Origin: Parafrankia elaeagni
GTDB taxonomy: Bacteria; Actinomycetota; Actinomycetes; Frankiales; Frankiaceae
Assembly: GCF_000374165.1 (NCBI RefSeq)
Contig: NZ_KB893772.1
Location: 140,445 to 204,444 of the forward strand
Direction of reading: 5' to 3'
Length of the DNA: 64,000 nucleotides
The number at the start of each line of letters is the position of its first letter. Within the stretch, counting starts at the first letter, position 1. The position numbers and the translations under genes are program-made. The notes beneath the pieces are model-generated. The model was not told where the DNA came from, ran no database searches, and saw only the letters and a list, made by a program, of their open reading frames with translations. Positions 1 to 64,000 of this stretch are shown here, one piece after another.

Positions 1-872
1 CCAGCGACCTCATCGACGCCGACCGTTTCGGCGAGCGGCACGCCGAGATCGACGCCCGTACCACCGCGGAGCGGGCGGCCGCCGACCGCGGCTGGGCGTT
101 CGGCCATGTGATCGTCGACGAGGCGCAGGAGCTGTCGCCGATGGCCTGGCGGATGGTGATGCGCCGCTGTCCGAGCAGATCGATGACGCTGGTCGGCGAT
201 GTCGCGCAGACCGGCGACGCGGCCGGGACATCCTCGTGGGACCAGGTCCTCGCCCCGTATGTCGGGCAGCGGTTCGTCCTCGAGCGGCTGACCGTGAACT
301 ACCGCACCGGCGCCGAGATCATGGAGGTCGCCGGAGACGTCCTGGCGCTGCAGGGCCGAGGGCTGCGGGCACCGCGGTCGGTCCGCCGGTCGGGCCACGC
401 ACCGTGGCGTCTCGCCGTCACCGAGCAGGAGCTGGCTGCCCGCCTCGCCGACCTGGTCGCCGAGGAGCACAACGCCTGCGGCGGCGGGCGGCTCGCGGTG
501 ATCGTGCCGACGGCGCGCCGCGACCAGCTGACCGGCCTCGCGCGGGCGCTCACCGGTGGCGTGCCCGGCACCGTGTCCCGCGACGGAGCGGCGGGCGACG
601 AGGCGGCGGGGCCCGACCCGGAGCAGCCGGTGGTCGTCCTCACGGTGCGGGAGTCGAAGGGGCTGGAGTTCGACGCGGTGATCGTGGTGGAGCCCGAACG
701 GATCCTGGCCGAGTCCCCGCGGGGCGCCGGCGACCTGTACGTGGCGCTGACCCGGCCGACGAACCGGCTTGGCGTCGTTCATGTCGGCGAGCTGCCGGTC
801 GCGCTCGGGCGGCTGTGCCCTCGGCTGACGACGTCCGAGGAGGTGCCGATCGGTCCGTCCCAGGGCGGGTGA
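1..872 (+). CDS. helR: HelR/HelD-type RNA polymerase recycling ATPase, C-terminal part (cut by window edge)
   Basis: This is the 3' end of a UvrD-like SF1 ATPase; the reading frame is open from base 3 and the start lies before the window. The fragment begins just ahead of the Walker B stretch VIVDEAQELSPMAWRM. It continues through RRCPSRSMTLVGDVAQT, the ESKGLEFDAVIVVEP motif, and the last helicase motif LYVALTRPTNRLGVVH. The DEAQ-LS-M-WRM pattern with RRCP-RSMT is characteristic of actinobacterial HelR, a class of HelD proteins that remove stalled or rifamycin-bound RNA polymerase from DNA (known for the family, not shown here). The N-terminal prongs and Walker A are not in the window. An ordinary UvrD-like helicase is the alternative, but the VGD-AQT context favours HelR. 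The gene ends 124 bases before a convergent small HTH gene. Confidence 0.85.
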   Translation, partial: SDLIDADRFGERHAEIDARTTAERAAADRGWAFGHVIVDEAQELSPMAWRMVMRRCPSRSMTLVGDVAQTGDAAGTSSWDQVLAPYVGQRFVLERLTVNYRTGAEIMEVAGDVLALQGRGLRAPRSVRRSGHAPWRLAVTEQELAARLADLVAEEHNACGGGRLAVIVPTARRDQLTGLARALTGGVPGTVSRDGAAGDEAAGPDPEQPVVVLTVRESKGLEFDAVIVVEPERILAESPRGAGDLYVALTRPTNRLGVVHVGELPVALGRLCPRLTTSEEVPIGPSQGG

Positions 873-996
873 GAGTGCGCCCGCCCTGGGACGGAGGGGA
901 CAGTTCAAGATCAGATTTCACCATGGGCGGCCGTCAACAGCGTTGACTATCTTGTGCCGGAACGGGCCGGCGATCAGACGATCAGCTCACCGCCGA

Positions 997-1239
997 TCAC
1001 CCGCTTCGGGCGGTCGAGGCCAGCAGGCGGTGCCACCGGTCAGGCTCGAGGTTCAGCCACCGGTCGATGTCCTCGCGCCACCAGATACGGGTCCCGTTCC
1101 AGGCGGACGTCCGGTTCACGACCCCCGCGGCCGCGGGCGCCGCCGGATCACTGCGCAGACGGTGATCGACAGCCTGTCGGGTCACGCCCAGCGCACGGGC
1201 GATGTCACCCGACCCGACGAGCAGAGGGAGCTCATCCAC
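997..1239 (-). CDS. small helix-turn-helix DNA-binding protein (AlpA/excisionase-like)
   Basis: An 80-residue protein. It contains a predicted helix-turn-helix, GSGDIARALGVTRQAVDHRL (about residues 9-28), followed by a wing-like part with TRIWWREDIDRWLN (about residues 50-63). The layout of an HTH, a short tail with W or R residues and a DIDRWL-type helix is typical of MerR/AlpA-like or phage-type 'helix-turn-helix domain' proteins, which choose the operator and often act in mobile-element or local gene control. It is convergent with the HelR gene and divergent from the DUF3516 helicase gene. The target is unknown. It could be an orphan regulator or a leftover of an integrated element; no integrase is nearby. 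Confidence 0.7.
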   Translation of the reverse strand: MDELPLLVGSGDIARALGVTRQAVDHRLRSDPAAPAAAGVVNRTSAWNGTRIWWREDIDRWLNLEPDRWHRLLASTARSG

Positions 1240-1477
1240 CTCGCCGACGCTAACCGCACACCGGGCATCACCGACCGCCCGCGGACCCCGGTAGGTGGGG
1301 CGGGCGCCTCACGCCAGAACCAACGGACAACACACCGACACACACCTGCCCTGCTCACCCGCGGTCGCCGTGCCGCGCCGCGGGAGCTGTGACGACTCCG
1401 TCACGACACCACCCAGGAACCGCCGTGGGCGCCCCGCGCCCCGCGCAGCGGCGGCGTGCGGCACGATCGAGGACACC

Positions 1478-4180
1478 ATGACGTACCAGCCCCGGACCCA
1501 GCCCCAGACCCCGCCACCGAGCAGTCCCCGCGGTGAGCCCCGGCCCCAGGCCGAGCCACCGGCCGAGCCACCGGCAGCGCAGCCCCAGCAGCCGGCAGCC
1601 CCGACCCCGGGAGCCCCGGGAGCCCCGGGAGCCCCGGTGACGCTGACAGCGCGTCTGCCCGCCGGCGGGCCGGACCCGGAGGCGGACGCCGACGCCCTGT
1701 TCGACGCGTTCGGCGCCTGGGTGGTGGATCAGGGTCTGGAGCTCTACCCCGCGCAGACCGAGGCGCTCATCGAGGTGGTCAGCGGCTCGAACGTCATCCT
1801 GGCGACGCCGACCGGCAGCGGGAAGAGCCTGGTGGCCACCGGGGCGCACTTCGCGGCACTCGGCTGGGGCCGGCGCACCTTCTACACCGCGCCGATCAAG
1901 GCGCTGGTGTCGGAGAAGTTCTTCGCGCTGTGCGCCGTGTTCGGCGCCGCCAGCGTCGGGATGATGACCGGTGACGCCTCCGTCAACGAGGGGGCGCCGA
2001 TCATCTGCTGCACGGCCGAGATCCTCGCGAACATCGCGCTGCGTGACGGGGCCGCGGCGGACGTCGGCCAGGTCGTCATGGACGAGTTCCACTACTACGC
2101 CGACCCCGACCGGGGCTGGGCCTGGCAGGTGCCGCTCATCGAGCTGCCGCACACCCAGTTCCTGCTCATGTCGGCGACGCTGGGCGACGTCACCCGTTTC
2201 GAGGAGGACCTGACCCGGCGCACCGGGCGGCCGACGGCCGTCGTGCGTTCGGCGCAGCGACCGGTTCCGCTGTTCCACCGCTATGTGACCACCCCGCTAC
2301 ACGAGACGATCGAGGAGCTGCTCGAGACGCGGCAGGCCCCGATCTACGTCGTGCACTTCACCCAGGCCTCGGCGCTCGAGCGGGCGCAGTCGCTGATGAG
2401 CATCAACGTCTCCACCCGGGCGGAGAAGGACGCGATCGCGCAGATGATCGGCGGCTTCCGGTTCGCCTCCGGGTTCGGCAGGACGTTGTCGCGCCTGGTC
2501 CGGCACGGGATCGGGGTGCACCACGCGGGGATGCTGCCCAAGTACCGCCGGCTGGTGGAGCTGCTCGCGCAGGCGGGGCTGCTCAAGGTGATCTGCGGCA
2601 CCGACACCCTCGGAGTCGGCATCAACGTGCCGATCCGCACGGTCGTGTTCACCGCGCTGTCCAAGTACGACGGGACCCGCACCCGGATCCTGACCGCGCG
2701 GGAGTTCCACCAGATCGCCGGGCGGGCCGGCCGGGCGGGGTTCGACACGGTCGGCAACGTGGTCGTGCAGGCGCCCGAGCATGTGGTCGAGAACGAGAAG
2801 GCGCTGGCGAAGGCCGGTGACGATCCGAAGAAGCGGCGCAAGGTCGTGCGCCGCAAGCCGCCGGAGGGGTTCGTCTCCTGGGGCGTTCCCACGTTCGAAC
2901 GACTGGTCGGCGCCGAGCCGGAACCGCTGGTGTCCCAGTTCGCCGTGAGCCACTCGATGCTGCTCAACGTGGTCAACCGCCCCGGGGACGCGTTCACCGC
3001 GATGCGCCACCTGCTCACCGACAACCACGAGCCGCGCCCGGCGCAGCGCCGGCACATCCACCGCGCGATCGCGATCTACCGGGCGCTGCTGGCCGCCGGG
3101 GTGGTCGAGAAGCTCGACACTCCGGACGAGACCGGCCGCTCGGTGCGGCTCACCGTCGACCTGCAGCTCGACTTCGCGCTCAACCAGCCGCTGTCCCCGT
3201 TCGCGCTGGCCGCCATCGACCTGCTCGACCGCGACTCCCCCGCCTACGCGCTGGACGTCCTCAGCCTGCTCGAGTCGACGCTGGACAACCCGCGGCAGGT
3301 GCTGTCCGCGCAGCAGTTCCGCGCCCGCGGCGAGGCTGTCGCCGCGATGAAGGCCGACGGTGTCGAGTACGACCGGCGCATGGAGCTGCTGGAGGAGGTC
3401 ACCTGGCCCAAACCGCTCGACGAGCTGCTGCACGCCGCCCTGGCCACCTACCGGCGCGGCCACCCCTGGGTCGACGACTACGAGCTGGCGCCGAAGTCGG
3501 TGGCCCGCGACATGTTCGAACGGGCGATGACCTTCGCCGAGTACGTCGACTTCTACGGGCTGGCCCGCTCGGAGGGCCTGCTGCTGCGTTACCTGGCCGA
3601 CGCGTTCAAGGCGCTGCGCCAGACGGTGCCGGAGGAGGCACGCACCGAGGAGCTCGTCGACCTCACCGAATGGCTCGGGGAGCTCGTCCGCCAGGTCGAC
3701 TCCAGCCTGCTCGACGAGTGGGAGGCGCTGCGCGATCCCGAAGCCGGCGACGGAGCCGGCACCGGCGGTGGCCCGGGGGCCGCGGGCATGCTGGTGGAGC
3801 GGACCACCGCAGTCACCGCGAACACCCGCGCGTTCCGGGTGCTGGTACGCAACGCGCTGTTCCGGCGGGTGGAGCTGGCCGCGCTGCGCCGCTACGACCT
3901 GCTCGGTGAACTCGACGCCGAGGCCGGTTTCGACGCGCAGGCCTGGCGGGAGGCGCTGGAGCCCTACTTCGAGCTGTACACCGAGATCGGGACGGGGCCG
4001 GACGCCCGCGGACCGGGTCTGCTCATCGTCACGACCGCCGCGGACCGGTGGACGCTGCGGCAGATCTTCGACGATCCGGCGGGTGACCACGACTGGGGAA
4101 TCAGTGCCGAGGTCGACCTCGCCGCCTCGGACGAGGCGGGAACAGCCGTCGTGCGGGTCACCGCCGTCGACCAGCTCTGA
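1478..4180 (+). CDS. DEAD/DEAH-box RNA helicase of the Ski2-like DUF3516 family
   Basis: A 900-residue helicase. The start chosen is ATG 1478; the frame is open further upstream but is not protein-like there. Residues 1-70 are Pro/Ala/Gln-rich and probably disordered. Walker A TPTGSGKS lies at about 110-117, the DEVH-like box DEFH at about 202-205, SATLGD follows, and QIAGRAGRAGFD (motif VI) lies near 411. Spacing and motif VI match Ski2/Mtr4/HelY-type superfamily 2 helicases. The long C-terminal half corresponds to the DUF3516 domain found in actinobacteria. The expected role is ATP-driven unwinding of RNA or RNA-DNA in the cytoplasm; the substrate is not known. It is a single-gene transcription unit with no clear partner. 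Confidence 0.9.
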   Translation: MTYQPRTQPQTPPPSSPRGEPRPQAEPPAEPPAAQPQQPAAPTPGAPGAPGAPVTLTARLPAGGPDPEADADALFDAFGAWVVDQGLELYPAQTEALIEVVSGSNVILATPTGSGKSLVATGAHFAALGWGRRTFYTAPIKALVSEKFFALCAVFGAASVGMMTGDASVNEGAPIICCTAEILANIALRDGAAADVGQVVMDEFHYYADPDRGWAWQVPLIELPHTQFLLMSATLGDVTRFEEDLTRRTGRPTAVVRSAQRPVPLFHRYVTTPLHETIEELLETRQAPIYVVHFTQASALERAQSLMSINVSTRAEKDAIAQMIGGFRFASGFGRTLSRLVRHGIGVHHAGMLPKYRRLVELLAQAGLLKVICGTDTLGVGINVPIRTVVFTALSKYDGTRTRILTAREFHQIAGRAGRAGFDTVGNVVVQAPEHVVENEKALAKAGDDPKKRRKVVRRKPPEGFVSWGVPTFERLVGAEPEPLVSQFAVSHSMLLNVVNRPGDAFTAMRHLLTDNHEPRPAQRRHIHRAIAIYRALLAAGVVEKLDTPDETGRSVRLTVDLQLDFALNQPLSPFALAAIDLLDRDSPAYALDVLSLLESTLDNPRQVLSAQQFRARGEAVAAMKADGVEYDRRMELLEEVTWPKPLDELLHAALATYRRGHPWVDDYELAPKSVARDMFERAMTFAEYVDFYGLARSEGLLLRYLADAFKALRQTVPEEARTEELVDLTEWLGELVRQVDSSLLDEWEALRDPEAGDGAGTGGGPGAAGMLVERTTAVTANTRAFRVLVRNALFRRVELAALRRYDLLGELDAEAGFDAQAWREALEPYFELYTEIGTGPDARGPGLLIVTTAADRWTLRQIFDDPAGDHDWGISAEVDLAASDEAGTAVVRVTAVDQL

Positions 4181-4847
4181 TGCCGAACCGTATCGCGGCA
4201 AAGGCGGGCGGCGGCAAAGGCACAATGGGCATGGCACCGAAGTGTTCACACCCGTTCGGGCCGACCCGCAACCGGCACTTTCGGTCCAGCCCTCTCGCGT
4301 AGGTTCGGGAAAGGGCGCCAACGCGGTGCGGTGTGGCACGGTGACCGAACGACGCCGGGAGACGGGCCGACCGGACGGTGTGGCTTTCCCACGGGCGCCG
4401 GTCCGACCGGGCCGCCCATCGCCCACCGGCGTCCACCCACGACCAGGGGTGACGGCGGCAACGGCACCGGCGGCCGACAGCGGAGGCCACCGGCTGGTAT
4501 TTACCCACCTCCCACCGCCGACATTCCCATCCCAGAGACACCGGATTCACAACCACCGCGTGCCGCAATAGCGGATTCACCCACCTGGCGACGGCCATCG
4601 CGGTCCTGTATCAACGGAGAACGAACACAGGATCACCGCCACCCCCGCCCCGGCCGGTCGACGCGGAGCCGCGCCGGCCGGGGCGGACGGGTCCACCCCG
4701 GCCGGGGTGACGGCCGGGGCGACGGCGACCGTGACGGCCCTCGCCGACCGGCCGGCCCGGGCGGGCGCGTCCGGGCCACCCCATACACCTCCGCCCGATC
4801 ACAACCCTCACTGCGCGCGTTCGGCACCACGGTGCACAATGCGCCGA
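4181..4847. other. long intergenic stretch, no supported gene
   Basis: Several open frames cross this 667-base stretch on both strands, but all are Pro/Gly/Arg-rich, lack a convincing ribosome-binding site and show no recognisable motif. No tRNA, terminator hairpin with a T tract, or repeat array was seen. It separates the helicase gene from the leader of the GAF-LuxR gene. Confidence 0.4.
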
Positions 4848-5084
4848 TTGCCGGGACGAAGATCCCCTTGCTAGTCTCATTTCTCGGCAAGGAGATTTGT
4901 CTGTCGTAAAGGGCCGCGCCGACCCGGCTGCGCCGGCCCCTCGACACGGAACCGGTTTCCGTGGCCCACCTGCGTCCCCGGCCGCTTCAGGCGGCGGAAA
5001 CCGGGCAGGCCAGCAACACCTTTTGCCTGCTTTTCCGTTTTGTTTCGTTCTTAGTCCGCGAGACCCCCGGACGAGAGGAAGACG
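4848..5084 (+). promoter_or_regulatory. promoter and structured leader of the GAF-LuxR gene
   Basis: A plausible promoter TTGCCG (4848-4853), 18-base spacer, TAGTCT (4872-4877) precedes a leader of about 200 bases. The leader can form a hairpin CACGGAA/TTCCGTG (4945-4951 with 4957-4963). It can also form an overlapping alternative, GGTTTCCG (4954-4961) with CGGAAACC (4995-5002), so the two exclude each other. A third stem, GCAGGC (5005-5010) with GCCTGC (5025-5030), is followed at once by a T-rich run (5031-5050), like an intrinsic terminator. A reading frame from TTG 4897 ends in TGA 5086-5088, overlapping the ATG of the regulator as ATGA. Together this suggests attenuation control. Promoter and mechanism are inferred. 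Confidence 0.4.
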
Positions 5085-5933
5085 ATGACATCGGGCACTA
5101 CCGATGGCTGCTCGGTCGAGGCGATGCTGCCTCGGGCCGTCACCCGGCTGCGCGCCCGTACCGGCGCCGATCTGGCCTACGGCGGATCGGTCGATCCCCG
5201 CTCGCGCTACCTGACCATCAGCGCGCTTGACGGGAACCGCACGAACGCGTTGCGCGGGATGTCCCTGCCGCCGGGCCACGGCGTGGGCGGACGGGTCGTG
5301 GCCCTGGGCCGCCCCGTCGTGATCGACGCGGGCACCCGCCCGCGCTATACCGAGGACCAGCGCGACTGGGCCGTCCTGGGCGAGGACATCTCCTCGGTCG
5401 TCGCCGTGCCGGTGCGCGCCGGCGGCATCGTGCACGCGGTGCTGTACTGCGGTGTGCGGGCGGACAACCCCGTTCCGCCGGCCGCGGTGGAGACGGCGCT
5501 CGGTGTCGCGCGCCGCTTCGAGGCGCTGCTCGCCGAACGCGCGATGGCCGCCCGGCCCGACACCGCCGCGGCGACGCCGGGCGCCTCCCGGCTGCGGACG
5601 CTGTGCCGCGTCGACGCCGAACTGGAGGAGCTGACCTTCCAGACCAGCGACCAGGCACTGCGGGAGCGGATCATCGCGGTCCGCGACCTGCTGGAGGACC
5701 TGTTCCCCGACGCGGCGCCGCCCACCCGCGCGCAGCCGTTCGGCCTGTCACCGCGCGAGCTGGACGTCCTGCGGCTGGTCGCGGAGGGCATGTCCAACGC
5801 CGAGACGGCCCGCCGTCTCGCGGTCAGCCCGGAAACGGTGAAGGCCTACCTGCGCAGCATCATGAACAAGCTCGGCGTGCACAACCGGACCGCGGCGGTC
5901 AACGTCGCGCGCCGCTCCAGCCTGCTGCCGTGA
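5085..5933 (+). CDS. GAF-domain LuxR-family transcriptional regulator
   Basis: A 282-residue regulator starting at ATG 5085 behind AGAGGAAG. Residues about 10-150 form a GAF-like sensor (GHGVGGRVVALGRPVVID, SSVVAVPVRAGGIVHAVLYC), and residues about 220-280 form a LuxR-type HTH (LSPRELDVLRLVAEGMSNAE, then PETVKAYLRSIMNKLGVHNR). This GAF-plus-LuxR layout occurs in actinobacterial regulators that respond to small ligands or redox state; no ligand residues can be named here. The gene stands alone, has a structured leader and ends at a strong terminator. Targets are unknown. Confidence 0.88.
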   Translation: MTSGTTDGCSVEAMLPRAVTRLRARTGADLAYGGSVDPRSRYLTISALDGNRTNALRGMSLPPGHGVGGRVVALGRPVVIDAGTRPRYTEDQRDWAVLGEDISSVVAVPVRAGGIVHAVLYCGVRADNPVPPAAVETALGVARRFEALLAERAMAARPDTAAATPGASRLRTLCRVDAELEELTFQTSDQALRERIIAVRDLLEDLFPDAAPPTRAQPFGLSPRELDVLRLVAEGMSNAETARRLAVSPETVKAYLRSIMNKLGVHNRTAAVNVARRSSLLP

Positions 5934-5973
5934 GCACGGCAGCAGGCCGGCCATAACAGGTCCCGAAACAAAA

Positions 5974-6008
5974 ACCGGGTGCGGGCGAGATTCTCGCCCG
6001 CACCCGGT
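5974..6008 (+). terminator. intrinsic terminator after the LuxR gene (possibly bidirectional)
   Basis: A perfect inverted repeat of 17 bases (ACCGGGTGCGGGCGAGA and its complement) with a very short loop lies 41 bases after the LuxR stop. An A-rich stretch (ACAAAAA) precedes it and TGTCTTT follows, so it may work on both strands. Confidence 0.8.
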
Positions 6009-6074
6009 GTCTTTCACACGGCGCTGGTGCCCGTAACCTGCAGGACAAACGCCTTTCCCGCCCCGGGACGTCCT

Positions 6075-6455
6075 TCACCTGGGGCGGCTCGGCCTGGGGC
6101 AGAACGAACGCCCGACGGGGCGTCGGGCCGGGCCGGTGGCCGCGGGCCCCGGTGCCGGCAGGGCCAACGGCCCGGTGATCGCGGGGCTGCCCGCGCCGCC
6201 CGGCTCGCCGGCTGCTCCCTGCTCCTGGCCTGGTGGTGGTGCCTGACCGGGGCCGCCGCGGCGCGGCTGGGCGCCGGGGCGCGGCCGGTCCGTGTTGTCC
6301 GAGCCGGCCTCCTGGCCCCGCTGGGCATCGTCCGGACGGCCCGCCCGCTCCCCCGTACCACCCCCGTGCGGCTGGGCTCCGTACCGCGGCCGGGGACACC
6401 TCCCCCGATGCGACGGCGATCCGCCGCTGTTGTGCCGTTCGAACTTGTCTGCCAC
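6075..6455 (-). CDS. possible small hydrophilic protein, unknown function
   Basis: A 126-residue open frame with GTG start at 6455 behind a strong purine-rich site (GGAGGAGGGGGAG, ending about 7 bases from the start). The N-terminus (VADKFERHNSGG) is not typical of a chance GC-rich frame. The rest is rich in Gly, Pro, Arg and Gln and is probably disordered. No domain was recognised. It would be divergent from the MMPL transporter gene. It may be a false frame; support rests on the ribosome-binding site and the N-terminus. Confidence 0.3.
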   Translation of the reverse strand: MADKFERHNSGGSPSHRGRCPRPRYGAQPHGGGTGERAGRPDDAQRGQEAGSDNTDRPRPGAQPRRGGPGQAPPPGQEQGAAGEPGGAGSPAITGPLALPAPGPAATGPARRPVGRSFCPRPSRPR

Positions 6456-6608
6456 GACGAACTCCCCCTCCTCCGGATACCGACTGGCGTGACTCACGAC
6501 GTCATCGCGGTACTGGCGCCATCGGCGTGAACATTAAAGAGGTATTCGCGGCTTTGGTACCCCTCTCCGGGGGTAACACCAAATCTTTTGCACTTCTACG
6601 TTGAACTC

Positions 6609-9600
6609 ATGTCATTTCCCGTCGATGTCACGCGGCGGTTCAGGGGCTCGACGGGGCGCCCCGACAGCCACCGGTCACCCGCCCACGCGGGAACGGTCGG
6701 CGCGGCAGCGGAGGCATCGCCGCCACCGTTCCCCGTGCACACGCCGCCGTTCACCACGCACACGCCGCCGCCCGCCGCCGCCGCGCTGCCGGCGGCCACC
6801 GCGCTGCCCGCCGGCGGCGTCCGGCCGTCCGCGACCCTGACGGCCTTCGCCACCGGCCTGCCGGCAGCCACCACGCCGGTGCCTGCTCCGGATCCGGTGC
6901 ACGGTTCCGCCCGTCCCGGCTCCGCGCGGCGGGGTGTGTCCCGGCCTGGTGCGCGGGCCGGTGCCGCCCGCCCGGGGCCACGCCGAACGGACCGGAGCCA
7001 CGAACCGGCCGGGCGCACACCGGCCCAGCCCGGCAGCTCGGGCCGGTCCGGCCGGACCGGTCGGTCGAGGCGCTCGGGCGGCGGCGGCACCGTCGGCGAC
7101 GCGGGTGGCGGGGGTGGCGCGGCCTCCGGCAGCGCGGGCGACGCGGGCAGCGCCGGTTCCGGCAACGCGGGCAGCGCCGGGAACGCCGGGAACGCGGGGA
7201 ACTCGGGGCGGTCCGGCGGGGCGGGTGGGCCCGCCAGCGCGGCGGCGGGTGGGCGCGGCGGCCTGTTCGCCCTGCTCGCCCGACTGGCGGTCAACCGCCC
7301 GGGACGGGTCCTGACCATCACCGGGCTGCTGGTCATCTGTCTGCTGCCGTGGGCCGGCGGTGTCTTCGACCGGCTCTCGACCGGAGGCTTCTACGCCGCC
7401 GGTGACTCCGCCACTCATGCCGAGGCGCTGCTGGACGCCGAGTTCCCCGGCGCCCCGCCGAACGTGGCCATCATGGTCACCGCACCCGGCACCATCGAGG
7501 GGCCGACCGCGCGGCGGGTCGGTGAGAACCTCACCAGCCAGCTGCAGCGCGAGCCCGGGGTCAGCGGGGTGACCTCCTACTGGTCGCCGGACGCGCCGGC
7601 GGGCCTGCTGCGCTCCCAGGACGGGCGCAGCGCCCTGGTCCTGTTCCGGCTGACCGGCTCCGAGGACGCGATCGCGCGCCATGTGGCCGATCTGCACGAC
7701 CGCTACGCCCACGACGGGCCCGGGGTCACCGTCCGGTTCGGCGGGGCGCCGGCGGTGATGCTGGACGTCACCGAGCAGAGCCGCGCCGATCTGGAGCGGG
7801 CCGAGCTGGTGACCGCACCGCTGGTGCTCGGCGTCCTGCTGTTCGCCTTCGGCGGGACGGCCGCGGCGTTGCTGCCGGTGGTGGTCGGTGGCAGCGCGGT
7901 CATCGCCAGTCTCGCCCTGCTGCGGCTGCTCTCCGAGATGACCCACATCTCGGTGTTCTCGCTGAACCTGACCACCGCGCTCGGGTTCGCGCTGGCGGTG
8001 GACTACTGCCTGTTCATCCTCCGGAGGTTCCGTGAGGAGCGGGAGGCCGGGGTGCAGCGGGAGGCCGCCCTGCACACCAGTCTGCGCACCGCCGGGCGCA
8101 CCGTGCTGTTCTCCGGGCTGACGGTGGCCCTGTCGCTGACCGGCGCGCTGCTGTTCCCCCTGCCCTACCTGAAGTCCTACGCGTACGCGGGCATCGCGGT
8201 GGTGGTCACCTCGGAGCTCGCCGCGCTGCTGGTGCTCCCGGCGGCGATCATGCTGCTGGGCGAGCGGGTCGAGCGGAGCCGCCGCCGCGGCCTCGGTTTC
8301 GGCCGGCGCCGCGGCGGTGTCCGCCGGCGCCGCGAGCCGGGGGCGGTGTGGACGGCGGTCGCCCACCGGGCGATGGCACACCCGCTGCTGTTCGGCGGGG
8401 CGGCGGTGGCGCTGATGGTCGTCATGGCGCTGCCGCTGGGCGGCCTGCGGGTCGCCCTCGCCGACGACACCGTGCTGCCGACGACGGCCCACTCGCACGT
8501 GGTGAACGACGCGATGCGCGACGACTTCACGGTCTGTCTGCCCTGCCAGATCCCGGTCGTGGTCCCCGGGGTCGACGCCCGCGAGCCGGCCGTCGTGACC
8601 CAGCTGGGCGGGTACGCCGCCGCCCTGTCGGACGTCCCCGGCGTCGCCCGGGTCGACACCGTGGCCGGCAGCTTCACCGACGGGCGGATGATCGCGCCGG
8701 CGCCGGCCGGCGGCCAGCAGTTCGTCGGCACCCACGGTGGTGCCTGGCTGTCGCTGTGGCCGACCGAACCGGACCCGATCTCGACGGCGACGCAGCGCAC
8801 GGTCGGCCTGATCCGCGCCGTCCCGACGCCCTACCCGGTCGAGATCGGCGGCCTCGCGCCGCACCTGGTGGAGACCCGCGAGACCGTCATCCGCGGCCTG
8901 CCCGGCGCGATCGCCGTGGTGGTGACCGCGACGTTCGTGCTGCTGTTCCTGTTCACCGGCAGCCTGCTGCTGCCGCTGAAGGCGCTGCTGCTCAACGCGC
9001 TGAACCTGGCGGCGGTGATGGGCGTGATGGTGCTCGTCTTCCAGGACGGGCACCTGCAGTCGCTGGTCGGGCACTTCCAGGTCTCGGGGACGGTCGAGCT
9101 GACCAGCCCGGTCCTGATGTTCTGCGTCGCGTTCGGGCTCAGCATGGACTACGAGATCTTCCTGCTGGCCCGCATCCGGGAGGAGCACCTGCGCGGCGCC
9201 GGCAACCGGCGCGCCGTCGCCCGCGGCCTGGCCGCGACCGGCCCGCTGCTGACCTGCGCGGCGCTCGCCCTGATCGTCGTCATGATCGGCGTCGCGACGT
9301 CCCAGATCAGCATCATCAAGATGGTCGGGCTGGGTCTCGCGCTGGCGGTGCTCCTCGACGTGACCGTGATCCGCGCGGTGCTGGTCCCCGCCTTCATGGC
9401 CCTCGCCGGCCGCTACAACTGGTGGGCGCCGACGCCGTTGCGTCTCCTCCACGAGCGCCTCGGCCTGCGCGAGGGTGTCGAGCCCGGCGAGTTCGGTGGG
9501 CCGGACGGGCTCGGCACCGCCGGGGCACCGGACGGGCTGGCCGTCCCCCGCGGGGTGTTCCCCGCGGTCCTGCCGGCCGTCCTGCCCACCCGGGGGACCG

Positions 9601-10019
9601 TGGCCTCACCGCCCCCCGCGGGCGGGGACGTCCTGGCCGGGTCGCCCCGGCACAGCGGCCTCGGTCCGCCCGGGCCGAGGCCCCCGGCCCGATCCGACGG
9701 CGCCGGGCCGGCCCTGTTCTCGGCGAGTACCTACGGCCGGGCGGAGGACGGGCTGTTCGATCCCGACGGGTACGGCAGTCTGGCCGGGCCCGCCGGGCCA
9801 TCCGGGACGCACCGGCCGTCGGACCCGCCCGCGGACCCGGAGCGCCTGGCCCGATCGGGCCAGGCTCCGGAGCGGACCTCAGGTGAGCAGGACGCCTCCC
9901 CCGAGAACTACGTGCCCACGCTGGGTGAGCGGGAGAAGACCGAGGGCTGCTGGTCGGCGAACGCCTGGTTCTCCCCGCACGGCGACGCCCCGGCCGCCGA
10001 TCCCCGCCGGGACGGCTGA
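6609..10019 (+). CDS. MMPL-family (RND) membrane transporter with long disordered ends
   Basis: About 1136 residues from ATG 6609; a TTG seven codons earlier is possible. Residues 1-215 are Pro/Ala/Gly-rich and include collagen-like GNAGNAGNSG repeats; they may be cytoplasmic, or the true start may lie later. Membrane segments start near 230 (VLTITGLLVICLLPWAGGVF). The two MMPL half-repeats carry the signature segments GFALAVDYCLFILRRFREE (near 458) and GLSMDYEIFLLARIREE (near 842), each after a large extracytoplasmic loop. Residues after about 941 form a second disordered tail. MMPL proteins export lipids, siderophores or drugs by proton motive force; the substrate here is unknown. A small inverted repeat (TACCCC/GGGGTA, 6558-6575) lies upstream. 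Confidence 0.88.
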   Translation: MSFPVDVTRRFRGSTGRPDSHRSPAHAGTVGAAAEASPPPFPVHTPPFTTHTPPPAAAALPAATALPAGGVRPSATLTAFATGLPAATTPVPAPDPVHGSARPGSARRGVSRPGARAGAARPGPRRTDRSHEPAGRTPAQPGSSGRSGRTGRSRRSGGGGTVGDAGGGGGAASGSAGDAGSAGSGNAGSAGNAGNAGNSGRSGGAGGPASAAAGGRGGLFALLARLAVNRPGRVLTITGLLVICLLPWAGGVFDRLSTGGFYAAGDSATHAEALLDAEFPGAPPNVAIMVTAPGTIEGPTARRVGENLTSQLQREPGVSGVTSYWSPDAPAGLLRSQDGRSALVLFRLTGSEDAIARHVADLHDRYAHDGPGVTVRFGGAPAVMLDVTEQSRADLERAELVTAPLVLGVLLFAFGGTAAALLPVVVGGSAVIASLALLRLLSEMTHISVFSLNLTTALGFALAVDYCLFILRRFREEREAGVQREAALHTSLRTAGRTVLFSGLTVALSLTGALLFPLPYLKSYAYAGIAVVVTSELAALLVLPAAIMLLGERVERSRRRGLGFGRRRGGVRRRREPGAVWTAVAHRAMAHPLLFGGAAVALMVVMALPLGGLRVALADDTVLPTTAHSHVVNDAMRDDFTVCLPCQIPVVVPGVDAREPAVVTQLGGYAAALSDVPGVARVDTVAGSFTDGRMIAPAPAGGQQFVGTHGGAWLSLWPTEPDPISTATQRTVGLIRAVPTPYPVEIGGLAPHLVETRETVIRGLPGAIAVVVTATFVLLFLFTGSLLLPLKALLLNALNLAAVMGVMVLVFQDGHLQSLVGHFQVSGTVELTSPVLMFCVAFGLSMDYEIFLLARIREEHLRGAGNRRAVARGLAATGPLLTCAALALIVVMIGVATSQISIIKMVGLGLALAVLLDVTVIRAVLVPAFMALAGRYNWWAPTPLRLLHERLGLREGVEPGEFGGPDGLGTAGAPDGLAVPRGVFPAVLPAVLPTRGTVASPPPAGGDVLAGSPRHSGLGPPGPRPPARSDGAGPALFSASTYGRAEDGLFDPDGYGSLAGPAGPSGTHRPSDPPADPERLARSGQAPERTSGEQDASPENYVPTLGEREKTEGCWSANAWFSPHGDAPAADPRRDG

Positions 10020-10207
10020 CGCAGAGGGTGGGGTGCGGCACAACGCCGGGTGCCGGGCGGCCGTGATGCAGTATGCCGGAGCAGTGGCCCGCTCCACGCA
10101 GGGCCGCGACCGGGGACGTTCCCGCCGCACGGGGTTGGCGGGGCTCCCGGGCACCCGGCCGGCCCGGGGCCCGGGTGACCCGCGCCCGGCCGACCCGAAG
10201 GTGGAAG

Positions 10208-11059
10208 ATGCGACCTGCTGCCGTCACCCGTCCGGTGAGCGTCACCCCGTCCGCGCCGACGGTGCTGGACCTGATGGACCTCGAGGAGATCGACCGCGAT
10301 CTCTTCCGGGTCCGGGTGGTGTTCGACGACCGGTACGCGCTGTACGGCGGGCAGGTCGCGGCCCAGGCCCTGCTGGCGGCGGGGCTCACCGTCCCGGAGG
10401 GACGGGTGCCGCACTCGCTGCACGGCTACTACCTGCGCCTCGGCGACGCCTCCCGGCCGACGATCTTCCGGGTGGACCGTGACCGCGACGGCCGCTCGTT
10501 CTCCGCCCGCCGGGTGGTCGCCGTCCAGGGCGGCAAGGTGATCTTCAACATGTCGGTGTCGTTCCAGGTACCCGAGCCGGGCGTCGACGTCACCGCCGAG
10601 CCGATGCCGCCGCTGGCCGCGCCGGACACCCTCACCGAGGTCAGGCTGTCACGGCCGGTGTCCTTCGAGGCGCGGGCGGAGCGCGCACCCGCGCCCGGCG
10701 TCGACTTCCCGACCCGGCTGTGGGCACGGTGCACCACCGCGCTCCCCGACGACCCGCTGCTGCACGCGGTCATCCTGACCTACCTGTCCGACAGCGTGGC
10801 GGGGCTGGCGCCGTACCACTCCGCCACCGCCCGTTCGGGCTCCAGCCTGGACCACGCGGTCTGGTTCCACCGGCACATCCAGATGGATGACTGGGTGCTG
10901 ATGGACCATGTCCCGCGCACCATCGCGGGCGGCCGGGGCTGGTACACGGGCACCATCCACGCGCGGGACGGCGCGCTGGGCGCGAGCCTGGCCCAGGAGG
11001 CGCTCTTCCGCCCGCCGTTGGATCACCCTCGGCGTCCCTGGAGCGGCGACCAGCCCTGA
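10208..11059 (+). CDS. tesB: acyl-CoA thioesterase II
   Basis: 283 residues, close to the usual TesB length, starting at ATG 10208 with AAGGTGGA just upstream. It has the double hot-dog fold pattern: YGGQVAAQALLAAG and SLHGYYLRLGD in the first half, and LSDSVAGLAPY, SSLDHAVWFHRH and GASLAQEALFR in the second. These carry the Asp, Thr/Ser and Gln positions of the TesB catalytic site. It hydrolyses acyl-CoA to free fatty acid and CoA in the cytosol. It lies 188 bases after the MMPL gene on the same strand, so the pair may share lipid-related work, but this is only context. Confidence 0.93.
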   Translation: MRPAAVTRPVSVTPSAPTVLDLMDLEEIDRDLFRVRVVFDDRYALYGGQVAAQALLAAGLTVPEGRVPHSLHGYYLRLGDASRPTIFRVDRDRDGRSFSARRVVAVQGGKVIFNMSVSFQVPEPGVDVTAEPMPPLAAPDTLTEVRLSRPVSFEARAERAPAPGVDFPTRLWARCTTALPDDPLLHAVILTYLSDSVAGLAPYHSATARSGSSLDHAVWFHRHIQMDDWVLMDHVPRTIAGGRGWYTGTIHARDGALGASLAQEALFRPPLDHPRRPWSGDQP

Positions 11060-11078
11060 CACCGGCAGGGGGCGCGGG

Positions 11079-12311
11079 TCACCCACCTCCGGACCGGGGC
11101 GCCCCGCGCCCACCGACCCAGCGCCCGCGTGCCATCACAGCGGTGACGGCCAGCTCGGCGTCGAGGACGACGAGGTCGGCGTCCAGGCCGGGGGCGATCG
11201 CCCCGCACCGGTCGTCGAGGCCGAGCACCCGCGCCGGGTTCGTCGCCGCGGCGGCGGCGGCCACCTCGATCGGCAGGCCGGCGGCGACGGCCCGGCGCAC
11301 CGCCTGGTCCATCGTCAGGGTGCTGCCCGCGAGCGCACCGCCGGTGACCAGCCGGGCCTGCCCGTCGCGCACCCGCACCGGATGGCCGCCCAGCACGTAC
11401 TCCCCGTCACCGGCGCCGGCCGCGTCCACCGCGTCGGTGACCAGCACCAGCCGCTCCGGTTCGGCGGCGACGAGCCGCAGCAACGCCGGGTGCACGTGCA
11501 CCCCGTCATTGATCAGCTCGCAGGCCACCCCCGCGTCGAGGGCCGCACCGGCGGTGCCGGGCTCCCGGTGGTGCAGCGGGCGCATGCCGTTGAAGACATG
11601 GGTCGTCAGCGTGATCCCGGCGGCGAAGGCGGCGCCGGCCTGCGCGTAGGTGGCATCGGTGTGACCGGCGGCGGCGACCACTCCCGCCTCGAGCGCGGCC
11701 GCGACGACCGCGGCGGCACCGGGAAGTTCCGGGGCGACGGTGAGGACCCGCAGCGCGCCGGCGGCCGCGGCCTCGAGGTCGGCGAACACCGCCCGGTCGG
11801 GCCGGCGCAGATGCTCCGCGGGCTGGGCCCCGCGGCGCTCGGCCGCCAGGAAGGGACCCTCCAGATGGGCCCCCACGACCTGGCCGTCCGACCCGGGCCC
11901 GGCCGCGGTCAGCGCCGCGACCCAGCCGAGCTGCTCGGCGAGCCGGGCCACCGGCGCCGTCACCAGCGAGACCAGGGTGCGGGTCGTCCCGTGGGCCTGG
12001 TGGAAGGCGACCGCCCCGGCCATGTCCGCCGCCGACGCGGCTACATCGTGCCCGCCACCGCCGTGCATGTGCAGGTCGACGAAGCCGGGCAGCAGCCAGG
12101 CTCCTGTCAGGTCGACGCGCTCCGCCCGCTCCGCCGACTCCGCCCGGCCCGGGTCGAGGCCGAGGTCGAGGTCGAGGTCGAGGTCGAGGTCGAGGTCGAG
12201 GTCGAGGCCGCCGCGGCCCACCTGCGCGATCAGCCCGTCGCGGACCAGCACCCGACCCGGGTCGAGGACGCCGCCGGGGGTGACCACCTTCGCGCCGGTC
12301 AGCAGGGTCAT
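11079..12311 (-). CDS. nagA: N-acetylglucosamine-6-phosphate deacetylase
   Basis: 410 residues of the amidohydrolase fold. Metal and substrate motifs are present: DLHMHGGGG (about 79-87), GHTDATYAQ, HVFNGMRPLHHREPG and LVTDAVDAAG with the catalytic Asp. NagA converts GlcNAc-6-phosphate to glucosamine-6-phosphate and acetate, in aminosugar and cell-wall recycling. No nagB or PTS genes are beside it. The oddity is a Leu-Asp repeat at about residues 36-53 encoded by a hexamer array; it sits in the small N-terminal beta-sandwich, before the catalytic barrel. The stop is 20 bases from the convergent tesB stop. Confidence 0.93.
   Translation of the reverse strand: MTLLTGAKVVTPGGVLDPGRVLVRDGLIAQVGRGGLDLDLDLDLDLDLDLGLDPGRAESAERAERVDLTGAWLLPGFVDLHMHGGGGHDVAASAADMAGAVAFHQAHGTTRTLVSLVTAPVARLAEQLGWVAALTAAGPGSDGQVVGAHLEGPFLAAERRGAQPAEHLRRPDRAVFADLEAAAAGALRVLTVAPELPGAAAVVAAALEAGVVAAAGHTDATYAQAGAAFAAGITLTTHVFNGMRPLHHREPGTAGAALDAGVACELINDGVHVHPALLRLVAAEPERLVLVTDAVDAAGAGDGEYVLGGHPVRVRDGQARLVTGGALAGSTLTMDQAVRRAVAAGLPIEVAAAAAATNPARVLGLDDRCGAIAPGLDADLVVLDAELAVTAVMARGRWVGGRGAPRSGGG
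12155..12208. repeat. in-frame hexanucleotide tandem array (CGAGGT)n inside nagA
   Basis: Nine hexamer units: seven perfect CGAGGT copies (12161-12202) flanked on each side by one CGAGGC copy. On the coding strand this reads as alternating Leu-Asp codons. Because the unit is six bases, changes of copy number keep the frame and would only lengthen or shorten a Leu-Asp strand. Confidence 0.95.
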
Positions 12312-12425
12312 GGCGCCACGTTAGCGAGACCGGGCGCGCCTGAACCTACCGCCGGAAGCGGCGGCCACCGCGGCGGACGGCCGAGCCGGCCCCGCCGCGG
12401 CCAGGCCGGGCGGGACCGGCTCCGG

Positions 12426-12866
12426 TCAGTTCTCGACCCAGCCGTACTTGCGCGCCACGCTCGCGAGCTGACGGCGCACATGCAGGATCTGCGTGCCGGT
12501 CAACGCCGGCTCGGTCGCCAGCAGCACCTCGGTGATCTCCTGCGTGAACTCGTCCAGCGGCAGGACGTCACACAGCCCGTCGCCGCCGTCGTCCGGCCGC
12601 GCCGGTACCGACACCGGGCCGGCCCCGCCGATCGAGGAGACACCCGCGGGCACCGCCGCGGGGCTGCGCAGGATCCTGGCCGACGAAGCCTTCCGGCCGC
12701 GGTCGCTGTCCTCGACGTCGAACTCCATGACCACGCCCGGGACCACCAGACTCTTCTCGACGAGGAGGTCGTTCGCGTGCAGGAAGACGTCCTCACCGCC
12801 ATCGCTCGGGGCGATGAAACCATAGCCACGGACATGATCGAAACGAAGAACTTTACCCGTACTCAC
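12426..12866 (-). CDS. cold-shock-domain (CSD) protein with C-terminal extension
   Basis: 146 residues. Residues 1-68 are a CSD with the RNP1-like RGYGFIAP and RNP2-like DVFLHAND motifs that bind single-stranded RNA or DNA. Aromatic positions are partly changed (GYGFI rather than GFGFI). Residues 75-146 form an extension ending in an Arg- and aromatic-rich helix (HVRRQLASVARKYGWVEN), twice the size of a classical 67-residue CspA. The family acts as RNA chaperone or in post-transcriptional control. It has its own upstream region and precedes nagA on the same strand by 114 bases. Confidence 0.9.
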   Translation of the reverse strand: MSTGKVLRFDHVRGYGFIAPSDGGEDVFLHANDLLVEKSLVVPGVVMEFDVEDSDRGRKASSARILRSPAAVPAGVSSIGGAGPVSVPARPDDGGDGLCDVLPLDEFTQEITEVLLATEPALTGTQILHVRRQLASVARKYGWVEN

Positions 12867-12963
12867 AACTCACCCACAACCCCTAGGAAAACCCCATATC
12901 GGCACACTGCCGACCGCGCCCGCCCGTCACCACGAGACCGGACCGTGGCAGTCGCCCGACATC

Positions 12964-14583
12964 TTAGGCAAGCCACGCTCCGGCGTCGCCGGGTTTCGAC
13001 GCCACGGGAGCCACGGGGGCCACGGGGGCCACGGTGGCGGCGGTGGCGGCGGTGGCGGTGGGACGCCGGGGGGCCGGCGTGACCGCGACAACCACGGCGG
13101 CCGCCGGCGCCCGCCCCGCCTCAGGCCCGGGGCCCGGACCGGGAATGCACAGGCCGAGCAGCACCGCCAGGACCGCCGCACCGGCGCCCAGCAGAAAGAC
13201 CGCCTGGAAACCCGCCGCGGACGGCACCCGCCCGCCGTCGAAGACGACGGTCATGCTCGCGAGCATGGCGCCGACGACAGCGGCCGACGACGAGGTGCCC
13301 AGGGAGCGCATCAGTGTGTTCAGGCCGTTCGCCGCCGCGGTCTCGGTGTCGGGCACCGCCGCCATGATCAGGGTGGGCATCGAGGCGTAGGCGAGCGCCA
13401 CCCCGACCCCGGAGATCAGGCCGATCAGCACCGTCTGCCAGATCGAGTGCATGAACCACGCGCTGATGAGGTAGCCGACGCCGATGATCCCGGACCCCAG
13501 CACGAGGGTCACCCGGGCGCCCCACCGTGCGGAGACCCGGGCGGTGAACGGCGAGGCGAGCATCATGACGACGCCGAACGGGGCGAAGCACACCCCGGCG
13601 ACGATCATCGACTGGCCCAGCCCGTGGCCGGTGGCTGTCGGCAGCTGCAGGATCTGCGGCACCGCCAGCCCCATCCCGTACATGGCGAAGCCGACGACCA
13701 CCGAGGTCAGGTTGGTCATCAGCACCCGGGGGCGGGCGCTGACCCGCAGGTCCACCACCGGAGACGGGTGCCGCAGCTCCCAGGGTCCCCAGAGCAGCAG
13801 GAGCACGGCCACCGCGGCGAGGGCCGTACCGACGGTGGCGGGAGACACCCAGCCCCAGGTGCCGCCCTTGGAGATCGCCAGCAGCAGACAGCTCACCCCG
13901 GCCGCGAGCCCGAGCGCCCCGACGACGTCGAAGCGGCCCGGCGCCGCCTCGCGGACCGGCGACTCGGGCACGACCCGCCAGAGCAGGAGCAGGATCGCCA
14001 GGCTGAGCCCGGTGGCCATCCAGAACAGCACGTGCCAGGTGAAGGTCTGGGCGATCACCGCGGCCACCGGCACGCCGAGCGCGCCGCCGATGCCGAGCGA
14101 GGAACTCATCAGGCCGAGGGCGGAGCCGAGCCGCTCGGCGGGCAGCTCGTCACGCAGCAGGCTGATGCCCAGCGGGATCAGCCCCGTCGACAGGCCCTGC
14201 AGCCCGCGGCCGACCACCATCGGCGCCAGCGAGGTGCTGAGCGCGCAGACCAGTGAGCCGAGGACGAGCAGCCACACGCTGCCGAGCATGACCCTGCGCT
14301 TGCCGTACATGTCGCCGAGCCGCCCCGCGACGGGCGTCGCGACCGCGCCGGCGAGCAGGGTGATCGTGATGATCCAGCTGGTGTCCGCCGCCGGGGCGTG
14401 GAACAGCCGCGGCAGCGCCGGGATGATCGGCACGACCAGGGTGTGCATGAACGAGGCGACGGTGCCCGCGACGGCCAGCACGGCGATCAACAGCCGGGGG
14501 CCGGGGGTGCTGGAACGGGACCGCCGCCCCCGGAAGGCCGGTTCCGCTTCTGCCGTCACAAATATGCATGGTACACGCACCAT
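12964..14583 (-). CDS. MFS drug-type exporter (DHA2/EmrB-QacA-like)
   Basis: About 539 residues with many membrane segments beginning near residue 31 (LLIAVLAVAGTVASFMHTLV). The MFS loop motif GRLGDMYGKRRVM follows TM2, and QGLSTGLIPLGISLLRDEL follows TM4. The C-terminus has short Pro/Ala/Thr repeats (VAPVAPVAPVA) encoded by a tandem 9-base array near 13010-13060. ATG 14583 lies inside the palindrome 14563-14588; GTG 14559 is an alternative start outside it. It is divergent from a MarR gene, the usual arrangement for an exporter repressed by its neighbour. The substrate is unknown. Confidence 0.88.
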   Translation of the reverse strand: MVRVPCIFVTAEAEPAFRGRRSRSSTPGPRLLIAVLAVAGTVASFMHTLVVPIIPALPRLFHAPAADTSWIITITLLAGAVATPVAGRLGDMYGKRRVMLGSVWLLVLGSLVCALSTSLAPMVVGRGLQGLSTGLIPLGISLLRDELPAERLGSALGLMSSSLGIGGALGVPVAAVIAQTFTWHVLFWMATGLSLAILLLLWRVVPESPVREAAPGRFDVVGALGLAAGVSCLLLAISKGGTWGWVSPATVGTALAAVAVLLLLWGPWELRHPSPVVDLRVSARPRVLMTNLTSVVVGFAMYGMGLAVPQILQLPTATGHGLGQSMIVAGVCFAPFGVVMMLASPFTARVSARWGARVTLVLGSGIIGVGYLISAWFMHSIWQTVLIGLISGVGVALAYASMPTLIMAAVPDTETAAANGLNTLMRSLGTSSSAAVVGAMLASMTVVFDGGRVPSAAGFQAVFLLGAGAAVLAVLLGLCIPGPGPGPEAGRAPAAAVVVAVTPAPRRPTATAATAATVAPVAPVAPVASKPGDAGAWLA

Positions 14584-14588
14584 GCATA
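14563..14588. promoter_or_regulatory. palindromic operator between MFS exporter and MarR genes
   Basis: A perfect 10-base inverted repeat, TATGCATGGT / ACCATGCATA, with spacer ACACGC. A second small palindrome, TGCATAATGCA (14583-14593), overlaps its right arm. Size and symmetry fit a dimeric winged-helix repressor, most likely the adjacent MarR protein. The first possible ATG of the exporter lies within it. Confidence 0.7.
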
Positions 14589-14673
14589 ATGCACATCCGC
14601 GAACCCGCCGCCGTAGACTGGGGAAAAGTCACACCCTCCGCCCCGGCCGCGGAGACGTCGCACGGAGGCACGG

Positions 14674-15150
14674 GTGCAGGACAGCCTGCGGGATCTCGAA
14701 CGAGAGCTGATGCTGCTCAGCCGGCATCACATCCTGCCCGCGGCGGCCCGCCGCCGCCGCGCTCCGCACCTCGACCGCTCCGCCTACCTGCTGCTCAGCC
14801 GGCTCGAGGCGGAGGGGCCGATGAGCATCGGCCAGCTCGCCGAGGCGTTCTCGCTCGACGTCTCCACCGTCAACCGGCAGACCGCCGCGATGCTGCAGGC
14901 CGGCCTCGCGGAGCGCATACCCGACCCGGACGGCGGCCTCGCCCGCAAACTGGCGATCACCCCCGAGGGCACCCGCCGGGTCGCCGAGTACCGCGAGATC
15001 GTCCTGAGCCACCTCGGCGACCTGGTCGGCGACTGGTCACCGGCCGAGGTGCGCACCTTCGCCGACATGGTCGAGCGCCTCAACGCCGGCATCGAGACCC
15101 GGCACGGGCAGCGCGTCTGGCCGCGCCCCGCGCGGCTGCCCGCGCAGTAG
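14674..15150 (+). CDS. MarR-family transcriptional regulator
   Basis: 158 residues from GTG 14674, with GGAGG at 14664-14668. The winged helix runs through SAYLLLSRLEAEGPMSIGQL, LDVSTVNRQTAAMLQAGLAE and the wing PDGGLARKLAITPEG. The first helix, ERELMLLSRHHILP, and the C-terminal helices form the dimer part. MarR proteins repress nearby exporters and release DNA on binding small phenolic or lipophilic ligands. Its divergent partner is the MFS exporter, with a palindrome between them, so autoregulation and exporter control are likely. Confidence 0.9.
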   Translation: MQDSLRDLERELMLLSRHHILPAAARRRRAPHLDRSAYLLLSRLEAEGPMSIGQLAEAFSLDVSTVNRQTAAMLQAGLAERIPDPDGGLARKLAITPEGTRRVAEYREIVLSHLGDLVGDWSPAEVRTFADMVERLNAGIETRHGQRVWPRPARLPAQ

Positions 15151-15484
15151 AACCCACCAGCGACCACGGGGACGGACGCCCGCCAGGCGGGCGGGCATCC
15201 AGCGCACGCCACGGAGGGTGAAACCAGGGCACCCCTGGGCTACCCTTCGACCCTCCCCGATGGTCCATGTGCCCCTGCCGACGGGACCTTCGACGTTCCG
15301 TCGAGGACAAACGGCGCGGACCTGGCAGGTTGTTCTCCGTCCAGACTCGAATTAGACCTGATTTGCGCCGAATAGTCGCAATTTGACGGGACGCCATCGC
15401 CGTCCCGGGCAGGGCCTGGGCACGTCACCCGACCGAACAACACACCCGAGCGCACGACGCATCGGAACCACGGAGGACGACACG
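15151..15484 (+). promoter_or_regulatory. upstream region of the pathogen-related-type gene
   Basis: A 334-base stretch without a gene. A possible promoter is TTGTTC (15330-15335), 17-base spacer, TAGACC (15353-15358), in a locally AT-richer patch with ATTAGACC and GCAATTTGACGG. The ribosome-binding site GGAGGAC lies just before GTG 15485. Nothing else was recognised. Confidence 0.3.
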
Positions 15485-16159
15485 GTGAGCGACGACAGCC
15501 CGACCGGCACGACTCCGCTGCATCTCCAGGGCCGGGACGCGGTCATCGCCGCGTGCCCCGACGCCCGCTGGCGCCACGGCGCCCCGCCCGACTACCACCT
15601 CTCCCGGGAGGTCATGCCCGGCGAGCGCACCACCCGGCACGAGCCCGGATCGCTCGCCGACATCGTCGAGCAGCTCGTACAGGTCTTCGAGATGGAGCTG
15701 TCCCACAAGGCCGACCCCGCGCAGTGGGTCAGCATGGTCACCGACCGGATCAAGGTCAGTCTCAACGGCGGCCCGCCCGCGGACGCCGCCGAGCTCGCCG
15801 AACGCGGCAGCTACAACATCCTGATCGGCGAGAACCCCTACTACTCGGCCGCCGAGGAGAGCTTCGAGTCCTCACACCAGGTCTTCCACCAGGCCTTCCC
15901 CGGCGGTTTCTTCTGGGAGGTCCTCGAGGTGTACTCGCCGCCGCCCGTGATCACCTTCAAGTGGCGCCACTGGGGCACCTTCAGCGGCCCCTACAAGGGC
16001 ACCGAGCCGACCGGTGAACGCATCGAGCTCTACGGCGTCACGGTCGCCCGCTGCGCACCCGACCTGCGCCTCGTGGAGACCGAGCACTTCTACGACAACA
16101 CGACGTTCCTGGGGAGCCTGTCCGGCGTCACACCCCGGCCGGGGTCGGCCCAAGCCTGA
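15485..16159 (+). CDS. SnoaL/NTF2-like protein related to plant 'pathogen-related protein'
   Basis: 224 residues from GTG 15485 behind a GGAGG-type site. The sequence follows the plant and fungal 'pathogen-related protein' pattern from end to end. It has RWRHGAPPDY near the N-terminus, EGSL-like PGSLADIVEQLVQ, then EMELSHKADP, a middle GSYNILIG and SFESSHQVFHQAFPGGF. The signature stretch WEVLEVYSPPP-ITFKWRHWG-GPYKG follows, then ETEHFYDNTTFLGSL. I recall the barley protein as having the same order of motifs. The fold is probably a SnoaL/NTF2-like cone; the biochemical role is unknown in any organism. Its 3' end overlaps the convergent kinase-like gene by 32 bases. Confidence 0.75.
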   Translation: MSDDSPTGTTPLHLQGRDAVIAACPDARWRHGAPPDYHLSREVMPGERTTRHEPGSLADIVEQLVQVFEMELSHKADPAQWVSMVTDRIKVSLNGGPPADAAELAERGSYNILIGENPYYSAAEESFESSHQVFHQAFPGGFFWEVLEVYSPPPVITFKWRHWGTFSGPYKGTEPTGERIELYGVTVARCAPDLRLVETEHFYDNTTFLGSLSGVTPRPGSAQA

Positions 16160-18389
16160 AGATCGTCCGCCGGATGTCGTCGATGGTCGAGTCGAGTCCG
16201 GTGATGGCGGCGTTCAGCCGGGCCGCGGTGACGTCACCGACGGCCCGGCTCAGCGACTGCAGGTGCAGGCCGATCGCGAACAGCCGCTGGATGACGAGGT
16301 CGTGCAGGTCCCGGGCGATGCGCTCGCGGTCCTGGACGACGGCGGCGCGGGCACGGTCGCGGTGCACCTCGGCGAGGTGCACCGCCATCGCGGCATCGTG
16401 CGCGAACGCGCCGGCGAGCTCGGTGTCCCGCGCGGCGAACGGGGTGGCGTCCGGGCTGTTCCCCAGAACGAGCGCACCCATCGGTCGCTCCGCGGCCGTG
16501 AGCGGGATGACCAGCGCCTCCCGCAGCCGCGCGGCGGTGGCCAGGTCCACCGGCCCGTCCTGATCCGCCTCCGGCCGCGCCGCCCTCCCGCCCCGCGCTG
16601 TCTTCGCATCCCGGGATGTCCTCCCGTCCCGCGCTGTCGCATCGTCCCGCGCGGGCGCGTCGTGGGCGGCCGGGAGCGGGATCGGGCCGCTCCAGGAATC
16701 GGAGTCGTCCAGCCCGTCGACGTGGACGGGCCGGCCGGCCAGGAACTCCGCCCGGCTCTCCGCCGCCTCCAGCGCCAGTGCCAGACCGTGCAGCGTCTCC
16801 GGATCGCAGTGCCGGTGCGGGGCCGCGTCGACCTCGGTGGCGATCAGGTTGCCCGCCTCGTCGGGCAACGCGACAGCGCCCACATCCGCGGACGTCACCC
16901 CACGTGCCAGCGAGGCCAGCAGCATCAGCGCCTGCTGCTGGCCGGCGGCCATCGCCCCGGCGGTGACCTCGGCACGGGCCGCGAGCCACGCCCGGCCCCG
17001 CTCCGCCTCCTCGTGGCGCGTCCGGGCGTGGCGCTCGGCCGCCTCCCGGTCGGCCGCGGCACCGAGCAGGTGCGCGACGGCCTGGACGAAGCGTGCCTCG
17101 TCGGCGGTGAACCGGCGCGGCATCGTGCTGGCCGCGGCGAGCACCCCGAACGGCGCGGCGGACGAGCCGACCCGGGCGGCGAGCGCCGCCTGCGCCCGGC
17201 CCGCGTCCGACCATCCGCTGCGCAGATGCGGACTGGCATCGAGGTTGTTCGCGACGACCGGCTCGTCGACGTCGAGTGCGAGGTGGACGAGGGACCGGGC
17301 CTCGATCGCGAGCGGCCCGGTGAGGTAGATCGGCCCGGTACCCAGGGCGGCGGGCGCAACCGACGCGGGCGGTTCGGCCACCCGGGCGAGCCCGCCGGAC
17401 GCCGCGGCGTCGCCGGCATCGCGGATGACCTCGCAGACCGTGACCTCCAGGGTCGTGGAAACCAGCTCGACCGCCTCGGTGAGCAGCGCCGGCAGATCGG
17501 CGCCCGCCAGCGCGTGCTGCCCCAGCCGCGCCAGGCCCGCCTGCTGGCGCTCGGCGCGGCGCAGATCGGTGACGTCACACAGCGACACCGCCGCCAGCTC
17601 CTCGCCGCCCTCCTCGTACGGGATCACCGAGGCTCGCAGCGACCGGCCGGCCCCGCCCGCGCCCACGAGCTCCAGGTCGCCGAGCTGGGCACGGCCCGTC
17701 CGCAGCGCTACCGGAACCAGCCCCCAGTTCCCGCTCAGCGAGCGGGACCGCCAGTCCGCCGGGCGGGCCCGCTCGGCGAGCCGGTCCAGCGGGTCACCCA
17801 CCCGCAGCGGTACGTCGACCAGCCGCTCGACCGCGCCCGAGGACCGGCGCAGCCGCAGGTCCCGGTCATAGACGGCCACGCCGGTAGGCAGCTCGTCGGA
17901 GCGGCCGGCGGTGACGGACTCCAGCAGCGTGGCGTGCTCCCCGACCACCTGGACCGCGAACCGCGAACCGGACACGTCGACGATCGTCCCGGTGTTGCCG
18001 AGCACCTCCCCGGCGGGGCCGCGCAGCACCGTCGCCCGGATCTGGACCCGCCGGTAGCCGCCGTCACGGGTCCGGTAGCGGGTCTCGTACAGGCACTGGC
18101 CCGTGGTGCCCCGCGCCAGGTCGGCGAACACCGCGGACGCGTAGGCGGCCTCGTCCGGATGGACGTAGTCCAGGAAGCGCGCGCCCAGGCTGGGGCCGAC
18201 CTCGTAGCCGGTCAGATCCGTCCAGGCCCGGTTGAGGTAGATCCAGCGGCCGTCGGCGTCGGTCCGGAAGACGACCTCGCTCAGCAGGTCCAGCAGGTGC
18301 ACGGCGGACGTCTCCGCCGCCCGCCCCGCCCCGCCGCCGCGGGACCAGGGCCGGCCCGCCGCCTGCGCGTGCCTTGTCTCGGACGTCAC
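16128..18389 (-). CDS. PAS/GAF sensor protein with HisKA_3 dimerisation helix but no HATPase domain
   Basis: 753 residues from GTG 18389 (GGAGG six bases upstream). It has a PAS domain at about 35-140 (LDLLSEVVFRTDADGRWIYL, then YVHPDE), a second PAS-like unit, and two GAF-like domains (for example ERPMGALVLGNS). It ends with the NarL-type kinase segment RIARDLHDLVIQRLFAIGLH, with the phosphoacceptor His near residue 697. In DevS/NarX-type kinases a HATPase domain follows; here the protein stops about 50 residues after the His, and no ATP-binding motifs (N or G boxes) lie downstream. It may act as a sensor partner phosphorylated in trans, or be a degenerate kinase. No response regulator is adjacent. 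Confidence 0.82.
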   Translation of the reverse strand: MTSETRHAQAAGRPWSRGGGAGRAAETSAVHLLDLLSEVVFRTDADGRWIYLNRAWTDLTGYEVGPSLGARFLDYVHPDEAAYASAVFADLARGTTGQCLYETRYRTRDGGYRRVQIRATVLRGPAGEVLGNTGTIVDVSGSRFAVQVVGEHATLLESVTAGRSDELPTGVAVYDRDLRLRRSSGAVERLVDVPLRVGDPLDRLAERARPADWRSRSLSGNWGLVPVALRTGRAQLGDLELVGAGGAGRSLRASVIPYEEGGEELAAVSLCDVTDLRRAERQQAGLARLGQHALAGADLPALLTEAVELVSTTLEVTVCEVIRDAGDAAASGGLARVAEPPASVAPAALGTGPIYLTGPLAIEARSLVHLALDVDEPVVANNLDASPHLRSGWSDAGRAQAALAARVGSSAAPFGVLAAASTMPRRFTADEARFVQAVAHLLGAAADREAAERHARTRHEEAERGRAWLAARAEVTAGAMAAGQQQALMLLASLARGVTSADVGAVALPDEAGNLIATEVDAAPHRHCDPETLHGLALALEAAESRAEFLAGRPVHVDGLDDSDSWSGPIPLPAAHDAPARDDATARDGRTSRDAKTARGGRAARPEADQDGPVDLATAARLREALVIPLTAAERPMGALVLGNSPDATPFAARDTELAGAFAHDAAMAVHLAEVHRDRARAAVVQDRERIARDLHDLVIQRLFAIGLHLQSLSRAVGDVTAARLNAAITGLDSTIDDIRRTIFRLGPTPAGV

Positions 18390-18619
18390 CGAAGACCTCC
18401 ATCCATCACGGCTGCAGTCGTCGCCCGCACCCGGCGCGAGGGGACGGGAGATCCTCTTCGGAAATGCCACCGTACGCGCCGGCGGAAGTGCCCGCCGGCA
18501 GAACAACATCCTCCTCGGTTCACTCCGTGTGATCTCTCCCGGGGCTCCCCGCCCGCGCCCCGGAACCACTGCGGCCACAGGCCGCGGAACCCCACCGGTC
18601 ACAGCCCTGACGGTCTACC

Positions 18620-19588
18620 GTGAGCGCCGTGGAGCGGCCGCCGTACATCGAGGTCGACGGCCGTCCCGCCGACGGAACCGGCCTGCGGGACCTCGCGCTG
18701 TCCAATGACGGACACCTGACCACGATGCAGGTCCGCGCCGGCCGGGTCCGCGGGCTCGCCCTGCACCTGAGCCGGCTCGACCACGCCAACCAGGAGCTCT
18801 ACGGCGCTCCCCTGGACGCCGGCCTCGTCCGCGACCGGATCCGCCACGCGCTCGCGGCCGCATCGACCGTCACGGCACCTCCGACCGTGATGGCACCTCC
18901 GACCGTGATGGCACCGGCCGGGGCCGGGCAGGGGGCCGGCGTCCCGGCCGGCCGGGTGGACGCGACCGTGCGGGTGGTGGTCTTTCCCACCGGGGAGGCG
19001 GGCGCGGTCTCGGTCCTGGTCTCCGTCGGCCGGCCCGCCGAGCCCGCCGGCGCACCGTTGCGGCTGTGCTCGCTGCAGTACCAGCGGCCGTTCGCGCACA
19101 TCAAGCACCTCGGCACCTTCGGCCAGCTCCACGGCAGCCGGCTCGCCCGCCGGCGCGGCTTCGACGACGCCCTGCTCGTCACCGCGGACGGCCGGGTCTG
19201 CGAGACGACGGTCGCCACCATCGGATTCGTCGCCGCCCCGGCCCGCCACCGCCCGGCAGCCACGGCCACGGCCACGGTGATCTGGCCGGAGGCGCCGTCG
19301 CTGTGCGGTGTGACCATGACGCTGCTCGACGAACAGCTCCGCGCCACCGCCCTCACCAGCGCGTCGGCGTCGGCGTCCGCGTCAGGCACGGGGCCGCCGA
19401 CGGTCGCGGGAACGCGGCGGGAACCGGTCCGGTTGACCGAGGTCGGCGGGTTCCACACCGTGTTCGTCGCCAACGCGCGCGGGCTGGCGGCCGTCGAGCG
19501 CATCGACGACACCCTCGTCCCCCCCGACCCCGAGGTGATGGCCGCACTGCGCCGCCTGCACGCCGCCGTCCCCTGGGACGAGATCTGA
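18620..19588 (+). CDS. class IV PLP-dependent aminotransferase-like enzyme
   Basis: 322 residues from GTG 18620. Fold-type IV markers are present: LTTMQVRAGRVRGLALHLSR near the N-terminus, IKHLGTFGQL holding the likely PLP lysine, and GFDDALLVTADGRVCETTVA, matching the D-ALL-...G-V-E-T pattern. This family includes branched-chain and D-amino acid aminotransferases and aminodeoxychorismate lyase. The short active-site loops and lack of BCAT motifs make lyase-like or D-amino acid activity equally possible. An 18-base tandem duplication (about 18883-18919) adds a repeated Pro-Thr-Val-Met-Ala stretch in a loop. It lies 44 bases before larC on the same strand. Confidence 0.82.
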   Translation: MSAVERPPYIEVDGRPADGTGLRDLALSNDGHLTTMQVRAGRVRGLALHLSRLDHANQELYGAPLDAGLVRDRIRHALAAASTVTAPPTVMAPPTVMAPAGAGQGAGVPAGRVDATVRVVVFPTGEAGAVSVLVSVGRPAEPAGAPLRLCSLQYQRPFAHIKHLGTFGQLHGSRLARRRGFDDALLVTADGRVCETTVATIGFVAAPARHRPAATATATVIWPEAPSLCGVTMTLLDEQLRATALTSASASASASGTGPPTVAGTRREPVRLTEVGGFHTVFVANARGLAAVERIDDTLVPPDPEVMAALRRLHAAVPWDEI

Positions 19589-19632
19589 CAGCGGGCGGCA
19601 GGGGCCTGCCCGCCGCCGGCCATGATGAGGCC

Positions 19633-20871
19633 ATGACGGGCGACTCCCCCGCGGCGACGGTCGGCTGGCTTGACGCCACCGGCGGCATCAGCGGCGACAT
19701 GTTCCTCGGCGCCTGTGTGGACGCCGGGGCCGACCTGGCTGTCCTGCGCTCCGCCGTGGCCGCTCTCGGGCTGGCCGACACGGTCACCCTGGACGCCCGG
19801 ACCGTGCACCGCGGCGGCCTGCGGGCGACGCAGGTCCTGGTCCGCTGCGCACCGGCGGCCGAGCAGCCCGCGCGGGGGCTCGGTGACATCCTCGGCCTGC
19901 TCGACGCCTCCGGCCTCGACCCGGTCGTGCGGCGACGGTCCACGGACGTGTTCCGCGCCCTGGGAGCCGCCGAGGCTCACGTGCACGGCCGCCCGGTCGA
20001 ACAGATCCACTTCCACGAGGTCGGCGCGCTCGACAGCATCGCGGACGTCGTCGGCGCCGTCGCCGCCCTGCGGGCACTGGGCATCGAGCGCCTGGTGTGC
20101 AGCCCGCTGTCGCTCGGCGGCGGGCGGATCGGCACGGCCCACGGGGCGATCCCCCTGCCCGGACCAGCGGTGCTCGAACTGGTCCGGGCCAGCGGGGCGC
20201 CGGCGGCCGGCGGGCCGGTCGACACCGAGCTGGCCACCCCGACGGGTGTCGCACTGGCTGTCACCCTCGCGGAGAGCTTCGGCGCGATGCCGCTGATGCG
20301 CACCACCGCCGTCGGTCTCGGTGCCGGCGGCCGTGAGATCCCCGGGCACCCGAACGTCGCCCGGCTCGTCGTGGGCCGGCCGGATCTCGCCGGGGCCGGG
20401 CCGGCGCACGGCGCCCGCCACGGCGACAGCGTCGTCCTGGAGACCAACGTCGACGACCTGGACCCGCGGCTGTGGCCGCCCACCCTCGAGGCGCTGCTCG
20501 CCGGCGGGGCTGCGGACGCCTGGCTCACCCCGGTCCTGATGAAGAAGGGCCGGCCCGCACACACCCTCTCGGTACTGTGCGAGCCCGACGCCGTCGACCG
20601 CGTCCGCGACGTGCTCTTCCGCCACACCACGTCGATCGGGGTCAGGGAGCACATCGTCACGAAGACCGCGCTGGCCCGCCGCGCGCTGCGGGTCGAGGTG
20701 GCCGGCGGCCGGGTCGGTGTGAAGGTCGCGTCCTCCCACGGCGAGGTCGTCAACGTCTCGGTCGAACACGACGACGTTCTCGCGCTCGCCGCGTCCTCCG
20801 GCCTGCCCCCGAAGGTCGTCCTGGACCTGGCCCGCGCCGCGGCGGTCGCGCACCTGCACCCGGGCCGCTGA
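19633..20871 (+). CDS. larC: LarC, nickel insertion protein for the nickel-pincer nucleotide cofactor
   Basis: 412 residues from ATG 19633. It has the N-terminal signature LDATGGISGDMFLGA, the metal-site stretch IHFHEVGALDSIADVVG and TELATPTGVALA. The C-terminal half carries ETNVDDLDPRLWPPTLE, DAWLTPVLMKKGRPA and TSIGVREH. LarC uses CTP to insert nickel into the pyridinium bisthiocarboxylate nucleotide made by LarB and LarE, giving the cofactor of lactate racemase-type enzymes. In some bacteria it is made as two parts by frameshifting; here it is one intact frame. larB, larE and a LarA-like enzyme are not in the window. Confidence 0.95.
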   Translation: MTGDSPAATVGWLDATGGISGDMFLGACVDAGADLAVLRSAVAALGLADTVTLDARTVHRGGLRATQVLVRCAPAAEQPARGLGDILGLLDASGLDPVVRRRSTDVFRALGAAEAHVHGRPVEQIHFHEVGALDSIADVVGAVAALRALGIERLVCSPLSLGGGRIGTAHGAIPLPGPAVLELVRASGAPAAGGPVDTELATPTGVALAVTLAESFGAMPLMRTTAVGLGAGGREIPGHPNVARLVVGRPDLAGAGPAHGARHGDSVVLETNVDDLDPRLWPPTLEALLAGGAADAWLTPVLMKKGRPAHTLSVLCEPDAVDRVRDVLFRHTTSIGVREHIVTKTALARRALRVEVAGGRVGVKVASSHGEVVNVSVEHDDVLALAASSGLPPKVVLDLARAAAVAHLHPGR

Positions 20872-21010
20872 TCCACTCGGGGCATCCATACGAGCTCCGG
20901 GCATCCGTCCGAGGGGCGGACAGGCGGGCGGGCCGCGCCTACGCTGGGCCGGACCGCCGCGTTCGGCCCGGGGCGAGGGCGCCCGGAGCCGACCTTCCCG
21001 AGGGGCCGCC

Positions 21011-21868
21011 GTGACCGTCCATCCGAGCCAGGACGGCGCCGCCGTTTCGAAGCACGCCGCCGACAGCGCCGCTGCGGCCGCGCCCGTCCGGCTGTCGAAG
21101 GGCGGGTACGAGAAGGAGCTCGCCCGGCTGCAGACGGAGCTGGTGCGGATGCAGGAGTGGATCGTCGCCACGTCGACCCGCCTGGTCGTCGTGATGGAGG
21201 GCCGGGACACCGCCGGCAAGGGCGGCACGATCAAGCGGATGACGGAGCGGCTCAACCCCCGGCACTACCGGGTGGTCGCGCTGGGCAAGCCCGACGAGCG
21301 GGAGCGGGCGCAGTGGTATTTCCAGCGGTACATCACCCATCTCCCGGCCGGCGGGGAGATCGTCTTCTTCGACCGCAGCTGGTACACCCGCGCCGGGGTG
21401 GAGCGGGTGATGGGCTTCTGCTCCGACGAGGAGTACGAGGAGTTCCTGCGGTTCTGCCCGCAGTTCGAGCGGGCCCTGACCCGGTCGGGCATCAGGCTGG
21501 TCAAGTACTGGCTCTCGCTGAGCGACGACGAGCAGGAGCGCCGCTTCACCGAGCGGATCAGGAACCCCGAGAAGCGGTGGAAGCTGTCGGACCTCGACCT
21601 GCAGGCCCGGGCGCACTGGGTCGACTACGCCGAGGCCAAGGACCACATGTTCGACTACACCGACATCCGGGAGGCGCCCTGGTCCGTGGTCGACGCGGAC
21701 GACAAGCGCAGCGCGCGGCTGAACCTGATCAGCCATCTGCTGTCGACAGTGCCCTACGAGCGGGTCTCCCACCCGGACATGACACTTCCGCCGCGGCAGA
21801 GCCGGGGTTACCAGCGACCGCCGATCGACAGCCAGACCTGGATCCCCCGCCGTTACATCGTCGGGTAG
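21011..21868 (+). CDS. ppk2: PPK2-family polyphosphate kinase
   Basis: 285 residues from GTG 21011, the usual size for a one-domain PPK2. Walker A VVMEGRDTAGKGGTIKRM, the lid and substrate region YFQRYITHLPAGGEIVFFDR (Walker B), WYTRAGVERVMGFC and the C-terminal PWSVVDADDKRSARLNLI are all typical. The enzyme transfers phosphate between polyphosphate and nucleoside di- or monophosphates in the cytosol; class I (NDP-using) looks likely from the one-domain layout, but this is inferred. It stands alone. Its stop codon lies inside a 17-base tandem duplication. Confidence 0.95.
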   Translation: MTVHPSQDGAAVSKHAADSAAAAAPVRLSKGGYEKELARLQTELVRMQEWIVATSTRLVVVMEGRDTAGKGGTIKRMTERLNPRHYRVVALGKPDERERAQWYFQRYITHLPAGGEIVFFDRSWYTRAGVERVMGFCSDEEYEEFLRFCPQFERALTRSGIRLVKYWLSLSDDEQERRFTERIRNPEKRWKLSDLDLQARAHWVDYAEAKDHMFDYTDIREAPWSVVDADDKRSARLNLISHLLSTVPYERVSHPDMTLPPRQSRGYQRPPIDSQTWIPRRYIVG

Positions 21869-21893
21869 GCCGGGCAGTCGGGTAGGCCGGGCA
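21860..21893. repeat. 17-base tandem duplication across the ppk2 stop codon
   Basis: GTCGGGTAGGCCGGGCA occurs twice back to back. The first copy includes the ppk2 stop TAG (21866-21868); the second carries a spare TAG. The rest of the gap to 22106 holds further loose GC-rich repeats (CGCTCGCCGGGCA-like) and no gene. Confidence 0.95.
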
Positions 21894-22106
21894 TCTCGCC
21901 GGGTGGACCGGACGTCACCGAACTCGGCGCTCGCCGAACCGGGCGCTCGCCGGGCACAGCGCTCGCCGGGCACGGCGGCCCTCGGGCCCGGCCCCGGTTT
22001 CCGGCGTCGCCGAAGGCCGGCGACACCCGACCGGTGGCGGCGCCTGCTGACCGCACCGGCCACCGACGTCGCCCGGTGAACGGGCGGCGCCGGTGCACCG
22101 GCGGTG

Positions 22107-22328
22107 TCAGAGGTGGGACATGCCCTCGAAAGGGCTGGGGATGCGTTCCTGGCGGGAACCGAAGTCCACCAGGACGGCGCTCTCCCCCTCGACCCGGGTG
22201 ACCCGACCGAGCCCATAGGAGTCATGCACGACCCGGTCACCCTCGGCGAACCGGGGGGTCGGCACCACCACGGGTGCCTTGAACGGGCTGGTCGGCAGGT
22301 GGCGTCTGGGAACTGCTGACTGGCTCAT
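22107..22328 (-). CDS. small Tudor/KOW-like protein
   Basis: 73 residues from ATG 22328. After a short basic N-terminus the core FAEGDRVVHDSYGLGRVTRV with SAVLVDFGSRQERIP and a final FEGMSHL looks like a small SH3-like barrel. The same pattern is seen in CarD/TRCF RNA-polymerase-binding domains and the C-terminal Tudor domain of PcrA/UvrD. Small free-standing versions are common in actinobacteria; by similarity it may touch RNA polymerase or nucleic acid, but function is not known. The gene is divergent from the binding-protein gene. Confidence 0.78.
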   Translation of the reverse strand: MSQSAVPRRHLPTSPFKAPVVVPTPRFAEGDRVVHDSYGLGRVTRVEGESAVLVDFGSRQERIPSPFEGMSHL

Positions 22329-22668
22329 CTCTGCCAGTATGCAACGCGTGGGCCCGGCGCGGTTGGTGGCACACCGCCGGATCCGGGCCACCGGCCCCTC
22401 CGCACCGCGTCCGCACCGCATCTGCCCTGGTCACCAGCGCCTCAAACGGTCGTTCAGCATTTCGCGAATGTTGCCGGATCGGACCCGGCGCCCCGTCTAC
22501 GCTGTGACAGACAGGTGACTTACCGCCAGTCGGCCCCGGGCCCGCCGCCTTCCCGGAGCGCGCCGGGCGCACGGCCGGCTCCCCCGCCCCGGCCACGCTG
22601 CCACCGGCCAGGCACCGGGCAGCACCGCGACGACCCGGCGGGCCGCCGGCACCCACGAGAGGACGACG
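22329..22668. other. divergent intergenic region
   Basis: 340 bases between the small Tudor-like gene and the binding-protein gene. It must hold both promoters, but no clear -35/-10 pair with good spacing was found. GAGAGGACGACG before 22669 is the ribosome-binding site of the downstream gene. No repeat or RNA gene was seen. Confidence 0.3.
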
Positions 22669-24264
22669 ATGATCCGTCGAGGACGATTACTCGCCACTGC
22701 CGCCGCCTGCTGCGCCGTACTGGCCCTCGGGGCCGCCTGTGGCGGCGGGAGCGGTTCCACCGCGGCGCCGGGGACCGCCGGTACGGGCAGCGCGGGCGGG
22801 CCGGGTGGTGAACCGGTGGCGGGTGGCACAGCGCAGGTCATGCAGATCCGCGAGCCGTCCTCGATGGACCCGGTGACCATGACGAACGCCTGGCAGATCA
22901 GCGGGTTCCTCGGCAACGCCCTGTACGGCACGCTGCTCGTCAACGACGCGCGCACGGACGAGATCCACTACACCATGGCCGAGTCGTTCGCCTCGACCGA
23001 CAACGGCGCGACCTTCACGCTGCGGCTGCGGCCCGGCCTGCTCTTCTCCGACGGGACCGCGCTCGACGCCGCCGCCGTCAAGGTCAACTGGGACCGGCAC
23101 CGCGACCCGGTGCTCGCCTCGCCGTACCTGTCCGAGGCCTCCCTGATCGCCGCGACCGAGGTGGTGGACGCGACCACCCTCGCGGTGCGGATGACGGAGC
23201 CGGTGCCGAGCTTCCCGCGCGCGCTGCTCACGACGTCCATGAACTGGATCGCCTCCCCGGCCGCGCTGGCCGGTGACCGCGCCGCGTTCGACCGGGCGCC
23301 GGTCGGTGCCGGGCCGTACACCCTGAAGAGCTGGACCCGCCAGGACCGCATCCAGCTGACCCGCAACGCCCGCTACTGGGACGCCCCGCGCCCCTACCTG
23401 GACGAGATCACCATCCGCACCTCGAACGACGCGGGGCAGCGCTACAACACCCTGGTCAGCGACGGCGCCGACATCGTCATCGAGACCAACGCGGACAGTC
23501 TCGCCCGCGCGGCGGAGGCCGGGTACACGACAGACGTCACCCCGCTGAGCGGCGGGCTCTTCCTGGCGATGAACATGCGGCGGCCGCCGTTCGACGACCT
23601 CCGTGCCCGCCGCGCCGTCGCTGCCGCGATCGACCTGGAGGCGTTCGATCTCGCGGTCTACAACGGTGCGGCGACGACCGTCGACACGCTGTTCTCCGAG
23701 ACGTCGCCGCTGTATGTCGACACCCCGCTGCGCCGGGGAGACCGGGCGCTCGCGCAGCGTCTGTTCGACGAGCTGGCCGCCGAGGGCAGACCGGTGTCGT
23801 TCACGTTCACCGGTTACAACACCTCGGAGATGAAGGACACCGCCGAGAACATCCAGGCGCAGCTCAGCTCGTTCGACAACGTCACGGTGGACGTCCGGGC
23901 GGTCGACTTCGCCGAGAACACCCGCCTGGCGATCACACACGACTTCGACATGCTCGTCTGGTCGGCGAGCTTCATCGACCCGGACCCGCGGGTGTGGACG
24001 GCGTTCCGCGGCGACTCGCGGGGCAACTTCCCCGGTGTCGACGACGACCAGCTCGACGCCGCCCTGCGGACCGGCCGCACCGCGACCGCCACCGAGCAGC
24101 GCCGGGCCGCCTACGGGACGTTCCAGGACCGCCTGGTCGCCCTGGTGCCCGGCGTCTTCACCGTCCGGGCGAACCCGGGCGTGATGGCCGCCAGGGACGT
24201 CGGTGGCGTCACCCAGTACGGGCTGGGCTCACTGCTCCCCGAACGGCTGTGGATCACCCCGTGA
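22669..24264 (+). CDS. ABC transporter substrate-binding lipoprotein, oligopeptide/nickel type (SBP family 5)
   Basis: 531 residues from ATG 22669. A signal peptide with lipobox LGAAC (Cys about residue 24) is followed by a Gly/Ser/Thr linker, so it is an exported lipoprotein. The family 5 pattern includes TNAWQISGFLGNALYGTLLV, TFTLRLRPGLLFSDGTALDA, APVGAGPYTLKSW and LFLAMNMRRPPFDDLRARRA. Such proteins bind peptides, nickel chelates or opine-like compounds for import. No permease or ATPase gene is beside it, so it is an orphan binding protein using a transporter encoded elsewhere. Confidence 0.9.
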   Translation: MIRRGRLLATAAACCAVLALGAACGGGSGSTAAPGTAGTGSAGGPGGEPVAGGTAQVMQIREPSSMDPVTMTNAWQISGFLGNALYGTLLVNDARTDEIHYTMAESFASTDNGATFTLRLRPGLLFSDGTALDAAAVKVNWDRHRDPVLASPYLSEASLIAATEVVDATTLAVRMTEPVPSFPRALLTTSMNWIASPAALAGDRAAFDRAPVGAGPYTLKSWTRQDRIQLTRNARYWDAPRPYLDEITIRTSNDAGQRYNTLVSDGADIVIETNADSLARAAEAGYTTDVTPLSGGLFLAMNMRRPPFDDLRARRAVAAAIDLEAFDLAVYNGAATTVDTLFSETSPLYVDTPLRRGDRALAQRLFDELAAEGRPVSFTFTGYNTSEMKDTAENIQAQLSSFDNVTVDVRAVDFAENTRLAITHDFDMLVWSASFIDPDPRVWTAFRGDSRGNFPGVDDDQLDAALRTGRTATATEQRRAAYGTFQDRLVALVPGVFTVRANPGVMAARDVGGVTQYGLGSLLPERLWITP

Positions 24265-24276
24265 CCCGGCGGGCGG

Positions 24277-25269
24277 TCAGGACATCCAGGCGGAGGTGAC
24301 GGGGACGGCGGTGTCCCCGGTCGGGGCGGCCTGGCCGCGGGCCGCCCCGACCCGGACCAGGAACTCCTCGACCAGGCCGAACAGCTCGCGGGCCAGGTCG
24401 AGGGTGAGGTCCGGGGCGAGCACCGCCGGCAGCGGCAGGTCGGCGGCGCCGGCGAAGCCGCGGTTGTTCACTTTCAGCATCGCGTCGAAGACCGGGATCC
24501 CGAGCTGGCGGGCCCCTTCGATGTGCGGGCGCAGGAAGCGGGTCGGTGCCCCGCGGTAGTACTGCACCATCGTCAGGACGACCCCGAGCAGCCTCGGTTC
24601 GAGCGGCTTGACCACCGGGTGCAGCCCGGACTGGAGCTCGGCGACCCGGTTGTACTCCCAGACGAAGCGGCCGAGCCGGCGCATCAGGTGCTCGACGCCG
24701 AGGGTCGACTGGTTGTCCGGCCGGGACGGGATGAGCAGGTGGTCGCAGGCGGCCACGGCCGCCCGGGTGATCACCCCGAAGTGGGACGGGCAGTCGAGGA
24801 TGACCAGGTCGTAGTCGGACGGGTCGAAGGACGCCAGCCCCAGCGCGAGCTGCTGGTAGACGTCGAAGTAGTACCGGGTGGACCGGTGCGCCTGCGCCCC
24901 GCCGAGCCGCCCGACGAGATCCATCTCGATGTCGCCGAGGGCGGTGTGCGATCCGAGCAGGTCCAGCCGGCCCCCGCCCCCGGCGATGACGCCGGCCGCG
25001 GCCGGCGGGGTCGTGACGTACCCGGCCAGCGGCGGTGGGGCGGTGTGCGGGCGCCAGGACTCGAACCAGGCCTTGACCGTGCGGCGCCGGTCGGCGAGGC
25101 CGGCCTGCCAGGTCTCGGCGTCGTAGAAGTTCAGGGTCAGGTTCGCCTGCGGGTCCAGGTCGACCAGCAGGACCCGCCGCCCCATCCGCGCGATCGCCGC
25201 GCCGATGTTGGCGGACAGTGTGGTCTTGCCCACCCCGCCCTTGTAGCTGGCGATCGTCACGACCTTCAC
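24277..25269 (-). CDS. ParA/MinD-like P-loop ATPase
   Basis: 330 residues from GTG 25269, preceded by GGGAGCGAGG; longer starts are possible but look non-coding. It has the deviant Walker A ASYKGGVGKTTLSANIG (residues about 6-22), switch motif LLVDLDPQANLTLNFY, and Walker B DLVILDCPSHFGVITRAAVA. This is the ParA/Soj group, which forms ATP-dependent dimers on DNA and moves plasmids, chromosomes or protein cargos. No ParB follows. It is divergent from a DUF2637 membrane protein, with a 22-base tandem repeat between, which hints at a plasmid- or ICE-derived module. Its 3' end converges 12 bases from the binding-protein gene. Confidence 0.92.
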   Translation of the reverse strand: MKVVTIASYKGGVGKTTLSANIGAAIARMGRRVLLVDLDPQANLTLNFYDAETWQAGLADRRRTVKAWFESWRPHTAPPPLAGYVTTPPAAAGVIAGGGGRLDLLGSHTALGDIEMDLVGRLGGAQAHRSTRYYFDVYQQLALGLASFDPSDYDLVILDCPSHFGVITRAAVAACDHLLIPSRPDNQSTLGVEHLMRRLGRFVWEYNRVAELQSGLHPVVKPLEPRLLGVVLTMVQYYRGAPTRFLRPHIEGARQLGIPVFDAMLKVNNRGFAGAADLPLPAVLAPDLTLDLARELFGLVEEFLVRVGAARGQAAPTGDTAVPVTSAWMS

Positions 25270-25330
25270 CGCAGCCTCGCTCCCGGTCGCGCGCCCTGAC
25301 GAGATGCACACTACGGCCCATTCCACCGCT

Positions 25331-25374
25331 GTCACGCATTCCACCCGCAATCGTCACGCATTCCGCGGGCAATA
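25331..25374. repeat. two 22-base direct repeats between parA-like and DUF2637 genes
   Basis: Two back-to-back copies, each starting with GTCACGCATTCC, match at 18 of 22 positions (25331-25352 and 25353-25374). A partial copy (CATTCC) precedes them. They lie about 60 bases upstream of the ParA-like start, where an operator or a centromere-like site would be expected. The rest of the 317-base gap (25270-25586) shows nothing else definite. Confidence 0.8.
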
Positions 25375-25586
25375 CGGCAACACCCGGACAGCGGGCCGCC
25401 GCGGCCGGAGACCGTCTGCCGCCGGGGTCACGGACCGGGTGCACCCGGGCGCGCACACGCACAGCCCGCTGGTGCGGACGGCACCGGAGTGGTGGCCGGT
25501 CCGGCCCGGATTTCGCGTCATCCGTACTGCGTGTCATCGTTTGCGGAGAGAACTTGCCGGACTTACGGCTCTAAGCCGGAAATCAG

Positions 25587-26714
25587 GTGATCGGTGTGGA
25601 AAACGGCAATGCGGCGGCAGCGCCACGACGGGCCGCCGGACGCTCCGACCGGGCGATCCGGATCACGACCGTGGTGGCGGTGGCCACGGTCGCCGCCGTC
25701 GCGGCGTTCGTGTCCTATCGGCACATGCGCGGTGTCGCTCTCCTGCACGGCGAGGACACGGTGACCGCCACCGTCCTGCCGTTCAGCGTCGACGGGCTGA
25801 TCGTGGCCGCCTCGATGGCGATGCTGGCGGACCGGCGGGCCGGGCGGCGGCGGTCCTGGCTGTCCGCCACCCTGCTGGCGGCAGGCGCCTGCGCGTCGCT
25901 CGCCGCGAACGTCCTGCATGCCGATCCGACGGCGACCGCCCGCATCATCGCCGGCTGGCCGCCACTGGCGCTGCTCGGCTCGTACGAGCTGCTCATGCGG
26001 CAGATCCACCCCGACCGCCGGACGGCCGCGACCAGCACGGCCGCCGAAGCCGCGGACGCCGCGGACGCCGGGGCCACGGCGGACGCCGAAGCCGTCGCCG
26101 CCGAGGCGGTGCATGCCACCACCACCACCACCACCGCAGTACCTGTCACCGCCCCCGCTGCCGCCGCCGCTGGCTCCACCGGCCTCGCCGCGGCTCCCCC
26201 CGCGGCTCCCCCCCCGGCATCCCCCGCCGCCGAACCAGGCGGTCCGGCCGCGCCGGTCAGTCAGATCACGCCGGTCAGTCAGGTCACGCCGGCAGCGGAC
26301 AGCGCCGGGAAGACCGTCGACGCTCCGCCGACGCCCGTCACAGCGGCCGGGACGGGCACCTTCACAGCCCCGGCAGCGTCAGCCGACACCCCCGCGCCGG
26401 GCAGCGGGCCGCGGCGCCTCACGCCGGTTCCGTTCAACGGGCTCGACACGACGGATCCGTCGGTGAAGCGGGCGGCGATCATCCGGGCACTCGACGAGAC
26501 CGGTGGCTCGGCGACCGCGGCGGTCGCCCTGCTCGGCCGGTGGGGCGTCACGGTCAGCAAGAGCTGGGTGTACCAGGTCCGCAAGGAGACCCGGTACGCG
26601 AACCTGCAGACCGGGCCGCTGCCGGTTCCCGCGCCGCGGGCGCCCCGCGGCGGGAGTACGGGGCGGCGCCGGGGCATGGCGGCCGCACCGTCACTCACGG
26701 TCCCCTCACGCTGA
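25587..26714 (+). CDS. DUF2637 membrane protein with long Ala/Pro/Thr linker and C-terminal HTH-like part
   Basis: 375 residues from GTG 25587 (weak ribosome-binding site). Residues about 25-130 hold four hydrophobic segments of the DUF2637 type (TTVVAVATVAAVAAFVSYRH, then PFSVDGLIVAASMAML and WPPLALLGSYELLMRQIHP). Residues about 145-285 are a low-complexity Ala/Pro/Thr linker. Near 290-345 a helix-turn-helix-like part follows ([20 protein letters not shown], then GVTVSKSWVYQVRK). DUF2637 proteins are frequent on Streptomyces and Frankia conjugative plasmids and integrated elements, and some serve in plasmid spread. Whether it binds DNA near the membrane is unknown. Confidence 0.85.
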   Translation: MIGVENGNAAAAPRRAAGRSDRAIRITTVVAVATVAAVAAFVSYRHMRGVALLHGEDTVTATVLPFSVDGLIVAASMAMLADRRAGRRRSWLSATLLAAGACASLAANVLHADPTATARIIAGWPPLALLGSYELLMRQIHPDRRTAATSTAAEAADAADAGATADAEAVAAEAVHATTTTTTAVPVTAPAAAAAGSTGLAAAPPAAPPPASPAAEPGGPAAPVSQITPVSQVTPAADSAGKTVDAPPTPVTAAGTGTFTAPAASADTPAPGSGPRRLTPVPFNGLDTTDPSVKRAAIIRALDETGGSATAAVALLGRWGVTVSKSWVYQVRKETRYANLQTGPLPVPAPRAPRGGSTGRRRGMAAAPSLTVPSR

Positions 26715-26768
26715 CGCCCGCACCGCCGCCGGATGTCTCCGGCCCGCCGGCACCGATCGGCGCCTGTG

Positions 26769-27662
26769 TCAGCCAGCGTCGAGGTGCGGCGCCTGCGTCT
26801 CGGAGCGGCGCAGGCGGATGACGGCGGTCGCGTCGAGGCCGCCGTCACCACGTTCCTGCGCCGCGGCGTAGTCGGCCTCGGCGCGGGCGGCGAACGGGAG
26901 CGGGATGCCTCGGCGGGCCGCCTCGGCCAGGCAGATGCGCAGGTCCTTGCGCATCCAGTCGACGGCGAAGCCGAAGTCGAACTCGTCACGGACCATGGTG
27001 TGGCCGCGGTTGTTCAGGTACCAGCTGCTGGCCGCACCGCCGCCGACGGCGGCCAGCACGAGATCGGTGTCGAGGCCGGCCTCGGCGGCGAAGTTGAGGG
27101 CCTCGGCGGCGCCCGCGATGGCGGCGGCGACGAGGATCTGGTTGACCATCTTGGTCAGCTGGCCGCTGCCGACCGGCCCGATCCGGGTGATCGTGCTGCC
27201 GTAGGCGGCCAGGACCGGGCGGACCGTCTCGAGCGTCCGCGGGTCGGCACCGCACATGATGCTGAGCCGGCCGGCCTGCGCACCGGCCTGGCCGCCGGAG
27301 ACCGGGGCGTCGACGAACCCGACGCCGGCCCGCGCCGCCTGGCCCGCGATCTGGACGGCGAGCTCGGCGGAGGTGGTGGAGTGGTCGACGACGGTGGCCC
27401 CGGGGCGCAGCGCGCCGAGCGCGCCCGCCGGGCCGGTGAGCACCTCGCGGACGTCCGCGTCGGCACCGACGCAGACGCAGACGACGTCCGCGCCGGCCGC
27501 GGCCGCGGCGGGGGTGGGGGCGGCGGTGCCGGAGTGGCGCGCCAGCCACCGGTCGGCGGTCGCCGCCGTGCGGTTGTGGACGACGGTGGTGAAGCCGGCC
27601 GCGGCGAGATGCCCCGCCATGGGGAAGCCCATGGTGCCGAGACCGATGAAAGCCACCTTCAT
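26769..27662 (-). CDS. NAD(P)-dependent 3-hydroxyisobutyrate dehydrogenase-family enzyme
   Basis: 297 residues from ATG 27662. The N-terminal Rossmann motif AFIGLGTMGFPMAGHL, substrate motif VDAPVSGGQAGA and catalytic Lys in GSGQLTKMVNQIL are all present, followed by the all-helical C-terminal domain. Family members oxidise beta-hydroxyacids such as 3-hydroxyisobutyrate or reduce tartronate semialdehyde; which one cannot be told. It lies 127 bases after a MarR gene on the same strand. The gap between them carries degenerate GTGCCCGGTCGTT repeats (about 27706-27770). Confidence 0.9.
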   Translation of the reverse strand: MKVAFIGLGTMGFPMAGHLAAAGFTTVVHNRTAATADRWLARHSGTAAPTPAAAAAGADVVCVCVGADADVREVLTGPAGALGALRPGATVVDHSTTSAELAVQIAGQAARAGVGFVDAPVSGGQAGAQAGRLSIMCGADPRTLETVRPVLAAYGSTITRIGPVGSGQLTKMVNQILVAAAIAGAAEALNFAAEAGLDTDLVLAAVGGGAASSWYLNNRGHTMVRDEFDFGFAVDWMRKDLRICLAEAARRGIPLPFAARAEADYAAAQERGDGGLDATAVIRLRRSETQAPHLDAG

Positions 27663-27789
27663 GCCGGCCCGCTCCTGTCCCGCCGCCACGGCGGCTCGGT
27701 CGCCTCTGGTACCCGGCCTGGTGCCCGGTCGTTTGCCCGGCCTCGTGCCCGGTCGTTCCCGGGGCCTCGATCGCCCGGGCCGGCGCCGG

Positions 27790-28326
27790 TCAGAGGGCAC
27801 CCAGCAGGGTGCGCAGGGCGTCGTCCAGATGCTGGCGCTGTTCCGGTGTGAGGTGGTCGGCCAACCGGGCGAAACGCGTCACCTGCTCGGTGAACGCGGC
27901 GTCGATGATGACCCGCCCCTGCTCGGTGAGCCCCACCCGGAAGCTGCGCCGGTCGGCCGGGTCCAGCCGGCGCTCGACCAGCCCGGCGTCCTCCAGCCTG
28001 TCGAGCCGGTTGGTGATGCCGGCCCGCGACATCATCAGCTTCTCGGACAGCTGGGACGGGATCAGCACACACGGCGGACCGACCGCACGGAGCGCGGCGA
28101 GCACCTCGAAGTCGCCGGAGGTGAGTCCGTACTGCTCGAGGGGGTCGCCTTTCGAGCCGAGCGCGGTGACGAACACCTTCATCCGCGCGAACATCCCGAG
28201 GGCACTGATGTCGAGGTCGGGGCGCTCGCGCTGCCAGTGTTCGACCACATCGTCGATCTGGTCCGGAGCATGCCCGTCGATACACGCGTTCCAGGCGCCG
28301 TCCACGGCACGAGTGTATTTGATCAT
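27790..28326 (-). CDS. MarR-family transcriptional regulator
   Basis: 178 residues from ATG 28326 behind AGAGGACG. The winged helix covers LTSGDFEVLAALRAVGPP, the recognition part LMMSRAGITNRLDRLEDAGL and the wing RRLDPADRRSFRVGLTEQG. It is divergent from a DHA2-type exporter whose promoter overlaps direct repeats GTACTATC. The standard model is repression of the exporter and itself, relieved by a small molecule. It may also read through into the dehydrogenase gene downstream. Confidence 0.92.
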   Translation of the reverse strand: MIKYTRAVDGAWNACIDGHAPDQIDDVVEHWQRERPDLDISALGMFARMKVFVTALGSKGDPLEQYGLTSGDFEVLAALRAVGPPCVLIPSQLSEKLMMSRAGITNRLDRLEDAGLVERRLDPADRRSFRVGLTEQGRVIIDAAFTEQVTRFARLADHLTPEQRQHLDDALRTLLGAL

Positions 28327-28350
28327 CGTCCTCTCGCGCGAGAAATTAGT

Positions 28351-28381
28351 TTGATGCAGTACTATCAGCCCTCGTACTATC
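28351..28381 (+). promoter_or_regulatory. promoter of the DHA2 exporter with repeated GTACTATC
   Basis: TTGATG (28351-28356), 18-base spacer, TACTAT (28375-28380) makes a good promoter pointing at the exporter. The octamer GTACTATC occurs at 28359-28366 and 28374-28381, 15 bases apart, the second over the -10 box. TGAT/ATCA (28352-28355, 28364-28367) adds weak dyad symmetry. These are candidate MarR contacts. Confidence 0.5.
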
Positions 28382-28459
28382 TCGTGTCGAACCAACGGCG
28401 GCCGCCCCGTAGTGGCCACTCCGACAGACCGCAACCACCGGACACCAGGAGATCTTTCC

Positions 28460-29974
28460 GTGACCGCATCCACCGACACCGTCGGCGACGGGCAGTCAGT
28501 CGCCTCGGACGGGTCACCGGGGACGAGCCCGCAGGTCGACCCCCGGCGCTGGCTCGCGCTGGGCATCATCGCCATCGCTCAGCTGATGGTCGTCCTCGAC
28601 GCGTCGATCGTGACCATTGCACTCCCCCACGCCCAGGCTGACCTGGGCATCTCCACCGCCGACCGGCAGTGGGTCATGACCGCCTACACGCTCGCCTTCG
28701 GCGGCCTGCTGCTCCTCGGCGGCCGCATCGCGGACTTCCTCGGCCGCAAGCGGATCTTCATCTGGGGGCTCATCGGTTTCGCCGGGGCCTCCGCGCTCGG
28801 CGGCGCCGCCCCGAACGCCGAGCTCCTGTTCGCAGCCCGGGCGCTGCAGGGTGCCTGCGCGGCGCTGTTGGCGCCGGCGGCACTCTCGCTGATCACCGTG
28901 ACCTTCACCGAGGGCAAGGAGCGGGCCCGGGCGTTCGGCGTCTACGGCGGGATCTCCGGCGGTGGCGCGGCCATCGGCCTCGTCGTCGGCGGCCTGCTCA
29001 CCGAGTACGCGTCCTGGCGGTGGTGCCTGCTGGTGAACATCCCGATCGCGCTGGTCGCGGCGGTCGCGGCGCTGCCGATCGTCCGGGAGAGCAAGGCCGA
29101 GGGCAAGGCGAGCTATGACATCCCGGGCGCGGTGACCGTCACCGCCGGCCTGGTCGCGCTGGTCTACGGCTTCACCGTCGCCGCCGAGGACGGCTGGGGT
29201 TCCGCCACCACGATCGGCCTGCTCGTCGGGTCGGCAGTGCTGCTCGCCGCGTTCGTCGTCATCGAGACCCGCACGAAGGCCCCGCTGCTGCCGATGCGCG
29301 TCCCCCTGGAGCGCAACCGAGGCGGGTCCTTCCTGGCATCGCTGCTCATCGGCGGCGGGCTCTTCGCGATGTTCCTGTTCCTCACGTTCTACTTCCAGTC
29401 GACGCTGGGGTACAGCGCGCTGCGCAGCGGCTTCGCCTTCCTGCCGTTCAGCGTGGGCATCATCGTCTCGGCTGGTCTGGCCAGCCAGTTCCTTCCCCGG
29501 GTCGGCCCCAAGGCACTGATGATCGGCGGCAGCGTGCTCGCCGTGGCCGGCCTGCTGCTGCTCAGCCAGATCGGCGTCGACTCCAGCTACGTCGCCCTGG
29601 TGCTGCCGGCGGAGCTCCTGATCAGCTTCGGGATGGGCTTGGCGTTCGTCCCGATGTCCAGCGTGTCGCTGCTGGGGGTCGCCGAGCACGACGCGGGTGT
29701 GGCCAGCGCCCTGGTCAACACCACCCAGCAGGTCGGCGGGTCGCTCGGGGTGGCACTGCTCAACACCGTCTACGCCACGGCCGTGACCGACTACCTCACC
29801 TCGCACGGCACCGGCCCGGCCGCCCAGGCGCAGGCGGCGGTCGAGGGGTACACGACCTCGTTCCTGTGGAGCGCGGCGCTGATCGCACTGGCTCTGATCG
29901 CCGTGATCGTGCTCGTCAAGGCCGGCCGGGACGACGTGCCGCAGGGTGACGGGATCCCGGTCCACGCCGGCTGA
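28460..29974 (+). CDS. MFS drug exporter, DHA2 (EmrB/QacA) family
   Basis: 504 residues from GTG 28460, eight bases after AGGAG. It has the DHA2 start AQLMVVLDASIVTIALPHAQ (TM1), WVMTAYTLAFGGLLLLGGRI, the loop motif GGRIADFLGRKRIF and the TM5 antiporter region around GGISGGGAAIGLVVGGLLTE. Fourteen membrane segments are expected. The family exports lipophilic drugs, dyes or secondary metabolites by proton antiport. It is divergent from the MarR gene, which probably represses it. Confidence 0.93.
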   Translation: MTASTDTVGDGQSVASDGSPGTSPQVDPRRWLALGIIAIAQLMVVLDASIVTIALPHAQADLGISTADRQWVMTAYTLAFGGLLLLGGRIADFLGRKRIFIWGLIGFAGASALGGAAPNAELLFAARALQGACAALLAPAALSLITVTFTEGKERARAFGVYGGISGGGAAIGLVVGGLLTEYASWRWCLLVNIPIALVAAVAALPIVRESKAEGKASYDIPGAVTVTAGLVALVYGFTVAAEDGWGSATTIGLLVGSAVLLAAFVVIETRTKAPLLPMRVPLERNRGGSFLASLLIGGGLFAMFLFLTFYFQSTLGYSALRSGFAFLPFSVGIIVSAGLASQFLPRVGPKALMIGGSVLAVAGLLLLSQIGVDSSYVALVLPAELLISFGMGLAFVPMSSVSLLGVAEHDAGVASALVNTTQQVGGSLGVALLNTVYATAVTDYLTSHGTGPAAQAQAAVEGYTTSFLWSAALIALALIAVIVLVKAGRDDVPQGDGIPVHAG

Positions 29975-30023
29975 CACCGGTCATCACGGCCTGACGGCGG
30001 ACAACCGGGTCAGGCGGCGGTGG

Positions 30024-31487
30024 TCATCCCGGCCCGGGGGTGCGTGGCGGGCCGGCCGCCGCCTCCCCGGGGCCGAGGCCGCGACCCAGGTCACGGACCT
30101 CCTGGTTGGCGGCGAGCAGTCCCTCGTGCAGCTGGCGGAGCACTGTCCGGGTGCCGGCCGGGTCGGCGGGCCGGGCCTGGGCGTCGGCCGCGACCAGCAC
30201 GAGCTCCATCAGCCGCCGCTGCATGCCGTCGTGCAGGTCGGCGGCCATCCGGCGGCGCTGGGCGGCCTGCGCGCCGGCAACCTGCCGGTGGGCCGCGTGC
30301 ACCTCGACCAGTCGGGCCCGGGCGGCGGCCTGGAGCTGGGCGTTCTCCAGCGCCAGCTGCCCGGCCCGCAGGGCGGCCTCGGTGTAGGCGTTGTCCGTGC
30401 CGAGGGCCGGGTCACCGGTCACCACGGCGAGCACGGCGCCGTCTCCGGTCCGCACCTCCCGGGCCCAGCGGGGCGCCGCGGCCAGGCCACGACCGCCCAC
30501 CTCCGCGAGGTCCAGGTCGGCGGGGTCCCGGTCGGTCAGGTCCAGGTCGGTGAGGTCCAGGTCGGCGGGGCGGCCGTCGACGTCCACGTAGCCGGGCAGA
30601 TCGGGCAGCCGGAACCAGATCTCGACCGTCGGGTCACGCAGCACGGTCCGCAGCGCGTCCCGGACGCTGCGGACGGTGGCGGGGTCGGTGAGGCGCAGCA
30701 CCCGGTCGGCCGCGGTGACCACCCCGAGCGCCCGGCGCGCGGCGGCGACCACGAGCACCACCGGGAACACCGCGAGCACGATGCTCTGCATGGCGATCCC
30801 CCGCATGACGCCGTCCAGGCCGTCCACCTCGATCGGCGGGGTGAGCACCGCGACGGTGACGATCGCGCCGCCCACCATGCTCAGGACGAGCGGGGCCACC
30901 ACCCGCTCCGGGCCGCGCAGGCCGCGGACCCGCCGGGACAACAGGACCGCGAAGCCGACCGCCAACAGTGGGATGATCACCTGGAATCCGTCACTCAGCG
31001 CGCCGAACACCGACCGGTGCGCGAGCCAGCCGGGCCACCAGGCGTCCGCGGCGTAGCCGTTCCACTCCGGCCGGGAGGTGACCACGCTGAGGGCCATCAC
31101 CGGGCCGAGCGCGACGGCCGTCGCGGTGACGAGCACCCGGTCCGCCCGGCCGGCCAGCCGCCCCTGCGGGTAGCGCAGCAGCGCCAGGCAGAACAGGACG
31201 TAGAAGACGCAGTTCCCGGCGATCCCGAGCACCGGCCCGATCCCGGTGTTCCAGCTCATCGCCCAGGTCGCGAGCCAGGCCAGGCCCGCGCCGACGAGCG
31301 GGCGGCCACAGCCGCGCAGCGGCCCGGCGGGCAGCATCAGCACGCCGGCGCCGGTCAGGCCACCCGCGATCAGGACGTTCACCACCGCGATCGCCGGGGC
31401 GCTCCCCAGGTAGGGCCACCCGGCCGCCAGCGTCGCCGCGCCGGCCGCGGCACCCGCTCCAGCCGCGGCCGCCACCCGGCCGTTCAC
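30024..31487 (-). CDS. truncated histidine kinase paralogue (membrane part plus HisKA_3, no HATPase)
   Basis: 487 residues from GTG 31487, overlapping the stop of the preceding kinase gene as GTGA, so translation is coupled. It repeats the plan of its neighbour: about eight to ten N-terminal membrane segments, a GAF-like cytoplasmic part (GAVLAVVTGDPALG), and the dimerisation helix RRRMAADLHDGMQRRLMEL with the phosphoacceptor His. It then ends in EVRDLGRGLGPGEAAAGPP, just where its paralogue continues into the HATPase domain. Leu-Thr-Asp repeats come from short DNA repeats near 30527-30575. It cannot bind ATP by itself; it may form heterodimers with the full kinase, or be decaying. Confidence 0.85.
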   Translation of the reverse strand: MNGRVAAAAGAGAAAGAATLAAGWPYLGSAPAIAVVNVLIAGGLTGAGVLMLPAGPLRGCGRPLVGAGLAWLATWAMSWNTGIGPVLGIAGNCVFYVLFCLALLRYPQGRLAGRADRVLVTATAVALGPVMALSVVTSRPEWNGYAADAWWPGWLAHRSVFGALSDGFQVIIPLLAVGFAVLLSRRVRGLRGPERVVAPLVLSMVGGAIVTVAVLTPPIEVDGLDGVMRGIAMQSIVLAVFPVVLVVAAARRALGVVTAADRVLRLTDPATVRSVRDALRTVLRDPTVEIWFRLPDLPGYVDVDGRPADLDLTDLDLTDRDPADLDLAEVGGRGLAAAPRWAREVRTGDGAVLAVVTGDPALGTDNAYTEAALRAGQLALENAQLQAAARARLVEVHAAHRQVAGAQAAQRRRMAADLHDGMQRRLMELVLVAADAQARPADPAGTRTVLRQLHEGLLAANQEVRDLGRGLGPGEAAAGPPRTPGPG

Positions 31488-33262
31488 GGCGCCGCGGCGG
31501 TCGGGACGGTGACCCGCACCGTCGTCCCGGCTCCCGGCGGGCTGGCGAGGTCGACGCTGCCGCCGGCCGCCTCCGCCCGGTCGCGCAGACCCGACAGGCC
31601 CCCGGACGTTCCCTCGGCGGCGCCACCGCGCCCGTCGTCCCGCACCTCCACCACCAGCCACTGCGCGCCTCCCGACAGCCGCACCCGCGCCGACGCCGCC
31701 CCCGCGTGCTTGACGACGTTCGCCAGCAGTTCCGAGACGGCGAAGTAGACCGTGCGCTCGGCCAGGTCGCCGTAGGGGCCGGGGCCGGTCAGGGCGATCT
31801 CGACGTCCACCGGCAGCGTCAGCCGTCCGGCGGCGGCGCGCACGGCCCCGGCCAGGCCCCGGCTGCGAAGGATCTCGGGGTCCAGGCCGCGGGCGATCGT
31901 GCGTACCTCGTCGTTCGCGGCGAGCAGGCCGGCGCGGATGTCACCGAACACCGTCTCCGACGCCCCCGGGTCGTCCGCGGACCATTCGGCGGCACTGACC
32001 ATCATCGCCAGGGCGAGCAGCCGCTGCTGGACGCCGTCGTGCAGGTCACGGGCGATCCGGTTGCGCTCGGCTGCCTCGGCCTCCTCGACCCGCCGCTGCG
32101 CCGCCCGGGTCTCGACCACCTGCGCCTGGATGGCCACCTGCAGCTGGGCGTTCTGCAGCGCCAGCCGGGCGGCCCGCAGCGCCGCCCCGGTGAACGCGGC
32201 GGGCCCGCGGCGCAGCACCGACCGGCCGGTGACAAGGGCCAGCATCTCACCGGACGGAGCTGACACCGGCTGACGCCAGGCCGGCCCGGGATCGCCGTCG
32301 GGCTCGGCGGGCTCCCCGTCGACATCGACGAAGCGGCTCTCGTCCGGCAGCCAGAAGTACAGGTCGACGGTGTCGTCGCGCAGCACCCGGCGTAACGCGT
32401 CCCGGACGGCGGTGACCGTGGTCGGGCCACCGCCGGGCCGCAGCATCCGGTCCGCGGAGGTCGCGACCGTGACGGCACGCCACAGCTCGCACAGCACCAG
32501 CGCGAACGGAAGCACCGCCAGTGCGGCGCCCTGCTCTGCGATGTTGTCGGCGTTGTGGCCGGGTTTCCGGTTGTCCAGGGTCGGCGAGAGCACCGCCAGG
32601 CCGATGACGACGAGGCTCAGCGCGACCAGCGCCGGGGCGAGCACCGACCGCTCCAGGCCGTACAGCCGGGCCCAGTGCCGCCCGACCAGCGCCACGAACA
32701 CGGCCGCCAGCACCGGGTTGACCACCAGGTAGACATCGCTGACCGCGCCGAACAGCGCCTCGCTGGCCGCCAGCGTCGGCCAGGACGCGCCCGCGTCGAA
32801 GCCGTTCCACTCCGGCTCGGAGGTCAGGATCGACAGCGCCGCCAGCGGGCCGTAGGCAAGGGTCGTGAGGGCGCCGGCCCACCAGTCCAGGCGGCCGGTG
32901 GGGATCCCGTCCGGGTAGAGCAGGACACCCCAGCCGAAGGCCACGAAGAACAACGCGTTGGCGAGGAGACCGAGGGCCGGCAGCGGGCCGACGTCCCAGC
33001 CCAACAACCAGGTGAGGGCCCAGCACAGGCCGGCGGCCACGGCCATCCAGCCCGTCCGGCGCAGCGACGGGGAGCCGGCGAGCAGGACCCCGGAGACGAC
33101 GAACGCGCCGGCCACGAAGGCGTTGACCGCCGCGAGGGCGGGCTCGCCGCGCCAGTAGGGCCACCCGGCGGCCACAGTGAGCGCCGCTGCCGCCGCGCCG
33201 CAGGCGATCGCGGCCAGCAGCAGGCGATACCGGGACCAGCGGGGGACGGAGCTCGTCGACAC
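31484..33262 (-). CDS. membrane sensor histidine kinase, NarL-type (HisKA_3 + HATPase)
   Basis: 592 residues from GTG 33262 (GGAAGGG six bases upstream). The N-terminal half has about eight to ten membrane segments; then comes a GAF-like unit, the dimerisation helix RIARDLHDGVQQRLLALAMM with the phosphoacceptor His, and a complete HATPase: YFAVSELLANVVKHAGA (N box), VEVRDDGRGGA (G1), GGLSGLRDRAEAAGGSV (G2). Such kinases pair with LuxR-type response regulators, but none is adjacent. Its stop overlaps the start of a truncated paralogue, so the two are made together from one mRNA. Confidence 0.93.
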   Translation of the reverse strand: MSTSSVPRWSRYRLLLAAIACGAAAAALTVAAGWPYWRGEPALAAVNAFVAGAFVVSGVLLAGSPSLRRTGWMAVAAGLCWALTWLLGWDVGPLPALGLLANALFFVAFGWGVLLYPDGIPTGRLDWWAGALTTLAYGPLAALSILTSEPEWNGFDAGASWPTLAASEALFGAVSDVYLVVNPVLAAVFVALVGRHWARLYGLERSVLAPALVALSLVVIGLAVLSPTLDNRKPGHNADNIAEQGAALAVLPFALVLCELWRAVTVATSADRMLRPGGGPTTVTAVRDALRRVLRDDTVDLYFWLPDESRFVDVDGEPAEPDGDPGPAWRQPVSAPSGEMLALVTGRSVLRRGPAAFTGAALRAARLALQNAQLQVAIQAQVVETRAAQRRVEEAEAAERNRIARDLHDGVQQRLLALAMMVSAAEWSADDPGASETVFGDIRAGLLAANDEVRTIARGLDPEILRSRGLAGAVRAAAGRLTLPVDVEIALTGPGPYGDLAERTVYFAVSELLANVVKHAGAASARVRLSGGAQWLVVEVRDDGRGGAAEGTSGGLSGLRDRAEAAGGSVDLASPPGAGTTVRVTVPTAAAP

Positions 33263-33693
33263 GGGTCCCTTCCTCAGCCAGCCGGCACCGCTGTCCGGGC
33301 GGCCGGGGCCGCCGCACGCGCCGGGGCCGCCGCTCCGTGTGACGATCATTCCACGTACACCCGGCTGTCGGCCGGCCGGGGAGCACACGTCGGGCAGCCG
33401 CACCGCGGGTCGCGGCCGCCCCGTCGGGTTCCGGCCGGGTAGCGTGCCTCCTCACATGCGCGAGCCGGCTGTCCGCAGCCCTGTTCCGTGCCGCGGTTGC
33501 GCTGCCCCCTGTGCCCGCCCCCGCGATGCCCCGTACCGGCCCCGCGACGTCCTGCGCCGGTTCCGCGGCGTCCAGCCCCTTCCACCGGTCGCGCCAGTGC
33601 GCCGGTGCCGCCGTTCCGCGGCTTCGTCCCCGGTCCGCGGGCAACGGCTCCGCTCCGGCCCCGCCCGCGCCGCCGAGAAACAGAAAGCAGGTC
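33263..33693. other. divergent region upstream of metK
   Basis: 431 bases between the kinase operon and metK. No long conserved RNA structure typical of a SAM riboswitch could be recognised by eye. The metK site AAGCAGG lies just before ATG 33694. Open frames here are GC-rich chance frames. Confidence 0.35.
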
Positions 33694-34965
33694 ATGATGC
33701 CCCGTCGGCTGTTCACCTCCGAATCCGTCACCGAAGGCCACCCGGACAAGCTGGCCGACCAGATCAGCGACGCCCTCCTGGACGCCTACCTGAGCGCCGA
33801 CCCGACCTCCCGGGTCGCGGTCGAGACGCTGCTGACCACCGGCCACGTGCACGTCGCCGGCGAGGTCACCTCCGCGGCGCTCATCGACGTCACCGCGGTC
33901 GTGCGCCGCACGCTGACCGAGATCGGCTACAACGCGGCGACCGGCTTCGACGGGGCGACCGTCGGTGTCCTGGTGTCGATCGGCGCGCAGTCCCCCGACA
34001 TCGCCCAGGGTGTCGACCACGCCTACGAGGCACGGCGGTCCGCCGCCGGCGGGACGGCCGCCGGCGGGACGGCCGCCGACGACGCGCTCGGCCGGCAGGG
34101 CGCGGGCGACCAGGGGATCATGTTCGGCTACGCGACCGACGAGACCCCGGACCTGCTGCCACTGCCGATCACGCTGGCGCACCGGCTCGCCGAGCGGCTC
34201 GCCCGGGTCCGCCACGACGGGGTGCTGCCCTACCTGCGCCCGGACGGCAAGACCCAGGTCACCATCGAGTACGACGGCGACCGGCCGGCGCGGCTCGACA
34301 CCGTGGTCGTCTCCGCCCACCACGCCGCCGGAGTCGACCTCGAGAGCCAGCTGATCCCGGACATCCGCGCCCAGGTCGTCGAACCGGAGCTCAAGCGGCT
34401 CGCCGAGGAGAGCCTGGGCCTCGAGGTCGACGGCTACCGGCTGCTCGTGAACCCGACGGGCCGGTTCGAGATCGGCGGCCCGCAGGGTGACGCCGGCCTC
34501 ACCGGCCGTAAGATCATCATCGACACGTACGGCGGGTACGCCCGGCACGGCGGTGGTGCCTTCTCCGGCAAGGACCCGTCCAAGGTCGACCGCTCGGCGG
34601 CCTACGCGCTGCGCTGGGTGGCCAAGAACGTCGTCGCCGCGGGCCTGGCCCGCCGCGCCGAGCTGCAGGTCGCCTACGCGATCGGGAAGGCGGAGCCGGT
34701 CGGGTTGTTCGTGGAGACGTTCGGTACCGAGCAGGTACCGGTGGAGCGGATCGAGCGGGCCGTGGACGAGGTGTTCGACCTCCGCCCCGCCGCGATCATC
34801 CGGGACCTGGACCTGCTGCGCCCCGTCTACCGGCGGACGGCCGCCTACGGCCACTTCGGCCGTTCGCTGCCCGAGTTCACCTGGGAGCGCACGGACCGCG
34901 CCGACGCGCTGCGCGCCACCGCTTCCGCCGCCTCCTCCTCCGCCTCTGCCACCTCCTCCGCCTGA
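33694..34965 (+). CDS. metK: S-adenosylmethionine synthetase
   Basis: 423 residues from ATG 33694; ATG 33697 is next and possible. All MetK landmarks are present: [20 protein letters not shown] (ATP/Mg site), [55 protein letters not shown] and the C-terminal AYGHFGR. It makes SAM from methionine and ATP in the cytosol. A 15-base duplication gives a repeated Gly-Gly-Thr-Ala-Ala before GAGDQG, in a loop. It converges on metX with 19 bases between stops, so the methionine and SAM genes are grouped. Confidence 0.97.
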
Positions 34966-34984
34966 CCGTCCCGGGCTGGCCGCT

Positions 34985-38181
<3,197 letters not shown>

Positions 38182-38185
<4 letters not shown>

Positions 38186-39675
38186 GCGAGCAGACCGATG
38201 CCGCGACCACGCCCACCCGGCCGCCCGGCGCGAACCCGTCGGCGCACCGGGCCTCGCACCCGACCGACCGGGCCGCGTATCCGCCCGGCCGGGCCGCCGA
38301 ACCGCCCCCCGTGCCACCCGCCGGGCAGCCCGCCGGGCAGCCCGCCGCGCTCCCGGGTACCGCGGGTGTCACGCCCGCGCAGCGCGGGCCCGCGGTCTCG
38401 ACATGGTCGTTCGAAACCCGCCAGATCCACGCCGGCACGCAGCCCGATCCGACGACCGGGGCGCGCGCCGTCCCGATCTACCAGAGCGCCTCGTTCGTCT
38501 TCGCCGACGCCGAGCAGGCCGCCGGCCTGTTCGCCCTGACCGAGACCGGCTTCACCTACACCCGGGTCGTGAACCCGACCCAGGACGCACTCGAACAGCG
38601 CATCGCCGACCTGGAAGGCGGCGTCGCCGCGCTCGCGACCGCCAGCGGGCAGGCCGCGCAGACCCTGGCCCTGCTCAACATCGCCTCGGCCGGCGACCAC
38701 CTCGTCTCGTCCGCCTCGCTGTACGGCGGCACCTACGCCCTGTTCCGCCACACCTTCGCCGACCTCGGCATCGAGACGACGTTCGTCGACGACCCCGACG
38801 ACCTGGACGCCTGGCGGGCGGCGGTGCGCCCGAACACCGCCGCGTTCTACGGGGAGACGATCGGCAACCCGCGCGGCAACGTCCTGGACATCGCCGGGAT
38901 CGCCGCGGTCGGCCACGACGCCGGCATCCCGCTCGTCGTCGACAACACGCTCCCCTCGCCCTACCTCACCCGCCCGCTGGAGCACGGGGCCGACATCGTC
39001 GTGCACTCGGCCACGAAGTTCATCGGCGGGCACGGGACGTCCATCGGCGGTGTGATCGTCGACGGCGGCCGGTTCGACTGGGGCAACGGCCGCTACCCCC
39101 GCTTCACCCAGCCCGACCCGTCCTACGACGGCCTGGTGTTCCTCGACGTGTTCCCGGAGACCGCGTACATCCTGCGCGCCCGCGCGCGGCTGCTGCGTGA
39201 CCTGGGCCCGGCGCTGTCGCCGATGAACGCGTTCCTGCTGCTGCAAGGCCTGGAGACACTGTCGCTACGGATGGAGCGGCACTGCGCCAATGCGCTGCGC
39301 GTCGCGACCTGGCTGCGGGGCCACGAGGAGGTCACCCGCGTCGCCTACCCCGGCCTGCCCGACAGCCCCTGGCGGGACGCCGCGGCACGGTACCTGCCAC
39401 GGGGGGCGGGCGCGGTGGTCGCCTTCGGGCTGCGCGACGGCGAGCGCCGCGGCCCGGCCTTCATCGAGGCGCTGCGCCTGCACAGCCACCTGGCGAACAT
39501 CGGGGACGTCCGCTCGCTCGCGATCCACCCCGCGTCGACGACCCACGCCCAGCTCACCGAGGCCGAACGGGCCGCCAGCGGCGTCCCCGCCGACCTGATC
39601 CGGCTCTCCGTGGGCCTCGAGGGCGTCGAGGACATCCTCACCGACCTCGACACCGCGTTCCGCGCGACCCACTGA
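38182..39675 (+). CDS. second O-acetylhomoserine sulfhydrylase-like PLP enzyme (metY paralogue)
   Basis: 497 residues from GTG 38182, overlapping the oxygenase remnant stop. The first 72 residues are a Pro/Ala-rich extension; the true start could be later. The core repeats the metY pattern: [60 protein letters not shown], and [16 protein letters not shown] with the PLP lysine. It is divergent from metY and clearly a duplicate or related copy. It may use a different sulfur donor or act on another O-acyl substrate; this is unknown. Confidence 0.9.
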
Positions 39676-40099
39676 CCCCGCCTGACGGGCCTCACCCTGC
39701 AGACTTCCTCGGCCGGACCACCACCTGAACGCAGGATGCACCGCGCGAGATCGCTGCCCCGGTATGCGGGGACAGCTCGCGCTGTGGCCACGGCCGGGCG
39801 GAACAGTGGTCCGGGTTCGTCGACGCCGGTTTCGCATTTCGCAGGACCGCGATGGATACCATCCCGCTCGGCGAGACGGCGGCCAAGGCAGATGGTGGCA
39901 GATCGCACTACGGCTGGATCACGAGGGCAGTTCCGTTCTCAGTGCTGCCCTTTAGGGCCGTACAACAACGGTCCGAGCGTGACCATAACCCGTGAGGCAT
40001 GCTGTCGACACTGCTACAGTGCGGAACGGGTGTCCGGGAGAAACGGGCGTCATCTCAGTATGCTCTGGTGGTCGGTTTCCATGTGGGAGGCGGCGGCGG
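39676..40099. other. upstream region of the helicase-PLD gene
   Basis: 424 bases in which the GC content falls and the sequence style changes. A short hairpin GCCCT-TT-AGGGC lies at 39947-39958. No supported gene: the open frames lack motifs and good starts. GGGAGG (40085-40090) is the ribosome-binding site for GTG 40100. This may mark the left edge of an acquired segment. Confidence 0.4.
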
Positions 40100-43000
40100 G
40101 TGGGGTGGCGTGAAGAGATCGTCGCAGCCCTCGGCGAATGGATTACGGCCGAGGGAGGCGCGGGAAAGCCCGCGCGCTGGCGCCGCCTTGGCAGGGCGGC
40201 CCGCACCGGCGGGCCCGGTACCTACGCGCTGGACCTACGCGGCTCCGATATCGGACCCGACCAGCTCGACGCGCTGAAGCTCGCCGGCCCTGAACCTGAC
40301 TCCCTACGAACGACCGGGTTCGCCGTTTCCGAGGTCACGCAGAACGGCTCGCTGCTCACGCTGAAGGTCGCCGAGTTCGCCGACATCAGCGACCCGTACC
40401 TCTGGATGTTGAAGCAACCGCCGACGTTCCTTGTCGAGGCTCTGCGCGACGGGCTTCAGGGGCTGGGCGAGGCGGCTCTGGCGTCCGCGCTGGCCGCCGG
40501 ATCGATCGGTGGCGAGGCTTCACCGGTGTCTGCTCCGGCGGGTTTCCACCCGGCGCAGGGGGACGCCTACCGAGCATGTCTCGGCACGGGTGTGCGGCTG
40601 GTGTGGGGACCGCCGGGCACCGGCAAGACGACCGTCCTCAGCCGTGCCATCTGTGATCTCATCAGCAGGGGTGACCGGGTGCTGCTGGTCTCCGCCACCA
40701 ACATCGCCGTGGACAACGCCTTGCTGGGCGTGGTCAGGCAGAACCGGCACGCTTCCGGCGACATCGTTCGGGTCGGACCACCGCAGCTGAAGGAGATCGC
40801 CGACGACCCCACGGTTTCTCTCCCGCTCATCGTGCGGGAACGCCTCACCGAGACCACCGGGCGCAGCAACAGAATCGAACGTGAACTGGTGGCGATACGC
40901 GACCGTGCCGTGGAACTCGCCGCGCTGGGTGCAAGGGCTGTCGGCTTCGACCCCCCGGCCTACTTCGCGGCGCTGAAGCTGCTGCGCACCCCCGGGTTCG
41001 ACGTCGCCTCCGCCAACACCCGGTCGGATGACGCGGGTTCCCTGCTGGTCGCCGCGATACAGACGCTGGTGCGGGCTGAAGAAGTTCTGGTCAAGGCTCG
41101 TCGGGGCGTCACGGCCGTGGAATCCTCGCGCCGGCAGTGGGACGAGGTCGACGAACTGCGCTTGGAGCAGTCCCAATTGCTGGACGCGGCCGGCAGGAGA
41201 GACGCCGCGGTGCTACTGAGCACCGACCGCTGTCATCGACTCCGAACCGCACTGGAGGAACTCGAGAACCAGCGCGGCATCGCCCGATGGCGCGCGAAGG
41301 ATCGCAGGGAACAACTCGTGCAGGACCTGCGTGAGGCCGAAGAGCAGGCCAGCCGAGACAAAGATGATGCCGCAAGCGCTCGCGTCACCGCGCAAACCCG
41401 CCACAGCGCTCTCGAGCAACAGGTACGCGGTCTCATCGCTCGCATCCCACAAACCCGCGAACAGATCGGCACACGCCACGCGGAACTCCGCGCGGCGCAG
41501 GCGGCCCACCAGAGCGCCGAGCACCAGGTCCGTCGCCTGCGGCGTGAGGCAGACGAACGCGAACAGGAGGCGCGGCGAGCCCGGGATGCGCACGCCCTGA
41601 CCACACATGCCGAGCGGCGGGGCTGGCCGAGCTGCCACGCCGAGATCGAACGCCTGCAGCCACAAGCTGCCACGGACGCCCGACGGCGGCCCGAACTCGA
41701 GAAGCAGTTCGAACAGGTTCAGGAGGAGCACGAGCGACTTGTCCGCAACGCCCAGAAAGAGATCATCGGCTCCGCCAGACTCGTCGCGACCACTCTCGCC
41801 AGGTTCCGGACCAACAAGGCTGTCTTCGAGGGCCCCTACGATGTCGTGCTCGTCGACGAAGCAGGAGCGGCGACACTGCCCGAGGTTCTGCTCGCCACCG
41901 CGAAGGCTGGCCGCGCCGCAGTGCTACTCGGCGACTTCATGCAGCTCGGGCCGGTCATCCCGCCTGCGCTCAAGGATCTCAAGAGGCCAGACGTCGAACG
42001 GTGGCTGCTGCCAGACATCTTCCAGCACTGCGCGATCCGTGACCCGGAGGATGCGAGACGGCATCCGGGCTGCGTGTCTTTGGTCGAACAGCATCGGTTC
42101 GGCCCGACGGTCATGCGGCTCGCCAACGAACTGGCCTACGGCGGATCGCTCCAGCACGGACGTCGGGCTCCGGCGCCACGACCGGCCGATGACCCGGAGA
42201 TCGTCCTCATCGACACCGACGGCCTGCACGAACTTGCACACGTCCACCTCACAGGCCGCAGAAAGGGATGGTGGGCAGCGGGCTCGCTGATCTCCCGCGC
42301 GCTGGTCGAGCTGCACCACGAGGGAGGTGAGGAGACAGGTGTCGTCACTCCATACGGTGTGCAGGCCGAAGCCACCCTCGAGGCCCTCCGAGATGTCGAG
42401 GTGACCGGCCGCCCGCTGGCCGAGGTCGGTACGACTCACCGCTTCCAGGGGCGGGAGTTCCCCATCGTCATCTTCGACACGGTGGAGGGCGCGGGCAGCC
42501 GCGAGCTGTGGATGGCCCGAGCTCGAATGGGAACGGACGAATGGGAACGTGAGGGCGCCCGGCTCTTCAACGTCGCAGTCACCCGAGTCCAGACTCGTCT
42601 CTACATCATCGGCAGTGAGGAACGTATTACCGAGGCGAAGCGCGGGACAGCCTTCGCGTACCTGGCCGCGATGATCGGCACGGCTGGCGTACGGCGCCTC
42701 CAGGCGAAGCAGCTGATCACCCCGCCGAGCGGAGTCCCCGCTGCCCTCGGTCAGTTCGGTTCCACCCTTGCCGACGTGCTCAGCCGGCATGTGGAGGTCA
42801 CGGACGTCGACGACGAGCATGCCTTCTTCACCACCTTCGAGGACCAGATCCGCGGCGCCCGCGCCTCGTTGTGGCTGTGGGCACCGTGGGTCGCGAAACG
42901 TATCCGCGGCATCCTTCCCCTCCTGGAGGACGCCGCACGGCGTGGAGTCCGGGTTACGGTCTTCATCCGTGACAACTCCGACCAGGTGCAGCGCACCGAA

Positions 43001-43387
43001 GTGAGTCAGGATCTCATCGCGGATCTGCGAGCCGTGGTGCACACGGTTGTTCCGATCAACGTGATGCACCAGAAGGTCGTGGTGATCGACGAACGGACCG
43101 TGATGCTCGGCAGTCTCAACGCGCTCTCGCAGAGCTGGACTCGGGAAGTGATGCTGACGATGAGTGGCGCGCACTTCGCTCGCAAACTGCTGGCGCATCT
43201 GAACGCCGAGGATTTTGCGCGGCCACCCCCGTGTGGCAGGTGCGGCGGCACAAGTATAGAAGTCAGGCGCCGCAGCAACGGCATCTGGTTCTGGCGTTGC
43301 TACGACACCGTCTGTAAGACGGACCACAAAGGCAGAAGCAACGCCTGGAACCAGAACATTCGACTGGCCAGCGCCCGTTCGCAGTGA
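40100..43387 (+). CDS. Upf1-like SF1 helicase fused to phospholipase D nuclease; Mokosh type II (MkoC)-like defence protein
   Basis: 1095 residues from GTG 40100 (GGGAGG nine bases upstream). Helicase motifs run in order: Walker A WGPPGTGKTTV (near 170), VLVDEAGAATLPEVLL (near 583), LLGDFMQLGPV, VEQHRFGPTVMRLAN, VVTPYGVQAEA, VGTTHRFQGREFPIVIFDTV and FNVAVTRVQTRLYIIG. Between the first and second sits a coiled-coil insertion of about 220 residues. The C-terminal PLD part has one HKD motif, HQKVVVIDERTVMLGSLN (near 989), and a zinc ribbon (CGRCGG...CYDTVC) follows. COG1112 helicase plus PLD in one chain is the reported plan of Mokosh type II, an anti-phage system. Codon use is less GC-biased than in neighbours, suggesting transfer. 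Assignment is by architecture only. Confidence 0.82.
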   Translation: MGWREEIVAALGEWITAEGGAGKPARWRRLGRAARTGGPGTYALDLRGSDIGPDQLDALKLAGPEPDSLRTTGFAVSEVTQNGSLLTLKVAEFADISDPYLWMLKQPPTFLVEALRDGLQGLGEAALASALAAGSIGGEASPVSAPAGFHPAQGDAYRACLGTGVRLVWGPPGTGKTTVLSRAICDLISRGDRVLLVSATNIAVDNALLGVVRQNRHASGDIVRVGPPQLKEIADDPTVSLPLIVRERLTETTGRSNRIERELVAIRDRAVELAALGARAVGFDPPAYFAALKLLRTPGFDVASANTRSDDAGSLLVAAIQTLVRAEEVLVKARRGVTAVESSRRQWDEVDELRLEQSQLLDAAGRRDAAVLLSTDRCHRLRTALEELENQRGIARWRAKDRREQLVQDLREAEEQASRDKDDAASARVTAQTRHSALEQQVRGLIARIPQTREQIGTRHAELRAAQAAHQSAEHQVRRLRREADEREQEARRARDAHALTTHAERRGWPSCHAEIERLQPQAATDARRRPELEKQFEQVQEEHERLVRNAQKEIIGSARLVATTLARFRTNKAVFEGPYDVVLVDEAGAATLPEVLLATAKAGRAAVLLGDFMQLGPVIPPALKDLKRPDVERWLLPDIFQHCAIRDPEDARRHPGCVSLVEQHRFGPTVMRLANELAYGGSLQHGRRAPAPRPADDPEIVLIDTDGLHELAHVHLTGRRKGWWAAGSLISRALVELHHEGGEETGVVTPYGVQAEATLEALRDVEVTGRPLAEVGTTHRFQGREFPIVIFDTVEGAGSRELWMARARMGTDEWEREGARLFNVAVTRVQTRLYIIGSEERITEAKRGTAFAYLAAMIGTAGVRRLQAKQLITPPSGVPAALGQFGSTLADVLSRHVEVTDVDDEHAFFTTFEDQIRGARASLWLWAPWVAKRIRGILPLLEDAARRGVRVTVFIRDNSDQVQRTEVSQDLIADLRAVVHTVVPINVMHQKVVVIDERTVMLGSLNALSQSWTREVMLTMSGAHFARKLLAHLNAEDFARPPPCGRCGGTSIEVRRRSNGIWFWRCYDTVCKTDHKGRSNAWNQNIRLASARSQ

Positions 43388-43462
43388 GCGGCCGGTTTTC
43401 CCTCCGGGATACCAGCGCTGTCGGTGACGAGGAGGACGGAACAGGGGGCCGCAGAGGCGGAC

Positions 43463-44066
43463 TCAGGCCACTGCCTCCTCGCCGACCAGGGTGGTGCGGT
43501 GCATCAGGCGGTGGGACTCGGCCGTGTAGGGCTGGGCCCGGTGCAGGATGCCGGTGTTGTCCCAGATGACCAGGTCGCCGTGGTGCCAGTGGTGCCGCAG
43601 CGAGAAGCGGGGCTGGGTCGCCCAGACGAGCAGGCGGTCGAGCAGCTCTCGGCTCTCGGCCTCCGACAGGCCGACGACCCGTTCCGCGGTGGCACCGACC
43701 AGCAGCGACCTGCGGCCATTGCCGCGGGTCCACACCAGTGGATGCTCCCGGGACGGGACCTTGTCCCACGATGCCCGCATCCTCGGCGAGGCGTCGGGGT
43801 GCGCCAGTCGTTGCGTCGCGGCAAAGCTGTGCACCACACGAAGTTCGGCGTACCGCGCCTTCTCCTCGTCGGACAGCCCTTCGTAGGCCGCGTAGAGGTT
43901 GGCGAACTCGGTATCGCCGCCCTCGGTCGCGACCTCCAGCGCGGTCAGCAGGGTCGCCTTCTGCGGGACGAGGTCGTTGGCGCCGTCGATGTGCCAGAAG
44001 AACGTGCCCGACCGGTAGGCGGCCAGCGCGCTCTGCGCCGGATCGAGAGAGATCGAGGAGACCTCG
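43463..44066 (-). pseudogene. 5'-truncated TauD/TfdA-type 2-oxoglutarate dioxygenase
   Basis: The frame is open and TauD-like from about 44066 down to 43463: SISLDPAQSALAAY, the iron motif FFWHIDGAND, PQKATLLTALEVATEGGDTE, then the distal iron His in NTGILHRAQPY and the Arg in HRLMHRTTLVG. About 95 N-terminal residues are missing; the first in-frame start (GTG 43837) would even remove H-x-D. Upstream the DNA passes directly into the truncated aldo/keto reductase on the other strand. Known family members oxidise sulfonates, phenoxyacetates and similar small acids. Confidence 0.8.
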
Positions 44067-44075
44067 ATCGCGCTG

Positions 44076-44954
44076 GTGCACCGTTATCTCGACGCGGGCG
44101 GTAACTTCCTCGACACTGCGGATGCCTACGGCAGCTCCGAGGACATCATCGGCCGAGCCCTGAAGGGGCGCCGCCACCGCGTGGTCGTCGCGACCAAGGC
44201 CGGCCTTCCCGTCGGCCGCGGGCCGCACGACAAGGGCACCGGCCGCCTTCACCTTCGCAGGACCTGCGAGAACAGCCTGCGCCGGCTGCAGACCGACTAC
44301 CTCGATCTCTACCAGATCCACTTCGACGACCCGACCACCCCGATCACCGAAACCCTCGACACCCTCGACGATCTGGTTCGCGAGGGCAAGGTCCGCTACA
44401 TCGGCGCGTCCAACTTCCAGGCCTACCGGCTCATGAAGGCACTCGCCACCAGTGACGCCCGCGGCGAGGAACGTTTCGTATCGCTGCAGGGCCAGTACAA
44501 CCTGATCGTGCGCACCCTGGAGCGTGAGCACCTGGCCCTCCTCGAGGAGGAGGGCCTGGGTCTCATCGCGTGGAGTCCGCTCGCGGCCGGCATGCTCACG
44601 GGCAAGATCTCGGCCGGAGCAAAACCGGAAGGCACCCGGCTCGGCCAGCGTGAGGTCGAACTCGACGCGCTGGTCAGGAACGACCGCGGCTTCGCCATCG
44701 CCGCCGCCGTGGTGAAAGCCGCCGCCGAACTCGGCTGCACCCCGGCGCAGCTCTCCCTCGCCTGGCAGCGCACCCGCCCGGTCACCGCCACCATCATCGG
44801 GGCCCGCACCATGGCCCAGCTCGAGGACAATCTCGCCGCCCTGACCATCGCGGTTCCCGAGGAGATCCTGGCCGAGCTGGACCGCCTCACCGGTCTCCCC
44901 GACGAGTACCCCGGCGCCTTTCTCCGGACCATGCACAGCTGGCTCCGCCGCTGA
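44076..44954 (+). CDS. aldo/keto reductase lacking its N-terminus
   Basis: Homology starts abruptly near 44058 (EETSIALVHRYLDAGGNF); GTG 44076 is the first in-frame start. The catalytic tetrad is there: Asp and Tyr in LDTADAYG, Lys in VVVATKAGLP, His in DLYQIHFDD. The C-terminal cofactor part (TATIIGARTMAQLEDNL) is intact too. About 40 N-terminal residues with the first barrel strand (usually holding a GLG motif) are absent and no ribosome-binding site precedes the GTG, so it is probably non-functional. It abuts the truncated TauD gene head to head. Confidence 0.78.
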   Translation: MHRYLDAGGNFLDTADAYGSSEDIIGRALKGRRHRVVVATKAGLPVGRGPHDKGTGRLHLRRTCENSLRRLQTDYLDLYQIHFDDPTTPITETLDTLDDLVREGKVRYIGASNFQAYRLMKALATSDARGEERFVSLQGQYNLIVRTLEREHLALLEEEGLGLIAWSPLAAGMLTGKISAGAKPEGTRLGQREVELDALVRNDRGFAIAAAVVKAAAELGCTPAQLSLAWQRTRPVTATIIGARTMAQLEDNLAALTIAVPEEILAELDRLTGLPDEYPGAFLRTMHSWLRR

Positions 44955-45001
44955 CCGGCCCTGCCGCTGACGAACTCCGCCGACGAAGCCTTCCTCGGCG
45001 G

Positions 45002-45916
45002 TCAGTCGGAGGCCGCGTCCTCAGGGGCGACGAACGGGTAGATCGCGGTGAAGTCGGCTCCCGGCCGCTGGTCGGCGAACCTCCGCCACAGGGCCGCCAC
45101 GGGGCGTCCGACCTCGTCGGGTCCGCCCGCGGCGGCGACCTCGTCGAGATAGAGCCCGACGTCCTTGGCCATCAGGCTGTTGGCGAAGCCTGCGGCGTAG
45201 CGGCCGGTCAGAACGTGGTTGGGGAACTTGTCGCTGGTCGCGGAGTTCTGCCCACTGGAGGTGTTCAGCACGTCGAGCATCGTTGTCATCGACAGACCCG
45301 CCGCCGTTCCGAAGGCGATCGCCTCGCTCGTCGCGGCGAGCGCGGTGGCGGAGAGGTAGTTGTTCGCGAGCTTCATCGCCTGGGCCAGGCCGGGCCGGTC
45401 ACCGACCTGGATACGGCGGTCGGAAAGGCCCGCCAGCACCGGCACGGCCCGGGCGCAGCTGGCCTCGTCGCCTGAGTACATCACCGTGAGAGTCCTGGCC
45501 CGGGCGCCTGCGACCCCGCCGGAGACCGGTGCGTCGACGAGGCTCATGCCGGCGGTCTCGAGGAGTGCCGCGTTGTTTCGCGCGTGGACGACGCCGATCG
45601 TCGAGGTCTCCACGACCGTCAGGGCCGTCCGCGCGACGGTGCCGACGATCTCGCCGACCACCTGTGCTGACGCGAGGCCGTCCGGAAGGCTCAGGACGAC
45701 CGTGGCACTCGCGGCGGCGACAGCGCCCACCGAGGCCGCGAAGCTGGCACCGGCCGGTGCGCGGTCAGCTCCGGCGAGGTCGTGGCAGACGACCACGTGA
45801 CCGGCCTCGACCAGGTTGCGGGCGAGGACACTGCCCATGCTGCCGAGACCGATGAAGCCGACCGCGCTGGTCACCGCCGGGTCAGCCGCTCGTGGCGGGC
45901 GCTGCTCAGACATCAC
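45002..45916 (-). CDS. NAD(P)-dependent beta-hydroxyacid dehydrogenase (HIBADH family)
   Basis: 304 residues from GTG 45916 or ATG 45913. Motifs: VGFIGLGSMGSVLARNL (cofactor), VDAPVSGGVAGARA (substrate), QAMKLANNYLSATAL with the catalytic Lys. It lies 63 bases after an SDR gene on the same strand, so the two dehydrogenases probably form an operon acting on neighbouring steps of one pathway, repressed by the TetR gene opposite. It is only distantly similar to the family member at 26769-27662. Confidence 0.9.
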   Translation of the reverse strand: MMSEQRPPRAADPAVTSAVGFIGLGSMGSVLARNLVEAGHVVVCHDLAGADRAPAGASFAASVGAVAAASATVVLSLPDGLASAQVVGEIVGTVARTALTVVETSTIGVVHARNNAALLETAGMSLVDAPVSGGVAGARARTLTVMYSGDEASCARAVPVLAGLSDRRIQVGDRPGLAQAMKLANNYLSATALAATSEAIAFGTAAGLSMTTMLDVLNTSSGQNSATSDKFPNHVLTGRYAAGFANSLMAKDVGLYLDEVAAAGGPDEVGRPVAALWRRFADQRPGADFTAIYPFVAPEDAASD

Positions 45917-45979
45917 CGTGACTCCATTCGTGCGCTGGTCGGGATGCCACGCCGGGTGCCGCCTGCGCGGCCGGGCCGG

Positions 45980-46744
45980 TCAGGTGTTGCGGCCGCCGTT
46001 CACGCCGATGATCTGGCCCGTCACGTAGCCGGCCTCGTCGGAGACGAGGAACGAGCAGGCGGCGGCGATGTCCTCCGGCCGGCCCGCGCGCCCGACCGGG
46101 GTCCGGGAGATCGCCTCGTCGATGCCGCCGGGGCCGAACCGCCCCTTGCCCTCGTTGCGACGGGTCATCGGGGTGTCGATGAAGCCCGGCGGAATGGTGT
46201 TGACGGTGATCCCGGCGGGGCCGAACTCGAGTGCCAGCGACTTGGTCAGGCCGACCATACCGGACTTGGAGGAGACGTAGTGCGCCATGTACGGCTGCCC
46301 GCTGTGCGTGCTGGACGACGAGATGTTCACGATCCGCCCCCAGCCCGCCTCGATCATGTCGGGAAGCACGAGCTGACAGCAGTGGAACGTACCGGTGAGG
46401 TTGATGGCGAGCAGCTCGTTCCACGACTCGGGCGAGATGTCGAGGAACCGGCGGAAGCCCTCCTTCCCGGCGTTGTTGACCAGAACCGTGATCGGGCCGA
46501 AGGTCTCGCGCACCCGCCGAAGGCCCGTGTCGATCTGGTCACGGGAGGCCACATCGACACCGACCGCGATCGCCGCACCGCCATCGCCGCGGATCTTCGC
46601 GGCGGCCGACTCGGCCGCGGCCGCATCGAGATCGAAAAGACCGACCGCGATGCCGTCGAGAGCGAGGCGCTGCGCGATTCCCAGCCCGATACCGGATGCC
46701 GAGCCGGTGACCACGGCCACTTTCTCCTCAGGGCTCTCGGCCAT
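45980..46744 (-). CDS. short-chain dehydrogenase/reductase
   Basis: 254 residues from ATG 46744, preceded by GAAGGG; an ATG 12 codons upstream is less well placed. The classical SDR motifs are present: VVTGSASGIGLGIAQ, LVNNAGKEG, the catalytic Ser in VNISSSSTHSG, Tyr and Lys in YVSSKSGMVGLTK, and GITVNTIPPGFIDTPM. It probably oxidises or reduces a hydroxyacyl or alcohol substrate with NAD(P). It is the first gene of an operon with the HIBADH-like gene, and has a near-consensus promoter overlapped by a dyad. Confidence 0.93.
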   Translation of the reverse strand: MAESPEEKVAVVTGSASGIGLGIAQRLALDGIAVGLFDLDAAAAESAAAKIRGDGGAAIAVGVDVASRDQIDTGLRRVRETFGPITVLVNNAGKEGFRRFLDISPESWNELLAINLTGTFHCCQLVLPDMIEAGWGRIVNISSSSTHSGQPYMAHYVSSKSGMVGLTKSLALEFGPAGITVNTIPPGFIDTPMTRRNEGKGRFGPGGIDEAISRTPVGRAGRPEDIAAACSFLVSDEAGYVTGQIIGVNGGRNT

Positions 46745-46814
46745 GGCAATCCCTTCGGGGACGGTCAACGTGATGTGCACTGCATACCGATGCGACAGTC
46801 GCGCGGAACGCCGG

Positions 46815-46844
46815 AAGTATACTGCGATGTTTACTTTTGGTCAA
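46815..46844 (-). promoter_or_regulatory. near-consensus promoter of the SDR operon with overlapping dyad
   Basis: On the minus strand TTGACC (46844-46839), 17-base spacer, TATACT (46821-46816) is close to the sigma-70/HrdB consensus. AAGTA (46815-46819) and TACTT (46832-46836) form a dyad over the -10 box and spacer, a fitting site for the divergent TetR protein. Confidence 0.65.
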
Positions 46845-46929
46845 TGCTTAGAAGAGGATTCAGGCTGCCCGCGCGCCGGTGTGCGGGCTCCGGCACGGGC
46901 GGATTCAGCCGGTGCGAGAATCGAGGACC

Positions 46930-47583
46930 ATGACGCAACCCGCGCGGGCCGGCCGACCGACCCGGACCGGGTCGGCCGAACTCGAACAACGGCTGCGCCG
47001 GGCCGCCTTCGAGGTCTTCTGCGACCGCGGCTTCGAAGCCGCCTCCATGGAGGAGATCGCCCGCGCCGCGAACATCACCAAGCGCACTCTCTACGCGAAG
47101 TATCCAGACAAGCGCGCACTGTTCACGAAGATTCTTCCCTGGGCGATGTCGTCGCTGCAATGGGATCCGCCACTCGTGGCGGCGCCCGAGGGCGACCTCC
47201 GTGGCGAGCTCATGATGATCGCCCAGGCGGCGGTCGCCCGGGCCGTGGATCCCGCGATCGCGCAGCTGATCCGGATGGCCATGAGCGAGGCGCGCCGCTT
47301 CCCCGAGTTCGCGCGGGCGGCTCACTCGATGGCCTGGTCGCCGCGGCTGCGTTCGGTCGTCGAACTCCTCGATCGGCACGCGCGGGCCGGCACCATCGTC
47401 GTGGATGACCCAGAGCTCGCCGCCGAGCAGTTCCTCGCGATGGTCGCGGGTTTTCCGTCCATCCTCGCCGTGTTCGACCTGCGGCGCGGCACCGATGTCG
47501 AGCAGCGTCACATCGAGCACGCGGTCGAGCTGTTCCTCTCCGGCGTCGAGCCGCGGCCTGAGCGGGCGCCAGGCAGGGACTGA
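46930..47583 (+). CDS. TetR-family transcriptional regulator
   Basis: 217 residues from ATG 46930 (GAGGA just upstream). The TetR HTH is clear: RLRRAAFEVFCDRGFEAASM, then EEIARAANITKRTLYAKYPD and KRALF (about residues 17-62). The C-terminal ligand domain looks like the AefR-type group (MSEARRFPEFARA). It is divergent from the SDR operon and probably represses it, releasing on a pathway compound. Confidence 0.92.
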   Translation: MTQPARAGRPTRTGSAELEQRLRRAAFEVFCDRGFEAASMEEIARAANITKRTLYAKYPDKRALFTKILPWAMSSLQWDPPLVAAPEGDLRGELMMIAQAAVARAVDPAIAQLIRMAMSEARRFPEFARAAHSMAWSPRLRSVVELLDRHARAGTIVVDDPELAAEQFLAMVAGFPSILAVFDLRRGTDVEQRHIEHAVELFLSGVEPRPERAPGRD

Positions 47584-47651
47584 CGGACTGGAGAACGCTG
47601 ACAGGCTGGAGAACCTGGTTCTCTCCGGGGCGACCACTGGTCAGGCCCGGC

Positions 47652-48317
47652 CTATCGGGTCGATGGGGCAGCACCCGGCCGGCAGGCCAGCAGCTGTGCC
47701 TGCCGACCTCGCTCCTCGCCCGTCGGTGCCCGCACCAGCTGTGCGACCTCGACCAGCCCTGCCTGCCTCGCCAGCCGGGCGAGGTCGTCAGGCGGCCAGC
47801 GGTAGGCGGGCGCCACCCGATGGTCGTAGGCCTGCACCCCGGCCGCGGATTCGTCGGCGGCCGGGAAGCCGAGCAGCAGATGGCCGCCTGGTGCGAGGAC
47901 CCGGTGGATCTCGGCGAGGACGGCGAGGATGTCGGCGGGCGGGGTATGGATGAGCGAGTACCGGCAGAGGACGCCGCCGAGCGTCTGGTCCGGCAGGTCC
48001 AGCGCGGTCATCGAGCCCACCTCGAACCGCAGCTCCGGGTGGGAGCGTCGCGCCAGGGAGACCATCTCGGCCGACAGGTCGAGACCGAACACCTCCAGCC
48101 CCGACCTGTGCAGACAGGCCGCGGCGTAGCCCGGCCCGCAGCCGAGGTCCGCCACCGGGCCGCCGCGTTCGCGCACGATGTCCGCGAACGCGACCAGCAA
48201 CGCGCGCTCCAGCGGCTGGCGATCGAGAACGTCGGCGAAAAGCTCGGTGTAGAGCCCGGCCACGCCGTCGTAGGCCGCCGCGACGCCGGCCAGATAACTC
48301 GGGAAAGGCTCAGCCAT
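47652..48317 (-). CDS. class I SAM-dependent methyltransferase
   Basis: 221 residues from ATG 48317. The SAM motif is VADLGCGPGYAAACL (about residues 54-68), with the acidic residue in FGLDLSAEMV, then LGGVLCRYSLIHTPP and VLAPGGHLLLGFPA. The N-terminal AYDGVAGLYTELFAD is typical of small-molecule methyltransferases of the UbiE/Methyltransf_11 group. The substrate is unknown. It converges on the TetR gene; a small hairpin GAGAAC/GTTCTC lies between (47609-47623). Confidence 0.9.
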   Translation of the reverse strand: MAEPFPSYLAGVAAAYDGVAGLYTELFADVLDRQPLERALLVAFADIVRERGGPVADLGCGPGYAAACLHRSGLEVFGLDLSAEMVSLARRSHPELRFEVGSMTALDLPDQTLGGVLCRYSLIHTPPADILAVLAEIHRVLAPGGHLLLGFPAADESAAGVQAYDHRVAPAYRWPPDDLARLARQAGLVEVAQLVRAPTGEERGRQAQLLACRPGAAPSTR

Positions 48318-48514
48318 GGCCGATCACCCTATTATCCAGCCAGGCGCACGCCGATCGAGGGCTGGCTGACCGCGCGAAGACGCATCCGGGAAGACCGCAC
48401 CGACCACCTCGTCCAGTTCGCCGAGGCCAGCCGCGCCTGACAGCCGAGCAGTCACCAGCCACCAGCCACGGCCGCGGGAGCCACCGTTGCCGGTCACGCC
48501 GAGGCCGGTTGTCG

Positions 48515-48943
48515 TCAGAAGACCGGGTTGGTCTCCGCGTACAGCAGGCAGCTGTTGCCGAAGGTCTTTGTCCAGTGGACGGCCTTCTTCCCCCAGCGGC
48601 CGTCGGCCGTCGCCGTCACCGGGTCATAGATGAACGGACAGAGCACGGCGGGATCTATCGGGAGTCTGTCGAAGTCGCCGCCCGCCTTCGCGATGGCCGC
48701 GCAGGCCTGAACCGGGTTCGGATGGCTCGTCGCGGCGTTCGGCGGGCAGATCAGAACAACCGGCTTGCCCTGGTAGGGCTTTTCTCCCGCCGAGACGGTG
48801 AGAATGAACGCGCCACGTACGGGGCCGGGCCCCGCGTACGCGGACGCGGACGCGGGTGCAACGGCGACGACGGCGATCGCGGCCGCGAACGCGAAGGCCG
48901 CCCACCTGGCCGCAAATCGGGCCGTAAATTTTGACACAGACAA
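48515..48943 (-). CDS. secreted subtilisin inhibitor-like (SSI) protease inhibitor
   Basis: 142 residues from TTG 48943, with GGAGG six bases upstream. A signal peptide ends near ASASA. The mature part follows the SSI plan: FILTVSAG, VLICPP, HPNPVQACAAI, GDFDRLP, LCPFIYDPVTATADGRWG and a final NSCLLYAETNPVF. Four cysteines fit the two SSI disulfides. By alignment with SSI (reactive site Met-Val in CPM-VYDPV), the P1 residue here is Phe (CPF-IYDPV), pointing to chymotrypsin- or subtilisin-like targets. In Streptomyces such proteins block extracellular proteases. Confidence 0.92.
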   Translation of the reverse strand: MSVSKFTARFAARWAAFAFAAAIAVVAVAPASASAYAGPGPVRGAFILTVSAGEKPYQGKPVVLICPPNAATSHPNPVQACAAIAKAGGDFDRLPIDPAVLCPFIYDPVTATADGRWGKKAVHWTKTFGNSCLLYAETNPVF

Positions 48944-49356
48944 CAGAAACCTCCGAAATCGGAATTTTTTTCTCCCCGAAGGGGGAACTTCTCACCACGC
49001 CGGATGTCTGGAAAGTGACGATGGGTTGAACAGAGAAAGGACTGGAACCGCGCGGGGCGACCAAACACCGACGTCAATCGCCGGGATATCGCCACACAAG
49101 CTAGAGCAGCGCTCGACGAGCGTCAAGGGTCGTATACGTTCAGTCAACACCGCGGTCGACGAGCACCATTACGCTGGAACGCCTACGCCGCGCAGGGAAG
49201 GCGCCAGACACGAATCCGACCATCGGTTCCGCGGCCGCGGGCCTCGGTTCCGAGTACCGCGCGCTGGCGTGGGCGCGTGACCACCCGCGGTGGTTGGATC
49301 GGTTGCATGATCCGCGCGGTGCTGCCCGCCCGGCGCGCGCCCGCGCCGCCTGGGTA
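48944..49356. other. AT-richer leader of the inhibitor gene and intergenic gap
   Basis: 413 bases. Close to the inhibitor start lie a T7 run (48965-48971) and a hairpin TCCCC/GGGGA (48973-48977, 48982-48986); on the minus strand the hairpin comes before an A run, so it is a leader element rather than a terminator. No gene was supported in the rest. Confidence 0.4.
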
Positions 49357-51132
49357 CTAACGCCCGCGCCGCCGGGACAGGTCGGGCAGCGTCACGGGCA
49401 GCGGCATGGTCGGCGCCTCGACGACGGCCGCCGTCGCCGCCGTGCAGCCGGCGGCGCGCGAGGAGCGGCCGGCGGACGGAGCCTGCCCGGCAGGGGCGGC
49501 ATGAGCGGCGACGGCCCGCAGCGCGGTGCGGTCAAGCGGGCAGGTCTGCTCCCCCGCACCGGACGCCCCCCACCCACCGGCTCCGCCGAGGACGGCCAGG
49601 TCGTCCAGCCCGACCTGTACGTCAGGCAGCGCCGGGCGCCACCCGGCGAGGATCTCGCCGATCTCGACCCGGGGCAGATCCACGTCCAGGACTGGGCCTG
49701 GGCCGGTGCCGTTGCGGGCGAGGCGCACGGGGCGGTGCCGGGGTGCGGGAGCGGCGGGAACCGTGGCGGTGACCGGCTGCTCCGCCAGGGCCGTCAGCTG
49801 CTCGGGGGTCGGGGGGAGCTGCGGGGGGATCTCCACGCCGTTGCGCCCACGGTCGCCGCGGTCGGCGGGCGGCGTCATGGCGGCGGCGGCCCCGTCAGCG
49901 ACGTCCTGCCACAGGTCGTTCGGGCCCGCGGCGGGACCGGAACGTGCCATTCCGAGGGCGTCGCCGAGGACGTCGCCCGGGCCGCCGACACCCATTCCGG
50001 CCGCGGCGGCGACGATCGCGACGACTCCGGCGGCCGGGACCAGCCGGCGCCCCACCACCGCGGAGCGGCGCCGCCGGGAGGACAGCGGCGGGGCGGGGAC
50101 ATCCGTTTCGCCCGGGATGGCCGTGGCGCCCGTGGCGCCCGTGGCCCTGCGGGTGGCGGCGACGTCCAGGAACTCCAGGGCGGGCTCGCGGTGGCGGGCG
50201 CTGCCCGACCGCATCCGGCCGGTGCCCGTGCCGGCCGGCGCACGCACGCTGCCCGCCGGGTCGGCGTCCGGTTCGGCGTCCACATCCAGGCCGGGGTCGG
50301 GGTCGGCCGCCAGGTCAAGACCGTCGGGAGCGGTACCGGAGGCCAGCCAGCGCAGGAGGGCCGCCGCGTCGGGCCGGCGCTCCGGGCTCGTCCGCAGCGC
50401 CGTGGTGACCGCGGGGCGCAGGTCGGGCGGGACTCCGTCGATGTCCGCGTCGCCGCGGACCGTGCGCAGGACGAGGGCCTGCAGCGGCCCGTCGCCGAAC
50501 GGGGCGCGGCCGGAGGCCGCGTACGCGACCGTCAGCGCCCAGCAGTAGACGTCCGCCGCGGGGCCCGGGCGGACGTCGCCCGAGATCAGTTCCGGGGCCA
50601 TGTAGCCGACACTGCCCAGCACCACGCCGGACGCCGTCATCGTCCCGGGCAGGCCGGCGGCGATACCGAAGTCGATGACCTTCGGGCCGTCGCCGGCGAG
50701 GATGACGTTGCTGGGCTTGAGGTCGCGGTGCACGACGTCGGCGTCGTGGATCGCACGCAGCGCCTCGGCGAGACCGGTCGCCAGCGTGCGCAGGGCGTCC
50801 GGCGACGTCGGCCCGTCGTCGGCGACGGCGCGCAGCAGGGTCGGTCCGTGCACGTACTCGGTGGCGATCCACGGCGGGTCGCCGTCGGGCTCGGCGGCGA
50901 GCAGGCGGGCGACCCGCGGGCTGTCGATCGCCGCGATCGCGGCGGCCTCGCGGGTGAACCGGCGGCGGAACCCCTCGTCGTCCAGGAACTCGTCCCGCAG
51001 CACCTTGACGGCGCCCTGCCGGCCACCGGAGTCGACCCCCAGGTAGACGACGCCCATCCCGCCGCTGCCGAGACGGGCCGCCAGCCGGTACGGGCCGACG
51101 ACGAGCGGGTCACCGGCCCGCAGTGGCTTCAC
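49357..51132 (-). CDS. PknB-like Ser/Thr protein kinase, membrane-anchored
   Basis: 591 residues from GTG 51132. Kinase domain about 12-265: glycine loop LGSGGMGVVYLG, Lys in AVKVLRDEFL, catalytic HRDLKPSNVIL, DFGIAAG, and APELISGD. A Pro/Asp-rich linker and one membrane segment (AAGVVAIVAAAAGMGVG, near 375) lead to an extracytoplasmic part of about 200 residues with two cysteines and no PASTA repeats. It phosphorylates Ser/Thr of unknown partners. It is near, but not in one operon with, the kinase/phosphatase group at 51734-56082. Confidence 0.93.
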   Translation of the reverse strand: MKPLRAGDPLVVGPYRLAARLGSGGMGVVYLGVDSGGRQGAVKVLRDEFLDDEGFRRRFTREAAAIAAIDSPRVARLLAAEPDGDPPWIATEYVHGPTLLRAVADDGPTSPDALRTLATGLAEALRAIHDADVVHRDLKPSNVILAGDGPKVIDFGIAAGLPGTMTASGVVLGSVGYMAPELISGDVRPGPAADVYCWALTVAYAASGRAPFGDGPLQALVLRTVRGDADIDGVPPDLRPAVTTALRTSPERRPDAAALLRWLASGTAPDGLDLAADPDPGLDVDAEPDADPAGSVRAPAGTGTGRMRSGSARHREPALEFLDVAATRRATGATGATAIPGETDVPAPPLSSRRRRSAVVGRRLVPAAGVVAIVAAAAGMGVGGPGDVLGDALGMARSGPAAGPNDLWQDVADGAAAAMTPPADRGDRGRNGVEIPPQLPPTPEQLTALAEQPVTATVPAAPAPRHRPVRLARNGTGPGPVLDVDLPRVEIGEILAGWRPALPDVQVGLDDLAVLGGAGGWGASGAGEQTCPLDRTALRAVAAHAAPAGQAPSAGRSSRAAGCTAATAAVVEAPTMPLPVTLPDLSRRRGR

Positions 51133-51392
51133 CGGCACCAGCTCCGCCGACGGCCAGCATCCTGCGCCTGTGTGTCGGACGGGTACACGGTCACCACCGG
51201 ATCGTCGTGAGTCGGACAGGTCGCTCGACGGACCCGCCCGCCGCGGGATGACCGCGGGGGCCGGCGCCTCCACAGCTAGATACGCGGTGACCGGCCGGCT
51301 ACCCGCGTACCACCTCGGATCACTTCCGGGCCGGCTCCGGATCACCTCCGGATCGCCTCGGGTGCAGCCGTTCGCGGGCTCGTACTTCCCTC

Positions 51393-51833
51393 ATGGGACA
51401 GGTCCATGAGTGCATCGACGGCCGGCTCCGGGCGTTCGTCGAGGCGCAGAAGATGTTCTTCGTCGCGTCCGCGCCACTGGCGGGAGACGCCCGGATCAAC
51501 GTCTCGCCGAAGGGCCGGGACGGTTCGCTCACCGTGCTCGACGAGCGGACGGTGGCCTACCTGGACTTCGGGGGCAGCCACGCGGAGACCATCGCGCACC
51601 TGCGTGAGAACGGGCGGATCACGCTCATGTGGTGCGCCTTCGACGGGCCACCGAAGATCGATCGACGGGCTGCCCGCGCTCCCCCTCCCCCTGCCGCCCC
51701 GGCCCCACCCGGCGCGCTGACCGCCACGACGCGTCAGCTCCACCCGGGCCAGCGCCCGGGCTTCGGCCCGGCCGGGCCCGGAACGGGCGGCGGCAGCCGG
51801 CGGCGAGGCGGCAGCACCGGGCCCGAGCCGTAG
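51393..51833 (+). pseudogene. 3'-truncated pyridoxamine 5'-phosphate oxidase-like protein
   Basis: The first 90 residues match the PNPOx-like flavin-binding family: MFFVASAPLAGDARINVSPK, VAYLDFGGSHAETIAHLREN, then ITLMWCAFDGPPKI. Homology stops dead at about 51660. What follows is Pro/Ala-rich and runs into the 3' end of the convergent kinase-OB gene; other frames do not restore the family pattern. The second half of the barrel is lost, so activity is unlikely. Confidence 0.75.
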
Positions 51834-53707
51834 GCCGCCCGGGTCGCGGGGGCCGCGGGCACCGATCCGGGACGGTTCAGCAGGCTCTCGGCCTCCCGCT
51901 CGGTCAACACCCGCAGGAGGCTGCCGCGGCGCAGCTCGATGCGCGGTGAGCGCGGCGCCCGGGCGGTCCGGGTCAGATCAGCGCTCGACGCGGCGCGGCT
52001 CCCAGCCTGCGCACGGCTCCCGCCCTCGGCGCCGCTGCCACCCTCGGCGCCGCTGCCAGCCGGGCCGCTGCTGCCAGCCGGAGCGCGGCTGCCGGCGGAA
52101 CCCATGCCCATGCCCATGCCGGGCGGGATCCAGCCTCCGTACTCGTCCGCCAGGTCACCCCGGTCGTCGACCACGATCTGGCCCACCATCCGGACCCAGA
52201 CGCCCGCGAGAGCGGCAAGGTCGCCGTGGCTGGCGGTGAGTTCTCGACTGACCCGGTCCCAGGCGATGACCTTGAGGCTGCCACCGCGCGGATTGCCGAA
52301 GTCGAGGATGGTCACCGTCCCCGTCCGGCGGACCTGGCGCACGCCCTGGATCCTCCCGACGACCATCACCTCCTCCGCGCGGCGGGCGAGCAGCCCCGCG
52401 CGGTCCCGCGCGGACAGCACCGTCGGCGCGGGGACGACCACCGGTGCCGGACGCAGCGGCCGGGTGCGCAGATACCGCGCCGCGGACACGGTGCTGACGA
52501 CCCCCACCGCACCCGCGGCCGGCCCGGCGGCAGCGGGTACCGCCGGCATGGCCGGTGCTGCCGGCATGGCCGGTGCTGCCGGTGCGGCCGGTGCTGCCGG
52601 TGGGCCGGGGACGCCACGCGGACGCGGCACAGCATGCGGACGCGCCACGCCAGGCGGCCGCGGGGCAGCAGGCGCGCGCGGGAGGCCGTGCGGGAGGCCG
52701 TGCGGCCCGAGTACCGGAGGCGGGGCGGGTGGGCCCTGCCAGGCGGGCGGGACACCCGGCGCCCGGCCAGGACTGCCGTGCCAGCCACCGGCCCGGCCAC
52801 CAGCACCAGCACCAGCACCTTCGTAGTGGACGTGGGCCTCGGCGTCGAGGATCGCGGCGGCGTCGGCGTAGTCGACCAGGCAGGCGTCCCGGAGCCGGCG
52901 GGCGGCGGCGGCGACGCCGGGCATCTGTTCGAGCCGGGCGAACAGTGCGGAGGCGGACGGGTCGGCGAAGTCGGCGGCGGAGAGGAGGAGGTTCTCGCCG
53001 GTGTTGAACTCGCGCCACAGGTACGGGTCGCGGGCGAGCGCGGCGAGCGACACCGCGATCACCTCCTGGGCGAAGCGGTCGAGCGTGACGTCGTACTGGT
53101 TCGAGCGGTCCGGATGCTGGTAGTTGCGATGGCCGCGTTCGGAGGCGCCGAGGGAGCCCAGCGCGGGCAGGTACATCCCGTCGTAGTCGACGAGCCGGAT
53201 GGACGCGTCCGGCAGGACGAGGATGTTGCCGTGCTGCAGGTCGCCGTGGGCGGCCCCGCGGCGGCGCAGTTCCGCCACGGCGGTGTTCAGGCTGAGCCGG
53301 GCGCGGTCGAGCCGGGACGGGCGGTCCAGGTTCTCCTGCACCCAGTCGTCGAGGCGGGCGCCGTCGATCCACTCCATCCGCACGATGGGCCAGGCCCGGT
53401 CGCGGACCCGGATGCCGGCGGGCAGGTAGTCGACGCCGACGAGGAAGTCGAGGGAGGCGGAGCGGACGAAGTCGGCGATGCAGGCGTAGCGCAGCTCGAG
53501 GTTGTCGCTGTGCCGGTGGAAGCACCGCACCGCGTACCGCCGGCCGGCCCGGCTGACGTCGAAGGTCAGCGCGAAGCCGCCGGTGGCGACCGCGGGCATG
53601 CCGAGCGGGGTGAGTCTCGGCACGCTCTCACGCAGCCGCTCGTCGAGGAACGCCAGCCGCGGGATCTGGACGGCCTGCTGGTAGTCGAGAAGGGTGGGCA
53701 GCTTCAT
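51734..53707 (-). CDS. atypical protein kinase with C-terminal OB-fold (TerY-P triad kinase-like)
   Basis: 657 residues from ATG 53707. Residues about 30-290 form a kinase-like fold with RMEWIDGARLDDWVQ (hinge), HGDLQHGNILV (catalytic loop, near 145) and RLVDYDGMYLPAL in place of DFG. Residues 310-430 are a Pro/Ala-rich linker. Near 446-515 lies an OB-fold-like part, VMVVGRIQGVRQVRRTGTVT, then LKVIAWDRVS and VWVRMVGQIVV. A kinase of this type with an OB-fold beside a PP2C and a vWA protein is the TerY-P triad described in Ter-linked stress systems (family knowledge). It is the last gene of the operon, 67 bases after the phosphatase. Confidence 0.85.
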   Translation of the reverse strand: MKLPTLLDYQQAVQIPRLAFLDERLRESVPRLTPLGMPAVATGGFALTFDVSRAGRRYAVRCFHRHSDNLELRYACIADFVRSASLDFLVGVDYLPAGIRVRDRAWPIVRMEWIDGARLDDWVQENLDRPSRLDRARLSLNTAVAELRRRGAAHGDLQHGNILVLPDASIRLVDYDGMYLPALGSLGASERGHRNYQHPDRSNQYDVTLDRFAQEVIAVSLAALARDPYLWREFNTGENLLLSAADFADPSASALFARLEQMPGVAAAARRLRDACLVDYADAAAILDAEAHVHYEGAGAGAGGRAGGWHGSPGRAPGVPPAWQGPPAPPPVLGPHGLPHGLPRAPAAPRPPGVARPHAVPRPRGVPGPPAAPAAPAAPAMPAAPAMPAVPAAAGPAAGAVGVVSTVSAARYLRTRPLRPAPVVVPAPTVLSARDRAGLLARRAEEVMVVGRIQGVRQVRRTGTVTILDFGNPRGGSLKVIAWDRVSRELTASHGDLAALAGVWVRMVGQIVVDDRGDLADEYGGWIPPGMGMGMGSAGSRAPAGSSGPAGSGAEGGSGAEGGSRAQAGSRAASSADLTRTARAPRSPRIELRRGSLLRVLTEREAESLLNRPGSVPAAPATRAAYGSGPVLPPRRRLPPPVPGPAGPKPGRWPGWS

Positions 53708-53774
53708 GCACGTCCCTCGCGCCGTTGCGGGGAGCCGGCAGGGGCCGGGGAAACCACGTGGTGCGGACGGGGGC

Positions 53775-54500
53775 TCACGTCTGGACCACGCAGATCGTCG
53801 TGTCGTCGTTGGCGAGGCAGCCATGGTGCCGGTAGGCGTCCACGGCTCGGGCGAAGCGCGCGGCGGAGTGGGCGAGCCAGCCGGGCGACGGCATCCGCCC
53901 GCGGGCCTCGACGGCGCGCAGCAGGAACTGTGCCAGCGCATCGGTGGCGAGAACGAACACGTCCCCCGGCCGGTAGGCGCCGCCGAGGACAACCGGCTCC
54001 GGACGGGACGGGCCGCGGCTGCCGACCAGCTGGGCGAAGCGGCTGAAGTCCGTGGAGTGCTCCACGGGCCCGGCCGCGCAGGTCCTGCCCGCGCTGACGT
54101 GGAACACGCACGAGTCACCGACGCAGGTGGCCGCCCACAGCTGGTTCCCGACGTCGACCGTGAGACCCAGGAAGGAGGCGTCCGCGCCGAGCTGGAGCTT
54201 GGCCCGGGCGTACCAGGGCAGGCCGGGACGGTTCACCTCGGCCCACCACCGCTCCCGTAGGCCGGGCAGCACCTCGGCGGCGAGCGGGTCGACCGCGTCC
54301 CGGACGAACGCGTCGACCAGCAGCCGGCTCCACACCTCGGGCCGGGCCGAGGTGGAGGCGCCGTCCGCGACCGCGAACCGGCCTCGTTCCGGGCAGGTGG
54401 CGCAGCGGTCCTCGTTCTCCTCGGCGCCACGGCCGAGCTTCGTGACCGTGCGGGACGTCGCGGTGAGGGCCACCGCGACCGCCGTGGACCGCGATGTCAT
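53775..54500 (-). CDS. PP2C-family protein phosphatase
   Basis: 241 residues from ATG 54500, overlapping the vWA gene stop as ATGA. Metal-binding motifs are in place: NEDRC, FAVADGAST, CVGDSCVFHV, VFVLATDALAQF and the last Asp pair NDDTTICVV. It is a single-domain Mn/Mg-dependent Ser/Thr phosphatase without a membrane anchor. Beside a kinase and a vWA protein it probably reverses phosphorylation within that group. Confidence 0.93.
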   Translation of the reverse strand: MTSRSTAVAVALTATSRTVTKLGRGAEENEDRCATCPERGRFAVADGASTSARPEVWSRLLVDAFVRDAVDPLAAEVLPGLRERWWAEVNRPGLPWYARAKLQLGADASFLGLTVDVGNQLWAATCVGDSCVFHVSAGRTCAAGPVEHSTDFSRFAQLVGSRGPSRPEPVVLGGAYRPGDVFVLATDALAQFLLRAVEARGRMPSPGWLAHSAARFARAVDAYRHHGCLANDDTTICVVQT

Positions 54501-55369
54501 CCGCCCGACCGCGGCCCGACGCTCAGGTCCCGCAGGCCGGTCGGGGTGACCGCCCGGGTGCCGATGTCGAGGAACTCGATCAGGGCGGTGACGTCGGCGT
54601 TGTAGAGGAAGCCCTTGGACGCCGCGTCCGCCGGGTAGCCGAGGCTGTCCGCCGCCGCCACCATCGTGGGCGGCAGGTGGCTGGACATGTCGAACAGCAC
54701 CCGTGCGAACTCGTCGGGCAGCTCGTCGCGGTCGTGCGGGAAGGTCACGGCGCGCCGCGCGGTCGCGGACAGGTGGGCGTTGAACAGCAGGGCCTCACCA
54801 TCGGCCGTGCCGGCTGCCCTTACCTGCGCGGCGGCCTCCCGGGGATCGCCGTCCGTGCTCTGCCCGTCGGTGACGTTGACGACGATCGGCGGGAAGCTGG
54901 CGGGGTGCTGGCGGCACCAGCCGTCGGCGATCCAGGCGGCGACCCGCAGGGCCTCGACCATCGGCGTCCAGCCGTCGGCTACCGGGTCGACCCAGGCCGG
55001 GATCGGGGTCTGGATCTCGACCAGGCCACCGGCGCCGTCGGGGACCCTGCGCAGCACGTGGTCGACGCGGTTCGGATTCAGCGCGACCTCGCTGATAGGC
55101 AACAGCGGTCGACTCACGCTGGAACCATACAGGACCGGCGCGACACCCCGGCCATAGCCCAGAATTCCTACCTCGAAATAGTCGTAGACACGATCGTCAC
55201 CTTTGCTGCACAGCAGGACCGCGTTACCGAGGAGCCGGTTGACGGCGAGCGCGAGCTGGTCGGCCTTGCTCATGGTCCCGCCGGCCCAGGTCTCGGACAT
55301 CGACGTCGAATGATCGATGACGAGCAGCAGACATGCCGGCTGCCGGCGATTGATCTCGGCGGAGTACAT
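54497..55369 (-). CDS. TerY-like von Willebrand factor A (vWA) domain protein
   Basis: 290 residues from ATG 55369, just before the domain. The MIDAS metal site is complete: LLLVIDHSTSMSE (DxSxS, near 18), the Thr region in ADGWTPMVEALRVAA and the Asp in VVNVTDGQSTDGD. The rest, including SSHLPPTMVAAADSLGYPAD, fits the TerY type. No C-terminal zinc ribbon is seen, unlike TerY-C proteins; a separate zinc-ribbon protein is encoded upstream. It probably scaffolds the PP2C and kinase of the same operon. Confidence 0.9.
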   Translation of the reverse strand: MYSAEINRRQPACLLLVIDHSTSMSETWAGGTMSKADQLALAVNRLLGNAVLLCSKGDDRVYDYFEVGILGYGRGVAPVLYGSSVSRPLLPISEVALNPNRVDHVLRRVPDGAGGLVEIQTPIPAWVDPVADGWTPMVEALRVAAWIADGWCRQHPASFPPIVVNVTDGQSTDGDPREAAAQVRAAGTADGEALLFNAHLSATARRAVTFPHDRDELPDEFARVLFDMSSHLPPTMVAAADSLGYPADAASKGFLYNADVTALIEFLDIGTRAVTPTGLRDLSVGPRSGG

Positions 55370-55497
55370 ACCCTTATCGTTCCATATCGCGCGGGCATTC
55401 CGACGTTCCGGCCACAGCAGACCGCGCTGTCGGGGTGACCAGACAACACCTTTTGATGAATCCACCTCGTTATGCGGATCCGGACTGCCCGGACGTA

Positions 55498-56082
55498 TCA
55501 GCCGGGCGGCCGGTGGCGCCCGCGCGGAGCGGCGAGCGCGGGCAGCTGCCCGTCCCGGGTGGCCAGTCTGCGCCGCAGGTCCAGCGGGGCCAGGTCGTCG
55601 CGGTTCGTCCGGCCGCAGCGGGGGCACGTCTGCTGGCCGAGCGGGAGCAGGACGCCGCAGCCACCGTCCCCGGCTCCGCAGCGGCGCCAGTCGTTGCCCA
55701 CCTCGATCCGCGAATGCGCCTCGACGCGGCGCCCGGTGCCGCCCAGGCCCAGTGCCCGCACCAGCCGCCGCGCCGAGGCTCCCGGCCGGGAGCTCCGCGC
55801 GGCCGCCTCCCGCCCGCCATCGGCATCGCCCCCGTCGCCCCCGCCGCCCTTCTCGCCCCCGTCGCCGTCCGTCCCGGTTCCGGCCCTCGCCGGGCCGGCG
55901 GTACCCGTGGCGGCCGGTGCGGGCGCAGGGGGTTCGGGGGTCGGGGGTTCAGGTGTCGGGGGTTCAGGTGTCGGGGGTTCAGGTGTGGAGGAGCCGGGCG
56001 TGGGGCGCGGGGGGCCGGCGGCCGGGGCCGCGCGAGGCGCGTCGCCGCCCGCCGCGACGTCCCGCGGGGTGATCTCTCGCAT
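55498..56082 (-). CDS. Pro-rich protein with C-terminal zinc ribbon, first gene of the TerY-P-like operon
   Basis: 194 residues from ATG 56082 (GAGGAC before it); GTG 56094 is an alternative. The N-terminal half has (Pro-Thr-Pro-Glu-Pro)n repeats from a 15-base DNA array (about 55936-55990). Near 145-175 a zinc ribbon reads RRCGAGDGGCGVLLPLGQ, then TCPRCGRTN. It lies 128 bases upstream of the vWA gene on the same strand. It may supply in trans the zinc ribbon that TerY-C proteins carry. A GC-rich frame on the other strand is the competing call. Confidence 0.55.
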   Translation of the reverse strand: MREITPRDVAAGGDAPRAAPAAGPPRPTPGSSTPEPPTPEPPTPEPPTPEPPAPAPAATGTAGPARAGTGTDGDGGEKGGGGDGGDADGGREAAARSSRPGASARRLVRALGLGGTGRRVEAHSRIEVGNDWRRCGAGDGGCGVLLPLGQQTCPRCGRTNRDDLAPLDLRRRLATRDGQLPALAAPRGRHRPPG

Positions 56083-56714
56083 GCGCGTCCTCACTCCTCG
56101 CCTCGGGCGGAAAGCGACACTACGGACCGGTCAGGAAATCGACAATCCATCGGTGCCAACCAATAGCCCGAACGGCGCACGACGGCAAGGGTGGATGTGT
56201 CTCCCACCACCCGGCGAATGACCGAGGACCTGCCCACGGCGGGACGGAGGACCACCACCATCCCCGTTCCGCCTAGCCTGAAGGCGCCATCCCGGTTTTG
56301 AGTGCACAACTGCTCTGGGGCAGGATTCTCAGGGAACCGACTGGCCGGCTGTGCCACCGCGGGGCGGGGTACGTCCGGAACGGAACCGGCGCGCCCCGAT
56401 ATCGCGCCGACAGACCCGGGAGCACCCGGGAGAACAGCCTCCCGGCGCGGGTCCGCCCGTACGCCGGCACATTCTTCGGCCAGCAGAGATTTCCCGACCG
56501 GGCATTTCCCGGCCGGCCGGGAACCGCAGAGGGAACCGAACACGGGAACGAGCCCAGAGAACGGCGCGGGGTTCCACCCCGCCACGGCACCCCCGCCACG
56601 GCACCCCCGCCACGGCACCTTCGCCACGGCGCCGTCACGGCACGGCGTCACGGCACGGCGTCATCGCACCGGGGCGCCGCCAGCCGCCTCGCCGCGCACG
56701 TCAGGAGCGTTCGG
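56083..56714. other. intergenic region upstream of the PKS
   Basis: 632 bases. The frame of the PKS is open across it, but the translated text is not protein-like, and ATG 56715 with AGGAG seven bases upstream is the sound start. It contains the tandem repeats at 56581-56662. No regulator gene or clear promoter was found. Confidence 0.4.
56581..56662. repeat. tandem GC-rich repeats ahead of the PKS start
   Basis: Four units of 14 bases (GCCACGGCACCCCC twice, then GCCACGGCACCTTC and GCCACGGCGCCGTC) are followed by two identical 13-base units (ACGGCACGGCGTC). They end about 50 bases before the PKS start codon, in the likely 5' untranslated region. Confidence 0.9.
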
Positions 56715-63185
<6,471 letters not shown>

Positions 63186-63303
63186 GGCACGGCCGAGTGG
63201 TCGGACGAATGTTTGCCCCGGGGTTTCCGAAAGCGCCAGCCGGAATACGCCGTGCTCGTTAGACTCGGTTCACGCAACCCGACGGTGAACATCCGGAGGC
63301 AGC

Positions 63304-63750
63304 GTGCCCGACCTGAGCGGTCTCAACTTCGGTGCGCCGGCGGCAGAACGCGACGTCCGGCGCGGGCTGGACTCGTATTTCATCGAATCCGCCGCGTATC
63401 GCAACATGAACGCGGGAACGAAGACGATCCTGGTCGCGAACCGCGGCGCGGGGAAAAGCGCCATTCTCAAGACGATGGCGCACCGCAATCGCGACCGCGG
63501 CGAGTCGGTGATCGAGCTCTCCCCGGAGGACTACTCCTACGAGTTTCTCAGCGGGGCCATGATCCGCGAGTCCGAGGGGGCCTGGGCCAAGCTGGGCGCG
63601 TACGCGGTGGCCTGGAAGTACCTGCTGCTCGTGCTCATCATGAAGGAGCTGACGAAGCGGCACGGCCGGATCAGGCGTGGCGCCGAGAGCCAGATCTACG
63701 CCTACCTGCGCGACAACCACCCAGGGCTGCGCGAAGATCGCCTAGTGTGA
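63304..63750 (+). CDS. P-loop ATPase (Sll1717-like), 3' end cut by an insertion sequence
   Basis: 148 residues from GTG 63304 with GGAGG four bases upstream. The Walker A is LVANRGAGKSAILKTM (near 45), preceded by YFIESAAYRNMNAGTKT. This fits the N-terminus of Sll1717-type P-loop ATPases, which run to several hundred residues, often in genomic defence regions. The last residues appear to come from the IS end starting near 63722, so the native protein is truncated after its N-terminal third. Walker B is missing. Confidence 0.7.
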   Translation: MPDLSGLNFGAPAAERDVRRGLDSYFIESAAYRNMNAGTKTILVANRGAGKSAILKTMAHRNRDRGESVIELSPEDYSYEFLSGAMIRESEGAWAKLGAYAVAWKYLLLVLIMKELTKRHGRIRRGAESQIYAYLRDNHPGLREDRLV

Positions 63751-64000
63751 CGATCCATTGCCCTATGTAGCCAGGTAGTGGAGTGCCCGGTAGCGGTCGC
63801 CGGCGATGCGCTCGAGGGTTTCCTTGACCTTTCGGACTCCGTGGAGGCGGAGGAGACTCAGCGCGAGGTTGCGGATGGTGGCGAGGTTTCTGGGCCCGTT
63901 TCCTCGGGAGGCGTGGCAGGCGTCCTCGCGCCAGGCGGTGTCGCGGATGTAGTGGAGGCGGTTCTCGATTCCCCAGTGCAGGCGGACGTGGGTGTGGATG
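63722..64000 (-). mobile_element. ISAs1-family insertion sequence, one end (runs out of the window)
   Basis: The transposase C-terminus lies at 63763-64000 on the minus strand. CAGGGCTGCGCGAAGATCG at 63722 resembles the CAGGG-type ends I recall for ISAs1-family elements and would be the terminal inverted repeat. The exact boundary and target duplication need the other end, beyond the window. Confidence 0.6.
63763..64000 (-). CDS. ISAs1-family transposase, C-terminal 78 residues (cut by window edge)
   Basis: Minus-strand frame ending at TAG 63765-63763. It reads HVRLHWGIENRLHYIRDTAW, then REDACHASRGNGPRNLATIR and NLALSLLRLHG. The HW-IEN-LH---RD--ED pattern is the conserved C-terminal catalytic part of ISAs1 (DDE) transposases, with the last Glu in IEN. 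The rest of the gene lies outside the window. Confidence 0.9.
   Translation of the reverse strand, partial: IHTHVRLHWGIENRLHYIRDTAWREDACHASRGNGPRNLATIRNLALSLLRLHGVRKVKETLERIAGDRYRALHYLAT

Follow-up and report, generated by a model that had tools for sequence, protein, structure and literature searches.

Does the long gene lying in a 64,000-nucleotide stretch of Parafrankia elaeagni DNA (hereafter, the window) encode a Mokosh type II defence protein, as a preliminary description proposed from its helicase and phospholipase D (PLD) motifs, or a protein built alike but of other descent? The reading frame around the gene is uninterrupted from 39992 to 43387, and the GTG at 40100 yields the N-terminus VGWREE, much as several relatives begin (VGWREE or VGWQEE); a scan of promoters and terminators gave none of either. 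The 1,095-residue product matched Pfam AAA_11 (110.8 bits), AAA_12 (61.0 bits) and PLDc_2 (44.2 bits), each above its cut-off, and contains GPPGTGKT, DEAG, QGRE, NVAVTR and HQKVVVID. Pfam and motif alignment therefore confirm that SF1/UPF1 helicase motifs and one complete HKD motif lie on a single chain, as first described. The Walker A consensus and the HxK are conserved in 13 of 14 aligned proteins, with the divergent relative L071 the exception in both cases. NCBIfam PLuB_AAA matched the protein at 53 bits, and no kinase or NERD (by Pfam) or wHTH match was found in it.

Three further parts of the chain bear on its classification. Walker A and the DExx box are 413 residues apart, which bears out the long insertion reported earlier. 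Its coiled-coil nature draws on composition, rich in R, A, E, Q and L and free of P and G over two 50-residue stretches, and on weak matches of SMC and JetC profiles to the protein, from which we consider the insertion probably helical and coiled-coil. The PLD part, in profile comparison with the PDB, matched Zucchini/MitoPLD (4ggj), Nuc (1byr) and NucT (6ehi). The chain ends in four cysteines, as the preliminary description had it; no Pfam zinc family matched them at cut-off, and so the name 'zinc ribbon' is based on the pattern of cysteines. This ribbon occurs in 10 of the 14 aligned family proteins and is thus common to the family rather than peculiar to one lineage, as had been suggested. 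The predicted C-terminal structure, from a four-row alignment, was of low confidence (pLDDT 44.5).

Table 1. Positions in the window of the gene, its motifs and domains, and features of its flanks.
Feature	Position	Strand	Basis
Helicase–PLD–cysteine ribbon gene; 1,095 aa; GTG start	40100..43387	+	ORF call, Pfam, PADLOC, relatives
Walker A / motif I, GPPGTGKT, residues 170–177	40607..40630	+	Alignment
Charged, probably helical (coiled-coil) insertion, residues ~330–555	41087..41764	+	Composition, alignment, weak SMC/JetC matches
Walker B / motif II, VDEAG	41852..41866	+	Alignment, motif search
Helicase motif VI, NVAVTR	42569..42586	+	Alignment
PLD-like nuclease domain, Pfam PLDc_2, residues 915–1034	42842..43201	+	Pfam; profile vs PDB
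Single HKD motif HQKVVVID (H990 K992 D997), then GSLN	43067..43090	+	Alignment
C-terminal four-cysteine ribbon (C1045, C1048, C1067, C1072)	43232..43315	+	Cysteine pattern, alignment
Segment missing at syntenic site of relative G002 (L111)	39679..43456	.	Locus comparison
TauD dioxygenase remnant lacking its N-terminal part; flank, outside system	43463..43837	-	Pfam
Junction of 571-bp deletion relative to L111, at short repeat; flank	44054..44066	.	Locus comparison

The available parts of PMC11672841 and PMC10013915 define Mokosh type II (MkoC) as a COG1112 helicase fused to PLD, and that of PMC10952713 includes NERD in type I. The protein shares with MkoC a single-gene layout, an N-terminal SF1 UPF1-class helicase, a C-terminal single-HKD PLD domain and the long gap after Walker A (413 residues here, 401–430 in three MkoC), which would fit an MkoC that diverged in actinobacteria. 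In the search with Mokosh models that the preliminary description had called for, PADLOC matched the whole protein to MkoA (160 bits), MkoC (122 bits) and MkoB (36 bits). The MkoC match is confined to the last third of the model (best stretch: residues 659–1016 against profile positions 771–1111 of 1136) and spans the helicase–PLD junction, as true membership would have it, but the genuine MkoC proteins L097 and L098 match almost the full profile, at 1,235 and 1,414 bits. Nor is a match of 122 bits specific: in our actinobacterial survey further UPF1-like helicases reached as much as 200 bits against the MkoC model, and a Raoultella helicase scored 238 bits. Identity to MkoC is 18–20%, the two aligned MkoC chains have no four-cysteine ribbon, and the helicase tree rejected a joint clade with MkoC (lnL difference 84.7, p-AU 8e-47). 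This tree had 19 rows, with long branches present and groups named after the first tree; L007 (the same protein as L118), L071, L087 and L089 were left out beforehand, L113 and L121 were dropped for an unmatched motif VI pattern, and L100, L122 and L123 were removed as long branches before the clade test, although the family also stood apart from MkoC with these three included. On score, identity and tree we reject full MkoC membership, and we regard descent from MkoC as quite improbable. The protein is built like Mokosh type II, helicase then PLD on one chain, but the partial match and the rejected clade place it in a separate lineage and not with MkoC by descent.

Affinities to Mokosh type I (MkoA plus MkoB) are seen at the level of domains, the helicase scoring best against MkoA and the PLD part by itself against MkoB (40.2 bits, followed by MkoC at 36.4 and DrmC at 34.8). 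Type I, however, consists of two genes with an STK domain, whereas here there is one chain lacking the kinase and NERD matches; MkoB was found in 1 of 296 genomes of the phylum. DISARM DrmC has a related PLD domain but is a separate gene of a multi-gene system. The accessible part of PMC11090510 describes CoCoNuT CnuH as a UPF1-like SF1 helicase with a large insertion after Walker A, helical and partly coiled-coil, and comparable helicase–nuclease pairing through a fused Vsr in type III-B and a PLD effector in type III-C. In our protein the PLD is fused directly and wHTH is unmatched, and none of the ten window neighbours analysed by Pfam (34490–51345) is a CnuB/CnuC (McrB/McrC-type) GTPase. 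BREX-related type-2 fusions likewise join an HKD nuclease and a helicase in one chain in a BREX-like setting, but with the HKD N-terminal and a helicase of Swi2/Snf2 class, according to the part of PMC12839542 available, which mentions neither Mokosh nor UPF1.

Horizontal acquisition of the gene is well supported, since the syntenic site in the relative G002 is empty and the protein falls among Streptomyces sequences in the tree. The lower codon GC noticed earlier is confirmed (GC3 0.786, compared to 0.956, 0.884, 0.879 and 0.899 in four neighbours). The segment missing in G002 is 3.78 kb, and the helicase–PLD gene is the sole gene called inside it. None of six congeners has the gene, and the protein is 63–67% identical to three Streptomyces copies. 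In the family tree, from which L007 and L071 were left out, it nests with two Streptomyces sequences (support 95/94), and a clade with its own family was rejected (p-AU 6e-6); with L007 and L071 included it still joined L031 and L032 (86/95), with deeper forks open. In the 60 bases on each side of both insert junctions there was no exact direct repeat of 8 nt or longer, and the 64-kb window contains no tRNA. The gene had also been placed beside deletion scars, as in a defence island. A scar does exist: the TauD remnant covers profile positions 153–267 of 267, compared to a longer ORF of 298 aa in L111, the match of the adjoining aldo/keto reductase begins at profile position 25, and there is the 571-bp deletion. 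It lies in metabolic genes, however, and the immediate neighbours on both sides are metabolic, so that a defence island is not supported. Of the same ten Pfam-analysed neighbours, nine are metabolic, regulatory, methyltransferase or kinase genes and one matched no family.

The family has a patchy distribution and its copies are often broken; purifying selection acts on it. We found 20 copies (13 intact, six broken, one split at contig ends), with dN/dS of 0.16–0.28 in four pairs, and the gene, whole or as a fragment, in 11 of 121 Streptomyces genomes. It moves between unrelated loci, as in L086 and L087, which have the gene in common but not its flanks. Such a patchy, inserted and often broken gene, missing from all six congeners, is hardly what one would expect of an IGHMBP2/UPF1-class helicase with a housekeeping role in RNA or DNA repair and an acquired nuclease; SMUBP-2, UPF1 and Dna2 are the nearest solved structures to the helicase (profile vs PDB), and the IGHMBP2-family model TIGR00376 does match, but at 97.4 bits, below its cut-off of 348.9, and we judge this origin very unlikely. 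The collections of plasmids, phages and viruses searched yielded no full-length copy: 539 plasmid records matched, none spanning 80% of the query, phage records gave two weak partial matches, and viral contigs gave no relative by the search patterns used. Four Streptomyces copies (L088, L089, L094, L095) do lie in a tRNA-Arg-associated cassette, near tRNA-Arg or its repeat, together with a small PIN-like ORF, to which an antitoxin-like partner was called in L088 and L089 (both ORFs named by eye). These cassettes could mean that the protein shields a mobile element from rival plasmids or elements, and not the host from phages, but no such pair occurs in the window or in L086/L087, making this a very slim prospect; the searches of plasmid, phage and viral records are neutral on the point.

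Alternatively, the protein could serve a multi-gene system, whether BREX or a module of TerY-P/CoCoNuT-like kind, as effector or accessory and depend on its partners there. BrxC adjoins the gene in L032 and L033, the gene being divergent from BrxC–PglZ–BrxH in the former and from BrxC in the latter, and in L093 it is co-oriented with TerY, a PP2C-like ORF and STK_OB; the window has a TerY-P triad 8 kb from the gene, and CoCoNuT helicases likewise occur with TerY-P (PMC11090510, in the part available). Against this, neighbours vary by locus, including L086 and L087 with their unlike flanks, and the insert in the window comprises one gene only. The triad lies outside the insert and is collinear between the window and G002, where the gene is missing, so we reject a partnership with TerY-P for the window. 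We likewise reject BREX as a regular partner: BrxC was present in 24 of the 121 Streptomyces genomes but adjacent in just one of the 11 carriers of the gene or a fragment (the L032 locus), and the two co-occurred in three genomes (G457, G465 and G535) compared to about 2.2 by chance. Neither BrxC nor PglZ was among the window proteins run against PADLOC. Dependence on partners seems unlikely. Counting against a defence role as such, for most copies a defence neighbour was not identified in the selected copies and ORFs scanned, namely chosen ORFs of L032, L033, L066, L068, L069, L088, L089, L092, L093, L094 and L095 by PADLOC, three ORFs of L031 by Pfam, and L067, L070, L071, L086, L087, L090/L091 and L096 judged by eye from ORF starts only.

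Taken together, the domain make-up and the locus comparisons lead us to favour, as the probable explanation, a horizontally acquired and self-contained anti-phage (or anti-mobile-element) helicase–nuclease. The BREX or TerY-P genes near three of the loci favour it too, whereas the co-occurrence with BrxC at about chance level and the departure of L071 from both the Walker A consensus and HKD weigh against it. By analogy, we propose that it is a separate fusion, independently assembled on the MkoA-like helicase branch, that may work like MkoC and the CoCoNuT helicase–effector pairs. The motor would load on phage nucleic acid in single-stranded form, whether RNA or DNA, and translocate with ATP, and the helical insertion, the PLD domain or both would dimerise the protein. 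In Nuc and Zucchini two single HKD motifs combine into one active site in the dimer, and dimerisation may do the same here. The ribbon might, as a guess, grip or position the nucleic acid, while translocation would feed the strand to the nuclease, which would cut phage transcripts or replication intermediates, the substrate being likewise a guess. A more specific proposal, which we hold tentatively, is that the family could be a third independently assembled Mokosh-like lineage (MkoA-type helicase, PLD and cysteine ribbon), a stand-alone actinobacterial defence spread as small cassettes that have no evident integrase and that in four Streptomyces lie close to tRNA-Arg(CCG) with a toxin–antitoxin-like pair.

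The MkoC model covers this helicase–PLD–ribbon family only partly. Because the segment in the window holds one gene and the matching site in a close relative is empty, acquisition of a candidate defence gene can be put to a direct test. If the family is defensive, helicase–PLD coupling would have arisen for phage defence on at least two occasions, and selection would hence favour the pairing itself and not one MkoC lineage.

The helicase–PLD gene occupies an open frame at 39992–43387, in which the GTG at 40100 is a start common to several relatives. The helicase and HKD motifs named in the preliminary description are present in the protein, as its alignment with relatives shows, and because the Pfam matches exceed the cut-off and 12 other relatives are long and open, chance is excluded. 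In profile comparison, the solved structures nearest the helicase part were SMUBP-2, UPF1, Dna2 and SEN1, and those matched by the PLD part were Zucchini/MitoPLD (4ggj, E 3.7e-4), Nuc (1byr, 0.0026) and NucT (6ehi, 0.038), which we take to be single-HKD nucleases working as dimers.

Coordinates of features in the window and in compared loci (window positions unless another locus or residues are stated)
Feature	Position	Strand	Evidence or remark
Helicase–PLD–ribbon gene	40100-43387	+	1,095 aa
AAA_11	residues 153-620		110.8 bits, Pfam, above cut-off
AAA_12	residues 658-840		61.0 bits, Pfam, above cut-off
PLDc_2	residues 915-1034		44.2 bits, Pfam, above cut-off
571-bp deletion vs G002	43457-44066		TauD and aldo/keto reductase left truncated
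PLP enzyme (Cys/Met metabolism)	36190-37881	-
PLP enzyme (Cys/Met metabolism)	38182-39675	+
Ser/Thr kinase	49357-51345	-	182 bits on PD-T4-6 defence model
Probable TerY-P triad	51734-55627	-	collinear in G002, 93.7%
STK_OB	within 51734-54118	-	276 bits
PP2C-like ORF	53775-54500	-	named by eye; 30% identical to PP2C-like ORF of L093
TerY	54497-55627	-	270 bits
Window-edge ORF	63304-63750	+	P-loop-like stretch NRGAGKSAIL
Divergent relative L071	L071 7299-10955	-
Helicase-PLD fusion L118	L118 4648-7788	+
UPF1-like helicase L065/L124	G000:C65:56751-57527		95 bits on MkoC model
tRNA-Arg(CCG)	L089 7497-7569
Repeat of tRNA 3' part	L089 12599-12636		site of a further, odd tRNA-Arg call (95 nt) by ARAGORN
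Repeats of same tRNA stretch	L088 5216-5266 and 12446-12491

The preliminary description had likened the protein to Mokosh type II, defined here after PMC11672841 and PMC10013915. The likeness in architecture holds, but common descent with MkoC is not supported. Against the PADLOC models the query scored 160 bits for MkoA, 122 for MkoC and 36 for MkoB, whereas two genuine MkoC plasmid proteins, L097 (Agrobacterium) and L098 (Vibrio), to which it is 20% and 18% identical, matched the MkoC profile almost end to end with 1,235 and 1,414 bits. At 122 bits this model is not specific: in a survey in which 21 of 246 genomes matched (the window's own included) it gave scores as high as 200 bits for other helicases, and it gave 238 bits for a helicase from Raoultella in which the pattern used found no HKD. 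The window's genome holds a second match, restricted to the helicase part, which is another UPF1-like helicase (L065/L124). In a 19-row helicase tree, the query's helicase–PLD family grouped with L118 and L099 (87/88) and then with an MkoA; a joint clade with three MkoC was rejected (lnL difference 84.7, p-AU 8e-47), as was a single clade of the tested fusions (p-AU 1e-59), p-values that are indicative because of long branches and groups named after the first tree was seen. L118, possibly a further fusion lineage, is from Streptomyces and has a different, DUF5710-like C-terminal domain, named by eye. The PLD part alone (MkoB 40.2, MkoC 36.4, DrmC 34.8 bits) does not separate the three. We conclude from these comparisons that the query shares its architecture with Mokosh type II and was probably assembled separately.

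The C-terminal ribbon, absent from both MkoC chains (L097, L098), further distinguishes the query. Its C-x2-C and two more cysteines occur in 10 of 14 aligned proteins; histidine replaces one cysteine in L068 and L071, L067 has three cysteines, and L007 is without the pattern. None of 10 C-termini submitted matched a Pfam zinc family at cut-off, the nearest being the recombinase zinc ribbon on the relative L092 (20.8 versus 25.3 bits). Walker A and DExx are separated by 413 residues in the query, by 401–430 in the three MkoC proteins compared and by 258 in a single MkoA, and the long insertion is therefore not unique to the query; a comparable one is described for CoCoNuT helicases in PMC11090510. 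Open-licence papers, covered mainly by titles and the starts of abstracts, yielded no helicase–PLD family with this ribbon in Streptomyces.

Acquisition of the gene by horizontal transfer is well supported. Its GC3 is 0.786 against 0.879–0.956 in four neighbouring genes, bearing out the lower codon GC noted earlier. It is absent from all six congener genomes at E 1e-30 and at E 0.001, and the proteins most similar to it, three from Streptomyces, are 63–67% identical, compared with 36–39% over the alignment to members of the host's own family. A 12-row tree placed the query with two Streptomyces sequences (support 95/94) within a clade of six Streptomyces rows plus the query; constraining it into the host's family cost 303 log-likelihood units (p-AU 6e-6). 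The congener G002 has the same neighbourhood (main blocks 93–97% identical) with the flanks joined, positions 39678 and 43457 lying eight bases apart there. The missing 3.78-kb segment has this gene as the only one called in it, and no exact direct repeat of at least 8 nt was seen at its junctions. Of the six congeners, G002 alone has both flanks at one place; each of the remaining five has a match to the PLP-enzyme side, and the TauD side is either at a different place or unmatched. The two divergent PLP enzymes, ~77% alike in DNA and forming a large inverted repeat, are matched in 7/7 genomes of the genus. Loss in G002 is possible, but gain in the window genome is favoured because none of the six congeners carries the gene and its affinity is with Streptomyces.

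The TauD and aldo/keto reductase genes adjoining the segment are truncated at their facing ends. G002 carries 571 bp extra at 44054–44066 and a longer TauD ORF (298 aa), and a 571-bp deletion at a short repeat therefore accounts for both truncations. The scar, previously read as a sign of a defence island, is thus real but sits in metabolic genes. Elsewhere in the window, the kinase at 49357–51345 is possibly an ordinary actinobacterial kinase.

The gene, whole or as a fragment, was found in 11 of 121 Streptomyces genomes (E 1e-40), in 6 of 36 genomes of the host's order, its own included (fragments only in G017 and G027), and in 2 of 396 sampled across the phylum, again including its own (E 1e-30). 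Twenty copies, 19 from relatives plus the window's, comprise 13 intact, six broken (L033, with an in-frame stop, L069, L070, L094, L095 and L096) and one split at contig ends (L090/L091), the intact count taking in L071, whose motifs are degenerate. This divergent relative, from another actinobacterial family, deviates from both HKD and the Walker A consensus, yet its frame is still long and open and includes a linker rich in proline and glycine. The gene is under purifying selection, with dN/dS of 0.207, 0.160, 0.213 and 0.284 in four pairs.

Some relatives lie near a tRNA-Arg gene or its repeat, or beside defence-type genes. L086 and L087 have the gene in common but not the flanks; L088 and L089 have a 4.26-kb piece in common, made up of the gene and a small divergent pair (antitoxin-like and PIN toxin-like by eye), beyond which they have only short repeats in common. 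In L089 this piece lies between tRNA-Arg(CCG) and a repeat of the tRNA 3' part, with no integrase-like ORF seen by eye between tRNA and gene; in L088 it has a repeat of that tRNA stretch on either side, and ARAGORN called no tRNA. L094 has a tRNA-Arg(CCG) gene and L095 one repeat of the stretch. A link to BREX is suggested by L032 (S. echinatus), where BrxC (1,327 bits), PglZ (843) and BrxH (925) lie divergent from the gene by PADLOC, and by L033, where the gene lies between BrxC (1,280 bits) and an HEC-07-like gene (59 bits). Against such a link, BrxC adjoins the gene in only one of the 11 Streptomyces carriers, G465, and its locus L072 is the L032 locus again, every base of it being found in L032; this identity is also the basis for assigning the surveyed genomes to Streptomyces. 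In L093, TerY (347 bits), a PP2C-like ORF (by eye) and STK_OB (227 bits) share the gene's orientation and are followed by a type I-like methyltransferase. Weaker signs are a PDC-S27-like match (53 bits) in L094 and a DNA methyltransferase (111 bits) in L095; for chosen neighbours of L066 (one), L068 (two), L069 (one), L088 (three), L089 (one) and L092 (one) PADLOC gave no match.

Sources differ on how Mokosh works: according to PMC11291487 it degrades foreign viral transcripts, whereas PMC12926258 lists its mechanism as unknown. For the query, the best-supported reading is a stand-alone, ATP-driven helicase–nuclease with a putative role in defence, which would capture single-stranded phage nucleic acid and, presumably as a dimer, cut the captured strand at a PLD site to which two chains contribute.
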